Positions 1 through 64,000 of a stretch of 64,000 bases of DNA are shown here, in pieces. The stretch covers positions 1 to 64,000 of the forward strand of contig NZ_PDZR01000012.1 in the NCBI RefSeq assembly GCF_002891535.1, written 5' to 3'. How positions within the stretch are numbered: the first letter of the stretch is position 1; each line of letters opens with the position of its first letter. Origin of the DNA: Methylocella silvestris (lineage in GTDB: Bacteria > Pseudomonadota > Alphaproteobacteria > Rhizobiales > Beijerinckiaceae). The notes below the pieces were generated by a model. That model saw only the letters and a program-made list of their open reading frames with translations, did not search any database and was not told where the DNA came from. Both the position numbers and the translations under genes were made by a program.

Positions 1-721
1 ACCCCAGGTTGCCCCCCAGGCCTCGCCCCAACTTCCGCCCCAATTCCCGGCCGAAGCGCCGCCAGCGGCTCCCCTTCCGCCAGCGTCGCCCGCTCCGATG
101 GCGCCCGCGCCGCCGCCGGTTCGCGCGGATGCAACAGACGCGGCGGGCGCACGCTTCGTGCGTCGCTTCGCGGAGGCCGCCGGCCTGCCGCCGGAGGCGA
201 TCGCCAAGCAGGACGCCGACGAATTGGCGAGCGAACTTGGCGCGCTGATGAGGCTCGTCACCGAGGATTTGCGCCAGCTCCTTGGCGCAAGGCTCGAAGT
301 CAAGCGCATGGCGCGGGCGAGCCAGACGACGATTCGCGCCGCCGACAATAATCCGTTGAAATTCTCGCCGACCACCGAGGACGCGCTGCGCCAGTTGTTC
401 GGTCCGCCGACGCGCAGCTATCTGCCCGCAGGCGCCGCGCTGAAACAGGGTTTTGAGGATCTAAAACGCCATCAGCTTCAGTCCGCCTCGGCCATGCAGG
501 GCGCCGTGCAAATGCTGACCGAAGATCTCGATCCGGACAAGATCGAACAGGAGATCGCGCCGGAGAGCGGCTTCATGGGGCTTTTTTCGGCGCGCAAGGG
601 CAAGCTGTGGGACGCCTATGTGGCGCGCTTTAAAGCCAAGACGCACCGCCATGGCGATGGCCTGATCGGGGCCTTCATGCTCTACTTCTCGCAATGCTAT
701 GATCAAACGCACAAACGATAG
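1..721 (+). CDS. tagH: TagH, FHA-family T6SS protein (C-terminal part)
   Basis: The reading frame is open from the left edge, so the true start and the FHA domain lie outside the window. What remains is a Pro/Ala-rich linker followed by the conserved TagH C-terminal domain: a helical core (LGALMRLVTEDLRQLLGAR), the ADNNPLKFSP stretch, and the closing segment with FMGLFSARKGKLWDAYVARF and AFMLYFSQCYD. TagH/Fha proteins are cytoplasmic phosphothreonine readers that act in post-translational switching of T6SS assembly together with a Ser/Thr kinase. It is the first visible gene of a plus-strand T6SS operon, with tssK about 60 bases downstream. A kinase suited to this pathway sits at the far end of the cluster (8704-10554). 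Family assignment is secure; the missing N-terminus cannot be judged. Confidence 0.88.
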   Translation, partial: PQVAPQASPQLPPQFPAEAPPAAPLPPASPAPMAPAPPPVRADATDAAGARFVRRFAEAAGLPPEAIAKQDADELASELGALMRLVTEDLRQLLGARLEVKRMARASQTTIRAADNNPLKFSPTTEDALRQLFGPPTRSYLPAGAALKQGFEDLKRHQLQSASAMQGAVQMLTEDLDPDKIEQEIAPESGFMGLFSARKGKLWDAYVARFKAKTHRHGDGLIGAFMLYFSQCYDQTHKR

Positions 722-783
722 GGTCGCGACGCGGCATAGGTTGAGGCCTCGATCAAGGCTTGGCCGCAGCAAACGGGGTGATG

Positions 784-2121
784 ATGTCCTGGTACAGTAA
801 AGTCCTTTGGTCGGAAGGACTTTTCCTTCGCCCCCACCATCTGCAGCAGGCCGACCGCTACCTCGAACATCTGATCGAGGCGCGAACGCGCAGCGCCACC
901 CCCTATCCCTGGGGGTTTTCGCATCTTGAGATCGACCGCGACCTCGCGCAGCAGAGCAAATTCGCGGTGCGCCGCGCGGCGGGCGTAATGCCGGACGGAA
1001 CGCCCTTCGACATCCCCAACGACAGCCCGGCGCCGCCGCCGCTCGAAGTGCCGGACGGCGCGGCGCAGCAACTGCTCTGGCTGTCGATGCCGACCGCATC
1101 TTCCAATACGCGCGAGGTCGACGCGGCCGAGTCCTCGAGCGCCAGCCGCTTCGTCATCGGCGCCGAGACTTTCATCGATTCCACCTCCTCGCTGCGCATC
1201 GAGGAGGAGATCGACGTCGCCTATCCGCGCCTCGCTTTTGATCTGCGCAAGACAGCCAAGCCCGGCTTTCAGGGGCTCCCCATCGCCCGAATCGTCGAGG
1301 TGCGCGACAAATCGATTGTTTTCGACGAGAAATTCGCCCCGACGGTTTTGGTTTGTTCCGCTCATCCGACGGTCGAGGGCTGGCTCGACCGGGTGATCGG
1401 CTGGATCGACGCCAAGCTTGGCGAGCTCGCCCGCTATGCGGCGGACCCGACGGCCGGCGGCGGGCTGCAAAGCGTGGACTATCTGGTGCTGCAGGTTCTG
1501 AACCGGCACATCACGGTGATGCAGCATCTGCGCGGATCGCGCTACGTCCATCCCGAACGGCTCTATGTCGAACTGATTCGGCTCGCCGGGGAACTTGCGA
1601 CCTTCGCCACCACCGAGCGGCGCGCGCGGCTTTATCCGCTTTATGACCATGACAATCTGGAGGCGAGCTTTTCGCCCGTCCTGCGCGATTTGCAGGATTT
1701 CCTGTCGGCGCGACTGGGGCGCAGGGCGATCCGGCTCGATATCATCGCGCGGGCGGAAAACGCTTTCATCTCGCCGATCCGCGACCGCAGCCTGTTTCGC
1801 AATGCAAGCCTCGTCCTCGAAGTGTCGGCGCGCCGTCCGCTGACCGAGATCCAGTCGAGCTTCCCGCATCTGTTCAAGGTCGGGCCCGGCTCCAAGATGA
1901 ACGAGATCGTGCACGCCCATCTGCCCGGCGTGCCGCTGGTGCATCTGCCGACGCCGCCGCCGCAGATCCGCGCCATCACCGATCATGTCTATTTCTATCT
2001 CGACCGCACCTCGCCGCTGTGGCCGGAATTCTCGACGGCGAGTTCGATCGGCATGCATTTCTCCGGCGATTGGCCCGAGCTCAGCCTCGAGCTCTGGGCC
2101 GTCCTGGAAGACCGGTCATGA
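784..2121 (+). CDS. tssK: TssK, T6SS baseplate subunit
   Basis: 445 residues, the usual TssK length. The N-terminus MSWYSKVLWSEGLFLRPHHL is the family hallmark. TssK is a cytoplasmic trimer that links the baseplate to the membrane complex (TssL/TssM). I chose the ATG at 784 over the adjacent ATG at 781 and a TTG at 760 because a GGGG run sits about five bases before it and the family protein begins MSWY. The C-terminal segment is the receptor-binding-like part of TssK. The gene ends 16 bases before tssL, so the two are co-transcribed. Confidence 0.95.
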   Translation: MSWYSKVLWSEGLFLRPHHLQQADRYLEHLIEARTRSATPYPWGFSHLEIDRDLAQQSKFAVRRAAGVMPDGTPFDIPNDSPAPPPLEVPDGAAQQLLWLSMPTASSNTREVDAAESSSASRFVIGAETFIDSTSSLRIEEEIDVAYPRLAFDLRKTAKPGFQGLPIARIVEVRDKSIVFDEKFAPTVLVCSAHPTVEGWLDRVIGWIDAKLGELARYAADPTAGGGLQSVDYLVLQVLNRHITVMQHLRGSRYVHPERLYVELIRLAGELATFATTERRARLYPLYDHDNLEASFSPVLRDLQDFLSARLGRRAIRLDIIARAENAFISPIRDRSLFRNASLVLEVSARRPLTEIQSSFPHLFKVGPGSKMNEIVHAHLPGVPLVHLPTPPPQIRAITDHVYFYLDRTSPLWPEFSTASSIGMHFSGDWPELSLELWAVLEDRS

Positions 2122-2137
2122 GTAAGGGCCTCGCGCC

Positions 2138-3631
2138 ATGAACGAGAAGGACCCGCCGGACAGCCTCGGGCGGCGCGACAATCGCACGATCATTGTGCCA
2201 AATCCCGGCGGGCGCAGGCCCGAGCCGGCGCGCCCGTCAGCGCCCTATGCGCCGCCGCCTCCGGACGCGCCGCAACCGCCCTATGTCCCGGCGCAACCGG
2301 GCGCGGCGCCGGCCTGGCCGTCGCATCCCTCCCACGGCGCAGACGCGTCGCCCGGCGACGAATGGATCAAGGGACGCGCGGCGGCGGCGCAAGCTCCAGA
2401 TCGGATTGTGCGTGATATTCCGATCGACGATCTGCTTGTGCCCAATGAAAATCCCCTGCTGCGCGCGGCGGGGCCGCTGCTGCTGCTGCTCGGACGCCTC
2501 CGCGTCGCGCAGCTGCAGGCCTCGCCCGCGAGCCTGATGGGGCAGGTGGCGGAGGCGGTCGGCTTCTTCGACAAGGAGATCCGCGCGACAGGCGTCGCGC
2601 CGCAGCAGGCGGAAACCGCCAAATATATTCTCTGCGCCACCGCCGACGACATCGTCCAGAATATCCCGACGGAGGATCGCCACGTCTGGACGCAATATTC
2701 GATGTTGAGCCGCTTCTTCGGCGAGCGCATCGGCGGCGTCCGCTTCTTTTCCGAGCTCGATAAAGCGAAGACCGATCCGCTCAACAATTACGATCTGCTC
2801 GAACTCATCTATGATTGTCTCGCCCTCGGCTTTCAGGGCGTCCACCGCAGCTCGCCGACCGGCGCCGTCAGCCTGCAGCAGATCCAGCGCGATCTTTACG
2901 AGCTTTTGCGCCGGGTGCGCCCGCGCGTCGACCGGGAGCTGTCGCCGCATTGGCGCGGCCAGAGCCTGCCGCGCGGCGTCATGCGCGCGCGCATCCCCTT
3001 CTGGGCAATCGCCAGCCTCGCCGCGCTTTGCCTGTTCGGCCTCTTCATCACCTTGCGCATGCTGCTGACGGGCGCCGCCGACGTTGCCGCGGCGGACCTT
3101 AACGGGCTTATCGGCCGCGGCGACCTGAAGCTGGTGCGGCATAATTTTGCCCCGCCGCCGAAGCCGCCCGAGCCGCCGCCCGGCAAACTGACCCAGCTCC
3201 AGCGCATCAGGCTCGCGCTCGCCCCCGAAATCGCGGCCAAGAAGGTCGACGCCACCCAGACGGCGACGAAGATCAAGATCATCGTCGGCGATCTCGTGCT
3301 GTTTCCGTCAGGGCAGGCCAACGTCAAGCCGCAATTCGAGCCGATCGCCAAGCGCATCGCGCAAACCCTGGAAAAAGAACCGGGCGCGATCACGATCGTC
3401 GGCCATACCGACAATGTGAAGTTGCAGGCGACCTCGCCCTTCGACTCGAACTGGACTTTGTCGATGGCGCGCGCCAAGGCGGTCGCCGCCGTGCTGAAGC
3501 CGGGCCTCAGCGATCCGGCGCGGGTCGAGGTCGACGGCAAGGCCGACGAGCAGCCGATCGCGCCGAACGACACGCCTTTGGGGCGGGCGCAGAACCGCCG
3601 CGTCGAAATCATGCTCGCCCGCTCGGATTGA
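2138..3631 (+). CDS. tssL: TssL with C-terminal OmpA peptidoglycan-binding domain
   Basis: 497 residues. Order of parts: a Pro/Ala-rich cytoplasmic N-terminus (about 1-90), an IcmH/DotU domain (about 95-285), one membrane helix (FWAIASLAALCLFGLFITL, about 288-310), a Pro-rich periplasmic linker, then an OmpA-like domain (about 385-497) with GDLVLFPSGQA, ITIVGHTDN and RAQNRRVEI. TssL anchors the T6SS membrane complex. The fused OmpA domain makes this an evolved TssL that can bind the cell wall directly, so a separate TagL is not needed. Only 16 bases follow tssK and 7 bases precede tssM. The ATG at 2138 has AAGGG upstream. Confidence 0.95.
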   Translation: MNEKDPPDSLGRRDNRTIIVPNPGGRRPEPARPSAPYAPPPPDAPQPPYVPAQPGAAPAWPSHPSHGADASPGDEWIKGRAAAAQAPDRIVRDIPIDDLLVPNENPLLRAAGPLLLLLGRLRVAQLQASPASLMGQVAEAVGFFDKEIRATGVAPQQAETAKYILCATADDIVQNIPTEDRHVWTQYSMLSRFFGERIGGVRFFSELDKAKTDPLNNYDLLELIYDCLALGFQGVHRSSPTGAVSLQQIQRDLYELLRRVRPRVDRELSPHWRGQSLPRGVMRARIPFWAIASLAALCLFGLFITLRMLLTGAADVAAADLNGLIGRGDLKLVRHNFAPPPKPPEPPPGKLTQLQRIRLALAPEIAAKKVDATQTATKIKIIVGDLVLFPSGQANVKPQFEPIAKRIAQTLEKEPGAITIVGHTDNVKLQATSPFDSNWTLSMARAKAVAAVLKPGLSDPARVEVDGKADEQPIAPNDTPLGRAQNRRVEIMLARSD

Positions 3632-3638
3632 ACCCGCG

Positions 3639-6600
3639 ATGAACAAGGAAATCATCCGCATCATCGCTTATGGCGTCGGGCTTTCCTCGATCGCCGCGGT
3701 GGTCTATCTCGCCGGTCCGATGATCGAGATCGGCGGCGTTCGCCCGCTCGAAAATTCGATCGTTCGCGACGTCATCATCGTCGTGCTGGTCGCCGCCGCC
3801 GCCGGGTTGGCCGGCTTTACCTTCTGGCGGCGCAAGAAAAACGCCGCCGCGATCGAAAAAGGGATCGCCGAAAGCAGCGCCCCCGACAGCGACGCCGAAG
3901 TTTTGGGCGAGCGCATGAAGGACGCGCTGGCGACGCTGAAAAACGCCAGCAAGGGAGCGGGCAAGGGCGCTTATCTTTATGAACTGCCCTGGTATCTGCT
4001 GATCGGACCGCCCGGCGCCGGCAAGACCACGGCGCTTGCCAATTCCGGGCTCAAATTCCCGCTGAGCCGCGGCGCGACGCCGGCGGCGGTCGCGGGCGTC
4101 GGCGGCACGCGCTATTGCGACTGGTGGTTCACCGAAGACGCGGTGATGATCGACACGGCGGGGCGCTACACGACGCAGGATTCCGATGCGCGGGCCGATC
4201 AGAAGAGCTGGCTCGCCTTTCTGGATCTCCTGAAGAAGAACCGTCCGCGCCAGCCGATCAATGGCGTCATCGTCGCGATCGCCCTCTCCGACATCATGAC
4301 CGAGACGCAGGCGCAGATCGAGGCGCATGCGCAGGCGATTCGCTCGCGGCTCATCGAGGTCAACAAGCAGCTGAAGGTCGATTTTCCGGTCTATGTGCTG
4401 TTCACCAAGGCCGACCTCATCTCGGGCTTTCGCGAATTTTTCGCCTCCCTGAACGAGACCTCCCGCGCCCAGGTGTGGGGCGCGACCTTCCAGACGGCCG
4501 ACAAGAAGCTCAATCTTGTCGGCGAGGTGCCGACCGAATATGATTCGCTGATCGCGCGACTGAACGAATGGACCACCGACCGGCTGCAGGAAGAGCCGGT
4601 GCCCTCGACGCGGGCCTCGCTGTTCGGATTTCCAGCGCAGGTCGCGGCGCTGAAGAAGCCGGTGTTCAATTTCCTCAATCTGATCTTCGAGCCGACGCGC
4701 TACCACGCCAACGCCACCCTGCGCGGCTTCTATTTCACCTCCGGAACCCAGGAAGGCACGCCGATCGATCAGCTGATCGGCGCGCTCTCACGCAGTTTTG
4801 GCGCGCGCGAAGTCGCGGCCAACGCTTATTCCGGGCGAGGCCAGAGCTATTTTCTGAAGAATCTGGTCGGCAAGCTGATTATCGGCGAGGCCGCCTGGGT
4901 TTCCACCGACCGCGCTGCGGTGTTTCGCGCGCGGCTGATCAAGGGCATTGCGCTCGGCGTGCTGGCGCTTGTTTGCGCCGGCCTCTCGCTCGCCTGGTTC
5001 GGCAGCTACCAGCGCAACAGCGACCTGATCGCCCGCACGCAGGCTGGCGCGGCCGATTTCCGCGTGGTCGCCGGGCCGCTCGCGACGGAGCCCGAAATTT
5101 CCGACCGCGACCTCGCCAAAATCCTGCCGCCGCTCAACAAATTGCGTTTTCTGCCGGCCGGCTATGAAACGAAGGGCGAGGCGCCGCCGCTCGCTGCGAC
5201 TTTCGGCCTCAGCCAGTTCGATCGGCTGCAATCGGCCTCGACCGGCGCCTATGACATGGCGCTCGAGCGGCTGCTGCGTCCGCGTCTGATCTATCGCCTC
5301 GAAGAGCAGATGGAGGCGAACCGCGGCGATCCGAGCTTCCTCTATGAGGCGCTGAAGGTCTATTTGATGCTCGGCGGTCTGCATGCGGTCGACCGCGATC
5401 TCGTCATGAATTATCTGCGCCGCGACTGGACTGATAATCTCTATCCCGGCTCCGCCAATGCGGACGGGCGCCGGCTGCTCGAGGCCCATGTCGCGGCGAT
5501 GCTCGACATGAAGGGCGACATCATCGTCAGCCTCAACGGGCCGCTGGTGTCGGAGGCGCAAAATCTTCTCGCGCGGCTCAGCGTCTCGCAGCAGGCCTAT
5601 GAGCTGCTCCGCTCGCAGGCGGCCAGCTCGGAGATCGTCGATTGGAATGCCGCGCGACAGGGCGGCCCCGATTCGGCGCTGGTGTTCGAAGCGACGCAGG
5701 GCGCCCCGCTCGATTCCATAAAAGTGCCGGCCTTCTACACTTATGCGGGTTTCCGCCGTCTGTTCATCGACCGGCTGTCCGGCATCGGCGAAAAGCTGAA
5801 GAGCGATCGCTGGGTGCTTGGCGCCGCGGGCGAGCAGGCCGCGGTCGAGGACCAGTATAAGAGCCTCAGCGACGATCTGCTGGCGATCTATGGCAAGGAT
5901 TTTATCGGGGCCTGGCAAAGCGCGCTCGGCCGGCTGAAGCTGAAACGCCTGCTCGCCGACAAGCCGAAATATGTGACGCTGGCGGCAGCCTCCGCGCCGA
6001 CTTCGCCCATCAAGCAGCTGATCGTCTCGGTGCGCGACGAGACCGCGCTGATACGCGAGCGGCCGGGATTCGCCAAGAAGGAAGGCGTCGATCCGAACGC
6101 CGCTTTGTTTCAGAACCGCGCCGTTCCGGGCGCCGATATCGAGCAGGCCTTCAAAGCCTATCACGTCCTGGTCGAGGGGGAGGCCGGGCGGGCGCCGGTC
6201 GATCTCATTATCTCGAACCTCGCCGAAATCTACCAAAGCCTGCTGCTGATGGGCAATCCGGCGCAGGCTCCGCTCGCGACCTCGCAGCTACAGACGCAGG
6301 TCGCGGCGTTGCGCGCCAACGCCAACCGGCTGCCGCAGCCCTTCGCCGGCATGTTGCAAACGGCAGGGACCGATATCGACGGCGATCTGACCAATAGTTT
6401 CCGCTCGCAGCTGAACCGCGCGCTGCGCGACACGGTGACCGGCGTTTGCCAGCAGGTGGTCTCGAATCGCTACCCCTTTGCGCGCACCGACCGCGAGGTC
6501 TCGCTGGTCGATTTCGGCCGCCTGTTCGGGCCGCAGGGGATCATCGACAAATTCTTCTCAACCCAGATCCAGCAATATGTCGACATGTCGAAGCCGGTCT

Positions 6601-7184
6601 GGACGTTCCGGCAGGACAATAATGTCGCGCGCGCGCTCGCCTCGTCCGGCGCGACGCTGAAGGAATTTCAGCGCGCGGCGCAGATCCGCGATGTGTTCTT
6701 TGCCACCGGCGGGCTGATGCCGTCGATGACGCTGACGATCACGCCGCCGCCGGCGCCGCTACCCGCTCTGCCTGCTCCGCCGCCGCCCGCTGCGGGCGCG
6801 GCTCAGGCGGCGCCGGCCGCCCCCCCGGCGCCGGCGGCGCCGACGGTGAGCATCAAGATGGACATGAACGGCACGCCGATCATCAGCCCGGCGGGCGCCT
6901 CGGCGCCAGTCGTCGCGCAATGGCCGGGCGCATCGACCAACCGCAGCGCGATCACCGTGACCTCGGATGCGCCGGGCGCGCAGCCCTCGACCATCGAGCG
7001 GCGCGGCCCCTGGTCGCTGTTCCGGCTGATCGAGGCGGGCGCTCCCGTGCCGCACGGCGATTCGATCGTCGTCAGCTACATCGTCGGCGGGCGCGAACTG
7101 CAATACACGTTCAGCGCCGGCTCGACGCAGAATCCGTTCACGCTGCCTGCGCTGCGCGAGTTTCATTGCCCGAGCGATCTTTGA
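3639..7184 (+). CDS. tssM: TssM (IcmF family), T6SS inner-membrane ATPase-like protein
   Basis: 1181 residues, normal for TssM. Two N-terminal membrane helices (about 5-28 and 44-63) precede a cytoplasmic NTPase-like domain with a complete Walker A motif GPPGAGKT (123-130) and DTAGRY as the Walker B region. A third helix (about 437-456) leads to a large periplasmic part that contacts TssJ at the outer membrane. A Pro/Ala-rich insertion lies near residues 1030-1065, before a folded C-terminal domain. The intact Walker A suggests nucleotide binding, which not all TssM proteins keep. Tightly linked to tssL; about 170 bases separate it from tagF. Confidence 0.96.
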   Translation: MNKEIIRIIAYGVGLSSIAAVVYLAGPMIEIGGVRPLENSIVRDVIIVVLVAAAAGLAGFTFWRRKKNAAAIEKGIAESSAPDSDAEVLGERMKDALATLKNASKGAGKGAYLYELPWYLLIGPPGAGKTTALANSGLKFPLSRGATPAAVAGVGGTRYCDWWFTEDAVMIDTAGRYTTQDSDARADQKSWLAFLDLLKKNRPRQPINGVIVAIALSDIMTETQAQIEAHAQAIRSRLIEVNKQLKVDFPVYVLFTKADLISGFREFFASLNETSRAQVWGATFQTADKKLNLVGEVPTEYDSLIARLNEWTTDRLQEEPVPSTRASLFGFPAQVAALKKPVFNFLNLIFEPTRYHANATLRGFYFTSGTQEGTPIDQLIGALSRSFGAREVAANAYSGRGQSYFLKNLVGKLIIGEAAWVSTDRAAVFRARLIKGIALGVLALVCAGLSLAWFGSYQRNSDLIARTQAGAADFRVVAGPLATEPEISDRDLAKILPPLNKLRFLPAGYETKGEAPPLAATFGLSQFDRLQSASTGAYDMALERLLRPRLIYRLEEQMEANRGDPSFLYEALKVYLMLGGLHAVDRDLVMNYLRRDWTDNLYPGSANADGRRLLEAHVAAMLDMKGDIIVSLNGPLVSEAQNLLARLSVSQQAYELLRSQAASSEIVDWNAARQGGPDSALVFEATQGAPLDSIKVPAFYTYAGFRRLFIDRLSGIGEKLKSDRWVLGAAGEQAAVEDQYKSLSDDLLAIYGKDFIGAWQSALGRLKLKRLLADKPKYVTLAAASAPTSPIKQLIVSVRDETALIRERPGFAKKEGVDPNAALFQNRAVPGADIEQAFKAYHVLVEGEAGRAPVDLIISNLAEIYQSLLLMGNPAQAPLATSQLQTQVAALRANANRLPQPFAGMLQTAGTDIDGDLTNSFRSQLNRALRDTVTGVCQQVVSNRYPFARTDREVSLVDFGRLFGPQGIIDKFFSTQIQQYVDMSKPVWTFRQDNNVARALASSGATLKEFQRAAQIRDVFFATGGLMPSMTLTITPPPAPLPALPAPPPPAAGAAQAAPAAPPAPAAPTVSIKMDMNGTPIISPAGASAPVVAQWPGASTNRSAITVTSDAPGAQPSTIERRGPWSLFRLIEAGAPVPHGDSIVVSYIVGGRELQYTFSAGSTQNPFTLPALREFHCPSDL

Positions 7185-7205
7185 GGGGCGTCCGAAAGCG
7201 CGGGT

Positions 7206-7226
7206 CTCCTTAGCCGAAGGAGCCTT
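7206..7226 (+). terminator. Weak hairpin after tssM
   Basis: A 6-bp stem CTCCTT/AAGGAG (7206-7211 with 7217-7222) has a 5-base loop and is followed by CCTTTT. It lies 20 bases after the tssM stop. The stem is short, so it may only attenuate transcription into tagF. Confidence 0.25.
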
Positions 7227-7274
7227 TTCGGGAGAATGGCGTCCCCAAGGATGAGGTAGAGGCGAGCTATTGTC

Positions 7275-7325
7275 GCCCTCGGGGTTCGAGACGGGCTCTC
7301 CGAGCCCTCCTCGCCATCGGGGCTT
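7275..7325. repeat. REP-like palindrome between tssM and tagF
   Basis: A stem GGGCTC-TCC-GAGCCC is flanked on the left by TTCGAGAC and on the right by TCCTCGCCATCGGGGC, so the outer parts also pair imperfectly. The layout (TTCGAGAC, short variable GC stem, TCCTC) matches the common alphaproteobacterial extragenic palindromes. I saw only this copy in the window, so membership of a repeat family is an inference. Confidence 0.45.
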
Positions 7326-7356
7326 TTGACGGAAGCGAAGGCGGAAAGAACAGCCA

Positions 7357-8055
7357 ATGCGCTGCGGCCTCATCGGCAAGATCGCCGCAAAGCCCGACTA
7401 TGTGGCACTCGACGCGCCGGCGCCCCTGCTCGCCGCGATGGAGCCGTGGCTGCACGCGTCAATCGCCTCCAGCCGCTTGATGCTTGGCGAGTCGTGGCAG
7501 GGCGTCTTCCGCGCCGCGCCGATCTGGCGGTTCTGGCTTGGCGCCGAGATCAGCGGCGCGCCCGTCCTTGGCGCTTTGGCGCCCTCGATCGACGCCGGGG
7601 GGCGCTATTTTCCGCTGATCGCTTTCGCCGCCAGCGAGCCCCCCATGGCGATTTTGCCGCCCGAATTCGCCGATCACGACGCCTGGTTCCAAGCCGCCGA
7701 AGCGCTGTTGCTCGCCACGCTCGCGCAGGGCGCGAGCTATGAGGCGGCGGTCGCCGCCGTGGAGCGCCTGCCCGCGCCCGCCTGCGCGCCCGCCGTCGCG
7801 ATCCGGCCGCCGCTGGCCGCGCTCGCCGGGGGCGTCACGGCGCCGCTCGACGACAAGCCGCTGGCGGAGGTGTTTTCCTGGCTTCGCCGCGCCGACTGGG
7901 GCAAATCCTATGGCGCGCGCAGTTTCTGGTGGACGGCTGGCGGCGTCAATTTCCGCCCGCGCGCGCTTGGTTTTTATCATCTGCCCGACCCGTCGCTGTT
8001 TGCCGCCATGCTCACGGGTGAATTTTCTGGCGGCCCCGGCGCCGGGATGGGATAA
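7357..8055 (+). CDS. tagF: TagF, T6SS-associated protein
   Basis: 232 residues. The N-terminus MRCGLIGKIAAKPDYV corresponds to the TagF motif GxxGKxPxxxDFV, and the middle has the family pattern of an Arg/Trp-containing stretch and a GGRYFPLIAF-like segment. In Agrobacterium and Pseudomonas, TagF represses T6SS post-translationally, acting with or against the TagH/PpkA threonine phosphorylation pathway. Both tagH and a kinase are present here, so the full control set is encoded. The ATG at 7357 is preceded by GGCGGAAAG. Confidence 0.88.
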   Translation: MRCGLIGKIAAKPDYVALDAPAPLLAAMEPWLHASIASSRLMLGESWQGVFRAAPIWRFWLGAEISGAPVLGALAPSIDAGGRYFPLIAFAASEPPMAILPPEFADHDAWFQAAEALLLATLAQGASYEAAVAAVERLPAPACAPAVAIRPPLAALAGGVTAPLDDKPLAEVFSWLRRADWGKSYGARSFWWTAGGVNFRPRALGFYHLPDPSLFAAMLTGEFSGGPGAGMG

Positions 8056-8113
8056 GGCGCGTCAGGCCGGCGCGCGTCGCCGCGTCAAAGGTTCAAGAAA
8101 ACACGAGGGATCC

Positions 8114-8563
8114 ATGCTTGTCACACGCCTGTTTCGCGCCGGGCTTACGGCCGCTTATGCTCTTGTCGCCCCAGCGGTCGCCATTGCGCCGCAGCCGGCC
8201 GCCGCGGCCGACGAGACCGTCACCAAGACGGGGCTCCGCCTGATCGACACGCAGCCGGGCGCCGGCGAAACGCCAAAGCCGGGTCAGACGGTGAGCGTGC
8301 ATTACACCGGCTGGCTTTATGCTGACGGCAAGAAGGGAAAGAAATTCGACAGTTCGCTCGACCGCGGCCAGCCCTTCTCCTTCACGATCGGGCAGGGCCA
8401 GGTGATCCAGGGCTGGGACGAGGGCGTCGCCACCATGCGCGTCGGCGGCAAGCGCACATTGATTATTCCGCCGGAGCTCGGTTACGGCTCGCGCGGGGCC
8501 GGCGGCGTCATTCCGCCGAATGCGACGCTGCTTTTCGACGTCGAACTGCTTGGGATCAAATAG
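8114..8563 (+). CDS. FKBP-type peptidyl-prolyl cis-trans isomerase, exported
   Basis: 149 residues: a signal peptide ending near PAAAADE (about residue 36), then one FKBP domain with VHYTGWLYADGKKGKKFDSS, GQVIQGWDEGV and IPPELGYGSRG, all active-site regions intact. The ATG at 8114 is the only start that gives a signal peptide. The enzyme would speed prolyl isomerisation of proteins in the periplasm. It lies 58 bases after tagF and 140 bases before the Ser/Thr kinase, on the same strand inside the T6SS block. Whether it serves the very Pro-rich periplasmic parts of TssL and TssM or is a passenger cannot be told from sequence. Confidence 0.93.
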   Translation: MLVTRLFRAGLTAAYALVAPAVAIAPQPAAAADETVTKTGLRLIDTQPGAGETPKPGQTVSVHYTGWLYADGKKGKKFDSSLDRGQPFSFTIGQGQVIQGWDEGVATMRVGGKRTLIIPPELGYGSRGAGGVIPPNATLLFDVELLGIK

Positions 8564-8703
8564 CGCGGCGCCGCAATTAATGGTTGCGATGCAGGCGGGG
8601 CGATGGGAATCCTGCTGCCGGAGGGGCAAGACGAAGGACCAGACAGGAGAAGGCCAATCGGGGCGAGGCAAAGAGCAGGGCAGTTAGCCGGGGCCGGATC
8701 GAC

Positions 8704-10554
8704 GTGACCGCGAAAAACGATATCGGACCGACGCAATCGATCGGGAGCGCTCCCTCGGCGGCATCCTATGGCGTCAACGCGCCGCGGGGAGCCGATCTTC
8801 CGGGCTCCGAATCGCTGCGCCCCGGCATGCAGTTGAACGGCGTCTATGAAATCGACGCCCTGCTCGCCCGCGGCGGCATGGGCGAGGTCTATAAGGGCCA
8901 TTCGATCCAGACCGGCGATCTCGTCGCAATCAAGGTCATAAGGGCCGATCTCGCCGAGAATGAAGTGGCGATCGCGCTGTTTCGGAACGAAGCCTCAAAG
9001 CTGCACCGGCTGCACAATGAAGCGATCATCCGCTACTTCGTGTTTTCGGTCGATCCGGCGCTGCAGCGAACCTATCTGGCGATGGAGTTCGTCGAAGGCG
9101 AGCCCCTGTCGCAGATGCTGCGTCGCGCGCCCTTGCCGCCCGAAGCCGTGCGACGCCTCGCCTGCCGCGTCGCGCTCGGCCTTCACGCCGCGCATAAGCG
9201 CGACATCATCCATCGCGACGTCTCGTCCGATAATATCGTCATTCAGAACAATGACGTCGAAGAGGCCAAGATCATCGATTTCGGCATCGCCCGTTCGACG
9301 CAGGCGGGCACGACGCTGATCGACATCGGCTTCGCCGGCAAGCTCAATTATGTCTCGCCGGAACAGCTCGGCCTTTATGGCGGTGACGTCGGCGCGCGCT
9401 CGGACATTTACAGCCTCGGCCTCGTGTTGGTCGAGGCGCTGCGCGGCGCCCCTGTCGACATGGGCGGCACGCAGGTCGAGGTGATCGACAAGCGCAAGAG
9501 CGTGCCGAGCCTCGACGGGGTTGACCCGCGCCTCGCGCCGGTGATCGAGAAGATGCTGCAGCCCGATCCCGCGGCGCGCCAGCAGAGCATGCAGGAGGTC
9601 GCCGAGGATTTCGCGCGGATCGTGATCGAACCGCCGGCCCGCGATCGCGCCGCGCCCGCGCGCGGAGGCGCGTTCCGCAGCCCGGCGCGGGCCGGGGCGC
9701 GTAAGCCCCCGATCACGCTCGTGCTGGCGGCGGGATTGGCGCCCGTGGCGATCGCGCTGATCGCGGCCGCCTATTTTTGGCTCGCCGGTCCCGTGCAAAA
9801 ACGGCCCGAGACGTCGCCGCAGGCGGACGTCGTGCTGCAACCTCCGCCAGAACAGCCGCCTTTGACCGCGCCGCCCGGTTCGCCTCCTGTAACCGAGCCG
9901 GAGGCGCCAAACCCGCCCGCAACGCCGCCCGGCGTCGTCACGCGCGAAAGCGTGCTGCGCTATGTCGAGGGCTACGCGGGGGCGACGTGCTTCAGCATCC
10001 TCTCGGCGGCGGCGACCGCCTCGTCGACGCGAATCGAGGCGATCGGGGCCGAAAGGAGCGCGTTCGACGAACTCAACGCCGCCTTCAGCCGGGCCATGGG
10101 CTTTGAGGCGGATATCAAAGCAATTCTCGTCCCGACCGCGGAATGCGCCGCGCTTGACTTCTACAAGGCGGCGAAGCCTGCCGCGGCGCTCGCCCCACAG
10201 GTGCAGATCGACACGCCATTCCTGCGCGCGGGCCAGGCCCTTACGGGGTCGATCGCGGGAGCCAGGGATCGCAAGGTCGAGGCGCTGCTTATCAGCGACG
10301 ATGGGATGATCCAGAACGTCACCAATGCGCTGCCAACCTCCCGTCCGCGCCCGTTCAGCCTTGCGGTGACGCGGCCGAGAGCGGGCGGGCAGCCGCAAAT
10401 TCTGATGTTTGTCTCGAGCGCCAGTCCGCTGGCCGCGCTGAAACTCGGAAAACCCGGCAAGGCCGCGCAGATTCTTGCCGCGGCGGAGGCGGAGGCGGCC
10501 GGGCGCCAGGAGCAGCTCGGCGTTGCGATGAACTATTTCTACGTGACGGAGTAA
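8704..10554 (+). CDS. ppkA: Membrane Ser/Thr protein kinase, PpkA-like, T6SS-associated
   Basis: 616 residues from a GTG at 8704, chosen because residues upstream of it look non-coding (Arg-rich). Hanks-type kinase domain about 44-300: glycine loop ARGGMGEVYKG (55-65), ATP-binding Lys77 in VAIKVI, catalytic loop HRDVSSDN (170-177), DFG (192-194) and the APE-equivalent SPEQL. The loop Lys two residues after the catalytic Asp of canonical kinases (HRDLKxxN) is Ser here. One membrane helix (about 335-357) is followed by a Pro-rich stretch and a periplasmic C-terminal domain of about 190 residues that I cannot name firmly. In T6SS clusters such kinases phosphorylate TagH/Fha to start assembly, and the periplasmic part is thought to sense the trigger. 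Confidence 0.87.
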   Translation: MTAKNDIGPTQSIGSAPSAASYGVNAPRGADLPGSESLRPGMQLNGVYEIDALLARGGMGEVYKGHSIQTGDLVAIKVIRADLAENEVAIALFRNEASKLHRLHNEAIIRYFVFSVDPALQRTYLAMEFVEGEPLSQMLRRAPLPPEAVRRLACRVALGLHAAHKRDIIHRDVSSDNIVIQNNDVEEAKIIDFGIARSTQAGTTLIDIGFAGKLNYVSPEQLGLYGGDVGARSDIYSLGLVLVEALRGAPVDMGGTQVEVIDKRKSVPSLDGVDPRLAPVIEKMLQPDPAARQQSMQEVAEDFARIVIEPPARDRAAPARGGAFRSPARAGARKPPITLVLAAGLAPVAIALIAAAYFWLAGPVQKRPETSPQADVVLQPPPEQPPLTAPPGSPPVTEPEAPNPPATPPGVVTRESVLRYVEGYAGATCFSILSAAATASSTRIEAIGAERSAFDELNAAFSRAMGFEADIKAILVPTAECAALDFYKAAKPAAALAPQVQIDTPFLRAGQALTGSIAGARDRKVEALLISDDGMIQNVTNALPTSRPRPFSLAVTRPRAGGQPQILMFVSSASPLAALKLGKPGKAAQILAAAEAEAAGRQEQLGVAMNYFYVTE

Positions 10555-10557
10555 GAC

Positions 10558-11063
10558 TTAATGATTGCCGCCGCTGGTGCGGTCGGCCAGGGCCAGGATC
10601 AGCATCGTCAAGGCGAAGATCATCAAGGCGCCGAGCGCCAGCCCCAGCTTCGCGGGCTGAAAGCTTTGGTCGAGCTCCAGCAGGCGCTCGAGAATATTGA
10701 CCGAAGTGATCGCGACGATCGAGCTCAGAAGCTTCTGCTTGAGGCCCGCAAAGCCGATCCGGGTCAATCCTTCCGGCCAGCTCGGATGGTCGGAGACATT
10801 GATCGGGCGCACGAAGTTTTCGAAGGCGAGCAGATGACGATCAGGATGAGATTGGCGGTGAGAGAGAAATCGATCAGGCTCAATATGCCGACAATGACGT
10901 CCGACTGATCCGCGTCCTTCAGATGCGTGACGAAGGCGAAAAGCTTGACGCAGAATTTATATAAAAGCGCGACGAGGCCAATGATCAGGCCGGCGAGAAA
11001 CGGCGCCATCAGCCAGCGGCTTGCGAAGAACAGATTTTCGATGCCGCGTTCGACAGGTTTCAT
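10558..11063 (-). pseudogene. UPF0114 (YqhA-like) membrane protein gene with a frameshift
   Basis: Two overlapping minus-strand frames together give one UPF0114 protein of about 168 residues. The first (start ATG at 11063, with GGAGG upstream) reads MKPVERGIENLFFASRWLMA through FSLTANLILIVICS. The second continues ENFVRPINVSDHPSWPEGL to the stop at 10558. Family members read ICSGFENFV at the join, so one base appears lost near 10820-10835. The rest of both halves is well conserved, so a recent mutation or a sequencing error is likely. The family forms small inner-membrane proteins of unknown function with about four helices. It converges on the kinase gene with only 3 bases between stops. Confidence 0.8.
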
Positions 11064-11167
11064 GGAGCCTCCGCCTGGAGCGGTTCGGATCGGATTGCAG
11101 CTCCGGCGTGATGCCATGGAAAGCGCAAGCGAGGCAACAGGCGCCTTTACGGCCGCGACGGCCTGGC

Positions 11168-12403
11168 TCAGGCCGCCTTCAGCTGCGCCACGCGGATCGG
11201 GATCGGCGGATGCGAGTAGTAGAACATGGCGTAGATCCTGTCCGGCGTCAGCGTCGCCAGATTGTCACGCGACAGACGCGTCAGCGCGTTGATCATATCG
11301 TCCTCGCCGACGATCGCCTTGGCGAAGGCGTCGGCCTGAAACTCGGCGCGGCGCGACAGGAAATTGAGCAGCGGGGCGGCCAGCCGAAGCAGCGGGCCAA
11401 GCGCCGCGGAGACGATCATCAGCACGATCCCCGGATCATCTGGAAGCCCGAACTGGCGGGCGAGGCCGCCGGCCGAGAAGGCCCAATGCAAGACGGCAAA
11501 CATCGCAAAAAGGAGGATCGCCGATTGCGTCAGCCTCTGGCCGATATGGCCGAGCTTGAAATGGCCGAGTTCATGCGCGAGCACCGAAATGATTTCGTCT
11601 TCGGTGTGTTTTTCGAGCAGGGTATCGAAGAAGACGATCCGTTTGACCTTGCCGAAGCCGGTGAAATAGGCGTTGCCATGGCTCGACCGTTTGGAGGCGT
11701 CCATCACATAGAGGCCGTTCGATTTGAAGCCGCAACGCGCCAGCAGCGCTTCGATGCGGCTTTTCATCGGGCCGTCGGGCAGCGGCCGGAAGGCGTTGAA
11801 CAGCGGCGCGATCCACAGCGGATAGATGACGCCGGCGCCGATGGTCAGCAGGACCGCCGCGCCCCAGCCGATCAGCCACCACAGGCGCGGCAGCGCCTCG
11901 ATCAGCCAGAAAAGGCCGAACAGGAGCGGGGCGGCGATGGCGAATTGCAGAGCGAGACCCTTGATCTGGTCCAGCGCGAAAACGCGCGGCGTCGTGCGGT
12001 TGAAGCCGAAAGCCGTCTCGATCTTGAAAGTCTTGATGAGCGCAAAGGGAAGGGCGAACCCGTAGCTGACCGCGCCGATCGCCATCACAAGCGCCACGCT
12101 GCGCACAAGGCCCGGCTCGAACAGCGCCGCCGCGAGCGCGTACAGCGGCGCCAGCAGAACAGTTAGCCAGAGAACGGAGAGGCAGGTGTCGAAAACGGTG
12201 TGGAGCGCCCCGAGCCTGGCGTTCGCCAAGGTATAGTCGGCGGCGCGCTGATGCTCTTCGAGCGTGACGACGGAGCGGAAATCGGCCGGAATGCTGTCTC
12301 GGCTGGCGCGCACCGAGTCGATTTGTCGGCGGCGCAAATAGAGGTCGAGCGCGCCGGAGGCGATGATTGCGGCGATGATCGCTAGGGCGGTGAGGCTCAA
12401 CGA
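11168..12403 (-). CDS. M48 family (Ste24-type) membrane zinc metalloprotease
   Basis: About 411 residues with several membrane helices at the N-terminus and in the middle, and the zinc motif HELGH within VLAHELGHFKLGHIGQRLTQ, plus a downstream EFQADAFA stretch that supplies the third ligand. This is the CAAX-protease-1/Ste24 architecture; bacterial members act in membrane protein quality control. The start is a TTG. I prefer 12403, which has GGAG six bases upstream, over the in-frame TTG at 12418. No ATG is available in frame upstream. The gene lies downstream of irr on the same strand with 170-190 bases between. Confidence 0.93.
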   Translation of the reverse strand, partial: SLSLTALAIIAAIIASGALDLYLRRRQIDSVRASRDSIPADFRSVVTLEEHQRAADYTLANARLGALHTVFDTCLSVLWLTVLLAPLYALAAALFEPGLVRSVALVMAIGAVSYGFALPFALIKTFKIETAFGFNRTTPRVFALDQIKGLALQFAIAAPLLFGLFWLIEALPRLWWLIGWGAAVLLTIGAGVIYPLWIAPLFNAFRPLPDGPMKSRIEALLARCGFKSNGLYVMDASKRSSHGNAYFTGFGKVKRIVFFDTLLEKHTEDEIISVLAHELGHFKLGHIGQRLTQSAILLFAMFAVLHWAFSAGGLARQFGLPDDPGIVLMIVSAALGPLLRLAAPLLNFLSRRAEFQADAFAKAIVGEDDMINALTRLSRDNLATLTPDRIYAMFYYSHPPIPIRVAQLKAA

Positions 12404-12589
12404 CGGCTCCGAACTCAATGCCGGGCGGGGGTTCTCGCCACGCCGACGCTATTGGACCGGCCGGACCGGAGCGATGCGTCGATCAGGGCGCGAAAATCTG
12501 GCGGCGTCGCGTCCGGGAGCAAAAGCCGATCTGCTCGGTCCAAAACGTCTTCGGGTTTGCGGGCGGATGCTCTGGCACCGGGCGCCTTG

Positions 12590-13072
12590 CTAGACGCCCA
12601 AACGATGACGGGCGACGACGGCCGGGCCGCCGTTTTTCGGGCGCAGCCTGACGACCACATCGACTTTCGAGATCTCATAGCCTTCGGGCGCTTCGATGCC
12701 TTCGGCAAATCGCGCGCAGTCGGGGCCGATGTCGCAGACCGCGCCGCTATCCTCGAAGAAAAAGTGCGAGTGATTGCTCGTATTGGTGTCGAAAACCGTT
12801 TTGCCGCCCTCGATCGCAAGGCCGCGCACGAGGCCGACCTGAGCGAACAGATTGAGGACATTATAGACCGTGGCGAGCGAGGCCGGCATCCGGGCGGCCT
12901 GCGCTTCGGACGCGAGCGCGTCCGCTGTCAGGTGTCGATCGCCCTTGCCGAACAACAGCTTCGCCAGCCCGAGCCGCTGCCGTGTCGCCCGCAGACCGTA
13001 ACGCTCCAGCAGAGCGCGGCCCTTGAACGGCTCGCCGGCGTGATGGAACTCGGTGCCCTTGGACTCATACAT
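12590..13072 (-). CDS. irr: Irr, Fur-family iron-responsive regulator
   Basis: 160 residues. N-terminal winged helix (about 20-85) with LRATRQRLGLAKLLFG and PASLATVYNVLNLF, the DNA-recognition helix of Fur-family proteins. The C-terminal dimer domain contains NHSHFFFED, which aligns with the His-rich haem and metal region of Irr rather than the HHDH of Fur. In Rhizobiales Irr is a global regulator that represses or activates iron and haem genes when iron is low and is degraded or inactivated upon haem binding. An ICE-like box (13150-13165) lies about 80 bases before the start, pointing to autoregulation. The promoter region also holds TTGTGT-17-TTCAAT on the minus strand. Confidence 0.9.
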   Translation of the reverse strand: MYESKGTEFHHAGEPFKGRALLERYGLRATRQRLGLAKLLFGKGDRHLTADALASEAQAARMPASLATVYNVLNLFAQVGLVRGLAIEGGKTVFDTNTSNHSHFFFEDSGAVCDIGPDCARFAEGIEAPEGYEISKVDVVVRLRPKNGGPAVVARHRLGV

Positions 13073-13149
13073 GAACGGACGCGCTTTCCCAGAATTCGTC
13101 TCGTCACATTGAATGCAATTTTTGCGTAAGACACAATCGAAAAGATGAT

Positions 13150-13165
13150 GTTTAGAGCAATTCTA
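13150..13165 (-). promoter_or_regulatory. ICE-like box upstream of irr
   Basis: TTTAGAGCAATTCTAA is an interrupted palindrome (TTAGA-gcaat-TCTAA) matching the iron control element bound by Irr in rhizobia. It sits about 78 bases upstream of the irr start, just upstream of a possible -35 (TTGTGT on the minus strand). Confidence 0.6.
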
Positions 13166-13230
13166 ACGGAATGTTCAACGCGACTGTCTTTGGCGCAGCC
13201 TTATTGTGCGGTGAGGTTGAAAGGGCATAA

Positions 13231-13299
13231 GACCGCTCTGCCGACAAGCGGTCGGATTTCACCAATATATTGTCCGACCGAATGAATTGATCCGGTCGG
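13231..13299 (-). terminator. Two hairpins downstream of the phasin gene
   Basis: Two perfect 7-bp stems follow the phasin stop in its direction of transcription. CCGACCG/CGGTCGG (13274-13280 with 13293-13299) has a 12-base loop, and GACCGCT/AGCGGTC (13231-13237 with 13247-13253) has a 9-base loop followed on the minus strand by TTATGCCCTTT. No clean U tract is present, so a termination or mRNA-end role is only likely. Confidence 0.35.
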
Positions 13300-13336
13300 C
13301 GCTTTGGCGAATCGGCCAGCTGGACTGGTCGCGAGG

Positions 13337-13693
13337 CTACTTCTTAGCGACGGAGTTGAAGGCCGCCTGCGCCGACTCGCCGAGCTCCTTGGCCTGGGAC
13401 TGGATTGCCTGAAGCTGGGATTTGGCGAATTCGGTCTGCAGCGCGAAGACTTCCTGAACGTCTTTGGCGTGGAGCAGCTTCTGCGCCAGATCGAAAGCGG
13501 CGTTGACGTTGCTTTCCGCAAACGACATGGCCTTGGTCACGGCTTCCTTGGCGCTCGAGGGAAGCGCCTCGGCCGAGCCCGTCGCTTTTTGAGCCGCGCC
13601 GATAAAACCCAAAAACGCTTCGCGCGCTTGTTCGAAGTTCTTTTCCGCAAGGTCGCGAATCTGAGTGGGGATTTGCTGCGGTATGTCGATCAT
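13337..13693 (-). CDS. Phasin family protein
   Basis: 118 residues, mostly amphipathic helix, beginning MIDIPQQIPTQIRDLAEKNF. It has the phasin-2 pattern (QAREAFLGFIGAAQKAT, AFDLAQKLLHAKDVQEVFALQ, FAKSQLQAIQSQAKELGESA). Phasins coat polyhydroxybutyrate granules. The ATG at 13693 is preceded by AAGGAG at ideal spacing; an earlier ATG at 13759 lacks one. No PHB synthase is in the window, so the gene stands apart. It is divergent from the PRC-barrel gene. Confidence 0.9.
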   Translation of the reverse strand: MIDIPQQIPTQIRDLAEKNFEQAREAFLGFIGAAQKATGSAEALPSSAKEAVTKAMSFAESNVNAAFDLAQKLLHAKDVQEVFALQTEFAKSQLQAIQSQAKELGESAQAAFNSVAKK

Positions 13694-14009
13694 GGCGTTC
13701 TCCTTCAGCTGAAAATCTGGTCGATCCGAGGTTGAGAGACGGCTTTTGGCGCGATGCATGTCTTGGGCGTTATGAACGGGGCGGGAGATTTGGCGATTGG
13801 CGCATTGTTGCCAACTCCAGGTTCAGCGCCCCAAGTTCACAGCATTGGGGACGAAGCGGCCTGATCTTTCCAGAATTTAGCCGTTTGCGCCACCCCCTTG
13901 GGGTCGTAGTCGCAAACTGTGACGTTTCAGCTGCGGCCGCCGCAAACATCTCGCTTTCGCGCCCGTGGCGCGTTACATCGATGTCAGCCGCTTTCGAAAG
14001 GATTTCGCC
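13694..14009. other. Intergenic region between divergent phasin and PRC-barrel genes
   Basis: About 316 bases with promoters for both directions expected. I see no RNA gene and no convincing operator; the short frames here lack coding character. Confidence 0.5.
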
Positions 14010-14786
14010 ATGTTGTTCGTCGCATCGGTGCTGAAGGGATTTGCCGTCGCGGCGAGCGACGGAAAGATCGGAACCGTCGATGATTTTCTGTTCGACGACG
14101 AGAGCTGGAAGGTCCGCTGGCTGGTAGTCGACACGGGTGGTTGGCTAAGCGGGCGCAGGGTCCTCGTCCATCCCTCCGCGCTGGGCGAGCCTGATCCCGC
14201 GCGGCGCGTGCTGCCCGTGCTGCTGACGAAGGCGCAGATCGAAGCCGGGCCGGACCTTGCCGAGCACCAGCCGCTGTCGCGGCAGATGGAATCGCATCTT
14301 TACGATTATTACGGCTGGGATCCGTCATGGGGGGTCAGCTATTTCGGCGTTGGCGCGATCGCCCAGCCGTTATCGTTGCCGCCGCTGGAGGGCGAGGCCG
14401 ACGCCGCCGACGCCGCCGAGAACGCCGCGCATCCCGGCGAGCAGGATCCGCATCTGCGCAGCGCCGCGGAAATCAATGGCTATCACATTGAGGCAAGCGA
14501 CGGCGAAATCGGCCATCTCGAAAGTCTTGTGCTCGACAACGCCAATTGGGACATTCGCTATCTCGGCATCGCCACGAGCAATTGGTGGGGCGGCCAGCAC
14601 GTCCTTATCGCTCCCTTCGCAGTCAAGGAGATCGACTGGGCTGACCGGCGCATTGCGATCGACATCACCCGCGTGCAAGTGAAGTCGAGCCCGCCATGCG
14701 ATTCGATCGAGATGGTCGACGAGGCCTATGAGCGGATGCTCCACGGGCATTATGGCTGGCCGGGCTACTGGTATTATCCGAATTAG
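14010..14786 (+). CDS. Protein with two PRC-barrel domains
   Basis: 258 residues. The ATG at 14010 follows GAAAGGA. Two PRC-barrel units are visible: about 6-85 ([26 protein letters not shown], then [11 protein letters not shown]) and about 155-235 ([26 protein letters not shown], then [14 protein letters not shown]). The two share the pattern xxDGxIGxxxxxxxDxxxWxxRYL. An aromatic, Tyr/Trp-rich tail ends in [12 protein letters not shown]-barrels serve as small adaptor folds in photosynthetic reaction centre H, RimM and many stress-related soluble proteins. Function here is unknown; no partner gene is adjacent. Confidence 0.85.
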
Positions 14787-15286
14787 CGCGGCCGGAGCGT
14801 CAAGCACCCGCCGCGCGCGCCCGCCTCGCGCAAATACCTGATTGTTTTTAGAAGATCTTCGAACTTTCTGCATTGCAGCAGGAGTTGTCTGTCCGGCAGC
14901 GGGCCGCGGCTAGAATAGCGCCACGGCGATGCTGTGGAACACTGCGTCAATTTCCATTCTTCTTCTGTGATATTCGCGCGCACTTTGTGCGGCGCGAAGA
15001 AACAGTTGCGCAAATGTCGCACCTAGCTCTCCTTCAACTTGGCGCATGCGAGATCGCGTTGACAGGGCGGGACACGAAATGTACCGATGATTTCAGGCTC
15101 CTACGTATTTCTTCTTGTGTTTATACGTGGAGCAGAACGGTTTAGCAGTAATAAAGCGGGAGAGGTCGCCTTCCTGCAACAGCCTGAAAATACAAACAAA
15201 AAATTAAACGGCGTTGCTTGCAAATCGATCAATAAGAAAATAGGCGACTCTTTATTTAAACTAGCAAACAACGGATGGGGAGAGTA
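14787..15286 (+). promoter_or_regulatory. 500-base leader and promoter region of the porin gene
   Basis: The region becomes AT-rich towards the porin, unlike its surroundings. A perfect -35 TTGACA (15059-15064) is followed after 17 bases by TACCGA (15082-15087) as a weak -10, which would give a leader of nearly 200 bases. Inside that leader lies an inverted repeat ACGTAT/ATACGT (15103-15108 with 15123-15128). Further upstream a strong hairpin TTCGCGC-GCAC-TTT-GTGC-g-GCGCGAA occupies 14973-14998, and GAAGATCTTC at 14851-14860 is a perfect palindrome. No protein-coding gene is evident. Confidence 0.4.
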
Positions 15287-16861
15287 ATGGCTAACCGCAA
15301 TGGAAGATCCAGGAGTCGCCGAAGCGGCGCCTATATGGCTATGGCCGGCCTGATGGCCTCTGTTTTCGTCGGTTCGGTCGCCGCGCGCGCCGATACGACA
15401 GATGAATTGCTCGATCAGCTCAAGGCCAAGGGCGTCCTGACCAAGAGCGAATATTCCAAGCTGAAGCAGCGTCACGCCGCCGAAGTCTCGAAGCCCGGCC
15501 CGCATAGCGCGGCGCCTGTCGGCAACGGCCGCTACCTGACCGCGCTCGACAAGGGCGTCGGCTTCCGTATTCCCGGCCAGCAGATCGTCACCAAGGACAA
15601 TGGCGTTGTCTCCGTCGGCGACGTCGACGTGAAGCTCACCGGCGCGCTGATCTTCTTCGGGGCTGAGCAGTTCAAGAATAACGTCACCGGCACCGCGATC
15701 GCTGGCGGCGTGACGGGCGGCCTCGCTGGCGGCAGCACGGTCAACAATTCCAACGCCATTCGTTCGGGCCTGTTGCCGAGCAACGTGGTCCTCAGCCTTG
15801 CGACCAACCAGATGGGTTGGGATCTCGGCTTCACCGTCGGCGCTTATTTCGGCGGCAACAACGTCAACGTCGGAAGCGATCCCAGAAATGCGAACGCGGG
15901 CGGTTCGGCCTTTGCGCTCGGCACCCCGGGCATCGACCTTCGTCAGGTTTTCGGCACGATCGGAACGCCTGAGCTTGGCAGCCTGAAAATCGGCCGCGAC
16001 CTTGGCCTGTTCGGCGGCCAGGCGATCCTGAACGACTTCACCCTGTTCGGGGTTGGCACTGCGGCCGGCAACGCCGCCCCCGGCAATACGGCGCTCGGGC
16101 GCATCGGCCTTGGCTATGTCTATGCCGACTGGATTCCGCAGATCACCTATACGACGCCCGGGTGGAACGGCTTCACCGCCTCGGTCGGAATGTTCTCCCC
16201 GCTCGCCGCCACGGATATTTTCACCGGCGGCGCCACGAGCGGCGTGATGACCGCGCATGACCAGCCGCAATTCCAGGGCCAGATCAAATACGTCGGTCAA
16301 CTCGCGCCCGACTTCAAGCTGACGGCGTGGGTCGACGGGATCACCCAGTTGCAGCGCGCCGAAACCGGCGATTCCGTCACCGCCTTTATCAGCCCCGGAT
16401 CTCAGACCAGATCGTCCGGCGTCGACGGCGGCGCCCGCGTCGACTGGAATGGTTTCAGCGTCGTCGGCTACGGCTACTGGGGCAGCGCGCTCGGCACCAC
16501 TGGTCTCTTCTGGCAAGCCCTCAGCCCGAATGGCCAGGCTCGCAACTCGTCCGGCTGGTACGCCGAGGCGGAATACACCTTCGGCGGCCCGTACTTCCCG
16601 TCCTTCCTGGCCGACCGGTTTACCATCGGCGGCAGCTACGGCCAGAGCTTCCTCCAGGCGAACAGCTTCGACTGGTCGACAGGCGCGGGCTATGTTCCCT
16701 TCCTCCTGCATAGCAATCAGTCAGCGATCGGTTTTGTCCGCTACAAGATGACCGATTGGGTGGCGTTCCAGTTCGAGTTCATCAACTCGACGTCCATCAA
16801 CCAGTCCGGCGGCGCCTACAGAACAAACGCCGTCGTCGGTGGAACGACCTTCTTCTTCTAA
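15287..16861 (+). CDS. Outer-membrane porin
   Basis: 524 residues. Signal peptide to about residue 38 (MAMAGLMASVFVGSVAARAD), then a short helical segment TTDELLDQLKAKGVLTKSEYSKLKQ found at the N-terminus of many Beijerinckiaceae and Burkholderia-type porins, then a beta-rich domain with alternating aromatic residues and a C-terminal strand ending in FFF, the signal for outer-membrane insertion. The ATG at 15287 has GGGGAGAG just upstream; a GTG at 15275 is less likely. It would form a 16-strand-type diffusion channel. Its AT-rich long leader and strong terminator suggest high, regulated expression. Substrate cannot be told. Confidence 0.88.
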   Translation: MANRNGRSRSRRSGAYMAMAGLMASVFVGSVAARADTTDELLDQLKAKGVLTKSEYSKLKQRHAAEVSKPGPHSAAPVGNGRYLTALDKGVGFRIPGQQIVTKDNGVVSVGDVDVKLTGALIFFGAEQFKNNVTGTAIAGGVTGGLAGGSTVNNSNAIRSGLLPSNVVLSLATNQMGWDLGFTVGAYFGGNNVNVGSDPRNANAGGSAFALGTPGIDLRQVFGTIGTPELGSLKIGRDLGLFGGQAILNDFTLFGVGTAAGNAAPGNTALGRIGLGYVYADWIPQITYTTPGWNGFTASVGMFSPLAATDIFTGGATSGVMTAHDQPQFQGQIKYVGQLAPDFKLTAWVDGITQLQRAETGDSVTAFISPGSQTRSSGVDGGARVDWNGFSVVGYGYWGSALGTTGLFWQALSPNGQARNSSGWYAEAEYTFGGPYFPSFLADRFTIGGSYGQSFLQANSFDWSTGAGYVPFLLHSNQSAIGFVRYKMTDWVAFQFEFINSTSINQSGGAYRTNAVVGGTTFFF

Positions 16862-16889
16862 GCTTCTGCCTCGAAGCCCAGCCAAAAAC

Positions 16890-16926
16890 ACGCCGCCCCG
16901 TCTCAGACGCGGGCGGCGTTTTCTTT
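16890..16926 (+). terminator. Rho-independent terminator of the porin gene
   Basis: CGCCGCCC and GGGCGGCG (16891-16898 with 16911-16918) form a perfect 8-bp GC stem, extendable by one A-T pair at the base, with a 12-base loop, followed by TTTTCTTTT. It lies 30 bases after the porin stop. Confidence 0.85.
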
Positions 16927-16949
16927 TGCGAAATTGTCGGGGGGATAAC

Positions 16950-16985
16950 AAAAAGGGCCGACCGGTTTCCCGATCGGCCCTTTTG
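16950..16985. terminator. Bidirectional terminator between porin and aldehyde dehydrogenase
   Basis: AAAAGGGCCGA pairs with TCGGCCCTTTT around an inner CGG/CCG stem (16951-16984). The A tract on one side and T tract on the other allow termination in both directions; it serves the aldehyde dehydrogenase on the minus strand and backs up the porin terminator. Confidence 0.8.
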
Positions 16986-17034
16986 CGTCCGGCGATTCGG
17001 CGCCGCTCCGGGGAAATTCCGGAGCGGCGAAAGA

Positions 17035-18555
17035 TCAGAAGAAGCCGAGCGGCTTGTTGCTGTAGCTGACCAGCATGTTCTTGGTCTGCTGATAGTGATC
17101 GAGCATCATCTTGTGATTTTCGCGGCCGATGCCTGACTTCTTGTAGCCGCCGAAGGCCGCGTGAGCCGGGTAGAGGTGGTAGCAATTGGTCCACACGCGG
17201 CCGGCCTTGATGGCGCGGCCGAAACGATAGGCTCTCGTGCCGTTGCGCGTCCACACGCCCGAACCGAGACCATAGAGCGTGTCATTGGCGATCTCGAGCG
17301 CCTGCGCATCGTCCTTGAAGGTCGTGACCGACAGCACCGGCCCGAAGATCTCCTCCTGGAAGATGCGCATCTTGTTGTGGCCTTCGAACACCGTCGGCTG
17401 CACATAGAAGCCATTGGCGAGCTCCGGGCCGACATCCGCGCGGGCGCCGCCGGCGAGAACCTTGGCTCCTTCCTGACGGCCGATGTCCATATAGGACAGG
17501 ATCTTCTCGAGCTGGTCGTTCGAGGCCTGCGCGCCGATCATGGTCGCGGGATCGAGCGGGTTGCCCTGCTTGATCGCATTGACGCGCTTGATGGCGCGCT
17601 CCATGAAGCGGTCGTAGATCTTCTCATGCACGAGGGCGCGGGAGGGGCAGGTGCAAACCTCGCCCTGGTTCAGCGCGAACATGGTGAAGCCTTCGAGGGC
17701 CTTGTCGAAAAAATCGTCGTCTTCGTCGGCGACGTCCTCGAAGAAGATGTTGGGGCTCTTTCCGCCGAGCTCAAGCGTCACCGGAATGATGTTTTCCGAC
17801 GCATATTGCATGATGAGGCGGCCGGTCGTCGTCTCGCCGGTGAAGGCGACTTTGGCGATGCGCGGGCTCTGCGCCAGCGGCTTGCCGCATTCGACGCCGA
17901 AGCCGTTGATGACGTTGAGGACGCCGGGCGGCAGCAGATCGCCGATGACGTCCATCAGCACCATGATGCTCATCGGCGTCTGTTCGGCCGGCTTCATGAT
18001 GATGCAATTGCCGGCCGCGAGCGCGGGGGCGAGCTTCCACACAGCCATCAGAAGCGGGAAATTCCACGGGATGATCTGGGCGACGACGCCGAGCGGCTCA
18101 TGGAAATGATAGGCGATGGTGTCGTGGTCGATCTCGCTGATGCCGCCTTCCTGGGCGCGCAGAACGCCAGCGAAATAGCGGAAATGATCAACGGCGAGCG
18201 GCAGATCGGCGGCCTTGGTCTCGCGGATCGGTTTGCCATTGTCGATCGTCTCGACCATGGCGAGAAGCTCGAGCTTTTCCTCGATCCGGTCGGCGATGCG
18301 CAAAAGCGCCAGCGAGCGCTGCGCCGGCGAGGTATTGCCCCAGGCCTCTTTGGCCGCGTGAGCGGCGTCAAGCGCAAGCTCAACGTCCTCTGCGGTGGAG
18401 CGGGCGATGGTGCAGACGACATTGCCGTCGATCGGCGAGATGTTTTCAAAGGTCTGGCCCTTGACCGGCGGCGTCCACTTTCCGCCGATGAAATTGTCAT
18501 AATGCGGCCGGATGGCGATCTGATCCTTGAGATCGGCCAGAAGCTTTTCAACCAT
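17035..18555 (-). CDS. NAD-dependent aldehyde dehydrogenase, ExaC/AcoD type
   Basis: 506 residues. The start ATG at 18555 follows GGGGAGGAA. Conserved family blocks are [13 protein letters not shown] (NAD fold), [14 protein letters not shown], the general-base Glu in LELGGKSPN, and the nucleophile Cys in [11 protein letters not shown] (about residue 301). This [18 protein letters not shown] pair is typical of the acetaldehyde dehydrogenase II group (ExaC, AcoD, AldB), which oxidises acetaldehyde to acetate with NAD. A response regulator resembling ErbR/AgmR lies upstream and divergent, and a two-gene sensor system follows it, which together recall the exaC regulatory neighbourhood of Pseudomonas. 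Substrate range is not shown by sequence. Confidence 0.9.
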
Positions 18556-19343
18556 AAATATTCCTCCCCTTTTTAGATCACTCGCCCGTCGGATCATTCG
18601 GGCTGCGCCGCGTCCTGCGCCGCCGCCCGAAGCATTTGCCGGACACTTGCGGCCAAGGCGCGCCGCCGTCCGATCGTCCGCCAAAGGAATCGCTCGCGCA
18701 TCCCTCTCTCAACGCAACCGCTTGCGCGATCGCCTGAATTCATTTTCGTGAGGCCGGCTGGCCTCGGCGTGGTCCATTTGCCGGCAACAGATCAGAGTGT
18801 AAAGCCGCCTTTGCGGCGGCCGCGAGGTTCCGCTCCTACACTTTCCAGTTGCCTGACCGGCAAAGGTCATGCTTTGTCCTTTTGAGATGAAACCCATTCT
18901 ATGTGCTGAGGGCCGGACCGCTCGCCACCGGCGGCAAATGCGTCACGCGACAGGCGGTCTGGCTCCGCGGATCCGGCCGGGCGTCTTTGCCGCCTGGCGG
19001 ACAAAACCAGCGGCGCAACTTTTTATCCTGGCGGACGCCCGCGGAACGATTTTTAGTGGCGCAGCGCGTCATTTGGTTCAAGCATCCTCTGGGACCAGTC
19101 GGCGTTCTTGCGCTGTGCGCACAATAGAATCAGACCGGCGGGATGTTTGTTCCCCACCTGTTCCTCCCATTCGGCGCGCCCCGATTGCGGGATCGACGGG
19201 CGCGGAGTTTAATGAGCGGGCCGCGCTGATGGCTATACCCTAAAGGTCGCACCAGCGATGCTCAGGGACCCGGCTAAGACGCGCAGCCGCCGCCCGTTGA
19301 AGGACAGCGCGTCGAAATTGCGCCGGTGGGCGCGGGGAGCCCG
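18556..19343. promoter_or_regulatory. 788-base divergent regulatory region with a long inverted repeat
   Basis: The region separates the aldehyde dehydrogenase from the LuxR-type regulator. It contains an imperfect inverted repeat: the left copy at 18777-18801 and the right copy at 18837-18864 in opposite orientation share the blocks TTTGCCGG, CAAC and AGTGTA in the same order, with slightly different spacing. The two arms are 35 bases apart and lie about 220-310 bases upstream of the dehydrogenase start, a fitting distance for activator sites. I found no sigma-54 -24/-12 element and no convincing gene. Confidence 0.5.
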
Positions 19344-19973
19344 ATGTCGAAAGTTCTGATTGCCGACGACCATCCGGTATTTCGCCGGGCGCTTGGCGAT
19401 ATCGTTGGCCAGTTGCTGCCCTCAACCGGCCTTGTGCTTGTCGAGGCGGCGGATCGCAGGCAATTGTTCGAGATCGTCGAAAACGACGACGTCGATCTCA
19501 TCCTGCTCGATCTCTGCATGCCGGGCATGACGGGGCTGCCGGAACTGGTTGCGATCCGCAACATTGCGCCGGCGACGCCGGTGGTCATCATCTCGGCCAT
19601 CGACGATACGACGATCGTCAACCAGGCGATCAACTGCGGGGCCGCCGGCTTTATCCCCAAATCCTCCTCCATGGAGGGTCTGGCGGCCGCGTTGAAACAG
19701 GTTCTCGATGGCGGGGTCTATGTTCCCGGCAGCGACGAGGCCCGCGAGAAGCGCGGCCCCGCGGAGGCCGACGCGTTGACGCCGCGCCAACTCGCTGTCC
19801 TCGGTTTGCTCTCGGCCGGCAAGTCGAACAAGGAGATCGCGCGTGCGCTGTCGATCAGCGACCTCACCGTTAAAGTGCACATCACGACGATTTTTCGGAA
19901 ACTGGGCGTCGCCACGCGCACGCAGGCGATCGTCGCCTTTCAGCGCGAGCGCGTGCAGGTGTCGAATAATTGA
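19344..19973 (+). CDS. LuxR/NarL-family response regulator, ErbR/AgmR-like
   Basis: 209 residues. Receiver domain about 1-120 with the acidic pair D8-D9, phosphoacceptor Asp56 in LILLDLCMPG and Lys near 107 in GFIPKSS. LuxR-type HTH about 143-205 (LTPRQLAVLGLLSAGKSNKEIA, VKVHITTIFRKLGV). The start ATG at 19344 follows GGGGAGC. The receiver is closest by eye to ErbR/AgmR (IADDHPLFRxAI, LDLNMPGMxG), which activate alcohol-oxidation genes with PQQ enzymes. It is divergent from the aldehyde dehydrogenase and convergent with the hybrid kinase gene. The pairing with that kinase is inferred from position. Confidence 0.88.
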   Translation: MSKVLIADDHPVFRRALGDIVGQLLPSTGLVLVEAADRRQLFEIVENDDVDLILLDLCMPGMTGLPELVAIRNIAPATPVVIISAIDDTTIVNQAINCGAAGFIPKSSSMEGLAAALKQVLDGGVYVPGSDEAREKRGPAEADALTPRQLAVLGLLSAGKSNKEIARALSISDLTVKVHITTIFRKLGVATRTQAIVAFQRERVQVSNN

Positions 19974-20017
19974 GCGCTCGGACAAACTTGTGCGCCAGGA
20001 TATTTTTTCAACGCATC

Positions 20018-20052
20018 CGCCTGGTCCAAAAAGCCTCCAGCTTTTTGGGCGG
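20018..20052. terminator. Hairpin between convergent regulator and kinase genes
   Basis: CCAAAAAGC and GCTTTTTGG (20026-20034 with 20040-20048) form a perfect 9-bp stem with a 5-base loop; outer CCGCC/GGCGG can extend it across a bulge. Its position between two converging stops suits bidirectional termination, though the T tract lies in the stem. Confidence 0.45.
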
Positions 20053-20079
20053 AAGCTCCAGCGCGCGCGCTGCGGGATG

Positions 20080-21555
20080 TCACGGGCTGGACGATTGCTG
20101 AGACGCCGCTGAGGCGGCGCGACGCGAGGCGAGCGCGCTGAGCATCGCGCGCAGCCGCATCGGCGGGGCGGTCTTGGCGAGAAAATCATAGCCCTGCCGC
20201 TTCAATGCGCGCTGCAGTTCTCCGCTCGAATCGCTCGAGACGATCAACGCCTGCAGCTCCTGCCCGAACGCCTCCCGCATCGCCGCGACCGCCTGCGTTC
20301 CGAAAACGCCATTATCGAGATGATAGTCGGCGATGACGAGCTGAGGCGCCTTCCTTGCGGCGATGAGCGCGGTGATCGCCGCATGCGGCGAGCGCACGGC
20401 GATGGTGATGCAGTTCCAGGAGCGCAGCAGCGCGGAAAGCGCGTTGCGCAGACGCATGTCATTATCGATCACGACAACGCAGAGCCCGGCGAGCGACGCC
20501 CCGCCAGGCTCGGCGATGGGCTCGGGGACGGCAGGGGGCGCCTCGCTCGACCTGAGGCGCAAGGCGAAGCGCGAGCCGCGTCCGAGGGTCGAGCGGACCT
20601 CGATTTTGGCGTCGATCAGGCGGGCGATCCGCTCGGTGATCGCAAGCCCGAGCCCCAGGCCGCGGTCGCCCTCGCGCGCCGCCGCGCCAATTTGTCGGAA
20701 CTCTTCGAAAATCAGCTTCAAATTATCCTCGGCGACGCCGACGCCGGTGTCATGAACTTCGATCACGATCTCCGCGCCGCGCTTGCGGCAGCCGATCAGG
20801 ATCGAGCCCTGCGCAGTATAGCGCAGCGCGTTGCTGATAAAATTGCGCAGCACGCGTTCGATCAGAACGCGATCGCTATGAACCGAGGCGGCGCTCGCGA
20901 CCGTCCTGAGGCGAAGACCGACGGCTTCCGCCTGCGGCTCGTAATCCTGACGGAGCCGATCGAGCAGCGGCTGAAGCGGGAAGGAGCTGAATTCGACCGG
21001 CCAGACGCCGGCGTCGAGGCGGGAGATATCGACGAGCGTGCATACCAGCTCGTCGACCGTGTCGAGCGCCGCCTCGATATTGGCGACGAGTTCGCAGCCG
21101 CGCGACTGTGGGTCGGGAAAGCCGGCGACATGCTCGCCAAGCATGCCAAGGAACAGGCGCGCCACATTCAGCGGCTGGTGCAGATCGTGACTCGCCGCGG
21201 CGAGAAAGCGGGTTTTGCTGAGATTGGCCTTTTCGGCATCGCCCTTCGCCGCCAGCAGGGCTTTTTCGGCAGCGCAGCGCTCCGAGATCTGCTGGAACAG
21301 CTGATGCGTCAGATTGGTCAACTCGGCGGTGCGCTCCGCAACCCTGTTCTCCAGCGTGATCGCCGCCTGAAACAAGGTGAAGGCGTTGTTGCTTTTGGCG
21401 CTCATGTCGTTTTCGACACGGTCCATCAGCACCGAGTTGACCCGGCGCAGCCTTGCGATTTCCGCCCGCAGCGCCGCGGCCTCCTGCTGCTCCGCAGAAG
21501 GTTCAAAAGGCGGCGTCCGCGCCGCGCCCGGAGCGGAAAAGTCAAAGATCGTCAT
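20080..21555 (-). CDS. Soluble hybrid histidine kinase, NahK/ErcS'-like
   Basis: 491 residues with no membrane segment. Coiled N-terminus (about 20-110), DHp with phosphoacceptor His123 in AAASHDLHQPLN, catalytic ATPase domain with N box NFISNALRYT, G1 DTGVGV and G2 GLGLGLAI, then a C-terminal receiver (about 370-480) with DN pair and Asp in VIADYHLDNG. The ATG at 21555 lies inside the end of the upstream FIST gene (14-base overlap), so the two are translated together. This SHDLxQPL kinase group with a C-terminal receiver includes NahK/ErcS' of Pseudomonas, which receives its signal from the FIST protein NosP. Its receiver may relay through a separate phosphotransfer protein, not seen here. 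Confidence 0.88.
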   Translation of the reverse strand: MTIFDFSAPGAARTPPFEPSAEQQEAAALRAEIARLRRVNSVLMDRVENDMSAKSNNAFTLFQAAITLENRVAERTAELTNLTHQLFQQISERCAAEKALLAAKGDAEKANLSKTRFLAAASHDLHQPLNVARLFLGMLGEHVAGFPDPQSRGCELVANIEAALDTVDELVCTLVDISRLDAGVWPVEFSSFPLQPLLDRLRQDYEPQAEAVGLRLRTVASAASVHSDRVLIERVLRNFISNALRYTAQGSILIGCRKRGAEIVIEVHDTGVGVAEDNLKLIFEEFRQIGAAAREGDRGLGLGLAITERIARLIDAKIEVRSTLGRGSRFALRLRSSEAPPAVPEPIAEPGGASLAGLCVVVIDNDMRLRNALSALLRSWNCITIAVRSPHAAITALIAARKAPQLVIADYHLDNGVFGTQAVAAMREAFGQELQALIVSSDSSGELQRALKRQGYDFLAKTAPPMRLRAMLSALASRRAASAASQQSSSP

Positions 21556-22693
21556 AAGGCTTGCCAATGGCGATCGCGGTAAAGGTCTGGTTCAGATGCA
21601 TGCCGGCGAATTGCTCGCCATAGGTGCTGAAGCCGATCACATGATTGGCGGCGAGCAATTCTCCGGCGAGACGTTTCGTCTGCGCCTTTTCCAGTGCGAG
21701 GCTGCGATAGATGCAGTCGAAGCCGATGACGAGCTCGGGTCGTCCGAAGCTTTCGTTCACGCCCTCGAAAAAGGCGGCGAGATTGGGCAGCACCGCCTCG
21801 CTTTTTGCGAGGCGCAGCACCACGCCTTCGTCGATGGCGCAAAAGAAGGTGAGACTGTCGTCGAAATGGGCGGCCTGAATCGAGCGGACATGAAAATCAG
21901 GGCCGATCTTGACCATCAGCGGATAGGCGGAGAAGGTCGAGGGCGTCAGGGCCCGCTCGGGCAGATTGAGCAGACGCGCATATTCGCGCGCCGCCGGTTC
22001 GCCGTTGAGCTCGAACACTTTGCGGCTGTGGGGATCGGCGCGCGTTACCACCATGCGCTCGTCGGAGCCGATGAGATGCTGGCATTTCAGGATTCGGAAC
22101 GGCGCCTTGATGCGGATCGCCGCGAGCAGGGCGGCGTCGCTGTGGAAGGCGCCGTCGCAATAGACGAAGGCGCCGTTGAGGCAGAGATTGTCCGCCGCTG
22201 ATCCGCCGACGAGCGGCGTCATGTCCATCAAGAGATGCATCGAGGCGAGCACGACCTCCTCGTTGCGGGACATGCCGTCGATGAGGAGCAGGGCGAAAGA
22301 ATCCCGCGGGTCGAGCGTATAACCTTTTTCGCCCATTGCCGAGACGACTTTTTGCGTCGCGGCATGGCCGTCGGACATCTGGAATCTTGACAGATTCTGC
22401 ATCAATGCGGTCGCCGCGACGCAATGCGAGGCGGCGATGCTGAAGCCGGTGATCGATCCGTCAAGATAGCCGATCGGGGTGATTTCTCCGGCCGTGGTGC
22501 AGCCGATCATTTGAACGCCGGCGAACATGCGCCGCAGCTCCGGCTCCAGCACATTGAGGTCGAAGCTGTACGAGCAGAAGAATACGACAAGGCCCATGTC
22601 GGGCTGGGAGATGGCGTCGTGAAATTCGCGCACCGCTGTCACGGGATCGGGCGCCGTCGAAAATCCGCGTCGTATCGCCCCGCGCCCGCTCAT
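21542..22693 (-). CDS. FIST-domain sensory protein, NosP-like
   Basis: 383 residues covering FIST_N (about 30-220; GLVVFFCSYSFDLNVLEPELRR, IGCTTAGEITPIGY, LLIDGMSRNEE, LVGGSAAD) and FIST_C (about 230-365; PLMVKIGPDFHVRSIQA, FFCAIDEGVVLRLAK, VIGFDCIYRSL, GFSTYGEQFAGMHLNQT). FIST proteins are cytoplasmic small-ligand sensors. Those encoded next to soluble hybrid kinases include NosP, a haem protein that binds nitric oxide and inhibits its kinase. The 14-base overlap with the kinase gene downstream makes a functional pair very likely. Whether this one binds haem, NO or another ligand cannot be read from sequence. Confidence 0.88.
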   Translation of the reverse strand: MSGRGAIRRGFSTAPDPVTAVREFHDAISQPDMGLVVFFCSYSFDLNVLEPELRRMFAGVQMIGCTTAGEITPIGYLDGSITGFSIAASHCVAATALMQNLSRFQMSDGHAATQKVVSAMGEKGYTLDPRDSFALLLIDGMSRNEEVVLASMHLLMDMTPLVGGSAADNLCLNGAFVYCDGAFHSDAALLAAIRIKAPFRILKCQHLIGSDERMVVTRADPHSRKVFELNGEPAAREYARLLNLPERALTPSTFSAYPLMVKIGPDFHVRSIQAAHFDDSLTFFCAIDEGVVLRLAKSEAVLPNLAAFFEGVNESFGRPELVIGFDCIYRSLALEKAQTKRLAGELLAANHVIGFSTYGEQFAGMHLNQTFTAIAIGKPYDDL

Positions 22694-22796
22694 TGGCCTG
22701 TCTCCACTCGCGGCGCTTGCCGCGCCTGTCCTGTCTTGAATCTTATTCTAGCGCAGGAACTGCGCGGCCCGAAATCTGCGCCGCGCTTGCAACCGA

Positions 22797-23198
22797 TCAT
22801 TTCACGTCGATCGTGATCGAGGCGCTGAGATCCGGCCCATACGACAGATGCGCGCCATCGCCAAGCTGCAGGGTCAGCTGGTGCTTGCCGGGCGGCAATT
22901 TAAGCTGTGTTTCCGTTTGCGCCTTGCCGAAGTGAATCGAGGTTGCGCTGGCGCCGATGACCTCGCCTTTCGGAATGGGCGCGCCGTCGACGATGAGATG
23001 ATGGTGGCCGCTGTCCGGCGTTGTGTCGCCAGCCGGCTTCAGGTTGAAATTGTCCAGCCCGAATTTGACTGTGACTGGGCTTTCAACGCTCGCTCCATCC
23101 TTGGGCTCGATGAAATAGACGCGCGGCTCGGGGGCGGCGAATGCCGGCGCCGCAACCGTGAACGCAAGGAAGGCGGCGAGATTTATGGCATGCTTCAT
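22797..23198 (-). CDS. DUF4399 exported protein
   Basis: 133 residues. Signal peptide MKHAINLAAFLAFTVAAPAFA, then the DUF4399 pattern RVYFIEPKDGASVESPVTVKFGL, SGHHHLIVDGAPIP, HFGKAQTETQLKLPPGKHQL and LGDGAHL. The cluster of His residues (HHH, HF, HL) could bind a metal, but no function is established for the family. The ATG at 23198 gives the signal peptide directly. It is a single gene between the FIST promoter region and the divergent small secreted protein. Confidence 0.88.
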   Translation of the reverse strand: MKHAINLAAFLAFTVAAPAFAAPEPRVYFIEPKDGASVESPVTVKFGLDNFNLKPAGDTTPDSGHHHLIVDGAPIPKGEVIGASATSIHFGKAQTETQLKLPPGKHQLTLQLGDGAHLSYGPDLSASITIDVK

Positions 23199-23452
23199 GA
23201 TAAAATCCTGTCGTCTTGGCAGCGCGCCTGAAGCCTGATCTGCCTGAAGGCCGCGGGTGGTGATGGAGTAGGCCCGATGTCGGCGTCTGCGGAAAGCCGA
23301 TTTTGAAAAAATTGGCCCCCCGGGCTTACAAGAGACCCCCGACGGCCAATATGAAAGAGAGCGCCTTTTGGGGATGGCGAGCGCTTGACGAACGGCGGAA
23401 TTCTCGCGCCTTGTGTCCGCAATCGACCGCGTCTGTTCGAAGGAAAGTTCAC

Positions 23453-23695
23453 ATGAAATGGTTTGGGGCACTCCTTGTCTCGGTCGCAATGGCCGCTCCC
23501 GGCGTGGCCCTGGCGCAGCGCTATCACGAACCGCCAGAGTCTTATTATGAACCAACCGATCGCTGCCCGACGGGCTATTCGCTGCAGCAGCAGGACCGCG
23601 CGGCCTATGATTGCTCGGGCACCCGCGGCCGCATTGGGCTTGGGGCGAGTCCCTATCATCCGGAAGGTCCTGGCAACTTTTCCTTCGGCAGATAG
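23453..23695 (+). CDS. Small secreted protein of unknown function
   Basis: 80 residues. Clear signal peptide MKWFGALLVSVAMAAPGVALA with AAGGAAAG before the ATG. The mature part (about 58 residues) has two Cys (DRCPTGYS and YDCSGT) that could form one disulfide, and a Gly/Pro-rich tail ending GNFSFGR. I do not recognise a family. Divergent from the DUF4399 gene; convergent with the metallophosphoesterase gene 17 bases away. Confidence 0.72.
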   Translation: MKWFGALLVSVAMAAPGVALAQRYHEPPESYYEPTDRCPTGYSLQQQDRAAYDCSGTRGRIGLGASPYHPEGPGNFSFGR

Positions 23696-23712
23696 GCTGC
23701 GGGCGTAGGCCT

Positions 23713-24549
23713 CTAGCGGAGGGGGAGGCTTGCCTCCTCCTTCGAGCGACAATCTTCGAGGCGGCGGCGCGGCAGCGCCCAGACGAGTCCCTGCTCGAAA
23801 CCGGCGCCGGTCCATTCTTGTACGGCAACCGTGATCGTCTCCAGACTGGCCTCGATGGTCAGGAAGCAGGCCGGGGTTCCCCGCGTGCGTTGCGAGAGCG
23901 TGCCGGCCCCCACGGCATAGGTCATTCCGTCGCCCCACGGCAAAGCGAGGGCGAAGGGATTATGGACATGGCCGCTCAGGATTAGATCGATGTTCTGCTC
24001 GGCGAGTAGGCGGGCGGCGGCAAGGCCGCGATGCACGCCGCCGGACACGGCGGCATTCGACATCTCGATCAGCGGATGGTGACAGACAAACACTTTGAGC
24101 GCCTTGCTGGCGATCGCCATTTCCTCGGCCGCCTTCTTTACGGCGGCAAGGTCGATTGAGCCCTTCGACCAGTCGAATCGGGGCTGAACGCCGCGCGCCG
24201 TATTCAGGCTCCGGACGGTGAGGCCGGGAAAATAGCCGTTCGTGGCGGACTGACCGACGAAGTCGCGATAACGGCCGAAGGGCCGGAACAGGCGCTGGGC
24301 GAGGTTCCAGACCGGTGTGTCGTGATTGCCCGGCGTGACGATCTGCGGCTGCGGCAGACGCGCCAGCCATTCCCGCGCGGCGGAAAATTCGCGCGATCGT
24401 CCCTCGGCGGTGAGGTCGCCGGAAATGATCGTAAGATCCGGCCGCAATGCTGTCGCGGCTGCTGCTGCGGCTTCAACCGCCTCGCCGTTCTCACAGCCAA
24501 AATGCGGATCGCTGAGATGGACAAGCCGGATGGTCACGGGGCCTGTCAC
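23713..24549 (-). CDS. Calcineurin-like metallophosphoesterase
   Basis: 278 residues, cytoplasmic. Metal-binding motifs in order: LSDPHFG, GDLTAEG, GNHDT, CHHPL and GHVH, which together build the two-metal site. Members hydrolyse cyclic nucleotides, phospholipid headgroups or UDP-diacylglucosamine. The start ATG overlaps the stop of the lipid-kinase gene by 4 bases, so the two are coupled. With the lipid kinase and PAP2 phosphatase before it, a role in lipid phosphate turnover is possible, but substrate is not shown. A GC hairpin within its last codons (23722-23740) may help end the convergent small gene. Confidence 0.88.
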   Translation of the reverse strand: MTGPVTIRLVHLSDPHFGCENGEAVEAAAAAATALRPDLTIISGDLTAEGRSREFSAAREWLARLPQPQIVTPGNHDTPVWNLAQRLFRPFGRYRDFVGQSATNGYFPGLTVRSLNTARGVQPRFDWSKGSIDLAAVKKAAEEMAIASKALKVFVCHHPLIEMSNAAVSGGVHRGLAAARLLAEQNIDLILSGHVHNPFALALPWGDGMTYAVGAGTLSQRTRGTPACFLTIEASLETITVAVQEWTGAGFEQGLVWALPRRRLEDCRSKEEASLPLR

Positions 24550-25481
24550 AGTTTAGCAGCATCGGCCGCTGCCGGCGGCGCATCCGGCCCGACGAGCGCG
24601 TAGAAGGCGTTGGAGACAAAAGCGACATCGACGTCGCGGTCGAGGCGGCACAATTCTCCGTCGAGCAGGCATGGAATGGCCTGCCTTGCGGCGACATGCG
24701 CCGCCTTGCAGCAGTGCGAGCGGACCGCCGGATCGCTCCGCCAATCGCCAAAAAGGGAAGTGAAGCCGATCCGGAACGCGTCGGCGGCGTGGCGCGGATC
24801 GAGAGCGACCGCCTCCATATAGGCCTCGCCGGCGCAAGCGGCCGTCATCAACGGCGACACGAAAGCGACTGCCTCCGCCTTGCTGGTTCGGCCGCCGTCG
24901 AGTTCAAATCGAAGCTTCGATTTGAAGGAGAGGGCGAGCGCCCGCCGCGCCCGCATCAGGGCCAGCATGAGCTTTCCGTGCCGCACCGCTTCGCGCGCCG
25001 GGGCCCAGAGCGCGGGGGCGCCGAGAATCGCTGCGACGTAGAACTGGCGTCCCGCGACCGAGCCGCCGGGCGCTGCGCGAATGCGGCCGGCCTTGAGCGC
25101 GCTTTCGAGCGCGTCCTGCCATTTGCCCCGGCCATAGAGCGCATAAGGCAGCATGTTCATGGTGCCGCCGGCGAGCGGGGCGAACAGCGGGCCGTCGGCT
25201 CCGCATAATTCGGCGGCGAGACGCGCCGTGCCGTCGCCCGCGAGGGTGATGAGAAGGTCTGGATTTGTGTCGACGGCGGCGCGCAGCGCGGCGACGATCT
25301 CGCCCGGCCCGACGCTGACGACCTCAGCGTCGCCTGTGAATGCTGAAAGGATCGTCCGCATCTCGTCGGCCGCGCCGGCGCCGACGCTGCCGCCAGCCTC
25401 GTTGACGATGGCGGCGATGCGTCGGATGGAAGGCGTTCCAGCAGGCCGCCGATCAAGATCTGGCGATAAATTATCGGTCAT
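24546..25481 (-). CDS. Diacylglycerol kinase-family lipid kinase
   Basis: 311 residues. The DAGK catalytic domain at the N-terminus shows AIVNEAGGSVG, the nucleotide motif AGDGTARLAAE and GGTMNMLPYAL, as in YegS/DgkB-type enzymes (here TMNMLP in place of the usual TxNxxA). The ATG at 25481 was chosen because upstream residues in the frame look non-coding and PAP2 ends at 25550. It would phosphorylate diacylglycerol or a related lipid at the membrane face. The downstream metallophosphoesterase start overlaps its stop by 4 bases. Confidence 0.85.
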   Translation of the reverse strand: MTDNLSPDLDRRPAGTPSIRRIAAIVNEAGGSVGAGAADEMRTILSAFTGDAEVVSVGPGEIVAALRAAVDTNPDLLITLAGDGTARLAAELCGADGPLFAPLAGGTMNMLPYALYGRGKWQDALESALKAGRIRAAPGGSVAGRQFYVAAILGAPALWAPAREAVRHGKLMLALMRARRALALSFKSKLRFELDGGRTSKAEAVAFVSPLMTAACAGEAYMEAVALDPRHAADAFRIGFTSLFGDWRSDPAVRSHCCKAAHVAARQAIPCLLDGELCRLDRDVDVAFVSNAFYALVGPDAPPAAADAAKL

Positions 25482-25549
25482 GGTGAACTGAACGCCGCGC
25501 TGCAGCCAGCCGTTCCGAAGAAAGACGATTGACGGCTTTGCCTTGGCTG

Positions 25550-26275
25550 TCAGTTTTCGTCGCGCAAGGCCTCCTGCGCCTGTCTCGTTTCCGGCGCGGC
25601 CTTTCGCGCGATGATCCAGAAACAGAGCGCGAAGGCGGCGCCCGCGCCCCAGCCGGCGATGATGTCGGAGGGCCAATGGACGCCCAGAAAAATCCGGCTG
25701 ACGCCGATCGCCACCGTCATCAGCACCGCCAGCGAGACCAGATAAAGGCGCACGGCCTTCGACGTCTGCGTTTCCGCGACGATTGCGGCGATGGTCAGAT
25801 AGGCGGCCGCCGAGATCATGGCGTGGCCGCTTGGAAAGCTGGCGCTCCAGCTTTGCGTCAGATGCGGAACGATATCGGGTCGGGTTCGATGAAAACTGAG
25901 TTTGATCAAAGCGTTGAGCACTGAGGCGCCGCCGATCGCCGCCACAAGAATCACAAGGGCGCGCCACCGCCTGGCAAGAATGAGAAAGCCGCTCGCGGCG
26001 GCGGTCATGAGCCAGATCACAGTGAAGCCGCCGAGCGCCGAGATATCGATAGCCGATTGCAGCAGCCAGGGCGGTCCAATGGGAATGGCGGGGTCGGCCG
26101 GCGTCCGTAACGCAAGCAGAAGCGCGCGGTCGGTCGCCGCCGTGCCGCCTTCGAACACTTCGTCGACGATGAGCGCGAAAGCGATCAGGGCCGAGATCAG
26201 GAACAGGGCGACCAGCGGCTGAAATCCGGAACGCGCGACAGCGGAGCGGATCGTTTGCAGGGATGGCGGCTTCAA
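25550..26275 (-). CDS. PAP2-family membrane phosphatase
   Basis: About 241 residues with five to six membrane helices and the full acid-phosphatase signature: KLSFHRTRP (KX6RP), SFPSGHAM (PSGH) and SRIFLGVHWPSD (SRX5HX3D). Members dephosphorylate phosphatidic acid, undecaprenyl pyrophosphate or phosphatidylglycerophosphate on the periplasmic side. No ATG starts the frame near the first helix; the TTG at 26275 is the likely start, 14 bases after the DoxX stop. Sits between DoxX and the lipid kinase in the minus-strand run. Confidence 0.88.
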   Translation of the reverse strand: MKPPSLQTIRSAVARSGFQPLVALFLISALIAFALIVDEVFEGGTAATDRALLLALRTPADPAIPIGPPWLLQSAIDISALGGFTVIWLMTAAASGFLILARRWRALVILVAAIGGASVLNALIKLSFHRTRPDIVPHLTQSWSASFPSGHAMISAAAYLTIAAIVAETQTSKAVRLYLVSLAVLMTVAIGVSRIFLGVHWPSDIIAGWGAGAAFALCFWIIARKAAPETRQAQEALRDEN

Positions 26276-26288
26276 GGCGCGTTCCGCC

Positions 26289-26684
26289 TCATGTCGAAGG
26301 AGCCTTCTTGTGGCGCAGGCTGAAGGACCAGTCGATAACGCCGGAGCAAAACAGCGCCCACCAGACCAGCACAGGCTGCATCGCGAGTCTTGGCCCATGA
26401 TAAATCCAGCTGTCGGGCAGGCCCTCGACGCGCACGCCTGCAAAGGCGTGTTTGAGATTGGCGGGGAAGACCGCGATCGCATAGAGGGCCAGCATAACGC
26501 CGGCAAGGCGGCGCAGGCGCGGGACCATCAAAGCGAGCGCGCCGGCGATCTCGCAGACGCCCGTCGCGAGCACCACCGCGCGAGGGTAGGGAACCGAGCC
26601 GGGCATGATTGGCAGGAACCGTTCGGGATGGGCGAGGTGTAGCGCGCCGGCGGCGAAATAGAACGCCGCCATTGCCCAGCGCAT
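26289..26684 (-). CDS. DoxX-family membrane protein
   Basis: 131 residues with four helices: MRWAMAAFYFAAGALHLAHP, VVLATGVCEIAGALALMVP, LAGVMLALYAIAVFPANLKHAF and QPVLVWWALFCSG. This is the MauE/DoxX-like fold. Such proteins have no single known role; some support thiosulfate or redox reactions at the membrane. It lies 56 bases after the antiporter gene and 13 bases before PAP2, consistent with one transcript. Confidence 0.85.
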   Translation of the reverse strand: MRWAMAAFYFAAGALHLAHPERFLPIMPGSVPYPRAVVLATGVCEIAGALALMVPRLRRLAGVMLALYAIAVFPANLKHAFAGVRVEGLPDSWIYHGPRLAMQPVLVWWALFCSGVIDWSFSLRHKKAPST

Positions 26685-26740
26685 CGGCGCGCGACAACGA
26701 TCCGCCCGCGACCCGCCTGCTCCAAGGTGCGCCGGCGCGC

Positions 26741-28447
26741 CTATTCGGCCGCCTCGGCGGCGACGATGGAGTCCCGCGCGCGCGCTTCATGTTCGAGCGC
26801 CCAGGCCTCGGCCGCCGCGCGGTCGATGCCGAGCTCGACCAGCACGGCGACGGCGAGATCGAGGCCCGGCGGGGTCGAGGCGTCGATGACGGGCAGCAGG
26901 CCGATCGCCGCAAAGGCCGCATGTTCATCCTCGTCCGCGGCAAGCGTGAAGCGCTTGATGTGGGGAAAGGCCAGCGCCGCGAGCGGAGTCAATTCGCGCG
27001 AAACCCGAAGGTCCGGCGTCGTGATGACCACGATTTTGCGCTCCCTGACGTTGAGCGGCTCCCAGATGCGCGGATCCGAGGCGTCTCCGAACAAGACCTC
27101 ATAGCCGTCGGCGTTAGCGTCCGCGAAGGCCTTCTGATCGGCCTCGATCGCCGCATAGCCGATGTCGAATTCGCTCAGCGCGTCGGCGACGGTGCGGCCG
27201 ACTGCCCCCATGCCGATAATCAGCACGGGAGCTGCGAGTTCGCTCTGGAGAAGTTCGCGCTCCTGCTTCGCCGCCCGGCGCGCGCGCATTTTGCCGGCGA
27301 GTTTGCGGCCGACCTTGGCGATTGCCGGCGTTAGCGCGAGGCTAAGAGCAACGGCGGAAATAATGATCGCCGCGGCGCGGTCGCCGATCAGAAGGCGCAT
27401 CGTTGGCATGCTGAGGATGACGAAGGCGAATTCCGAGCCCTGGGCGAGCAGGAAGCCGAGCTGGGTCGAGCCGGGAATCGACCAGCGGAAGATCAGGCTG
27501 GCGACGCCATTGGTGACGATTTTGATGGCGATCAGGGCGATGGTGACGCCAAGGATCGCCAGCCAGTTCTGGCCGAGCGCGTTAAGATCGAGCGAAAGGC
27601 CGACCGAGATGAAGAAGAAGCTCAGCAGCAGATTGCGGAATGGCTTGGTCTCCGCCTGAATGATCGGCCGATAGGGCGTCTCCGCGATGATCATGCCGCC
27701 GAGAAATCCGCCGAGCGTGAGGGAAAGTCCGATCGAGCCCGTCGCCCAGCTCGCAGCGAGGGCGACGAGCAGTGCGCTCGCCGTAAAAACTTCGGCGTTG
27801 TCGGTGCGGGCGATGAGATCGAAAAGCGGCCGCACGACAAGGCGGGCCAAGGCGAAGGCGACGCCGAAGGCCGCCGCCGCCTTGAGCACCGCCAGGAAGA
27901 GCTGCGGGGCCATCGAGCCCGACTCGCCGCCGATGGCGTTGACGATGATCAAAAGGAAGATCGCGGCGACGTCCTGAAAGATGAGAATCGCGGTGGCGGT
28001 AAGGCCGACCGGGCAATTCTGCTGGCGCCGCTGCGCCAGCAGCCCGGCGACGACCGCGGTGGAGGAGAGGGCCAGCGTCGCCCCGAGCAGAAAAGCGGGC
28101 AGCGGGGCGAGCCCCAAAATGAGGCCGCCAAGGCCGAGACCCAGCCCGCCAAGTGCGACCTGCACCGGTCCGAAGCCAAAGATGTCGCGCGCCTGCTCGC
28201 GCAGATGACCCAGCGAGAAATGCAGGCCGATATCGAACAGGAGGAAGACGACGCCAAGCTCCGCCAGCAGGGCGATGGTGGAGCTCGCGCCGTCGACGCC
28301 GCTGGCGTGCAGCAGGATGCCGAGCACCAGATAGCCGACAATCGGGCTGAGGCGCGCCGCGCGGCAGGCCACGGCGGCGATGACGCCGAACAGCAGCAAG
28401 AGGACGACGGGCTGAAGGGAATCAAGAACGGCGTGAATATGGTCCAT
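26741..28447 (-). CDS. CPA2 monovalent cation/proton antiporter with TrkA-N domain (KefB/YbaL-like)
   Basis: 568 residues. About twelve membrane helices (1-380), including LLALSSTAVVAGLLAQRR and FQDVAAIFLLI, conserved in the Kef/YbaL branch, followed by a cytoplasmic TrkA-N nucleotide-binding domain with GMGAVGRTVADAL (GxGxxG) and acidic residues EAD at the end of the second strand. Predicted K+ or Na+/H+ exchange, gated by NAD(H) or a similar ligand. Its start lies 6 bases after the stop of a CNBD-flavoprotein gene, a strong hint of functional linkage with a redox-sensing partner. Confidence 0.93.
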   Translation of the reverse strand: MDHIHAVLDSLQPVVLLLLFGVIAAVACRAARLSPIVGYLVLGILLHASGVDGASSTIALLAELGVVFLLFDIGLHFSLGHLREQARDIFGFGPVQVALGGLGLGLGGLILGLAPLPAFLLGATLALSSTAVVAGLLAQRRQQNCPVGLTATAILIFQDVAAIFLLIIVNAIGGESGSMAPQLFLAVLKAAAAFGVAFALARLVVRPLFDLIARTDNAEVFTASALLVALAASWATGSIGLSLTLGGFLGGMIIAETPYRPIIQAETKPFRNLLLSFFFISVGLSLDLNALGQNWLAILGVTIALIAIKIVTNGVASLIFRWSIPGSTQLGFLLAQGSEFAFVILSMPTMRLLIGDRAAAIIISAVALSLALTPAIAKVGRKLAGKMRARRAAKQERELLQSELAAPVLIIGMGAVGRTVADALSEFDIGYAAIEADQKAFADANADGYEVLFGDASDPRIWEPLNVRERKIVVITTPDLRVSRELTPLAALAFPHIKRFTLAADEDEHAAFAAIGLLPVIDASTPPGLDLAVAVLVELGIDRAAAEAWALEHEARARDSIVAAEAAE

Positions 28448-28453
28448 AGACGA

Positions 28454-30139
28454 TCAGCCCCGCTTCGCTTCGAGGAAGCGGTGTATGTCGGATACGACGA
28501 CGGAGCCCTCGCCTACGGCCGAAGCGACCCGCTTGGTCGAGCCGGCGCGGACGTCTCCGACGGCAAAAATGCCCGGTAGCGAGGTGGCGTAGGGAGAGGC
28601 GGCCGAGACCCCCGCGGCCGCGCCCGTCGCGACAAAGCCCTTTTCGTCCAGCGTCAGACAGCCCTGAAGCCAGCCCGTATTCGGCGTCGCGCCGATCATG
28701 ACGAACATGTTGCAAACCTGCAGCCGTTCGCTTGCGCCAGTCGTTTTGTTAGTCAGCGTGACTTCGCTCAGCCGCTCGCCGCCATGGACGCCGCTAATTT
28801 CCGTCCGCACATGCAGCGTGATCGACGGCGAGCCCAAAATCCGCTCGATCAGATAATAGGACATGGTCGCGGAAAGATCGGGCGCGCGCACGACGATATG
28901 GACATGCCGCGTCTTGCGCGACAGAAACAGCGCGGCCTGGCCGGCGGAATTGCCGCCGCCGACGACGATGACTTCCTCGTCGCCGCAGAGCGCCGCCTCC
29001 ATGGCGGTCGCGGCGTAATGAATGCCCTGGCCCTCGAACCGTTCATAATCGGGCAGGTCGAGCTTGCGATAGCGGGCGCCGGAGGCGATGACGAGCGTCT
29101 CCGCGCGAACCCTGCCGCCGTCTTCGAGTTGAAGCACCAGAGGCGACCCGCAGCAGTCGATCCCCGCCACATCGCGCGAGATCGCCAGCTTGGCGCCGAA
29201 TTTCTGCGCCTGCACCTGCGCCCGGCCGGACAGCGCCTGTCCTGAAATGCCGGTCGGGAAGCCGAGGTAATTCTCGATCTTCGAGCTCGTGCCCGCCTGT
29301 CCGCCGGGCGCCTCGCCTTCGATCACCAGCGTGTCGAGCCCCTCCGAGGCGGCGTAAACGGCGGCGGCCAAGCCGCCCGGACCGCCGCCGACGACGACGA
29401 CATCATAGACATGGGCCGGATCGATCGTCTCGGTGAGGCCGAGCGCGTCGGCGAGCGCCGCAGTCGAGGGGTTGCGCAGCACCTCATGCCGGGAATCAAT
29501 CACGACCGGCAATTGATCCGCCCTGATCTCGAAGCAGTCGATGAAGCCGTCGGCGTCGGGGTCGGTCTCGGTGTCGAGCAGCCGGTGCGGATAGGCGTTG
29601 CGCGTCAGAAAGCGTTGCAGCCGGATGGTGTCGCCGGAGTGCGCCGGACCGACGAGAAAGACGGCGCCGCGCGCATGGCGGATAAGGCCGACGCGGCGCA
29701 GAATGAACGCTCGCATGATGATTTCGGCGCAATCGACATCAATCGATGACATGCGGCGGAAATCGGCGCGCTTGACGCGGATGAGGCGCGTTTCCCCACG
29801 CGTCCGCCCGCTGACGAGCGATTCGCGCTCGTTGAACAGATTGAGTTCGCCGGTGAACTGCCGCTCGGTGAGGACGATAAAGACATCCGGCTGGCAGTCT
29901 TCGCCATGATCGAAAATTTCGATCGCGCCATCGAGGACGATGAAGAAATCGCTGTTGCGCTGACCGCGATCGAACAGGATTGCGCCGGACGGCAGCAGCT
30001 CCTGCTTGCCGAACATGGCGAGGCGCGCGACCTGCTCATGCGTCAGCTGGGGAAAGGTTTGCGCCCGGCGCTCATAGGGGTCGGCCGGGTCGAGCGCGGC
30101 GCCAGTCGTGAGCTGCGGCGTTTCGAGCGTTAGGGTCAA
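28454..30139 (-). CDS. Cyclic-nucleotide-domain/thioredoxin-reductase-like flavoprotein lacking CxxC
   Basis: 561 residues from a TTG at 30139 with GGAGA upstream. Order: a Crp-type cyclic-nucleotide-binding domain (about 30-140; FDRGQRNSDFFIVLDG), a Grx/Trx-like linker domain (about 155-235, AVFLVGPAHSG), then a two-Rossmann FAD/NADPH module with VVVVGGGPGGLAAAVYA, GGGNSAGQAALFLSRK and GIFAVGDVR. The site that carries the redox CxxC pair in thioredoxin reductase reads HYAATAMEAAL, with no cysteines. The enzyme thus cannot reduce thioredoxin in the usual way and may act as an NAD(P)H oxidoreductase or sensor. First gene of the run that continues with the antiporter. Confidence 0.9.
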   Translation of the reverse strand: MTLTLETPQLTTGAALDPADPYERRAQTFPQLTHEQVARLAMFGKQELLPSGAILFDRGQRNSDFFIVLDGAIEIFDHGEDCQPDVFIVLTERQFTGELNLFNERESLVSGRTRGETRLIRVKRADFRRMSSIDVDCAEIIMRAFILRRVGLIRHARGAVFLVGPAHSGDTIRLQRFLTRNAYPHRLLDTETDPDADGFIDCFEIRADQLPVVIDSRHEVLRNPSTAALADALGLTETIDPAHVYDVVVVGGGPGGLAAAVYAASEGLDTLVIEGEAPGGQAGTSSKIENYLGFPTGISGQALSGRAQVQAQKFGAKLAISRDVAGIDCCGSPLVLQLEDGGRVRAETLVIASGARYRKLDLPDYERFEGQGIHYAATAMEAALCGDEEVIVVGGGNSAGQAALFLSRKTRHVHIVVRAPDLSATMSYYLIERILGSPSITLHVRTEISGVHGGERLSEVTLTNKTTGASERLQVCNMFVMIGATPNTGWLQGCLTLDEKGFVATGAAAGVSAASPYATSLPGIFAVGDVRAGSTKRVASAVGEGSVVVSDIHRFLEAKRG

Positions 30140-30353
30140 TCGCGCGTCTCCGTTGCGGGCAAATTTGAGTCCACGGTCAGCGCGCGCGGCGCCGCGGCGG
30201 GGCATTCCTAGTGAGTGTGGCGGCGAAACGGAATTTTCGGCGAAGCCGGGCCGGATGGCAAGGCTAAAATCCAGCCCGCCCAAAGGCGCGAAATCGCCAA
30301 GGCGTCAACGGGGCACCTTCGGCGCTGTGCCGGCCGCATTCTGTCGCAGGTGA

Positions 30354-31979
30354 TTATGGGCGTTCGCGGTCAGGTAAAGCGTTTTCAAAACGCGCCGGCG
30401 CCGCCGCGTCGGCGTCGGTGACGTAAAGCGGCAGGGTGATGACGAATTTGGCGCCGGGCGGCTCTGTTCCGCTGGCGGCCGCTGCGGGAGGCGCAAGGGC
30501 GAGGGATCCGCCATGGGCGCGCACGAGGTCGGAGGCGATGACGAGGCCAAGGCCGGTCCCCCCGGCGCGATCGGCGGTGAAAAAGGCGGCGAACAGTTTT
30601 GAGCGGGCGGAGTCCGGGACGCCTGGACCTGAATCCGAAACCTCGATGATCGTTTCGGCGCGTCCGGGCAGCGCGGCCGGCGCGCCCTTTGCCGGCGCGG
30701 GGCGCCCCTCGCAGGGACCGAGCCGCTCGCGCGCGGCAATGCGGATCTCGGCTGGCCAGCCGGGCGCGGGTCCCGCGCTCTGCAAGGCCTCGACGCCATT
30801 GCGCAGAAGATTGACGAGGACGCGGAACATTTGCTCGGCGTCGGCGCAGACCTCGAGGCGCTCCGGCGCGTCATTGACAAATTCGATATGCCCCGCGGCC
30901 AGCGGCGAAACGCTTTCGATCGCTTCCTCGACAAGCGGGCGGAGAAGAAACCGGCGCAGCTTCGGCGGCTCGTCCACGGCCCGGCCGTAGGTCATCGTCG
31001 CCTGGCAGAAGCGGATCGCGCGATCGAGCGTCGCCACCAGTTTGGGGGCGATGCGCTGGGCCAGCGGATCGGTGACATTGGCGAGGCGGTCCGACAGAAG
31101 CTGCGCCGAAGACAGCATGTTGCGCATGTCGTGGTTGATCTTCGCCACCGCGAGGCCGAGCGCGGCGAGATGCTTTTTCTGGTTCAGCTCGCGCACGAGC
31201 GATTCCTGCATGACGGCGAGCGCCGCCTCCGCCTGGCCGATCTCGTGTTCGCTGCCGGAGGGCTCGATGATGCGCGCCGCATTCTCGGGGTCAGCGCCAA
31301 ATTCGGTGATGTTGTCGGTCAGCCTTCGGACGGGCCGCAGCACCATGATATTGGCGGCGATCGTCGCCAGGATCGCGACGATCGCGGACATCACGAGGGT
31401 CATGACGAGAAGCCGCCGAGAATAGGCCTCCATGCCGCGCTTGAGCGGCGCCTCGTCCATGGTGATGGCGACGGCGTCGCCTCCCATAGGGGCCGCCCCC
31501 AGAACGGTGATGACGCGCCCGCTCGGGGCGAACAGCGTCTCGATCGCCTCGAGCGGGACGTCGCCCAGCGACTGGGTGCGCAGATCATAGACCGCGTCGA
31601 CGGCCGGCGGCAGGTCCGACGAGGCGAGGATCCGCTTGGTGCCTTTCATATTGAGGACGATCACCCGCGCGCCGACGCTTTCGAGCAGCATGCGCGACAG
31701 CTCGGGCGGGGTCATCGCGCTCGGCGCGGCTTCAAGCACGAGCGCGGCGGTATAGGCGGCGCTGAGCCGGTTATGCAGCCAATAGGAGCGGTAGATCGAC
31801 AAAGCCGGCACGTAAATCATCGTCGCCGCGATCATGACGAACGCCGTATTCAGCACCAGGACGCGCATGGAGAGGCCGAAGGACAGCCGGCGCCGCCGGC
31901 GCGCGCGGGCTGCCTCCGCCGCTGGCTCGGCGGCGAGCGACTCATGGCCGACATGCGGAGGAATGGCGAGTTCGCTCAT
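30354..31979 (-). CDS. Membrane sensor histidine kinase
   Basis: 541 residues. Two membrane helices (about 38-60 and 190-215) flank a periplasmic sensor of about 130 residues without a recognisable fold, followed by a HAMP-like region (about 215-270), a DHp helix with His near 283 in AKINHDMRNMLSSA (HDMRN in place of the usual HELRN), and an ATPase domain with N box NLLRNGVEAL, G1 DSGPGV and G2 GGTGLGLVIA. No response regulator is adjacent, so it is an orphan. A 20-bp perfect palindrome lies 33 bases upstream (32012-32031). The CNBD-flavoprotein gene follows after about 214 bases. Confidence 0.9.
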   Translation of the reverse strand: MSELAIPPHVGHESLAAEPAAEAARARRRRRLSFGLSMRVLVLNTAFVMIAATMIYVPALSIYRSYWLHNRLSAAYTAALVLEAAPSAMTPPELSRMLLESVGARVIVLNMKGTKRILASSDLPPAVDAVYDLRTQSLGDVPLEAIETLFAPSGRVITVLGAAPMGGDAVAITMDEAPLKRGMEAYSRRLLVMTLVMSAIVAILATIAANIMVLRPVRRLTDNITEFGADPENAARIIEPSGSEHEIGQAEAALAVMQESLVRELNQKKHLAALGLAVAKINHDMRNMLSSAQLLSDRLANVTDPLAQRIAPKLVATLDRAIRFCQATMTYGRAVDEPPKLRRFLLRPLVEEAIESVSPLAAGHIEFVNDAPERLEVCADAEQMFRVLVNLLRNGVEALQSAGPAPGWPAEIRIAARERLGPCEGRPAPAKGAPAALPGRAETIIEVSDSGPGVPDSARSKLFAAFFTADRAGGTGLGLVIASDLVRAHGGSLALAPPAAAASGTEPPGAKFVITLPLYVTDADAAAPARFENALPDRERP

Positions 31980-32776
31980 GGTCTTTCAGCGCTCCCGCGC
32001 GGCAAAGGGGACGTTCGCCGCGCGGCGAACGCCATCGTCGTCAGGCCGCTCCGCCGCCGCGCCGAGGCTGAATTGAAAGCGTACATCCCTCCGCATATGG
32101 GAGCGCGACGGATTTGATCAACTCCGAGCCCAAGCTTGCGGCGGGCGTCGGCCCGAAGTTTCTTGTCCTGTCGCCGCGATCCGGCGCGGCGCCGCGCGCC
32201 CAGAGGCGGAGTCCCTGGCGTCTGTGGGGCGTTTTGCCGCATCGCGGTCTTCAGCCTCATGAATTTCGCCTTTGACGGCAGCTTCGCCTCGAGGACCATT
32301 CGGCAGCCGCAGATGGTCCAGAACCTCACTTAACGATCAAAATACCGTTTGGGACTTCATTCAAAAGCGCCAAATTCTAGCAGGCGGTCGGAGTCGCGCA
32401 TGTGTGATTTCACACGCGCCGTGCCGGGCGACACGGCTGCCGCTTTATTCCGTTAATGAAATACGCTGGCGCGCGTGGTTTCGTTTCGCGCTTGCGCGAA
32501 CGGCCGCGCCGTTCGGGTCGGCGGCGCTTTTGAAAGTATCACCGCTTTTTCCGGCCGATCTTGTCGCGCCGCGCATGATTTGATTAATCGGGTGGCATGA
32601 TGTCGCGGCGTTTTCCGCAAAACAAGGCGAGATCGACGCCGACCGAGAGCGGCCGGGGTCAAAATGACACTTTCGCTACACTCCGCCTTCTGACGGGGGT
32701 TGCTTCAACATGTCTTTGCGAAGTGGTATAGCTCCTGCAGGGGTTTCAGGCGGCTCATCCTTTCTGGAGGCGGAAT
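31980..32776. other. 797-base intergenic region, divergent sensor kinase and ugd
   Basis: No convincing gene is seen; short frames are Arg-rich and lack ribosome sites. The region holds the palindrome at 32012-32031, a GTGTGA-TT-TCACAC inverted repeat (32402-32415), and near ugd a possible promoter TTCAAC (32704-32709), 17 bases, TATAGC (32727-32732). Confidence 0.45.
32012..32031. promoter_or_regulatory. Perfect 20-bp palindrome upstream of the sensor kinase
   Basis: CGTTCGCCGCGCGGCGAACG reads the same on both strands with no spacer. It lies 33 bases before the start of the minus-strand sensor kinase, so it may be an operator or a leader hairpin. Confidence 0.5.
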
Positions 32777-34096
32777 ATGCATATCGCAATGGTTGGCTCA
32801 GGCTATGTTGGACTGGTTTCCGGAGCCTGCCTCGCCGACTTCGGGCATAACGTCATCTGCATCGATTCCGACGTCCGGAAGATCGATTCGCTCAAGGCTG
32901 GCAAAATGCCGATCTATGAGCCGGGCCTTGCCGAACTCGTCGGCAACAACGTCCGCCACAAGCGCCTGTCATTCACGACCGATCTCGTCGGCACCGTCGG
33001 CAAGGCCGACGCCGTCTTCATTGCGGTCGGCACTCCTTCACGGCGCGGCGACGGCCACGCCGATCTCTCTTATGTCTATCAGGCCGCGCGCGATATTGCG
33101 GCGGGCCTCGACGGTTTCACGGTGGTGGTCACGAAATCCACGGTGCCGGTCGGAACGGGCGACGAAGTGGAGCGCATCATCCGCGAAGCGCGTCCCGACG
33201 CTGAATTCGCCGTGGTCTCGAACCCCGAATTTCTGCGCGAAGGCGCGGCGATCGACGATTTCAAGCGGCCTGACCGCATCGTTCTCGGCGTCGAAGACGA
33301 GCGCGCCAAGGAAGTGATGACGGAAGTCTATCGCCCGCTTTACCTCAACCGTGCGCCTTTCGTCTTCACGAGCCGGCGCACCTCCGAATTGACCAAATAT
33401 GCCGCAAACGCATTTCTTGCGACCAAAATCACCTTCATCAATGAGATCGCCGATCTGTGCGAGCGCGTCGGCGCCAATGTGCAGGATGTCGCGCGCGGCA
33501 TCGGCCTCGACAACCGCATCGGCTCGAAATTCCTGCATGCCGGGCCGGGCTATGGCGGATCCTGCTTTCCCAAGGACACGCAGGCCCTGATCAAGACGGC
33601 GCAGGATTATGATTCGCCCATCCGGATTGTCGAGATGGTCGCCGCCGTCAATGACCAGCGCAAGCGCGCCATGGCGCGAAAAGTTTTCGCTGCGCTCGGC
33701 GGCTCGGTGCGCGGCAAGACCATCGCCGTCCTCGGCCTGACGTTCAAGCCTAACACCGACGACATGCGCGATTCGCCGGCGATTTCGATCATCACCGCCC
33801 TTCAGGACGGCGGCGCCAAGGTCAATGTGTTCGACCCAGAAGGCATGGATCAGGCGCGTCTCGTGCTCGAGGACCTGACCTATTTTTACGATCCCTATTC
33901 CTGCTGCGACGCCGCCGACGCGCTTGTCATCATCACGGAATGGGACGAGTTCCGCGCTCTCGACCTCGAGCGGGTGAGGTCGCTTTTGACGGCGCCGATC
34001 ATGATCGATTTGCGCAATATCTACGATCCGGCCGAAATGGAGCGAAAGCAGTTCCATTATTCCGACGTCGGACGCGGCGCCCGGGCCAAAGCGTAA
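32777..34096 (+). CDS. ugd: UDP-glucose 6-dehydrogenase
   Basis: 439 residues, full length. N-terminal NAD-binding motif GSGYVGLVSG (7-16), the family block YEPGLAELV, VTKSTVPVGTGDEV, and the catalytic Cys near 261 in GPGYGGSCFPKDT. C-terminal UDP-binding domain with GLTFKPNTDDMRDSPA. It makes UDP-glucuronate for exopolysaccharide or lipid A and capsule sugars. The ATG at 32777 follows GGAGG. It converges on hrpB with 19 bases between stops. No polysaccharide cluster surrounds it. Confidence 0.97.
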   Translation: MHIAMVGSGYVGLVSGACLADFGHNVICIDSDVRKIDSLKAGKMPIYEPGLAELVGNNVRHKRLSFTTDLVGTVGKADAVFIAVGTPSRRGDGHADLSYVYQAARDIAAGLDGFTVVVTKSTVPVGTGDEVERIIREARPDAEFAVVSNPEFLREGAAIDDFKRPDRIVLGVEDERAKEVMTEVYRPLYLNRAPFVFTSRRTSELTKYAANAFLATKITFINEIADLCERVGANVQDVARGIGLDNRIGSKFLHAGPGYGGSCFPKDTQALIKTAQDYDSPIRIVEMVAAVNDQRKRAMARKVFAALGGSVRGKTIAVLGLTFKPNTDDMRDSPAISIITALQDGGAKVNVFDPEGMDQARLVLEDLTYFYDPYSCCDAADALVIITEWDEFRALDLERVRSLLTAPIMIDLRNIYDPAEMERKQFHYSDVGRGARAKA

Positions 34097-34115
34097 GAAG
34101 GAAACCGGCCCGAAT

Positions 34116-36611
34116 CTATCGGGTTCTCGGCTTGGCGCGCGCGGTCGGCTCCGCGCGCGCCGGATCTTCGGGCCAGAGATGGCGCGGATAGCGGCCCTTC
34201 ATCTCCGTGCGCACCGCCGCCCATGAGCCGCGCCAGAATCCCGGCAGATCAGCGGTGACCTGAATCGGCCGCGAGGCTGGCGACAGCAGTTCGAGCGTCA
34301 GCGGAATCTTGCCGCGCGCCAGCGCCGGATGGCGCGATAGCCCATAAAGCTCCTGCACCCGCACCGAAAGCGTCGGCGGCCCTTCCGATGAATAATCGAG
34401 CGGGATGCGTGATCCGGCCGGCGTCTCGAAATGGGTCGGCGCCTCTTCATCGAGCCGGCGGCGCATGTCCCACGCCAGCATGGCGCCAAGGGCCTGTTCG
34501 AGATCGTCCGATGTGATCGCCGACAGACTCGTTCGGCCTTCGATGAAAGGGCCGAGCCAGTCGGCCGCGGTTCGCGCCAGCGCCGCGTCGGAGAGATCGG
34601 GCCAGGATTCGCCGGGCGCGGCGCGGCGCAGGAAAGCGATCCGGTCGCGCCATTGCGTCTGCGCCCTGGTGAACGGCAGTTTCCCCAATCCCCCGCAGGC
34701 GGCGAGACCCTCGGCGAGCGCGCGGGCCGATTCCGGCCCCGCTGGCGCCGGCAGATTGTGCTCGCCAAGAACGAGCGCGCCGAGCCGGCGCCGACGCCGC
34801 GCCCGCAGCGACAGGCTGCCCGGATCGAAACTCACCTCTTCCAGCGTTACGATGTCGGCGCCCGCCGCCCTTTCAAGCTCGGACTCGCCTAGCGCCGCGG
34901 CGGCAAGGATGCGGGCGGCGCCGGCGCGGCCGGCAACCTCGCCGATGGCAAGGAAGTTTTCGCGCGCCAGCGCCTCGTGCGGCTCCAGCGCGGCGGCGCG
35001 TCCGCTCGCCATCAGAAATTCGCCCAGAGCGCCGCGGCGTTTGGCGATCCGGTCCGGAAAGGCGAGGGCGAGGCAGGCGCCGCACAGGCCCGCGTCCTGC
35101 ATCTCCCAGCGGGCGCCAGCCTTGCGCGCGAATCCTTGCGCGAGTTTTCGCGCCGCCTCGCCGCGTGGCGAACGGTCGCGGCGAAAGCGATCGAGTTTTT
35201 GCGCGAGATCTGGCGAGTCGCCGCCAAGTCCGCGCTCGACAAGCAACGTCGCGACTTCGGCGGCTAGCGCGCCGAAACCTTGTGCCGCGGCGATGATGAT
35301 CATGCGCGCCAATCGCGGCGGCAGCGCGAAAGTCTGGATCGTGCGGCCAAGGTCGGTCAGCGCGCCGTCCGGTTGCAACGCGCCGATTTCGCCAAGGAGC
35401 GCTCTTGCCTCCTTGAGGGCCGGCAGCGGCGGCGGATCGAGCCATCGAAGGCTCAAAGGATCGCGCGCGCCCCAGGCGGAAAGATCGAGAACGAGGCCGG
35501 AGAGGTCCGCCGCCATGATTTCGGGCGGCGCGAAGGGCGCGAGCGATCCGGTGGCGGGCGCCTCCCACAGCCGGTAGCAGACGCCCGGTTCCGTGCGGCC
35601 GGCGCGTCCGCGGCGCTGGTCGGCCGCGGCGCGCGAGACGCGCACGGTTTCGAGCGAGGTGAGGCCGCGGTCCGGTTCAAATCGCGGCGCCCGCGTCAGC
35701 CCGCAGTCGATCACGATCCGCACGCCCTCGATCGTCAGCGAAGTTTCCGCGATCGACGTCGCGAGGACGATTTTTCGCTGCGGCGGCATGATCTTCTGGA
35801 TGGCGCGGTCCTGCGCCGCGCGATCGAGCGCGCCATAGAGCGGCGCGACAGAAACGGAGGAATCGCGGATTTTGTCGGCCAGGATCGAAGCCGTGCGCAG
35901 AATTTCGCCCTGGCCGGGCAAAAACGCGAGGATGGAGCCGCGCTCTCCGGCGAGCGCGCGAAGCGCGGCGGCGGCGACGGCGTCCTCGATCCGCTCCCCT
36001 GGCCTGCGGCCGAGGTAGCGCGTCTCAACCGCAAAGGCGCGGCCCTCGCTGACGATCACGGCGGCGTCGTCAAGAAGCGAGGCGACCCGCGCGCCATCAA
36101 GCGTCGCCGACATGACGAGGAGGCGCAGATCCTCGCGGAGGGCGGAGGCGGCGTCGAGAGCGAGCGCCAGCGAAAGGTCGGCGTCGAGCGAGCGCTCGTG
36201 GAACTCGTCGAAGATGACCATGGCGACGCCCGTGAGCGCCGGATCATCGAGAATCATGCGCGCAAAAACACCCTCGGTCACGACTTCGAGGCGCGTCCGT
36301 TTTGAGACTTCGGTCTGCGCCCGGACGCGCAAGCCGATCGTCTCGCCGACTTTTTCGCCAAGCGTTTTCGCCATGCGGTCGGCGGCGGCGCGCGCGGCGA
36401 TGCGGCGCGGCTCCAGCACGATGATTTTCTGGCCGCGCGCCCACTCCTGTTCGATCAGCACAAGGGGGAGACGGGTGGTCTTGCCGGCTCCAGGCGGAGC
36501 GACCAGCACGGCCCGATGCGACGCGGCGAAATGCGCGACGACGTCGCCGAGAACGGCGTCGATGGGCAAGGGGGAGGCGAAAACGCGCGGAGAGGGGGAG
36601 GGCTTGGGCAT
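34116..36611 (-). CDS. hrpB: ATP-dependent RNA helicase HrpB
   Basis: 831 residues, usual length. Helicase core: Walker A APPGAGKTTRLPL, DEFHERS (DExH box), SATLDG (motif III), TSIAETSLTI and QRRGRAGRTEPGVCYRLW (motif VI), then the HA2-like and C-terminal HrpB domains with HLWPEDP near the end. HrpB is a DEAH-family helicase of uncertain cellular job. The ATG at 36611 begins MPKPSPS directly before the helicase domain. Single gene. Confidence 0.95.
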   Translation of the reverse strand: MPKPSPSPRVFASPLPIDAVLGDVVAHFAASHRAVLVAPPGAGKTTRLPLVLIEQEWARGQKIIVLEPRRIAARAAADRMAKTLGEKVGETIGLRVRAQTEVSKRTRLEVVTEGVFARMILDDPALTGVAMVIFDEFHERSLDADLSLALALDAASALREDLRLLVMSATLDGARVASLLDDAAVIVSEGRAFAVETRYLGRRPGERIEDAVAAAALRALAGERGSILAFLPGQGEILRTASILADKIRDSSVSVAPLYGALDRAAQDRAIQKIMPPQRKIVLATSIAETSLTIEGVRIVIDCGLTRAPRFEPDRGLTSLETVRVSRAAADQRRGRAGRTEPGVCYRLWEAPATGSLAPFAPPEIMAADLSGLVLDLSAWGARDPLSLRWLDPPPLPALKEARALLGEIGALQPDGALTDLGRTIQTFALPPRLARMIIIAAAQGFGALAAEVATLLVERGLGGDSPDLAQKLDRFRRDRSPRGEAARKLAQGFARKAGARWEMQDAGLCGACLALAFPDRIAKRRGALGEFLMASGRAAALEPHEALARENFLAIGEVAGRAGAARILAAAALGESELERAAGADIVTLEEVSFDPGSLSLRARRRRRLGALVLGEHNLPAPAGPESARALAEGLAACGGLGKLPFTRAQTQWRDRIAFLRRAAPGESWPDLSDAALARTAADWLGPFIEGRTSLSAITSDDLEQALGAMLAWDMRRRLDEEAPTHFETPAGSRIPLDYSSEGPPTLSVRVQELYGLSRHPALARGKIPLTLELLSPASRPIQVTADLPGFWRGSWAAVRTEMKGRYPRHLWPEDPARAEPTARAKPRTR

Positions 36612-36881
36612 TGCAGCTTTGATGGCGCTTCGACCGCCGATCGGCAAGGGGAGACACGCTGATGGGAGCGGAACCGCATGGCGCGCGGCTTGCACCGCGC
36701 TCCGCCATGCGGCAGCGCAAAAAACCTGCAACCGGCGTCCTGTGGCGGCGTTGACACGGCCAAGGCTTATCGGCCGCGGCCCGCTATCAACGCATCTTGA
36801 TTAAAGCTAGTTTCAGCCCGTGTGGGCAGTCCGCCTGTTCGCGCCGCAGCGCATCATGACGTCTGCCGAAGGACATCGAGT

Positions 36882-38855
36882 ATGGCGCAGCAGATTGCGC
36901 ATGAAACGCCGGCGTCCGGCAAGCCAGGGGCGAGCCCGCCCATCGGCGGGCAACCCGGCCATCATGCCGCGGGCCACCCCCCTGCGGGCCATCCGCCGGC
37001 TCGGCACAAGACGGCGGTCGCCGGTCTGGCGCTTGGCTCTCTTGGCGTCGTCTTCGGCGACATCGGCACGAGCCCACTCTACGCGCTGCGCGAATCGCTT
37101 CATCACATGAAGGGCGAGGTCACCGACACTGGCGTAATCGGCACCGTGTCGCTGTTGATCTGGGCGCTGTTCTTCACGGTGACGGCCAAATATGTGCTGT
37201 TTCTCATGCGCGCCGACAATAAGGGCGAGGGCGGCACCCTCTCGCTGATGGCGTTGGCGCAGCGTGCGCTCGGGCATCGCACCGCCCCGGTGTTTTTTCT
37301 CGGCGTCGCCGGCGCCGCGTTGTTTTCGGGCGACGCCATCATCACGCCGGCGATCTCGGTTCTGTCCGCCCTCGAAGGCCTTGAACTGGTGACGCCGCAT
37401 TTCTCGCCCTACGTGCTGCCGGCGACGATCGTTCTGCTCATCTCGATTTTCTGGGTCCAGAGCCACGGCACTGCGCGGGTCGCGGCTTTTTTTGGCCCGA
37501 TCATGGCGGTCTTTTTCCTTTCCATGGGCGTGCTCGGCGCGATGCACATTCATGATTCGCCACGCATTCTCCTCGCCTTCGATCCGATCCGCGGCCTCGC
37601 CTTTCTGTTCGGCCACGGCCTGCTCGGCTTCGTCGTGCTCGGCTCGGTGTTTCTTGCCGTGACGGGAGCTGAGGCGCTTTACGCGGATATGGGCCATTTC
37701 GGCCGCCTGCCGATACAGGGCGCGTGGCTGCTGTTCGTGCTGCCGGCGCTCGTCCTGAATTATCTCGGCCAGGGCGCCCTCGTCCTTGCGAACCCGGCCG
37801 CGGTCGAAAATCCCTTCTTCCTGATGGCGCCGCCCTGGGCGCTGCTGCCGCTGGTCCTTCTGGCGACGATGGCGACCATCATCGCCAGCCAGGCGGTGAT
37901 CACCGGCGCCTTTTCACTGGCGCGCCAGGCGATCCAGCTCGGCCTCTTGCCGCGCATGCTCATCCTGCATACTTCGGAGACGCAGGAGGGCCAGATCTAT
38001 CTGCCGCGCGTCAACCGCCTGCTGTTGATCGGCGTGCTGATTCTCGTGCTGATGTTCAAGAGTTCGAGCGCGCTCGCCTCGGCCTATGGCATCGCCGTCA
38101 CCTGCACCATGGTCGTGACGACGCTGCTCGCTTTTGTCGTCGTGTGGAAGCTTTGGCGCTGGCCGCTCTGGCTCAGCGTCCTGTTCGTCTCCGCCTTCCT
38201 TATCGTCGATCTCGCCTTCCTCAGCGCCAATCTTCTGAAGGTCGTCGACGGCGGCTGGGTGCCGCTGCTGCTTGGCGCCTGCGCGATGATCGTGATGTGG
38301 ACCTGGGTGCGCGGGGCCGATCTTCTCGCCCGCAAAACACGGCGCGATTCGATCTCGATGCAGGATCTCATCCGCATGCTCGAGAAATCGAAGCCGATCC
38401 GCGTCGCGGGGACGGCCGTCTTTCTCACCACCTCGCCGGAGGTCGCGCCCTCTGCTTTCATGCATAACCTCAAACATAACAAGGTGATGCACGAGCGGGT
38501 GCTGCTCATGTCGGTGAAGACCGAGGAGACCCCGCGCGTGCCAGCCGAAAAGCGCATCGAGATCACCAAGCTGTCCGACGATTTTACCAGCATCGTGCTT
38601 CATTTCGGCTTCATGGAGAGCCCGCGCATTCCGGCGGCGATGGCCAGCCTGCGCAAAGCGGGGCTGAAATTCGACATCATGACCACTTCGTTCTTCGTTG
38701 GGCGACGCAAGATCAAGCCGGCGCAGAATTCCGGCATGCCGGTCTGGCAGGACAAGCTGTTCATCGCGCTGTTCCGCCAATCGGCCAATCCGACGGATTA
38801 TTTTTCCATTCCCTCCGACCGCGTCGTCGAACTTGGCGAGCAATTGACGATCTGA
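36882..38855 (+). CDS. kup: Kup-family potassium uptake protein
   Basis: 657 residues with about twelve membrane helices and the family start block GLALGSLGVVFGDIGTSPLYALRE, GGTLSLMALAQR, and GAEALYADMGHFG. The first 45 residues are an unusual Gly/His/Pro-rich tail with GHPPAGHPPARH. Kup imports K+ with protons, most useful under low-pH or low-turgor conditions. The ATG at 36882 has GAAGGA upstream. With the CPA2 antiporter at 26.7 kb, two K+ transport families are encoded here. The C-terminal cytosolic domain is complete. Confidence 0.96.
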   Translation: MAQQIAHETPASGKPGASPPIGGQPGHHAAGHPPAGHPPARHKTAVAGLALGSLGVVFGDIGTSPLYALRESLHHMKGEVTDTGVIGTVSLLIWALFFTVTAKYVLFLMRADNKGEGGTLSLMALAQRALGHRTAPVFFLGVAGAALFSGDAIITPAISVLSALEGLELVTPHFSPYVLPATIVLLISIFWVQSHGTARVAAFFGPIMAVFFLSMGVLGAMHIHDSPRILLAFDPIRGLAFLFGHGLLGFVVLGSVFLAVTGAEALYADMGHFGRLPIQGAWLLFVLPALVLNYLGQGALVLANPAAVENPFFLMAPPWALLPLVLLATMATIIASQAVITGAFSLARQAIQLGLLPRMLILHTSETQEGQIYLPRVNRLLLIGVLILVLMFKSSSALASAYGIAVTCTMVVTTLLAFVVVWKLWRWPLWLSVLFVSAFLIVDLAFLSANLLKVVDGGWVPLLLGACAMIVMWTWVRGADLLARKTRRDSISMQDLIRMLEKSKPIRVAGTAVFLTTSPEVAPSAFMHNLKHNKVMHERVLLMSVKTEETPRVPAEKRIEITKLSDDFTSIVLHFGFMESPRIPAAMASLRKAGLKFDIMTTSFFVGRRKIKPAQNSGMPVWQDKLFIALFRQSANPTDYFSIPSDRVVELGEQLTI

Positions 38856-38938
38856 CCTCGTTGCGGCGGACGAAAATCCCTCTGGACAGCGTCCGTGCGG
38901 GCGATGCGCTCCAGCGCCGGCTTTGCTAGCTTGGCGCG

Positions 38939-41710
38939 ATGTCCATCGAACCCGACGCAAAAAAATTGCGAGCGCTGGCCGCGACGCCGCAGGGTGAGCG
39001 CCGCCGCTCCGCCGAGCAGCCGGACAGTCCCGCCAAAATCTCGCCGATGATCGCGCAGTTCATCGAGATCAAGGCGGCCAATCCCGGCTCGCTTCTGTTC
39101 TACCGCATGGGCGATTTCTACGAGCTCTTCTTCGAGGATGCGGAGATCGCCGCCAAGGCGCTCGGCATCGTGCTGACGCGTCGCGGCAAACATCTCGGCG
39201 AAGACATTCCGATGTGCGGCGTGCCGGTCGAGCGCGCACAGGACTATTTGCGCCGGCTGATCTCGCTGGGATATCGCGTTTCCGTCTGCGAGCAGATCGA
39301 GGATCCGGCCGAGGCGAAAAAGCGCGGCGCGAAATCGGTGGTGCGGCGCGAGGTGCGCCGCCTCGTCACCCCGGGCACGATCACCGAGGAATCGCTGCTT
39401 GACCCCGCGCGCGCCAACAGGCTGCTCGCCATCGCGCGCGCACGCCGAAGCGACGGGCAATGGTCCTATGGCCTTGCCGCGCTCGATATTTCGACCGGCG
39501 AGTTTCTGCTCAGCGAGGCGGCCGAAGCGCTGATCGAGACCGAGATCGCGCGCATCGAGCCGGCCGAGATCGTCGTCCCTGAAGCGCTGATGGATCAGCC
39601 ACTGTTCGCCCGCCTCGCCCGCGAGGCGCGGGCGCCGCTGACGCCGCTCGGACGCCTCGCCGCCGAGGGCGCGACGGCCGAGCGGCGCATTCGGGATTTC
39701 TTTGGCCTTGCGACGCTCGACGGGCTCGGCGCCCTATCGCCTGCGGAAATCGCGGCGGCGGCGGCGGCGCTGTTTTACGTCGAGCGCACGCAATTCTCCG
39801 CGCGCCCAGCCTTGAGCCTGCCGACGCGGGTGGCTTGCGAGGCGCATATGTCGATCGACGCCGCGACGCGGGCCAATCTGGAGCTGACCCGGACGCCGGG
39901 CGGCGCGCGCGAAGGATCGCTGATCGGCGCGATCGACCGCAGCGTGACCGCCGCCGGCGGACGGCTGCTGGCCGAGCGGCTCGCCGCGCCCTTGACCGAT
40001 CCGCAGGAGATTGCGCGCCGCCAGGACGCCGTCGCCTTCTTTCTGGATGAGCCGGGGCTGCGCGAGGCGGCGCGGCGGGCGTTGAAAGCTGCGCCCGATC
40101 TCATGCGCGCGATCGCGCGGCTTGCGCTCGAGCGCGGCGGTCCGCGCGATCTTGCCGCCCTGCGCGACGGGCTTTTCGCCGCCCGCGCGCTCGTCGAGAC
40201 GCTCCGCGCCGCCGAAAACCTTCCCGACGAACTTTTGCAGGCGTGCCTGGCCGCCGGCGCGCTCGATCCGCTGGTCGCGCAAAAACTCCAAGCGGCGCTC
40301 GCCGACGTCCTGCCGCTTAACCGGCGCGACGGCGGCTTCGTCGCGCCAGATTTCGACGCCGGCCTCGACGAATTGCGGGCGCTGCGCGACGACACGCGCA
40401 AAATCGTCGCCGCGCTGCAGGCGCGCTATTGCGACCTCGCCGACATGCGCCAGCTCAGGCTGAAGCATAATAATTTTCTCGGCTTCTATCTGGAAGCGCC
40501 GCAGGCGCAGGGCGAAAAACTGCTGAAGCCGCCGTTTGACGCCATGTTCATCCATCGTCAAACGATGGCCGGGGCCATGCGCTTCTCGACGCCGGAGCTG
40601 GCCGAACTCGACATCAAAATCTCGACCGCGGCGGATCAGGCGCTTGTCCGGGAACTGGCGATTTTCGATGAGCTCGCGGCGATCCTGCTGGCGCAAGGCG
40701 AGGCGATCAATCGCGCCGCGGCGGCGCTCGCCTCTATCGACGCGGCGGCGGGCCTTGCGGAACTCGCCGCCGATTGTGGCTGGACCCGGCCGGAGGTCGA
40801 CGGCTCGCTGAAATTTCATATCGAAGGCGGGCGCCATCCGGTCGTCGAGGCGGCGCTGCGCCGCGGCGGCGCGCCCTTCGTCGCCAATGATTGCGATCTG
40901 TCCGGCCTCGCAGAGGAGGGCGGCCGCATTGCTGTCGTTACGGGGCCGAACATGGCCGGCAAATCGACCTATCTGCGCCAGAACGCGCTGATCGCCGTGC
41001 TGGCTCAGATCGGCTCCTTCGTTCCGGCAAGGCGCGCCCATATCGGCGTTGTTGACCGCCTGTTCTCGCGTGTCGGGGCGTCGGACGATCTCGCGCGCGG
41101 GCGCTCGACCTTCATGGTCGAGATGGTCGAGACCGCGGCGATCCTCAATTCCGCCAGAGCCCGCTCGCTGGTCATTCTCGACGAGATTGGCCGCGGCACG
41201 GCGACCTTCGACGGCCTCTCGATCGCCTGGGCGGTGATGGAGCATCTGCATGAGGTCAATCGCAGCCGGGCGCTCTTCGCCACGCATTTCCACGAGCTGA
41301 CCCAGCTCGGCAAAAGGCTGTCGCGGATCGACAATCTGACCGTGCGCGTCAGCGAGTGGAAGGGCGACGTCATATTCCTGCATGAGATCATCGCCGGCGC
41401 CGCCGACCAATCCTACGGCGTGCAGGTGGCGAAGCTGGCAGGACTTCCGGCGCAGGTCGTCGCCCGGGCAAAGCTGCTCCTGTCCGAATTCGAGGCGGCG
41501 GAGCGCATGAGCAGCCGCGACCGCCTCGTGGCCGATCTGCCGCTGTTTTCGGCGTCTTACGCTAAGGCCCCGGAGCCGGCTGAGCATGGCGGCGGGCCGG
41601 CCGACGCCCTTGGCGCTGCGCTCGACGCGGTGAACCCGGACGATCTCTCGCCGCGGGCCGCGCTGGAGGAACTCTATCGCCTGAAGCGTTTGCGCGCCGG
41701 CGAGGCGTAA
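38939..41710 (+). CDS. mutS: DNA mismatch repair protein MutS
   Basis: 923 residues. Mismatch-recognition domain with [15 protein letters not shown] (the Phe-x-Glu wedge), connector and lever domains, and the ABC-type ATPase with Walker [14 protein letters not shown] (near 668), [12 protein letters not shown] (Walker B/signature) and [10 protein letters not shown]. The last 60 residues are variable and Pro-rich, as in other alphaproteobacteria. ATG at 38939. Lies 83 bases after kup on the same strand. Confidence 0.98.
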
Positions 41711-41832
41711 GCTTGCGTCCATCGGCGCAAGGTCGGCCTTCTTTGCGCCCTTATGCGGATGGCCGTTTCATTGCCTGCAAATCAATCGTATAGGTGATGC
41801 TGCCTCAAAAGGGTGGCGAACGGGGGCTCGCA

Positions 41833-42321
41833 ATGGCCGATGACGAACTGCCGCGCGTAGACCAGCAGGTCTGCTTCGCCCTCTATTCGACCCTGCATGC
41901 GGTGAACAAGGTTTATGCGCCGCTGCTGGAGCCGCTTGGCCTCACCTATCCGCAATATCTGGTGATGCTGGTTTTGTGGGAGGCCGACGACATTACGGTC
42001 AAGGCCATCGGCGAGCGCGTCTATCTCGATTCCGGCACCCTCACTCCGCTGCTGAAGCGGCTTGAGGCCTCCGGATTGCTCGCCCGCGCACGCGATCCGA
42101 AGGATGAGCGCCAGGTGCGCGTCAGCCTGACGCAAAAAGGCGGCGACCTGCGCGCTTCGGCTAAAACCATTCCCGGCGAGATCGCTCGGGCGATGGGGCG
42201 GTCGCCCGAGGATTTGAAGGCGGTGCGCAAGGAGTTGCGGCGGATCCGCAACGCGCTGCTCGGCAAGCGCGAAAAGCCGGACAAGCCGCCGAAGGCCGGT
42301 TCGCGGCTCGATCCGAGCTAA
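41833..42321 (+). CDS. MarR-family regulator, OhrR-like
   Basis: 162 residues. Winged helix about 45-130 (LTYPQYLVMLVLWEADDITVKAIGERVYLDSGTLTPLLKRLE). A single conserved Cys14 in QQVCFALYS corresponds to the peroxide-sensing Cys of OhrR, and YLDSGTLTPLLKRLE is the OhrR recognition helix. OhrR represses the organic hydroperoxide resistance gene ohr until its Cys is oxidised. No ohr gene is adjacent. The ATG at 41833 follows GGGGG; an earlier ATG at 41794 is possible. Converges with hrcA (23 bases apart). Confidence 0.83.
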   Translation: MADDELPRVDQQVCFALYSTLHAVNKVYAPLLEPLGLTYPQYLVMLVLWEADDITVKAIGERVYLDSGTLTPLLKRLEASGLLARARDPKDERQVRVSLTQKGGDLRASAKTIPGEIARAMGRSPEDLKAVRKELRRIRNALLGKREKPDKPPKAGSRLDPS

Positions 42322-42344
42322 AGGTCTGAGAAAAGCTCGCCGCA

Positions 42345-43439
42345 TCAGCGATTTTGCAGCATCCGCGAGACGACTTTCGACGTGTAATCGACCATCGGCA
42401 CAATGCGCGCGTAATTCAGCCGCGTCGGCCCGATTACCCCGAGCACGCCGACGATGCGCTGATGCTCGTCATGGAAGGGCGCGGCGATCATGGACGAGCC
42501 GGACAGCGAAAACAGCTTGTTTTCGGAACCTATGAAGATGCGGACGCCCTCGCCGCTGTCCGCGCGGCTCAAAAGGTCGATCACATCCTTTTTTGTCTCG
42601 AGATCGGCGAACAGCAAGCGGATGCGTTCGAGATCCTCGATCGCGGTCAGGTCCTGCAGCAGATTGGCCTGACCCCTGACGATCAGCTGCGGCCCGCCGC
42701 CAGAGCTGTCGGCCCAGCTCGCAAGACCGGCGTCCACCAGCCTCGCGGTCAGTTCGCCAAGTTCGCGCTCGGCCGCTTTCTGCGAGGCTTCGATCTCGCC
42801 CCGGACCTCGACGAGCGTGCGCCCGCGGATGCGCGCATTGAGGAAATTCGCCGCCTCGACCAAAGCAGAGGGCGGCAGCAGCGGCGGGATGTGAAGAATG
42901 CGGTTCTCGATCGATCCATCGTCCGCGACAAGCACAGCTAACGCGCGTTCCGGTTCGAGCCGCACGAATTCAATATGCTTCAGCCGCGCGTCTTCTTTCA
43001 TTGTGACGACGACGCCGGCGCCGCGCGTCAGTCCTGACAGCAGGCTCATCGCGTCGCCGAGAACGCCTTCGAGCGGCTGCTCATGGGCGCTCGCCCTGAC
43101 CTGCGCCTCGATCTGCTCCCGCTCGCCGGGGCCGACATCGCCGAGCTCCAGCATGGCGTCGACGAAAAATCGCAGCCCAAGCTCGGTCGGCAAGCGCCCG
43201 GCGCTGGTATGGGGCGCGTAAATCAGCCCGATTTCTTCAAGGTCCTGCATGACGTTGCGGACGGACGCCGGAGACAGCGGCGTCGGCAGGAGCTTCGACA
43301 CCTGGCGCGAGCCGACCGCCTCGCCATAGGCGAGGTAGGAATCGACGATTTGGCGAAAGATTTCTCGCGACCGCTCGTTCAGGCTGGTGAGGCCTCCGGA
43401 GCGCATCCGATCGAGTGAGCTGTCGAGAGGCCTGACCAT
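42345..43439 (-). CDS. hrcA: HrcA heat-inducible repressor
   Basis: 364 residues. N-terminal winged helix ([49 protein letters not shown]) with the signature [19 protein letters not shown], a GAF-like middle domain, and the C-terminal dimer segment [25 protein letters not shown]. HrcA represses groESL and dnaK through CIRCE operators. No grpE follows, which differs from the frequent hrcA-grpE order. I saw no CIRCE in the window. rpoH at the window end offers a second, sigma-based heat-shock route. Confidence 0.96.
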
Positions 43440-43527
43440 GTCAGGACAATGGCCGTGGCGCTGCGCGGATGCAAGCGCGGCGATGAAGCTTCACCCTCTC
43501 GCCCGGGAGCGCGGACGATTTGACGCG

Positions 43528-43893
43528 TCAACCCGGAGCGAGCGCGGCGTCGAGGCAACTTTCGAGGTCGGCGAGCTGGAAAGGCTTTTGCAGCACTTTT
43601 GCTCCGACGTAGCCTGGCTCGAGCCCGCGCGAGCCATAGCCCGAGAGGAAGACAAAGGGGATCGCGCGCGACATCAGCACGTCGGCGATCGGAAAGCTCC
43701 GCTTGCCGTTCAAATTGATGTCCAGCATGGCAAAATCCGGCCGAATCCGCGCAAGCGCCTCGAGCGCTGCTTCCACGGACGGCGCGACTTCCACGCATTT
43801 GCAGCCGATATCGGCGAGCATGTCCTCGATCAACATGCTGATCAAGGCTTCATCCTCCACAACGAGGACGCGGAATTCATTGTCAGGTTTCAA
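43528..43893 (-). CDS. Single-domain response regulator (CheY-like)
   Basis: About 121 residues forming only a receiver: EFRVLVVEDEALISMLIEDML, phosphoacceptor Asp58 in FAMLDINLNG, Ser in FVFLSGYG and Lys in AKVLQKPF. The pattern VVEDEALI...MLDINL...SGYG is typical of alphaproteobacterial regulators paired with HWE/HisKA2 kinases, none of which is adjacent. No ATG fits; a TTG at 43893 with GGAG upstream is the likely start. It ends 34 bases before a divergent promoter region shared with no clear partner. Confidence 0.78.
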   Translation of the reverse strand: MKPDNEFRVLVVEDEALISMLIEDMLADIGCKCVEVAPSVEAALEALARIRPDFAMLDINLNGKRSFPIADVLMSRAIPFVFLSGYGSRGLEPGYVGAKVLQKPFQLADLESCLDAALAPG

Positions 43894-44191
43894 GGGGCTC
43901 CGCCATCGAACGCAATGTCCTTCAAAGCAATCCGGAACCCCCCGGATTGGTTCCCCAAAATCGCGTGTGAAATCTCGTGCGGGGCGGTCGTCAGGCTCGC
44001 GAAAGCCTGCGGCCGTTGAATGGCCTTGGGCAGTCCGCTGAGGATAGCCGCGGGCGCATTCGGGCCAGTGGCCGCAGGGTTGCAAAGCGCGGTCGTGGCG
44101 GCCGACGCTCTTTGAGGCGAATAACCCACGCCAGCTCTTTGTCAATTCGTCTGGCCGGCGCGCACGGCTTGGCGCTGTTCGCGAGATATGC

Positions 44192-46978
44192 ATGAGCGTG
44201 CCAAAACAAGAAATCGCAGCCGTCTCGGGCCAGGCCAATAGCCGTGACAAAGCGCTCCTGCAGGCCGCGATTACGCGGGCGTTCGCGTTTCTGAATGCCA
44301 GCCAGCCGGAGGCGGCGCTGGCGGAGCTCGGCGAACATAGCGACCGGGCGATGCGGAGCGATGTCGCCTGTCATGTCTTCGGGCTCGTTTGCTTCAACGC
44401 CGGCGATCTGCGCGAGGCGCTGATCTGGTTCGAGCGCGCTCTCACTTTGAGGCCCGATTATTTCGAGGCTCTCAGCGCGCGCGCCATCCTGCTGCAAAGG
44501 CTCGGCCAGCCCGAGGATGCTCTCGAGGCGTTCGAGGACATCCTGAAACTCCGCCCGAATGACGCCGACGTCCTGTTCAGCATCGGCGTCATTTTACAAA
44601 GTCTTGGCCGTATGAACGAAGCCCTCGTCGCCTATGAGGGCGCGCTGCGGGCGCGGCCCGACCATTGCGAGGCATTGACCAATCGCGGCGCCCTGCTCGA
44701 ACGATTTGGCCGTCTTGCCGAGGCGCTGTCCTGCTTCGAGGCGATCATCACCCTGCGCCCGGATAATGGCGGCGCTCATTTCAACAGGGGCTCGGTGCTG
44801 CAAAAGCTCGGCCGCAGCGAAGACGCGCTCGCCGCCTACGAGGCGGCGGCTCAATCCGGGCCGCTCGATCCCGAGACGGAGCTCAATCGCGGCAATGTGC
44901 TGCAGAAACTCGGACGGCTCGATGAGGCGCTCGTCTGCTACGACCGCGCCGCGCGCCGCCTTGGCGGTTATCCTCACGCCCTCTACAATAAAGGCATAGC
45001 GCTGCAGGCGCTGGGCCGCCGGCAGGCCGCCCTCGCCGCTTACGACGCGGCTCTGGCGCTGGACCCCCGCTACTGCGAGGCGATCTGCAATCGTGGCAAT
45101 CTGTTGCATGAATTCGGCCGGCTCGAGGATGCCTATGCGGCCTATGCCGACGCGCTGAAAATCAGGCCCGCATTCCTGCCGGCGTTGACCAACCGCGCCA
45201 ACATCTGCCTGCAATGGGGCCGCCTCGACGAGGCGATCCGCCATTGCGATGAGGCGTTGCGGCATGACCCAAAACACCCGCAGGCGCTGGGTCTGCGCGG
45301 GGCGGCGCTGCGCCGTCTCGGGCGGCTCGAAGAGGCGCTTGTTTCGCTCGACCTTGCCGTGACCGTCAAGCCAGCCGCGCCGGAAGCCTGGCTCAATCGC
45401 GGCAATGTGTTGCAGGAAATGGACAAGCTCGCAGACGCCATCGCCTCCTACCACGAGGCGCTCCAGCTCTACCCTCATTATCCCGAGGCGCTATCAAGCC
45501 TTGGCGTCGCGTTGAAGGAACAGGGGGATGTCGACGAAGCGCTTGCATGTTTCGATGAGGCTCTACACTACAAGCCGGATTATCCAGATGCGCGCAACAA
45601 CAGAGCCGGAGCGTTGTTGCTGAAGGGAAGGCTGAAGGAAGGTTTTCGTGATTTCGAAAGCCGTTGGGACCGCTCCAACGCGCCGCCGCGAACCATCGTC
45701 CCCGCGGCGGCCAGATGGACGGGAGAGGATCTGACGGGCAAAAGGATCCTTGTGTACGACGAGCAGGGGCTCGGCGATCTCATCCAGTTTTGCCGCTACA
45801 TACCCTTGCTTGAGGAGCGTGGCGCCGAAGTCACCCTGTTGTGCCGCAGAAACATGCAAAGGCTGCTCCGTGGCCTGAAATCCCGCGTCCGCATGATTGA
45901 CTCAACAGACCCTCAAGGCCGGTACGATTTTGCATGCGCCTTGCTCAGTCTGCCAATCGGATTTGGCGTCGAGCTCGAAACGATTCCCGCGCAAATCCCA
46001 TATCTTTTCGTAGAGCCTCAAGCTGTCGCGCAGTGGTCGCAGCGCATCGGCGCCGGGGGATTTCGAATTGGCATATGCTGGCACGGAAATTCGGCGATCA
46101 ATTTGAAACGTGGCTTTTCCCTCGATCGCCTCGGCCCGATCGCCTCGATCGAAGGCGTTCGCCTCATTGGTCTCGTTAGGGGCGAAGGGCGGATCGAGAT
46201 CGAGACGCCGCAGGGACCGATCTGCGTCGAAGGTCCGGGGCCGGATTACGACGCAGGGCCGGACGCCTTTATCGATTGCGCGGCTGCGATGGAGTCTCTT
46301 GATCTCGTCATTACCTCGGACACCGCCATTGCCCATCTCGCCGGGGCCCTTGGACGGCCTGTGTTCGTCGCCCTGAAACATGCGCCAGACTGGCGATGGC
46401 TGCTGCATCGGAGCGACTCGCCGTGGTATCCGACCATGCGGTTGTTCCGGCAAAGCGAGCGCGATCAATGGCAATCGGTTTTCGACGAAATGGCGGCGGC
46501 GATCAGGCTTGCCCGCGGCAAGGGCGGCAACTCTATTACGCCGCAGCGCGCGGCGGCGCAGCCGCGCGGGTTCAAACCGACGGATCCTCCGGCGCTCATC
46601 GCCATACCGGCGGGCGTTGGCGAGCTCATCGACAAGATCACCATTCTCGAGATCAAGGAGCGCCGCGTTAACGATCCGGCCAAGCTGTACAACATACGCT
46701 TCGAACTCGGCCTGTTGCGCAAACTGCGGGACGAGCGCGATCTGTCGGACCCGGAGCTTGGGCTTCTCGAGGCGGAGCTGAAAAAGGCAAATGAGACGCT
46801 GTGGGATGTCGAAGACGCATTGCGCTCATGTGAATCGCAGAACAAATTCGACGAGGAGTTTGTTGCTCTGGCGCGACTTGTCTACACCTCCAATGATAAA
46901 CGCGCCCGTCTGAAAAGGGAGATCAACCTGTTGTTCAATTCCGCCATCGTCGAAGAAAAATCCTACGCCCGCGCGTGA
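44192..46978 (+). CDS. TPR-glycosyltransferase-DUF6165 fusion protein
   Basis: 928 residues in three parts. About thirteen tetratricopeptide repeats fill residues 30-490 (typical unit LNRGNVLQKLGRLDEALVCYD). A glycosyltransferase-like domain follows (about 508-770) with GKRILVYDEQGLGDLIQFCRY and LDLVITSDTAIAHLAGALGRPVF, as in ADP-heptose:LPS and TPR-linked GT families. The last 130 residues are a DUF6165 domain (LIAIPAGVGELIDKITILEIKERR, ENKFDEEFVALARL-type tail), which is normally a separate small protein. No signal peptide or membrane helix, so cytoplasmic. Possible role in surface glycan or protein glycosylation. Single gene. Confidence 0.85.
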   Translation: MSVPKQEIAAVSGQANSRDKALLQAAITRAFAFLNASQPEAALAELGEHSDRAMRSDVACHVFGLVCFNAGDLREALIWFERALTLRPDYFEALSARAILLQRLGQPEDALEAFEDILKLRPNDADVLFSIGVILQSLGRMNEALVAYEGALRARPDHCEALTNRGALLERFGRLAEALSCFEAIITLRPDNGGAHFNRGSVLQKLGRSEDALAAYEAAAQSGPLDPETELNRGNVLQKLGRLDEALVCYDRAARRLGGYPHALYNKGIALQALGRRQAALAAYDAALALDPRYCEAICNRGNLLHEFGRLEDAYAAYADALKIRPAFLPALTNRANICLQWGRLDEAIRHCDEALRHDPKHPQALGLRGAALRRLGRLEEALVSLDLAVTVKPAAPEAWLNRGNVLQEMDKLADAIASYHEALQLYPHYPEALSSLGVALKEQGDVDEALACFDEALHYKPDYPDARNNRAGALLLKGRLKEGFRDFESRWDRSNAPPRTIVPAAARWTGEDLTGKRILVYDEQGLGDLIQFCRYIPLLEERGAEVTLLCRRNMQRLLRGLKSRVRMIDSTDPQGRYDFACALLSLPIGFGVELETIPAQIPYLFVEPQAVAQWSQRIGAGGFRIGICWHGNSAINLKRGFSLDRLGPIASIEGVRLIGLVRGEGRIEIETPQGPICVEGPGPDYDAGPDAFIDCAAAMESLDLVITSDTAIAHLAGALGRPVFVALKHAPDWRWLLHRSDSPWYPTMRLFRQSERDQWQSVFDEMAAAIRLARGKGGNSITPQRAAAQPRGFKPTDPPALIAIPAGVGELIDKITILEIKERRVNDPAKLYNIRFELGLLRKLRDERDLSDPELGLLEAELKKANETLWDVEDALRSCESQNKFDEEFVALARLVYTSNDKRARLKREINLLFNSAIVEEKSYARA

Positions 46979-47219
46979 GCGGCGGCGCGTTCGGAGCACT
47001 AAATCCAGCGGCCGAAAACAGGCCAGGCGGGTGGTTGGTTTGATTGAAAATCGTGGAGCGCCTACAAGCGTTCCGCAGATCGAAAATCATGTCATGACAG
47101 CCGCAAGATGAGAATAAAGTCGAGGGAGTTCAAGCGCTGCGGATCCGATCCGGGCGGGCGCCAACAAGGGCGCCGCAGCAAAGCTCGTGGAACTTACGCG
47201 CGATCGCAGCATTTCATCG

Positions 47220-47259
47220 TCGTGGCCTCAACGAAAGGGTCGTGGCCTCAACGAAAGGA
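47220..47259 (+). repeat. Exact tandem duplication of 20 bases before the GT4 gene
   Basis: Two adjacent 20-base units (47220-47239 and 47240-47259) differ only at their last base. Each ends in AACGAAAGG, so the ribosome-binding segment of the following gene is present twice. The start ATG lies 6 bases after the second unit. Confidence 0.85.
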
Positions 47260-47265
47260 TAGTCG

Positions 47266-48492
47266 ATGCGTGTCGCGCTGGTCGCTCCCCTGGCTGAAGC
47301 TGTGCCGCCGAAACTATATGGCGGCACCGAGCGCGTCGTATCCTGGCTTTGCGAAGAACTGGTGCGGCAAGGTCATGACGTCACTTTATTCGCGAGCGCC
47401 GAATCCGTAACGAGCGCCGAATTCGCACCCTGCGCCCCGCGCAGTCTGCGGCTTGCGGGCATCAAAGACCACATCGGCAGCACGCTCGCCATGCTGCGCG
47501 CGGTTCGCAAGCGTGCGGATGAGTTCGACGTCATCCATTTTCACGTCGACCTTCTGCCCAATGCGCTGTTTCAGGACATCGCCGACAAATGCCTGATGAC
47601 GCTGCACGGAAGGCTCGATCTTCCCGATGCCCTGCCGCTCTATGAGGCCTATCCCGAGATGCCGCTCGTCTCGATTTCGCAGTCGCAACGCCGCCCCATG
47701 CCAAAAAGCGCCAACTGGCTTGCGACCGTCCATCATGGTTTGCCCAAGCAGGTCTGTCCCTTCAACCGCAACGGCGGCGACTATCTTGCCTTTCTTGGCC
47801 GTATCTCGCCGGAAAAGCGACCCGACCGGGCGATTGAAATCGCCAAGCGCGCCGGCGTCAAGCTGCGCATCGCCGCCAAGGTGGACGAGGCCGACCGCAA
47901 ATATTTCAAGACGACCATCGAGCCGATGCTGGATCATCCGCTGATTGAATTTATCGGCGAGGTCAACGAGAGCCAGAAATCGGAATTTCTCGGCAGCGCG
48001 CGCGCCCTGTTGTTTCCGATCGATTGGCCGGAGCCCTTTGGCCTTGTCATGATCGAATCCATGTCGGCCGGAACGCCGGTCATCGCCTGGCGCAATGGCT
48101 CCGTGGCGGAGGTGGTGACCGATGGCGTGAGCGGCGTCATCGTCGAGTCGATCGACGAAGCCGTTCTCGCCGTCGAGGCAGCCGGCGATATGAGCAGATC
48201 CCGTGTGCGCGCCGAGTTCGAGAAACGCTTCACGGTTGAGCGGATGGCGCGCGACTATGTCGACGCCTATCGCCGGCTCCTCGGCCGCGGCGCGCTCAAG
48301 GACTATGCTTCGGCCCTTGCGGCGGCGCAGCCTGTAAGGGCTCCCTTGGCCGCGGCTCCCTTCAGCGCCGGGAAGGATCGCGCCGTGGCTGCCGGCGGCA
48401 TGCTCCAAACGCCGCTGGAGCCTGCGGCGGTCGAGCGGGCGTCATGGTCTGAAGGCGCGGCGAAGACCGGACGGTTAAGTTCGCGCCTTTAG
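47266..48492 (+). CDS. GT4-family glycosyltransferase
   Basis: 408 residues. GT-B fold: N-terminal MRVALVAPLAEAVPPKLYGGTERV, a donor-binding C-terminal domain with YLAFLGRISPEKRPDRAIEIAKR, LLFPIDWPEPFGLVMIESMSAGTPVIAWRNG containing the EX7E motif. The last 60 residues are low-complexity. ATG at 47266 follows GAAAGG. It is 111 bases before the debranching-enzyme-like gene on the same strand. In many bacteria this GT4 group accompanies such a gene, possibly in storage- or compatible-solute glucan metabolism. Acceptor not shown. Confidence 0.9.
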   Translation: MRVALVAPLAEAVPPKLYGGTERVVSWLCEELVRQGHDVTLFASAESVTSAEFAPCAPRSLRLAGIKDHIGSTLAMLRAVRKRADEFDVIHFHVDLLPNALFQDIADKCLMTLHGRLDLPDALPLYEAYPEMPLVSISQSQRRPMPKSANWLATVHHGLPKQVCPFNRNGGDYLAFLGRISPEKRPDRAIEIAKRAGVKLRIAAKVDEADRKYFKTTIEPMLDHPLIEFIGEVNESQKSEFLGSARALLFPIDWPEPFGLVMIESMSAGTPVIAWRNGSVAEVVTDGVSGVIVESIDEAVLAVEAAGDMSRSRVRAEFEKRFTVERMARDYVDAYRRLLGRGALKDYASALAAAQPVRAPLAAAPFSAGKDRAVAAGGMLQTPLEPAAVERASWSEGAAKTGRLSSRL

Positions 48493-48603
48493 GACGCGGA
48501 GCGCCCGGGGACGAGTGAGGAATACGAAGCTTTGCCAGCGGCGTTTATGGCGGCCGAAGGCCGGCGCTGCTTCGTTCCTTGAGCCGCAACAAGGAGAGCC
48601 GAG

Positions 48604-50793
48604 TTGACGGAAATTGCGCGCGGCCTCGATCCCCTTGCCGAGGCGGCGAATGAGCTGCCGGAACATTACATCGAAACGACCACGGCGCTGGTGCAAAGCG
48701 AGTTGCGCAGCCTGAAACATGGCGACGCTTTCGCGGTGCTCGATGAATATGGCGATATCGGCGTATCGGGTCCTTGCGCCGAAGGCGTATATTTCAACGA
48801 CACCCGCTATCTGTCTTGTCTCAAGTTGCTGATTGAAGGCATTCGGCCGCTGTTGTTGAGCTCGGTGGTGCAGGACGACAACGTCGCGCTGTCTGTCGAT
48901 CTCGCCAATCCCGATGTTGCGGAGGACGGATTCATCGTTCTCCCGCGTGACACCATCTTCATCGAACGAACCAAGTTTCTCTGGCGCGGCGTGCTCTATG
49001 AGCGGATCGGCTTTCGCAATTTCGATGGCCATCGGCGACAGTTTTGCATCACGGTTTGTTATGATGCAGATTTTCGCGATCTGTTTGAGATTCGCGGTTC
49101 CCGAAGGATGCAGCGTGGCCGCGTCACGCATGCGCTGGGCAAGGCCGGGCCGGAGTTTCACTACGACGGCCTCGATGGCGTCAAGCGGACGACGCGGCTC
49201 ACTTTTTGGCCGGAGCCGACCACGGCCGACCATAAAAGCGCGACCTTCCTGATCGATATCGGGCCCTATGAGCGCAGCTCGATGTTTGTCTCGATCGTCT
49301 GCTCGGATCGCTGCGCGCCGCAACTGACCCATTTCTCGCTGGCGTTCCGCGATCGGCGCCGCGCCATCAGGGCGAAGACCGCGGCCATCGCCACGATCGA
49401 CAGTTCGAACGGTCTCTTCAACGAGGTTTGCCGAAGAGCGACCTCCGATCTCTACATGCTGGTGTCGCGTACGCCGCACGGACTTTATCCCTACGCGGGC
49501 ATTCCCTGGTATTCGACGCCGTTCGGACGCGACGGGATCATCACGGCGATGATGCTGTTGTGGGCCGATCCCGCCGTCGCGCGCGGCGTCCTGTCCTTTT
49601 TAAGCGCGACGCAGGCCGATCGCTTCGATCCCGCCGCCGACGCCCAGCCGGGCAAAATCCTGCACGAGACGCGCAACGGCGAAATGGCGCGGCTGGGCGA
49701 GGTGCCGTTCCGCCGCTACTATGGGGCCGTGGACGCGACGCCGCTGTTTGTGATGCTCGCCGGCATGTATTTCGAGCGGACGGGCGATCGCGACACCATC
49801 GCGAAAATCTGGCCGAATATTCTTGCGGCGTTACGCTGGATCGACGAGTTCGGAGACCGCGACGGCGACGGTTTCGTCGAATATCTGCGCGAGACCGAAA
49901 ACGGGCTCGCCAATCAGGGCTGGAAGGATTCGCATGATTCGATCTTCCACGCTGACGGTTCGCTTGCCGAAGGGCCGATCGCCCTTTGCGAGGTGCAGGG
50001 CTATGTATATGCGGCAAAAAGCGCCGCCGGGCGCCTCGCGCGGCTGATGGGCGACGACGACGCCGGCGCAAAATATGACGCCGCCGCGCAAGCGCTCAAG
50101 ACCGCTTTCGACAAGGCCTTCTGGTGCGAGGATCTGGGCTGTTACGCGTTGGCGCTCGATGGACGCAAAAAGCCCTGCCGTGTGCGCGCATCGAATTCCG
50201 GGCATGCCCTGTTTGCTGGAATCGCGTTGCCGGAGCGCGCAAAGACGGTTGCAAAAACGCTGCTCGGACGCAGCTTCTTCAGCGGTTGGGGCATTCGCAC
50301 CGTCGCCAGCGGAGAAATGCGCTACAATCCGATTTCCTACCACAACGGCTCGATCTGGCCGCATGACAATGCGATGATCGCGCTTGGATTTTCGCGTTAC
50401 GGCCTCGGCAGCGAGGCGATCCAGATCTTTTCGGCGATGTTCGAGGCGGCTGCGCATCAGGATTTGCGTCGCCTGCCCGAGTTGTTTTGTGGGTTCAGCC
50501 GCAAGCCGCATCGTGGGCCGACGTCCTATCCCGTCGCCTGCGCGCCGCAGGCCTGGGCGGCCGCGTCAATCTTTGCGCTGCTTCAGGCCACTCTGGGGAT
50601 GGAGCTTTGCAGCCAGTCCCACTCGATCCGCTTCGTCAATCCCTTGATGCCGCAATTTCTTGATTCCGTCACGCTCACCCGGCTGACGGTTGGCGAGTCG
50701 CATGTCCGCCTGAAGCTGCAAAGACATGGCGATGACGTGACCTTGAATCTCTTGGAGCGCAAGGGCGCCGCGACGGTCATGCTGGTGAAGTAG
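48604..50793 (+). CDS. Glycogen debranching-type amylo-alpha-1,6-glucosidase
   Basis: 729 residues from a TTG at 48604 with AAGGAGA upstream. An N-terminal bacterial GDE_N-type domain (about 35-260; GDAFAVLDEYGDIG, GVYFNDTRYLS) precedes an (alpha/alpha)6 barrel (about 280-700) with GIPWYSTPFGRDGIITAMM, LANQGWKDSHDSIFHADG, and SYHNGSIWPHDNAMIALG, which carry the catalytic acids. It would cleave alpha-1,6 links or related glucosides in the cytoplasm. Follows the GT4 gene. A hairpin after it serves mainly the convergent ompW. Confidence 0.88.
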   Translation: MTEIARGLDPLAEAANELPEHYIETTTALVQSELRSLKHGDAFAVLDEYGDIGVSGPCAEGVYFNDTRYLSCLKLLIEGIRPLLLSSVVQDDNVALSVDLANPDVAEDGFIVLPRDTIFIERTKFLWRGVLYERIGFRNFDGHRRQFCITVCYDADFRDLFEIRGSRRMQRGRVTHALGKAGPEFHYDGLDGVKRTTRLTFWPEPTTADHKSATFLIDIGPYERSSMFVSIVCSDRCAPQLTHFSLAFRDRRRAIRAKTAAIATIDSSNGLFNEVCRRATSDLYMLVSRTPHGLYPYAGIPWYSTPFGRDGIITAMMLLWADPAVARGVLSFLSATQADRFDPAADAQPGKILHETRNGEMARLGEVPFRRYYGAVDATPLFVMLAGMYFERTGDRDTIAKIWPNILAALRWIDEFGDRDGDGFVEYLRETENGLANQGWKDSHDSIFHADGSLAEGPIALCEVQGYVYAAKSAAGRLARLMGDDDAGAKYDAAAQALKTAFDKAFWCEDLGCYALALDGRKKPCRVRASNSGHALFAGIALPERAKTVAKTLLGRSFFSGWGIRTVASGEMRYNPISYHNGSIWPHDNAMIALGFSRYGLGSEAIQIFSAMFEAAAHQDLRRLPELFCGFSRKPHRGPTSYPVACAPQAWAAASIFALLQATLGMELCSQSHSIRFVNPLMPQFLDSVTLTRLTVGESHVRLKLQRHGDDVTLNLLERKGAATVMLVK

Positions 50794-50811
50794 CGTTGGC
50801 ATGGGCGCAAC

Positions 50812-50842
50812 AAAAAAGCGCATGGACCTCAGGTCCATGCGC
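50812..50842 (-). terminator. Rho-independent terminator of the OmpW gene
   Basis: GCGCATGGACCT and AGGTCCATGCGC (50818-50829 with 50831-50842) form a perfect 12-bp stem with a one-base centre. On the minus strand it is followed by TTTTTTG, so it ends the ompW transcript; the debranching gene on the plus strand stops 25 bases before it. Confidence 0.8.
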
Positions 50843-50899
50843 TCGAAGATTTTGGGTCCGGCCTGGATCGCCCTGCCGGGGGCGCTCCTGGCGCTCGCC

Positions 50900-51631
50900 T
50901 CAGTATTTGGCGACGACTGGGGCCGCCGCGCCGCCGAAGCGGAAGGTAATGCCGCCGCCGATCAGCCAGGGGCTGAGGGCCGCGCGGCCGATGATCGATG
51001 TGTTGCCCGGCGCGATCGTGCCGGTGACGCGCGGATTCATCATGATCTTCTTGACGTCGAAGTTGAAGCCCCAATGTTCGTCGATCATGTAGTCGAAGCC
51101 GACCTGCCCCGCGATGCCCCAGGAATCGCCGATCGTCACTGTGTTGAGGATGAAATAGTCAGGCTGCGTCGAGAAATAATGGGTGTAGTTCACGCCGACG
51201 CCGATATAAGGCTGAAAGGCGCCGAAATTGGTCCAGTGATACTGGGCGAGAACGGTCGGCGGGAACAGCAAAGCGCTTGCAACCCGCTGGCCGCTTAGGG
51301 AGCCGCCGCTCAGATAAACATTATGCTTGGTCAGGCAGCAGATTGCTTCGATCGCCAGATTCTTCGTGAAGAAGTAGGAGATGTCGAGTTCCGGAACCAC
51401 CGTCGAATTGGCCCTGAAGCCGTTGCTGACAAAGCCGCCGCCCGTCGTCGACAGGGAGCCGCCGGAAGTCGGCACAACGCCGAGGGCGCGCAGGCGCACC
51501 TGCCAGGGCTGATAGAAATCTTGCGGCGGCGGCGGGGCGGGTTCAACGGCTGGAACATCGGCCGCTGACGCAGCGCCGGCGGCGCAGCCGAGTATAAGTG
51601 CGGCCATCGCGCAGCGAACGAGCCTGATCAT
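50900..51631 (-). CDS. ompW: OmpW-family outer-membrane protein
   Basis: 243 residues. Signal peptide ending AASAADV (about residue 24), then the OmpW barrel with QVRLRALGVVP, LDISYFFTKNLAIEAIC, YHWTNFGAFQPYIGVGVNYTHYF and the terminal GGITFRFGG...AKY. OmpW forms an eight-stranded channel for small hydrophobic compounds. Two Cys (ICCLTKHN) are unusual in an outer-membrane barrel. Its start has GGAG upstream; further upstream TATAAT (51704-51709) and TGTAAT (51694-51699) on the minus strand are possible -10 elements below a perfect FNR/FixK box. Confidence 0.9.
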   Translation of the reverse strand: MIRLVRCAMAALILGCAAGAASAADVPAVEPAPPPPQDFYQPWQVRLRALGVVPTSGGSLSTTGGGFVSNGFRANSTVVPELDISYFFTKNLAIEAICCLTKHNVYLSGGSLSGQRVASALLFPPTVLAQYHWTNFGAFQPYIGVGVNYTHYFSTQPDYFILNTVTIGDSWGIAGQVGFDYMIDEHWGFNFDVKKIMMNPRVTGTIAPGNTSIIGRAALSPWLIGGGITFRFGGAAAPVVAKY

Positions 51632-51722
51632 TGGAATTCTCCGAGTCTGTCCACTCCGACGGTTGCGGCGGCGCCGCTCTCCGGTGGACGCGATTACAAT
51701 GAAATTATAGGTCGCGCTTTAG

Positions 51723-51738
51723 TTTGATCTGTATCAAA
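51723..51738 (-). promoter_or_regulatory. FNR/FixK box upstream of ompW
   Basis: TTTGATCTGTATCAAA contains TTGAT-N4-ATCAA, the exact FNR/FixK consensus. Its centre is about 99 bases before the ompW start. With the -10 TGTAAT at 51699-51694 (minus strand), the centre falls close to -41.5 to -43.5, the class II activator position. Confidence 0.75.
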
Positions 51739-51874
51739 TTCTGGTCGTGCAAACGCCAATGCTGAATCGTGTTGCTGGGCGGCAACACCTCGAGGGGACA
51801 ACTTTTTCGCGCGGCCGCGCTGGCCGCGGGCGCGCATAACCCTGTAAAGTGACGCTTATATCCCGTCCGGACGC

Positions 51875-53740
51875 ATGCTAATGTTTGCCATGACCAACTC
51901 CGATTTCGTGAAAGACAGGCCGGAGAGTGTAACAGACCGGCGGCTTGCCTCGCTTGTGCGATCGCTCGGCGATCGCTCGATCGTGCTCGTCGGATTCATG
52001 GGATGCGGCAAGACTTCTACCGGCCGGCGCCTGGCGCAGCGGCTCGGCCTGCCTTTCATCGACGCCGACGCCGAGATCGAAGCGGCTGCCGGCATGACCA
52101 TCGCCGAGATTTTTGCAAAGCACGGCGAGCCCTCGTTCCGCGACGGCGAGCGCCGCGTCATGGCCCGGCTGCTGGAAGATGGCCCCCGCGTGATCGCGAC
52201 CGGGGGCGGAGCTTTCCTCAACGAGGAAACGCGCGCGCGAATCGCCCGGCGCGGCATCTCGGTCTGGCTGAAGGCCGAGCCGGACGTGCTGTGGCGGCGC
52301 GTGCGCAAACGCTCACACCGGCCTCTGCTGCAAAGCGCCGATGCCGAAAAAACGCTGCGCACGCTGTTGCGCGAGCGGTATCCCTATTATGCACGGGCCG
52401 ACGTCACCGTGATTTCGCGCGACGGCCCGCATGAGACGGCAGTCGAGGAAATCATCGCCGCGACCGAATTCTTCATGCGCTTTTCGCCCGATCTGCCCGT
52501 TCTTTCCGCGTTGGAGCCGATGAATCACGCCGCAAAGTCCCCACTGCCGTCGATCCCCTCCGCCGATGGCGAGCCTCTTTTCGGCCCCGCGGCGACGGCC
52601 GCGCCGCCGACGCCGGGGGCGCAGAACGCCGCCGCGGTGCGGGTCGAGCTCGGCGAGCGGTCCTATGACATTCTGATTGGCCAAGGGCTCATCGTTGCGG
52701 CGGGAGCCTGCGTGCGCCGGCTTGCGCCTGGCGCCGCCTGCGCCATCGTCACCGACGCCAATGTGGCGGCGCTGCATCTTGGCGCGCTGGAGTGCTCGCT
52801 GCGCGAGGCGGGCGTGCGCTATAGCGCCGTGATCGCGCCGCCGGGCGAACAGTCGAAATCCTATGGCGTCTTCGCCAAGGTCTGCGACGACATTATCGCG
52901 GCGCGGCTCGAGCGCGGCGATCTTGTGATTGCGCTCGGCGGCGGCGTCATCGGCGATCTTGCGGGCTTTGCCGCCGCCTCGATCCGGCGGGGCATGCGCT
53001 TCGTGCAGATCCCGACGAGTCTGCTCGCTCAGGTCGATTCCTCCGTCGGCGGCAAGACCGGGATCAACTCCGAGCACGGCAAGAATCTGATCGGCGCCTT
53101 TCATCAGCCTTCGCTGGTGCTCGCCGACGCCGACGCGCTGGCCACCCTGCCGCTGCGCGAATTCCGCGCCGGCTACGCCGAGATCGTCAAATATGGGCTG
53201 ATCGGCGATGCGCCCTTCTTCGTCTGGCTCGAGAACCATTGGCGCGGCGTTTTCGCGGGCGGGCCGGATCGCGTCCACGCCATTGCCACGAGCTGCCGCG
53301 CCAAGGCGGCGATCGTCGGCCGCGACGAGCGCGAAAGCGGGGAGCGCGCCCTGTTAAATCTCGGCCACACCTTCGGCCATGCGCTGGAACGCATCAATCA
53401 TTATGACGGCGAGCGGCTGGTGCATGGCGAGGCCGTCTCCGTCGGGCTCGCGCTCGCCTTTCGCTTTTGCGCGAGAGCCGGATTGTGCGAAAGCGCCGAC
53501 GCGGATCGCGTTAGCGCGCATCTGCGCGAGGTTGGCCTGCCGACGCGGATCGCCGACATCTCCGGCCTCGCGCTTGACGCCGATCAGATGCTCGACGCCA
53601 TGCGCCAGGACAAGAAGGTCGAACGCGGCGCTCTGACCTTCGTTCTGGCGCGCGCGATCGGCGATTGTTTCGTCGCCAAATCGGTCGAGGCGGCCGATGT
53701 GCGCGCTTTTCTCGAGGCCGAGCTCAACACAGGACTTTGA
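51875..53740 (+). CDS. aroKB: Fused shikimate kinase / 3-dehydroquinate synthase
   Basis: 621 residues in one frame. The N-terminal shikimate kinase (about 35-205) has Walker A GFMGCGKTSTG, the DxD in FIDADAEIE, and ATGGGAFLN. A 45-residue Pro/Ala linker leads to dehydroquinate synthase (about 250-621) with PPGEQSKS, ALGGGVIGDLAGF, PTSLLAQVDSSVGGKTGIN and NLGHTFGHALE. The enzymes catalyse steps 5 and 2 of the shikimate pathway. In most alphaproteobacteria these are separate adjacent genes. An internal ATG (52520) after GGAG could still give free AroB. Exact start uncertain (51875, 51881 or 51890). Only 4 bases precede the CNNM gene. Confidence 0.95.
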   Translation: MLMFAMTNSDFVKDRPESVTDRRLASLVRSLGDRSIVLVGFMGCGKTSTGRRLAQRLGLPFIDADAEIEAAAGMTIAEIFAKHGEPSFRDGERRVMARLLEDGPRVIATGGGAFLNEETRARIARRGISVWLKAEPDVLWRRVRKRSHRPLLQSADAEKTLRTLLRERYPYYARADVTVISRDGPHETAVEEIIAATEFFMRFSPDLPVLSALEPMNHAAKSPLPSIPSADGEPLFGPAATAAPPTPGAQNAAAVRVELGERSYDILIGQGLIVAAGACVRRLAPGAACAIVTDANVAALHLGALECSLREAGVRYSAVIAPPGEQSKSYGVFAKVCDDIIAARLERGDLVIALGGGVIGDLAGFAAASIRRGMRFVQIPTSLLAQVDSSVGGKTGINSEHGKNLIGAFHQPSLVLADADALATLPLREFRAGYAEIVKYGLIGDAPFFVWLENHWRGVFAGGPDRVHAIATSCRAKAAIVGRDERESGERALLNLGHTFGHALERINHYDGERLVHGEAVSVGLALAFRFCARAGLCESADADRVSAHLREVGLPTRIADISGLALDADQMLDAMRQDKKVERGALTFVLARAIGDCFVAKSVEAADVRAFLEAELNTGL

Positions 53741-53744
53741 AATC

Positions 53745-55061
53745 ATGCACGGCGCCGGCGCCGAGGCTCTATCGGTATCTTTGTGGATCGCCATCGCGAT
53801 CATCATCTTATGCGTCGCCCTCTCGGCGTTTTTCTCCGGATCGGAAACGGCCCTTACCGCCGCGTCAAGAGCGCGCATGCACGCTTTGGAAAAAGCGGGC
53901 GACCGCCGCGCCGCTCTCGTCAACATGCTGCTCGCCAGACGCAACAGGTTGATCGGCGCCTGCCTGCTCGGCAATACGATCGTCAACATCGGCTCGTCGG
54001 CTTTTACAACGAGCATCCTTGTGTCTTTTTTTGGCGACAGCGGCGCGTTCTATGCGACGGTCGTGATGACTGTCCTTCTGCTCGTCTTCGCCGAGGTGAT
54101 GCCGAAGACGGTGGCGATCAATTATCCAGACCGGGCTTCGTTGCTCGTCGCGCCTGTTCTATCGGTTTTCGTCGCGGCCTTTGGGCCGCTTCTGGTCGGC
54201 GTCGAGATTTTCGTGCGCGCCGTTCTGCGGCTTGCAGGTCTTGGCGTTGGCCGTCAGCGCTCGATTCTGTCCGGCCACGAGGAACTGAAAAGCGCCGTCG
54301 ATCTCCTGCATCAGGAGGGCGGCGTCGCACGCGCTGATCGCGACATGTTCGGCGGCCTGCTCGATCTCAACGATCTCGAAGTCTCCGATGTCATGGCGCA
54401 TCGGACCGACATGCTGACGCTGAACGCCGATCTGCCGCAGCAAGAGCTGATCGCCGCAATTGTCGCCGCGCCCTATTCGCGCCTGCCGATCTGGCGCGAC
54501 GATCCCGAAAATATCATCGGCGTGTTGCACGCCAAGGACCTGTTGCCCGCCCTCGACGCGTCCGGCGGCAAGCTCGACGCCCTTGACGTCGAAAGTATCG
54601 CGGTAAAGCCCTGGTTCGTGCCGATGACGACGCCGGCGCAGGATCAGCTGCAGGCGTTTTTGAAGCGCAAGACGCATTTTGCGATCGTTGTCGACGAATA
54701 TGGCGTGGTGATGGGCCTCGTCACGCTGGAGGACATTCTGGAAGAAATCGTCGGCGCTATTTCCGACGAGCATGATCTTGTCGTCGAGGGCGTGCGGCCG
54801 CAGGCAGACGGGTCGATCACGGTGGAAGGCTCCGCGCCGATCCGCGATCTCAACCGGATCATGGGCTGGAGCCTGCCCGACGAAGAGGCGACGACCATCG
54901 CCGGCCTCGTCATCCACGAGGCGCGCGCGATCCCGGACGCGGGCCAGACATTCACTTTTCATAATTTCCGGTTTGAAGTGCTGCGCAAGAGCCGGAACCG
55001 CATCACGCTCTTGAAAATCATCCCCGCCGCCGTCGAGAAGGGCGAGGCGGCGGCGCGGTGA
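53745..55061 (+). CDS. CNNM/HlyC-CorC family transporter-like protein
   Basis: 438 residues. An N-terminal DUF21/CNNM membrane domain (about 1-195) with SAFFSGSETALTAASRARM and FAEVMPKTVAINYP, a CBS pair (about 205-330; VSDVMAHRTDMLTL, FAIVVDEYGVVMGLVTLEDILEEIVG) and a CorC_HlyC domain (about 345-425). Members export Mg2+ or related cations with CBS domains sensing ATP-Mg. The aroB-CNNM order is frequent in alphaproteobacteria. The ATG at 53745 follows the aroKB stop after 4 bases. Confidence 0.93.
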   Translation: MHGAGAEALSVSLWIAIAIIILCVALSAFFSGSETALTAASRARMHALEKAGDRRAALVNMLLARRNRLIGACLLGNTIVNIGSSAFTTSILVSFFGDSGAFYATVVMTVLLLVFAEVMPKTVAINYPDRASLLVAPVLSVFVAAFGPLLVGVEIFVRAVLRLAGLGVGRQRSILSGHEELKSAVDLLHQEGGVARADRDMFGGLLDLNDLEVSDVMAHRTDMLTLNADLPQQELIAAIVAAPYSRLPIWRDDPENIIGVLHAKDLLPALDASGGKLDALDVESIAVKPWFVPMTTPAQDQLQAFLKRKTHFAIVVDEYGVVMGLVTLEDILEEIVGAISDEHDLVVEGVRPQADGSITVEGSAPIRDLNRIMGWSLPDEEATTIAGLVIHEARAIPDAGQTFTFHNFRFEVLRKSRNRITLLKIIPAAVEKGEAAAR

Positions 55062-55429
55062 GGGCGGAACGACGCAGGGCGGCCTCGCAAAGCGCTTTCC
55101 TTCGAAATCATTTGGCGCCAGCCGACTGCCGTAAGCTCCGTGACAGCTCGCCCAACTAGACAATTCACCCTGGTCTGCCGCTTCGCGCACTGTGACGCGC
55201 GAGCCTCAGGGGCGTTCAAAAATCGAAAATTGAGCGCTTTAATTGGCAATTAACTAAAAATCGCCTCAATGCGGCTTCAGCAAGTTCTGCGAAGCTTTGT
55301 GTCCCGGCTCGGGCCAGCAAGGCTTAGAACCCTTGCCGGCTTTCGAACGTCGGCGAAATATTTTCGCGCCCCCGGGCGCTCTGACGAGTGGACGGGTAAG
55401 CGTATGAAATTGCGTCGAAAGCAGGCCCC
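55062..55429. other. 368-base intergenic region before the DUF2778 gene
   Basis: An AT-rich stretch (about 55220-55265) could hold the promoter of the downstream gene. I see no RNA gene, repeat or clear -35/-10 pair. Confidence 0.4.
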
Positions 55430-56491
55430 ATGACGCAGGCTTACTATCGCGTATCCGATTTCGCTTCGCTGGAAGTGCGGCGACGGTCTTCCGGCACACT
55501 TGCCTCCTATGCCATCCCCGTTGGCGGCGCTTTTCTCGCGGTGTGCGCGCTTGTCGGCGGGTCGATGCTCAATCGAGGCGACGGCGCGAGGCCGGTTGAG
55601 GCGCCCGAAATAGCGGCTCTGGTCGAGACGCCGCGAGACCAGGCGCCGCAAACCGTCGCGTCCAATCTCGATACGCCGTCCAATAGCTTCGGCGAACTGA
55701 TCAATCCCGGATTTTCAACGCTCCCCAAAACGGTTGCCTCGGAGCAAGACGCTCCCGCCGCATCGAAGTTCGCCGCGCTGGAGCCGGCGCCTGCGCCCGA
55801 GATCGCAAAGTCGGAGTTGGAGCCGGCCGCGCCGACGGCGCCCCAATTCGGCGAGACCGCGCCTTTGCCGACGCCGCGTCCGCCCGAACTCCGGTCTTCA
55901 GAAGACCGCGGCTTTGTGCCGCGGGGCCGGCGTCTCGCCAATCAGGACAAAACCGCGCCTCTCCCGGCGGCTCCCGCCGATACGCGCAATTTCTTCGAAA
56001 AGCTGCTCGGAATGCCGACGCAGCAGCCGACGCGCGCGCTGGCCTATGCCGCGCCGGAAGAACCTGCGCCAGGTCCCGCCAAAAAAATCATCGCCACCGC
56101 GACGCTTCGCTCCGATCGTTACACCGCCATCTACGATATCTCGGCGCGCACCGTGTACATGCCGGACGGAACGCGGCTTGAAGCCCATTCCGGGCTCGGC
56201 GAGCTGATGGACGATCCGCGCCACGTCGACAAGCCCATGCGCGGCGCAACGCCGCCCAACGTCTATGAGCTCTCCATGCGTGAAGAGCTGTTTCATGGCG
56301 TGCAGGCGCTGCGCCTTACGCCCATTGGCGGCGAGGTCTATGGCCGCAACGGCTTCCTTGCGCATACCTACATGCTGGGCGCCGCCGGCGCTTCCAACGG
56401 CTGCGTGTCGTTCAAGAACTATGCTTCCTTCCTGCAGGCCTATCAGAGCGGCTCTATCAAGCGTCTGCTGGTCGTCTCTCGTTTGAACTAG
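55430..56491 (+). CDS. DUF2778 (Tlde1-type) protein with membrane anchor
   Basis: 353 residues. A short cytoplasmic N-terminus, one membrane helix (about 27-49), a long Pro/Ala-rich linker (50-215) and a C-terminal DUF2778 domain (about 220-353). The domain shows THRLEAHSG-like His (LEAHSGLGEL, near 253) and a Cys in GASNGCVSF (near 325), as in Tlde1, a T6SS effector with L,D-transpeptidase and carboxypeptidase activity. Here the anchored form with a linker, common in rhizobia, suggests a cell-wall enzyme rather than an effector. The ATG at 55430 is clear. Its stop codon overlaps that of the convergent GNAT gene. Confidence 0.85.
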   Translation: MTQAYYRVSDFASLEVRRRSSGTLASYAIPVGGAFLAVCALVGGSMLNRGDGARPVEAPEIAALVETPRDQAPQTVASNLDTPSNSFGELINPGFSTLPKTVASEQDAPAASKFAALEPAPAPEIAKSELEPAAPTAPQFGETAPLPTPRPPELRSSEDRGFVPRGRRLANQDKTAPLPAAPADTRNFFEKLLGMPTQQPTRALAYAAPEEPAPGPAKKIIATATLRSDRYTAIYDISARTVYMPDGTRLEAHSGLGELMDDPRHVDKPMRGATPPNVYELSMREELFHGVQALRLTPIGGEVYGRNGFLAHTYMLGAAGASNGCVSFKNYASFLQAYQSGSIKRLLVVSRLN

Positions 56492-56931
56492 ACCAGCGTC
56501 TTGGACAAAAAGATGCGCGCATGGCCGGGCGGAAATCCGTCGATCCGGCCGAAGCGGACAAAGCCGGCGCGCTCGTAGAAGGCCGCCGCGCGCGGATCGA
56601 AGGTGTCGAGGTAAAGGCCGCCGCAGCCCCGACGCCGCGCCTCGCATTCGGCCTGACCCAAGAGGCTTTGGCCGATCCCCCGGCCGCGAAAATTCGCATC
56701 GATCCAGAGGTGGCGGATATAGAGCCAGCCCCAATGCGTGACGCCGGCGAGGCCGCCGATCAGCATCTTCCCGTCATAGGCGCCGATGGCGAGCGGCGTC
56801 TCGTTACGTTCGCCGAAGCCGGCGGCGATTTCGACGCCGAGCGCCGCGGCGATGCGGCCGGCGAGTTTTTCTTCGTCAGCGTCGTGACTTATAAGGATCA
56901 GCGGCTCTTGTGAGTCTGTTTTTCGGGTCAT
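56488..56931 (-). CDS. GNAT-family N-acetyltransferase
   Basis: 147 residues from ATG 56931. The acetyl-CoA-binding motif is LWIDANFRGRGIGQSLLGQAE (R/QxxGxG/A), followed by GGLYLDTFDPRAAAFYERAGFVRFG. Several such proteins act on small amines or antibiotics; substrate here is unknown. Another in-frame ATG at 56943 would overlap the divergent deacetylase start, so 56931 is preferred. It shares a CTAG palindrome with the stop of the convergent DUF2778 gene. Confidence 0.86.
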   Translation of the reverse strand: MTRKTDSQEPLILISHDADEEKLAGRIAAALGVEIAAGFGERNETPLAIGAYDGKMLIGGLAGVTHWGWLYIRHLWIDANFRGRGIGQSLLGQAECEARRRGCGGLYLDTFDPRAAAFYERAGFVRFGRIDGFPPGHARIFLSKTLV

Positions 56932-56941
56932 GGTCCGGCGC

Positions 56942-57964
56942 ATGAAGCAACATATCATCGGGCGGACAGGGGCCTTGGGTCTGGCCTCCGCCCTTCTTGC
57001 GATCGCGGCGGCGGCGTCGGCGCAAGGCGTCGTCTCGCCAGCGCCGGAGAGGATAGTCGCAAAAGCGCCCGCCGCCGACCCCCCGCCGCCGATGCGCGTG
57101 CAAAACTACAGGCCGGTGTTTCAAGAATGTCATGACGCCGGCAAGCGCCGGCTGCTCGCCATCCGCGCCATGAGCGTCGAGGCGAGGCGCAAGCTTCTCG
57201 TGGTCGATCCGACGTCGCTGGCGACGAGCCTCGCAGACGAGGTCGATCTGACCTGCGCCGACACCAATGACGCAGCGCAAAAAGACACGCGCTTCATGGC
57301 GGCGATCGCCGCCTCGGCGCAAGCTTCGGGCCATGCATCGACCGCGCAGCCTTCCGTGCTGCAGAACGCGGGCCTGTCGCATGGCGCGGGGGAGGGTTCG
57401 TTCATCACCGGCGATCTTTGCCCCAGCCGCAAACCGCTCGACCGCGCCTTTCTGCAGGGGATCGAGGCGCTGGGACCGGCCACCCCCGTTTCGCTTTCGA
57501 TCTCCGGCCTTTGGCTCAAACGGCATGGCGCCGATTTCCAATGGCTGCTGCATGAGGCGCGCGCCGGCGCCCTCGCGATCACATGGGTCAATCATTCCTT
57601 CCATCACCCCTATGTTCCGGGGCGCCCGCTCTCCAAAAACTTTCTGCTGACGCCGGGCGTGGATATTCAGGCGGAAATTCTCGACACGGAACAGATCTTG
57701 ATCGCGAATGGGCAGACCCCTTCCGTGTTTTTCCGCTTTCCCGGCCTCATCTCGGATGCGGCGACCATGGACGCCGTCCGCGGCGATCATCTCGTCACCC
57801 TAGGCGCCGACGGCTGGCTCGTCTTCATGCCGCCGCTGCGCCCGGGTGCGATCCTGCTCGTCCACGCAAATGGCAATGAGCCGGAGGGGCTCCGGCTGTT
57901 TTCGAAACTGCTCGGCCAGGGCCGGCTGCCGCGTCCGTTCCGGCCGATCCTTGAGGCTCCCTGA
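56942..57964 (+). CDS. Exported polysaccharide-deacetylase-like protein
   Basis: 340 residues. Signal peptide to about residue 28 (ALGLASALLAIAAAASAQG). The later half resembles a NodB/CE4 fold: a likely metal-ligand Asp in FITGDLCPS and the HxxxH pattern in ITWVNHSFHHPYVPG, then FFRFPGLISD. It may de-N-acetylate a periplasmic glycan. The first 130 residues are unassigned. The start is 10 bases from the divergent GNAT start, so the two share a promoter region. Confidence 0.75.
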   Translation: MKQHIIGRTGALGLASALLAIAAAASAQGVVSPAPERIVAKAPAADPPPPMRVQNYRPVFQECHDAGKRRLLAIRAMSVEARRKLLVVDPTSLATSLADEVDLTCADTNDAAQKDTRFMAAIAASAQASGHASTAQPSVLQNAGLSHGAGEGSFITGDLCPSRKPLDRAFLQGIEALGPATPVSLSISGLWLKRHGADFQWLLHEARAGALAITWVNHSFHHPYVPGRPLSKNFLLTPGVDIQAEILDTEQILIANGQTPSVFFRFPGLISDAATMDAVRGDHLVTLGADGWLVFMPPLRPGAILLVHANGNEPEGLRLFSKLLGQGRLPRPFRPILEAP

Positions 57965-57992
57965 CGAAATCGATCACGGAGGATCGCGCCGC

Positions 57993-58463
57993 ATGTCAAA
58001 ACCCGCCGTGCTGTTCGTTTGCCTCGGCAACATCTGCCGCTCGCCGCTGGCTGAGGCGGCGTTTCGCATCGAGGCGGAGCGGATTGGCCTTGACGTTGCG
58101 ATCGAGTCAGCCGGCACGGGCGATTGGCACGCCGGCGAGCCGCCCGACCGGCGCGCGCAGGCGACGGCGCTCCGCCATGGCGCCGACATCGGCGCCTATC
58201 GCGCGCGGCAGGTGAGGGAGAAGGATTTCCAACGCTTCACGCATATCGTCGCGCTCGATCCTAGGAATCTGGCCGCGCTGCAGGCTCTGGCGCCGGCAGA
58301 GGGGCGCGCCGAACTCAGCCTGTTGCTCGATCATGTCGAGGGGCGCCAGGGCCTCGGCGTCGCCGACCCCTATTATGGCGATGAAGCTGGCTTCGAGACG
58401 GTCTGGATCGAAGTGACGCGCGCGGCGCGAGCGCTTGCCGCCCGAATCGCCGCAAGCTTATGA
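57993..58463 (+). CDS. Low-molecular-weight protein-tyrosine phosphatase family
   Basis: 156 residues. Catalytic P-loop CLGNICRS with Cys10 and Arg16, and the general acid Asp in VADPYYGD (near 125). This class removes phosphate from phosphotyrosine or, as shown for human LMW-PTP-A, from protein-bound ribulosamine-5-phosphate. The ATG at 57993 has GGAGGA upstream. Its end overlaps the start of a fructosamine-kinase-family gene by 4 bases, and that context favours the deglycation role over signalling. Confidence 0.9.
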   Translation: MSKPAVLFVCLGNICRSPLAEAAFRIEAERIGLDVAIESAGTGDWHAGEPPDRRAQATALRHGADIGAYRARQVREKDFQRFTHIVALDPRNLAALQALAPAEGRAELSLLLDHVEGRQGLGVADPYYGDEAGFETVWIEVTRAARALAARIAASL

Positions 58464-59266
58464 ATGAGTTCGCCGAGCGCGGCGCCGCACTGCTCGGCGG
58501 CGTGTTGCGCCATGCCGAACGGGTCAGCGGCGGCGACCTTTCGCAGATCCTGCGTGTCACGCTCGAAGACGGACGGCAGGCGATCGTCAAGATCGGGCCT
58601 CATCCTGAAACCGAGGCGGCCATGCTGCGCGCGATCGCCGCCAGCGGCGCGCCGGCGCCGGCTGTTCTGGCGCTCAGCGGCGAGCTTCTCGTGCTCGAGC
58701 TTTTGACGGCGGGCGAGGCTCTTGGCGCGGCCTGGGCGAGCCTTGGCGTTGCGCTCGCGACGCTCCATGCGGCGCCGGGGGCGCGCTATGGCTGGCCGGA
58801 GGACTACGCCTTCGGGCCGGTTGCGATCGAGAATGGCTGGAGCGATGACTGGCCGCGTTTCTGGTCCGAGCGGCGCCTCCTGACGCATTGCTCCCGTCTG
58901 CCGGCCACGCTCGCTCGCCGCGTCGAGGCGCTGGCCGCCGCGCTGCCGGATCGCTTGCCGGCGCAGCCGCGGCCGGCCCTTCTGCATGGCGATCTTTGGA
59001 GCGGCAATATTTTGGCGGCGGGCGGCAAGGTCAGCGGCTTGATTGATCCGGCCTGTTATCATGGCCATGTGGAGGTCGATCTCGCCATGCTAAGCCTGTT
59101 CGACCAGCCGGACGCTCACTTTTTCGACGCCTATGGACGGCTGGAGCCCGGCCATGAGGAACGAAGGCCGATCTATATGTTATGGCCGGCGCTGGTCCAT
59201 TTGCGGCTGTTCGGCGCCGCCTATCGGCCGATGGTCGAACGCCTGCTGCAGGCGAGCGGGGTCTAA
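58460..59266 (+). CDS. Fructosamine/ketosamine-3-kinase family protein
   Basis: 268 residues, aminoglycoside-phosphotransferase fold. The Brenner-type motif is HGDLWSGNIL (near 175), followed by LIDPACYHGHVEVDLAML, the family's DFG-equivalent. Bacterial homologues phosphorylate protein ribulosamines or fructosamines at O-3, after which the sugar falls off, repairing glycated proteins. The ATG lies within the stop of the phosphatase gene. This is the middle gene of a three-gene operon. Confidence 0.9.
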   Translation: MNEFAERGAALLGGVLRHAERVSGGDLSQILRVTLEDGRQAIVKIGPHPETEAAMLRAIAASGAPAPAVLALSGELLVLELLTAGEALGAAWASLGVALATLHAAPGARYGWPEDYAFGPVAIENGWSDDWPRFWSERRLLTHCSRLPATLARRVEALAAALPDRLPAQPRPALLHGDLWSGNILAAGGKVSGLIDPACYHGHVEVDLAMLSLFDQPDAHFFDAYGRLEPGHEERRPIYMLWPALVHLRLFGAAYRPMVERLLQASGV

Positions 59267-59269
59267 CTC

Positions 59270-59737
59270 ATGAGCGTAGACGAGAAGCCGCGCCGCGCCG
59301 CGCCAAGGCGTGAGGATTACGCCCTCGTTCCTGGCTCGATGGGGCCGCGGCGCGATTTCAGGATCGCCATCGGCCTTCGCGAGGGGTGGGACGCCGAAGG
59401 CCGCGTCTTCGACGTTTCGGAAGCTGTGCGCACCGCCCGCGTCTGGATGCGGCGCCGGGTCGAGGCCGGGCTGCCGGCCCTTTCCGGCATGTTCGCGAGA
59501 GCCGAGGTGACCTATGCCTGGCCGCGTCCGGACGGCTCGGTCGGTTCGGACCGCGAGCCCGTGGCGCTCTTTACCGGTGAGGCGGTGCATGCCTATCTCG
59601 GCCATCTGCCCGACGCCGACGTCGAGGCGATGCTGAACGAACTTGCAGCCGAACTCGGCGCAGCGCTCGGGCAGGAGCGGATCTATGTGGCCTTTTGCGG
59701 CCGCACCTGGATTCTCGACGCCGGGCGCGAAGCCTGA
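59270..59737 (+). CDS. Conserved-looking hypothetical protein in the deglycation operon
   Basis: 155 residues starting 3 bases after the kinase stop. No signal peptide or membrane segment. Composition and codon use match neighbours, and the sequence (DFRIAIGLREGWDAEGRV, AEVTYAWPRPDG, LFTGEAVHAYLGHLPD, QERIYVAFCGRTWIL) looks like a folded alpha/beta protein. I do not recognise a family. The tight coupling to the phosphatase and kinase suggests a related task. Confidence 0.75.
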   Translation: MSVDEKPRRAAPRREDYALVPGSMGPRRDFRIAIGLREGWDAEGRVFDVSEAVRTARVWMRRRVEAGLPALSGMFARAEVTYAWPRPDGSVGSDREPVALFTGEAVHAYLGHLPDADVEAMLNELAAELGAALGQERIYVAFCGRTWILDAGREA

Positions 59738-59858
59738 CGATTTTGACGAGCGCGCCGCGCGGTGAGACTGTGTGTCACGGAGATCGCGGCGGAAGCTGAG
59801 CTTATAAGGCGTCACGCTTTCGCTTCTGGCTCATTCTCCAGAGCCATGCGGGGATCTG

Positions 59859-60095
59859 ATGCCGCTTTTTGCCTATGCCTGCCGGGATTGCAACGCCGAA
59901 TTCGAGGCGCTCGTGAGGGCGTCTGACGTCCCGGCGTGCCCCTCTTGCGGCAGCCAGAATTTGCAGCAGCAGATTGCGCGGGTCTCGGGCGACATCAAGC
60001 ACAAGGCGCTGGCGCAGGCCGGCCGCCGCGCTGCGGCGCGCGAGGGTCATGTCAGCAATTTCAGCGCAAAAGAAGCGCCCATCAAGAAGGGCTGA
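59859..60095 (+). CDS. FmdB-family zinc-ribbon regulatory protein
   Basis: 78 residues. Zinc ribbon with two CxxC pairs: YACRDCNAEF and VPACPSCGSQ. The founding member FmdB is a putative regulator of formamidase genes in Methylophilus. Here the tail is basic (KALAQAGRRAAAREG). ATG 59859. Converges with ndvA with 8 bases between the stops. Confidence 0.9.
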   Translation: MPLFAYACRDCNAEFEALVRASDVPACPSCGSQNLQQQIARVSGDIKHKALAQAGRRAAAREGHVSNFSAKEAPIKKG

Positions 60096-60103
60096 GCCGG
60101 GGC

Positions 60104-61888
60104 TTAAGCGTCCGCGGCGGCGCTGGGTCGATCCGTGTCGGGCGCCATGAATTGCGCCCGGGCCAAGGCGGCGAAGCGGCCGTTCTGCGCGACGAGTTCG
60201 TCAAAACTTCCCTCTTCGACGATCGCGCCCTGATCGAATACAAAGATGCGGTCGGCGCCGCGGATCGTCGCCAGCCGATGCGCGATTACAAAGGTGGTGC
60301 GCCCCTCCATCGCCTTTTCGAGCGCCTCCTGCAGCTGCCGCTCGGTCGCGGCGTCGAGCGCGGCGGTCGCCTCGTCGAAAATCATGATCGGCGGATTCTT
60401 CAGAAGCGCCCGCGCGATCGAAACGCGCTGGCGCTCGCCGCCGGACAGCGAGCGGCCGCGCTCACCGACGATCGTTTTCAATCCGTCGCTTTGGCGGCCG
60501 ACGAATTCGGAGGCTTGCGCAAGCTCCAGCGCGGCTTTGATCTCGGCTTCGCTCGCCTCCGGCCGCCCGACGCGCAGGTTCTCTTCGATCGAGCGCGCGA
60601 ACAGCATCGGCTCTTGAAACACGACGCCGATATTGCGCCGTAACGCTTTCAGCGTCAGGTCGCGGATGTCGATGCCGTCGATCGTGATCTTGCCCTCGGA
60701 CGGATCGAATACGCGATGCAACAGACCGAGCGTCGTTGATTTTCCAGACCCGGTCGACCCGACGAGAGCGACCGTCTCGCCCGGCGCGACCTCAAAACTC
60801 ACGTCGCGCACGGCCATGCGCCGGCCGTCATAAGAGAAGCTCACATGATCGAAGGCGACAGCGCCCTTGAGGCGTCCCGGATCGACCGCGAAGGGATTGT
60901 CGGCGACCTGCGGCGCCGTATCGAGCACGTCGAAAAAATCCTGCAGTTTGGGCCCTTGCAGGAAGAGGCTGTTCACGAAGCCGACGATCTGCTCCAGCCG
61001 GGCGATCAGCATCGTCGCCAGATTCATGAAGGTGACGATCTCGCCGACCGAGGCGAGGCCCTTCAGATTGAGAATGGTTCCGAGCAGAAAGATCGACAGC
61101 AGGGTCAGGGTCGCCGAGGCGCGTGTCGCCACCGCCGCGATCGCCCACCAGGACAGCACCGGCATTTGTGCGGCGAGCACGGCGTCGGTGATCTGCCGCA
61201 GCGCCGAGGCCTCGGTCTCGATGCGGTTGAAACTCTGCACCACCGAGACGTTGCCGAGCGCGTCGGAAACATGTTCGGCGAGCGAGCTGTTATGGCGTTC
61301 GACCTTCTGCTGCAGCGATTCGGTGCGGCGTAGGACGAAATAGGTCAGGACGCCGAATATGGCGACAAGCGCGATCAGCACCGCCGCGAGGCGCCAGTTG
61401 AGGAACAGCGACAGCGGCAGCAGGATAAAAAGCGTCGCCAGAGAGGCGCAATTCTCGCGGAAGAAGGAGAGCCAGAGGCTCGCCATCCCGTTTGCGCCTT
61501 CGAGCATGATTTTGAGGAGGCGGCCCGAATGCGCAGCCGAGTGGAAGCTCAGCGGCAGATGCAGGACATGCTCGAAAAACTCCGACATGATCCCCAGCCG
61601 GCGCCGATGGGCGAGCCGCTCGGCCTGCAGCGCGACGATCACCGCGACGGGAATTGAGAACAGCGCGAAGCCGACCCAGGCGGCGAGAAGCGGGATGAGA
61701 TCGGCGAAGGCAAGGCTTTGCGGAGCGGCCTGCGCGCTACTGAGCTTGTCGATGACGCGTCCGAACAGAACAGGTTCGGCGAATTGCGCGGTGGCGAGCG
61801 CGAGATTGGCCAATGCCAGTATGATTGCAAGGCGCTTTTCGCGCCCTAGCAGAGCGAGTACACGGAGATAGACGGAGAGGATCGACAT
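60104..61888 (-). CDS. ndvA: ABC exporter, NdvA/ChvA-type beta-1,2-glucan exporter
   Basis: 594 residues, close to NdvA length. A six-helix membrane domain (about 1-310) then one ATPase domain with Walker A GSTGSGKST, signature LSGGERQRVS, Walker B IMIFDEATAALD and the His of FVIAHRLATI. The opening MSILSVYLRVLALLGREKRLA is the NdvA hallmark, and I used it to pick the ATG at 61888 rather than in-frame upstream starts. It would export cyclic beta-glucan to the periplasm. The glucan synthase gene is not in the window. Confidence 0.88.
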   Translation of the reverse strand: MSILSVYLRVLALLGREKRLAIILALANLALATAQFAEPVLFGRVIDKLSSAQAAPQSLAFADLIPLLAAWVGFALFSIPVAVIVALQAERLAHRRRLGIMSEFFEHVLHLPLSFHSAAHSGRLLKIMLEGANGMASLWLSFFRENCASLATLFILLPLSLFLNWRLAAVLIALVAIFGVLTYFVLRRTESLQQKVERHNSSLAEHVSDALGNVSVVQSFNRIETEASALRQITDAVLAAQMPVLSWWAIAAVATRASATLTLLSIFLLGTILNLKGLASVGEIVTFMNLATMLIARLEQIVGFVNSLFLQGPKLQDFFDVLDTAPQVADNPFAVDPGRLKGAVAFDHVSFSYDGRRMAVRDVSFEVAPGETVALVGSTGSGKSTTLGLLHRVFDPSEGKITIDGIDIRDLTLKALRRNIGVVFQEPMLFARSIEENLRVGRPEASEAEIKAALELAQASEFVGRQSDGLKTIVGERGRSLSGGERQRVSIARALLKNPPIMIFDEATAALDAATERQLQEALEKAMEGRTTFVIAHRLATIRGADRIFVFDQGAIVEEGSFDELVAQNGRFAALARAQFMAPDTDRPSAAADA

Positions 61889-62137
61889 TGCGGGCTCGCT
61901 GGCGGCAGCTTCACTATAGCCGATTGCGCTGCCTTGGCGAAGCGGGCGCCGCAAGGCAAAAACAGACGGCGAGCGGCGTTGTTCTCGGCGCTCCATGAAC
62001 CGGTCTCCTCGGCGCCGGCGTCCGTTTCAGTATAGATTCGCTCCAACGGAGGCTGTTTCCACAGTTGCCCGTCGCGGCAAGGAATTTTAAGCTTCTTTGC
62101 CGGATCTGATCTGCCGGCGAAACAAGAGGGGGCATGT

Positions 62138-62368
62138 ATGCGCGCTTGGCTCAAGATGGCGGCTTTAGGCTTTATGTTTTCAACGGCTTTGGGCGGAATG
62201 GCGTGGTCGCAAGATTCGGCGCGCGAGGCGACGACCAAAATGTGCTGGATGGAGGCCCACAAGGAATATCCGAAGAACTCCGGCAACGATGCCGATAACG
62301 CCGCTCTCGCCAGAGACGCGTATGACCATTATGCGGCTTGCATGGTCAATCACGGCCTCCAGCCATAG
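62138..62368 (+). CDS. Small secreted protein of unknown function
   Basis: 76 residues. Signal peptide MRAWLKMAALGFMFSTALGGMAWS with AGAGGGGGC before the ATG. The mature chain of about 52 residues has two Cys (TKMCWMEA, YAACMVNHG) that could pair and hold two helices together, a helical-hairpin pattern. No family recognised. Codon use is native. A strong hairpin follows at 62369-62422. Confidence 0.7.
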   Translation: MRAWLKMAALGFMFSTALGGMAWSQDSAREATTKMCWMEAHKEYPKNSGNDADNAALARDAYDHYAACMVNHGLQP

Positions 62369-62422
62369 GGCGCGATGTCGTTGAGTCGCCGCCAAGCCCA
62401 ACGCGAAACGACGTCTCGCGCC
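62369..62422 (+). repeat. Long hairpin between small secreted gene and rluD
   Basis: GGCGCGA and TCGCGCC (62369-62375 with 62416-62422) pair, and TGTCGTT pairs with AACGACG across a 2-base bulge, giving a 14-bp stem (one G-T pair) with a 24-base loop. No U tract follows, so a REP-like or mRNA-stabilising role is as likely as termination. Confidence 0.45.
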
Positions 62423-62477
62423 TGTTGGGGTTGGGATTTCCTCGATTGCCTGAGGCAACTTGCAGCGTCTCTTGCGA

Positions 62478-63506
62478 ATGAATCCGGTTGAACCCGCCCT
62501 GCACGGCTCGACGGCGTCCGTACAATCCTTCGCCGTCGCGCCGGGCCGGGCGGGCGAGCGGCTCGACCGTTTTCTCGCCGCTGAGAGCGCCGCCGCCGGC
62601 GCAGACCTCTCCCGCACCAGGCTGAAGGCGCTGATCGAGGGCGGCCATGTCAGCGTCAACGGCGTGATCGTCACCGAGGCGAGCTTTGCCGTGCGCGCGG
62701 GCCAGGCGCTCGCCGTCGCCGTGCCGCCCGCCGCCGAGCCGATCCCGGCCGGCGAGGCGATCGCCCTCGACATCCGTTTTGAGGACGAGCATCTGCTTGT
62801 CCTCGACAAGCCGGCCGGGCTCGTTGTGCATCCCGGCGCCGGCCACGAATCCGGCACGCTCGTCAATGCGCTGATCGCCCATTGCGGCGACAGCCTGTCC
62901 GGGATCGGCGGCGTCAAACGGCCGGGCATCGTGCACCGGCTCGACAAGGATACCTCCGGACTGATGGTCGTCGCCAAGACCGACCGGGCGCATCAGGGCC
63001 TGGCGCGGCTTTTTGCCGATCACGGGCGGACCCTGCCGCTCCTGCGCGAATATCTCGCTTTCGTCTGGGGCGCGCCCGACCGCGCTATGGGGCTGGTAGA
63101 CGCGCCGCTCGGACGCCATCCCGTCGATCGCGAAAAGATCGCCATCGTCGCGGCGGCGCGGGGGCGCCATGCGATCACGCATTGGCGGCTGCTGGAGCAA
63201 TTGGGCCCCGAGGTCGCGACGGTCGCCTGCCGTCTCGAGACAGGGCGCACGCATCAGATCCGCGTCCATATGGCGAGCCTCGGCTGGCCGCTGCTCGGCG
63301 ATCCTGTCTATGGGCGGGGGTTCAGGACCAAGGCGGCGCGGCTTTCGGCCGAGGCGCAGGCGGCGCTGATTGCGCTTGGCCGGCAGGCGCTGCACGCGCG
63401 GACGCTGGGCTTTGAACATCCCGTCACGGGCGCGGCGCTGGAGTTTGAAAGCGAACCGCCGCGGGACATGGCCGAGCTGCAAGCGGCCCTGCGACGCTCC
63501 GCGTAG
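62478..63506 (+). CDS. rluD: RluA-family 23S rRNA pseudouridine synthase (RluD-like)
   Basis: 342 residues. N-terminal S4 RNA-binding domain (about 20-85; ERLDRFLAAES, LIEGGHVSVNG), then the RluA catalytic domain with VVHPGAGH, the active Asp in GIVHRLDKDTSGLMV (near 155) and RLETGRTHQIRVHM. It would make the three pseudouridines of 23S helix 69 if a true RluD. The ATG at 62478 begins MNPVEPA; a GTG/TTG upstream is less likely. rluD-rpoH order is common in alphaproteobacteria. Confidence 0.94.
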   Translation: MNPVEPALHGSTASVQSFAVAPGRAGERLDRFLAAESAAAGADLSRTRLKALIEGGHVSVNGVIVTEASFAVRAGQALAVAVPPAAEPIPAGEAIALDIRFEDEHLLVLDKPAGLVVHPGAGHESGTLVNALIAHCGDSLSGIGGVKRPGIVHRLDKDTSGLMVVAKTDRAHQGLARLFADHGRTLPLLREYLAFVWGAPDRAMGLVDAPLGRHPVDREKIAIVAAARGRHAITHWRLLEQLGPEVATVACRLETGRTHQIRVHMASLGWPLLGDPVYGRGFRTKAARLSAEAQAALIALGRQALHARTLGFEHPVTGAALEFESEPPRDMAELQAALRRSA

Positions 63507-63839
63507 CGCAGGCCAGCAGCGTAATCCCCGCGCAAGACTTCAGCGTCACAATGAAATGGCTGGTTACGGCAAGACAGCCGGACGCCGTTTATCTTGAATG
63601 TGATGAAACAAAACAGGCCGTCGCGCGTAATCAGGTGTGGGGCGGTGCTCAACGTCAATGACGGGCCGTCTTGTTGCGGCCGTGTTCACCGATGTTGCGA
63701 AAATGTAATGCGGCGCAACATCGTCCGGCCCTTTCAGCCCTGTTTCAGGCGCCTTATATTCAAAAGCCGTGCGGTCGGCTTGTTAGGAGCGATCGCACGA
63801 GGACCCGCCGAGCACGGGGGTCTCAGTGGAGGTAACATT
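63507..63839. promoter_or_regulatory. rpoH upstream region with GTTGCG repeats
   Basis: Contains an inverted repeat CGATGTTGCG/CGCAACATCG (63690-63699 with 63714-63723, 14-base spacer) and a third GTTGCG at 63673-63678, exactly 21 bases before the second. TATATT at 63755-63760 may be a -10. A good Shine-Dalgarno GTGGAGG precedes the rpoH start. Confidence 0.5.
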
Positions 63840-64000
63840 ATGGCTGCTGCGCTGCCAATGATCTCGGGAGAGAGTGGTCTCTCCCGTTACTTGAACGAAA
63901 TCAGACGGTTCCCCATGCTGGAGCCGCAACAGGAATATATGCTGGCCAAGCGCTGGCGCGAGCACGCCGATTCCGACGCCGCGCACAAGCTTGTCACGTC
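63840..64000 (+). CDS. rpoH: RNA polymerase sigma-32 factor RpoH (start only)
   Basis: The first 53 codons are in the window; the gene runs off the right edge. The N-terminus MAAALPMISGESGLSRYLNE followed by IRRFPMLEPQQEYMLAKRW is the alphaproteobacterial RpoH signature (region 1.2). RpoH directs heat-shock gene transcription. The ATG at 63840 follows GTGGAGG. The upstream region has a marked inverted repeat. Identity is clear despite truncation. Confidence 0.92.
   Translation, partial: MAAALPMISGESGLSRYLNEIRRFPMLEPQQEYMLAKRWREHADSDAAHKLVT

Follow-up and report, generated by a model that had tools for sequence, protein, structure and literature searches.

The closest described counterparts of the locus in this study are the KefF-KefC and KefG-KefB systems of the Enterobacteria, in which the gene of a flavin oxidoreductase immediately precedes that of a CPA2 antiporter whose C-terminal domain is of the KTN/RCK type. 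In E. coli the kefF and kefC genes overlap by 8 bp (NC_000913). KefF, a flavin oxidoreductase, is required for the full activity of KefC and is a proposed competitor for the KTN interface (PMC11150392, PMC10224563). The glutathione residues reported for KefC are R409, Q412, R416, R498, R516 and N551 (PMC11150392, PMC10224563), while Q155/D156 together with an SST motif are linked to electroneutral K+/H+ exchange (PMC10224563). The RosB-like Kef homologues (YbaL, Yersinia RosB) have a short C terminus and are without the glutathione pocket.

The window, by which we mean the whole stretch of 64,000 nucleotides analysed here from Methylocella silvestris (NZ_PDZR01000012.1, positions 1 to 64,000), holds a gene pair of the same general plan: a flavoprotein gene immediately precedes a CPA2 antiporter gene, and the antiporter has the C-terminal KTN/RCK domain and both the QD and the SST motifs. 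The flavoprotein is of another kind. Unlike KefF, a 20-kDa FMN quinone reductase, it is a 561-residue FAD protein that resembles thioredoxin reductase (TrxR) and carries a cyclic-nucleotide-type domain (CNBD). The pair is followed on the same strand by a DoxX-like gene and by three genes of apparent lipid-phosphate metabolism, namely a PAP2-type phosphatase, a diacylglycerol-kinase-like (DAGK) lipid kinase and a metallophosphoesterase (MPE). A preliminary description of the window had read all six as one operon that ties lipid-phosphate turnover to redox state and K+/H+ flux.

Gene content of the locus

The six genes between 23713 and 30139 on the minus strand are confirmed by their open reading frames and Pfam matches, with the families and gaps of the preliminary description (Table 1). 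Compared with the nearest species, G009, the six genes differ at 18-33% of third codon positions and at 2-9% of first and second positions; judged from the sequences, all six are real genes under purifying selection. Their GC content (0.64-0.68, against a window mean of 0.645) led us to reject a foreign origin by base composition, and scans of the run for promoters and terminators stay near chance level. The host genome measures 4.28 Mb, and the window lies on its contig C3.

Table 1. Genes of the six-gene run and its neighbours; gaps are counted along the run from the flavoprotein to the metallophosphoesterase
Feature	Position	Strand	Gap (bases)	Remarks
Histidine kinase, upstream neighbour	30354-31979	-		HATPase_c; gene end 214 bp from flavoprotein
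CNBD - Grx/Trx-like domain - thioredoxin-reductase-like flavoprotein	28454-30139	-		Block A, gene 1; TTG start; Pfam Pyr_redox_2 1.7e-36, cNMP_binding 9e-11
Kef-type CPA2 K+/H+ antiporter with KTN (TrkA_N) domain	26741-28447	-	6	Block A, gene 2; Pfam Na_H_Exchanger 2e-49, TrkA_N 2e-16
DoxX_2-like small membrane protein	26289-26684	-	56	Pfam DoxX_2 2.9e-9
PAP2-type membrane lipid phosphatase	25550-26275	-	13	Block B; TTG start; Pfam PAP2 3e-24
DAG-kinase-like lipid kinase	24546-25481	-	68	Block B; Pfam DAGK_cat 1e-7
Calcineurin-like metallophosphoesterase	23713-24549	-	-4	Block B; Pfam Metallophos 3e-15; 4-nt overlap with DAGK (GTGA)
DUF4399, downstream of run	22797-23231			
NosP-like nitric oxide sensor, downstream of run	21542-22693			
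Hybrid kinase, downstream of run	20080-21567			

A tight run of genes on one strand is unremarkable by itself. What goes beyond chance is that the order is conserved in other genomes, and this conserved order points to two blocks rather than one.

Conservation of the gene order

We search 99 related genomes with five of the six proteins and check DoxX in the resulting neighbourhoods only. The relatives include Methylocella tundrae (G002), Methylocapsa palsarum (G003), Methylocapsa aurea (G005) and G009, which we take to be M. silvestris BL2 and which is 95-96% identical to the window genome (G000) in the flavoprotein and the antiporter. The exact six-gene order occurs in two close species only, the window species and G009, and only there is DoxX found between the antiporter and PAP2. 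It is absent from this place in M. tundrae and G014, which have the five remaining genes in order, so the flavoprotein-antiporter block (A) is followed by the PAP2-DAGK-MPE block (B) in four of 15 genus members (G000, G009, G002, G014). The two blocks lie 42-60 bp apart in these four genomes, a distance at which they may be co-transcribed.

The flavoprotein and antiporter genes are adjacent in more genomes than that, namely 6 of 15, with a spacing of 5-6 bp. The order in G008 is histidine kinase - flavoprotein - antiporter - DUF4399, with PAP2, DAGK and MPE missing at the locus. M. palsarum also has the pair and no block B at the locus; its DAGK-MPE cluster lies on a different contig, with the DAGK split into two frames. 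Block B is likewise found by itself: G010 has PAP2-DAGK-MPE and no block A, beside a polyphosphate kinase 2 gene, and in eight genomes from other genera of the order DAGK and MPE are adjacent, again with no block A and often with the same 4-nt overlap. DAGK and PAP2 are adjacent in three genomes from other genera of the order. Because the block patterns differ in G008, M. palsarum, G010 and the other genera, the run is, as far as gene order can tell, made of two separable blocks that come together only within the Methylocella group. A single six-gene system is rejected on this synteny: the order of the whole run is confined to the closest relatives, and that of its first two genes is conserved beyond the genus. 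A tight gene run can evidently combine unrelated units, which calls for caution in reading an operon's function from spacing alone. The upstream histidine kinase is kept beside block A in G009, M. tundrae, G014 and G008 and not in M. palsarum (gaps of 163-433 bp), and it probably stands outside the unit.

The antiporter

Among solved structures the best relative of the antiporter is E. coli KefC (8bxg, 2.5e-57). We align the window protein with 16 relatives (n=17) and compare them with KefC from NC_000913. Q158/D159 occupy the positions of KefC Q155/D156 in 17/17, and the SST and GxGxxG motifs are kept, as expected of a CPA2 transport module with a KTN domain. The site for glutathione is a different matter: unlike in KefC, none of the six residues is retained (R409 is replaced by A, Q412 by R, R416 by D, R498 by A and R516 by D, and N551 falls in a gap where the C-terminal part is missing). 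Two acidic residues are shared by all 17 sequences: D422, at the position of R416, and D447, at that of the F441 switch.

With its short C terminus and no glutathione pocket the protein resembles the RosB-like homologues, yet its sequence scores are 261 bits with KefC and 237 with KefB against 119 with YbaL, and R516, which the RosB-like proteins keep (PMC10224563), is an aspartate here. The gene upstream codes for the TrxR-like protein with CNBD and not for an FMN subunit of the KefF/KefG type. By the features compared, the antiporter is Kef-like in its working and is not a glutathione-gated Kef; glutathione gating is rejected on the residues.

The flavoprotein

The AlphaFold model of the flavoprotein (pLDDT 88.8) finds AhpF and TrxR as its best Foldseek matches. 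Its N-terminal domain is of the cyclic-nucleotide type, and the middle domain (residues 160-233, modelled as strand-helix-strand-helix-strand-strand-helix) is thioredoxin/glutaredoxin-like; the thioredoxin-reductase-like module comes last. This module is the FAD/NAD(P) module of low-molecular-weight thioredoxin reductase and AhpF, at about 30-35% identity, and AhpF, like the flavoprotein, has thioredoxin-fold domains in front of it. It differs from TrxR and AhpF in that the reductase module is without CxxC, the CNBD stands in front and the NADPH motif is altered, with only R418 kept.

These features hold for the family (alignment of 39 members). No member has a CxxC between residues 360 and 393 of the reductase module, Cys385 is kept in 37/39, and R418 and most of a GGGNSAGQ motif are invariant. 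The flavoprotein scores 239 against a cut-off of 343 for the NCBIfam thioredoxin-disulfide reductase. At position 107, where the cNMP cassette has its phosphate-binding arginine, the family has A, S, I, V, N, T, P or H, and R in 0/39, so that "cyclic-nucleotide" in the preliminary description survives as the name of a domain only. Because the CxxC and the cassette arginine are absent, the flavoprotein is unlikely to be a thioredoxin reductase or a canonical cAMP sensor, and we disfavour both thioredoxin reduction by the protein and cAMP/cGMP sensing by its CNBD.

Elsewhere, relatives of the flavoprotein have stress or export genes in their surroundings: UBP zinc fingers, Dps, MFS exporters, a gene for organic hydroperoxide resistance and, in Rhodococcus, ClpB with thioredoxin (TrxA). 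A UBP zinc-finger partner, as in other bacteria, was considered and dropped, zf-UBP not being found in the host's own genome.

The pair outside the genus

Scanning for the antiporter in one genome per species gives 15 relatives, three of which lie outside the genus with a 56-67% identical flavoprotein just upstream. The gap is 4 bp in Defluviicoccus and 24 bp in a Burkholderiales MAG; in an Acetobacteraceae MAG the two genes are 493 bp apart with a HicB-like ORF between them. A spacing of 4-6 bp is thus shared by seven genomes, Defluviicoccus included. The antiporter of the Burkholderiales MAG is followed by an MFS exporter (compare RosB, which is paired with RosA in Yersinia). The Defluviicoccus pair is flanked on both sides by similar short integrase-like ORFs.

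Antiporter relatives without the flavoprotein occur in M. aurea, Acidisoma and Sphingomonas, and most relatives of the flavoprotein occur without this antiporter. Across 385 genomes sampled evenly from the class, the closest flavoprotein subclade turns up in seven others, none of which has a close relative of this antiporter. In the trees all paired flavoproteins fall into one supported subclade (17 rows), and the pairing is scattered on both trees, requiring at least 4-5 changes. The pair is, on this distribution, a recurrent but optional partnership, whose history includes some losses (M. aurea, with the antiporter only) and perhaps some transfers. A link to the KefB of the enterobacterial stress-tolerance island was rejected, no close plasmid relative being found; the best plasmid matches to the antiporter are one on a Novosphingobium plasmid (57%) and, next best, Azospirillum antiporters at about 39%.

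Our literature search found no paper on the role of the flavoprotein family, on the flavoprotein-antiporter pair or on the kinase-phosphoesterase cluster, and the main text of an expression study of M. silvestris with lanthanum does not mention antiporter, thioredoxin, potassium or diacylglycerol.

Possible working of the pair and alternatives

Our preferred reading, held with evenly divided confidence, is that two independent units have come together: block A would be a redox-linked K+/H+ exchange pair with the flavoprotein in a KefF-like role, and block B a separate unit of lipid-phosphate turnover. The antiporter would act as a KefC-like electroneutral K+/H+ exchanger, with a KTN domain that probably binds a nucleotide and not glutathione. 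The soluble, CxxC-less flavoprotein would be translated just ahead of it from the same message, and the small spacing strongly suggests such co-transcription. When the cell meets redox or electrophile stress, the flavoprotein may, by analogy with KefF and KefC, modulate the antiporter or its local NAD(P)H, with K+ efflux and cytoplasmic acidification as the outcome. We infer the transported ion, the trigger and direct regulation or gating. The stress genes beside the flavoprotein family in other bacteria speak for this reading, and the optional nature of the partnership speaks against it. A stronger version holds that this Kef subfamily has swapped glutathione gating for a dedicated CNBD/TrxR-like flavoprotein subunit, with the flavin and Cys385 as its redox sensor and its binding to the KTN domain as the switch for K+/H+ exchange; we place this version on the unlikely side.

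The main rival needs no contact between the proteins, physical or regulatory: flavoprotein and antiporter would be independent outputs of one oxidant or electrophile stress regulon. Each is found alone in many genomes, and elsewhere an MFS exporter follows the flavoprotein in the antiporter's place, with other stress genes nearby. The spacing of 4-6 bp kept across orders, and the restriction of pairing to one flavoprotein subclade, suggest a more specific link, and we consider the regulon a genuine though rather doubtful possibility. Another explanation, very improbable in our view, is that a few horizontal transfers spread the pair as a neutral neighbourhood of no functional meaning. The patchy distribution, the 4-5 changes scattered on both trees and the integrase-like ORFs around the Defluviicoccus pair would fit such a history. 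Neutral gene order, however, usually decays over divergence to 60-70% identity, and here adjacency and near-constant spacing persist while the proteins diverge that far.

The six-gene operon of the preliminary description has in its favour the common strand, the small gaps and the A-B order in four genomes. It is improbable, given that block B is missing at the locus in G008 and M. palsarum and occurs without block A in G010 and other genera, and that DoxX is at the locus in two species only. What stands of the proposal is the link between flavoprotein and antiporter; the coupling to lipid phosphate does not, A and B being adjacent in four close genomes only. Returning to the reading of two units, the flavoprotein-antiporter pair merits a test and the lipid coupling probably does not. 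A conserved pair with a different redox protein is a testable case for the gating of Kef-type antiporters that have no glutathione site, and it would offer the first functional handle on the widespread family of CNBD-thioredoxin-reductase-like flavoproteins.

The lipid-phosphate block

The only tie of block B to K+ or redox is its position in the four genomes. Its proteins are like the DgkB/YegS-type lipid kinases, PAP2 phosphatases and calcineurin-like phosphoesterases in fold and catalytic motifs. They differ from the DgkB/YegS-type systems in that kinase and phosphoesterase form a conserved gene pair, which PAP2 joins in some cases, and in the kinase's identity of only about 17% to solved kinases. 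Catalytic motifs are retained in all three, and block B is plausibly a lipid-phosphate cycle in which the kinase makes the phosphate and the membrane phosphatase removes it, with a soluble phosphoesterase in addition. The PAP2 protein matches YodM/PgpB (5jki, 5e-19) and shows KX6RP, PSGH and SRX5HX3D in its translation. The DAGK-like model (pLDDT 88.9) matches DgkB (2qv7, E 3.6e-19) in Foldseek, and GDG, GTxN and DGE are invariant in 19 sequences, with the GGDGT motif reading AGDGT here. In the metallophosphoesterase the residues D14, H16, D45, N75, H76, D77, H157, H158, H194 and H196 are invariant in 13 sequences.

Neighbours of the flavoprotein and the antiporter

Upstream of the pair formed by the CNBD/thioredoxin-reductase-like flavoprotein and the Kef-type antiporter, three relatives encode another flavoprotein of the pyridine-nucleotide type (Pyr_redox_2 + Pyr_redox_dim, 474-490 aa) just ahead of the histidine kinase gene; the window has none at this position. 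In two genomes (loci L112 and L113) an MFS exporter gene directly follows the flavoprotein, and in the Burkholderiales MAG one comes after the antiporter gene and overlaps it by 4 nt, an adjacency that recalls the RosA/RosB pairing. The flavoprotein family also has, even in Rhodococcus, a UBP-type zinc-finger protein of ~100 aa as a recurrent neighbour; a search for zf-UBP in the window's own genome found none.

In Defluviicoccus the flavoprotein-antiporter pair is flanked on each side by short integrase-like ORFs that are near-identical to each other; this may indicate that the pair is able to move between insertion-sequence copies.

Features in the window and at loci of other genomes (L)
Feature	Locus	Coordinates
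Second pyridine-nucleotide flavoprotein	L059	2580-4004
	L058	14077-15510
	L060	11590-13062
MFS exporter	L112	831-2195
	L113	4418-5776
	L101 (Burkholderiales MAG)	8689-9213
UBP-type zinc finger	L112	3981-4289
	L113	7547-7855
	L121	4640-4951
	L122	4693-5001
	L123	4329-4640
	L134	3636-3944
	L136	3733-3999
Integrase-like ORFs	L105 (Defluviicoccus)	4560-5122; 11576-12123
Split DAG-kinase-like gene, phosphoesterase intact	L081 (Methylocapsa palsarum)	6017-6969
PAP2-DAGK-MPE and polyphosphate kinase 2	L080 (G010)	6283-9897
NosP-like sensor and hybrid kinase	window	20080-22693 (-)

Lipid-phosphate genes and the downstream sensor

The DAG-kinase-like gene of Methylocapsa palsarum is read as two overlapping frames, which reflects either a frameshift or a sequencing error. 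In the genus genome G010, the block of PAP2, DAG-kinase-like (DAGK) and metallophosphoesterase (MPE) genes adjoins a co-directional gene for polyphosphate kinase 2.

Downstream of the six-gene run, the window contains a gene for a NosP-like nitric-oxide sensor (profile score 421 bits, under the cut-off of 450) directly ahead of one for a hybrid histidine kinase/response regulator, the same order as in known NosP-NahK pairs. This arrangement is kept in three genus genomes (G009, G014 and G002, Methylocella tundrae).
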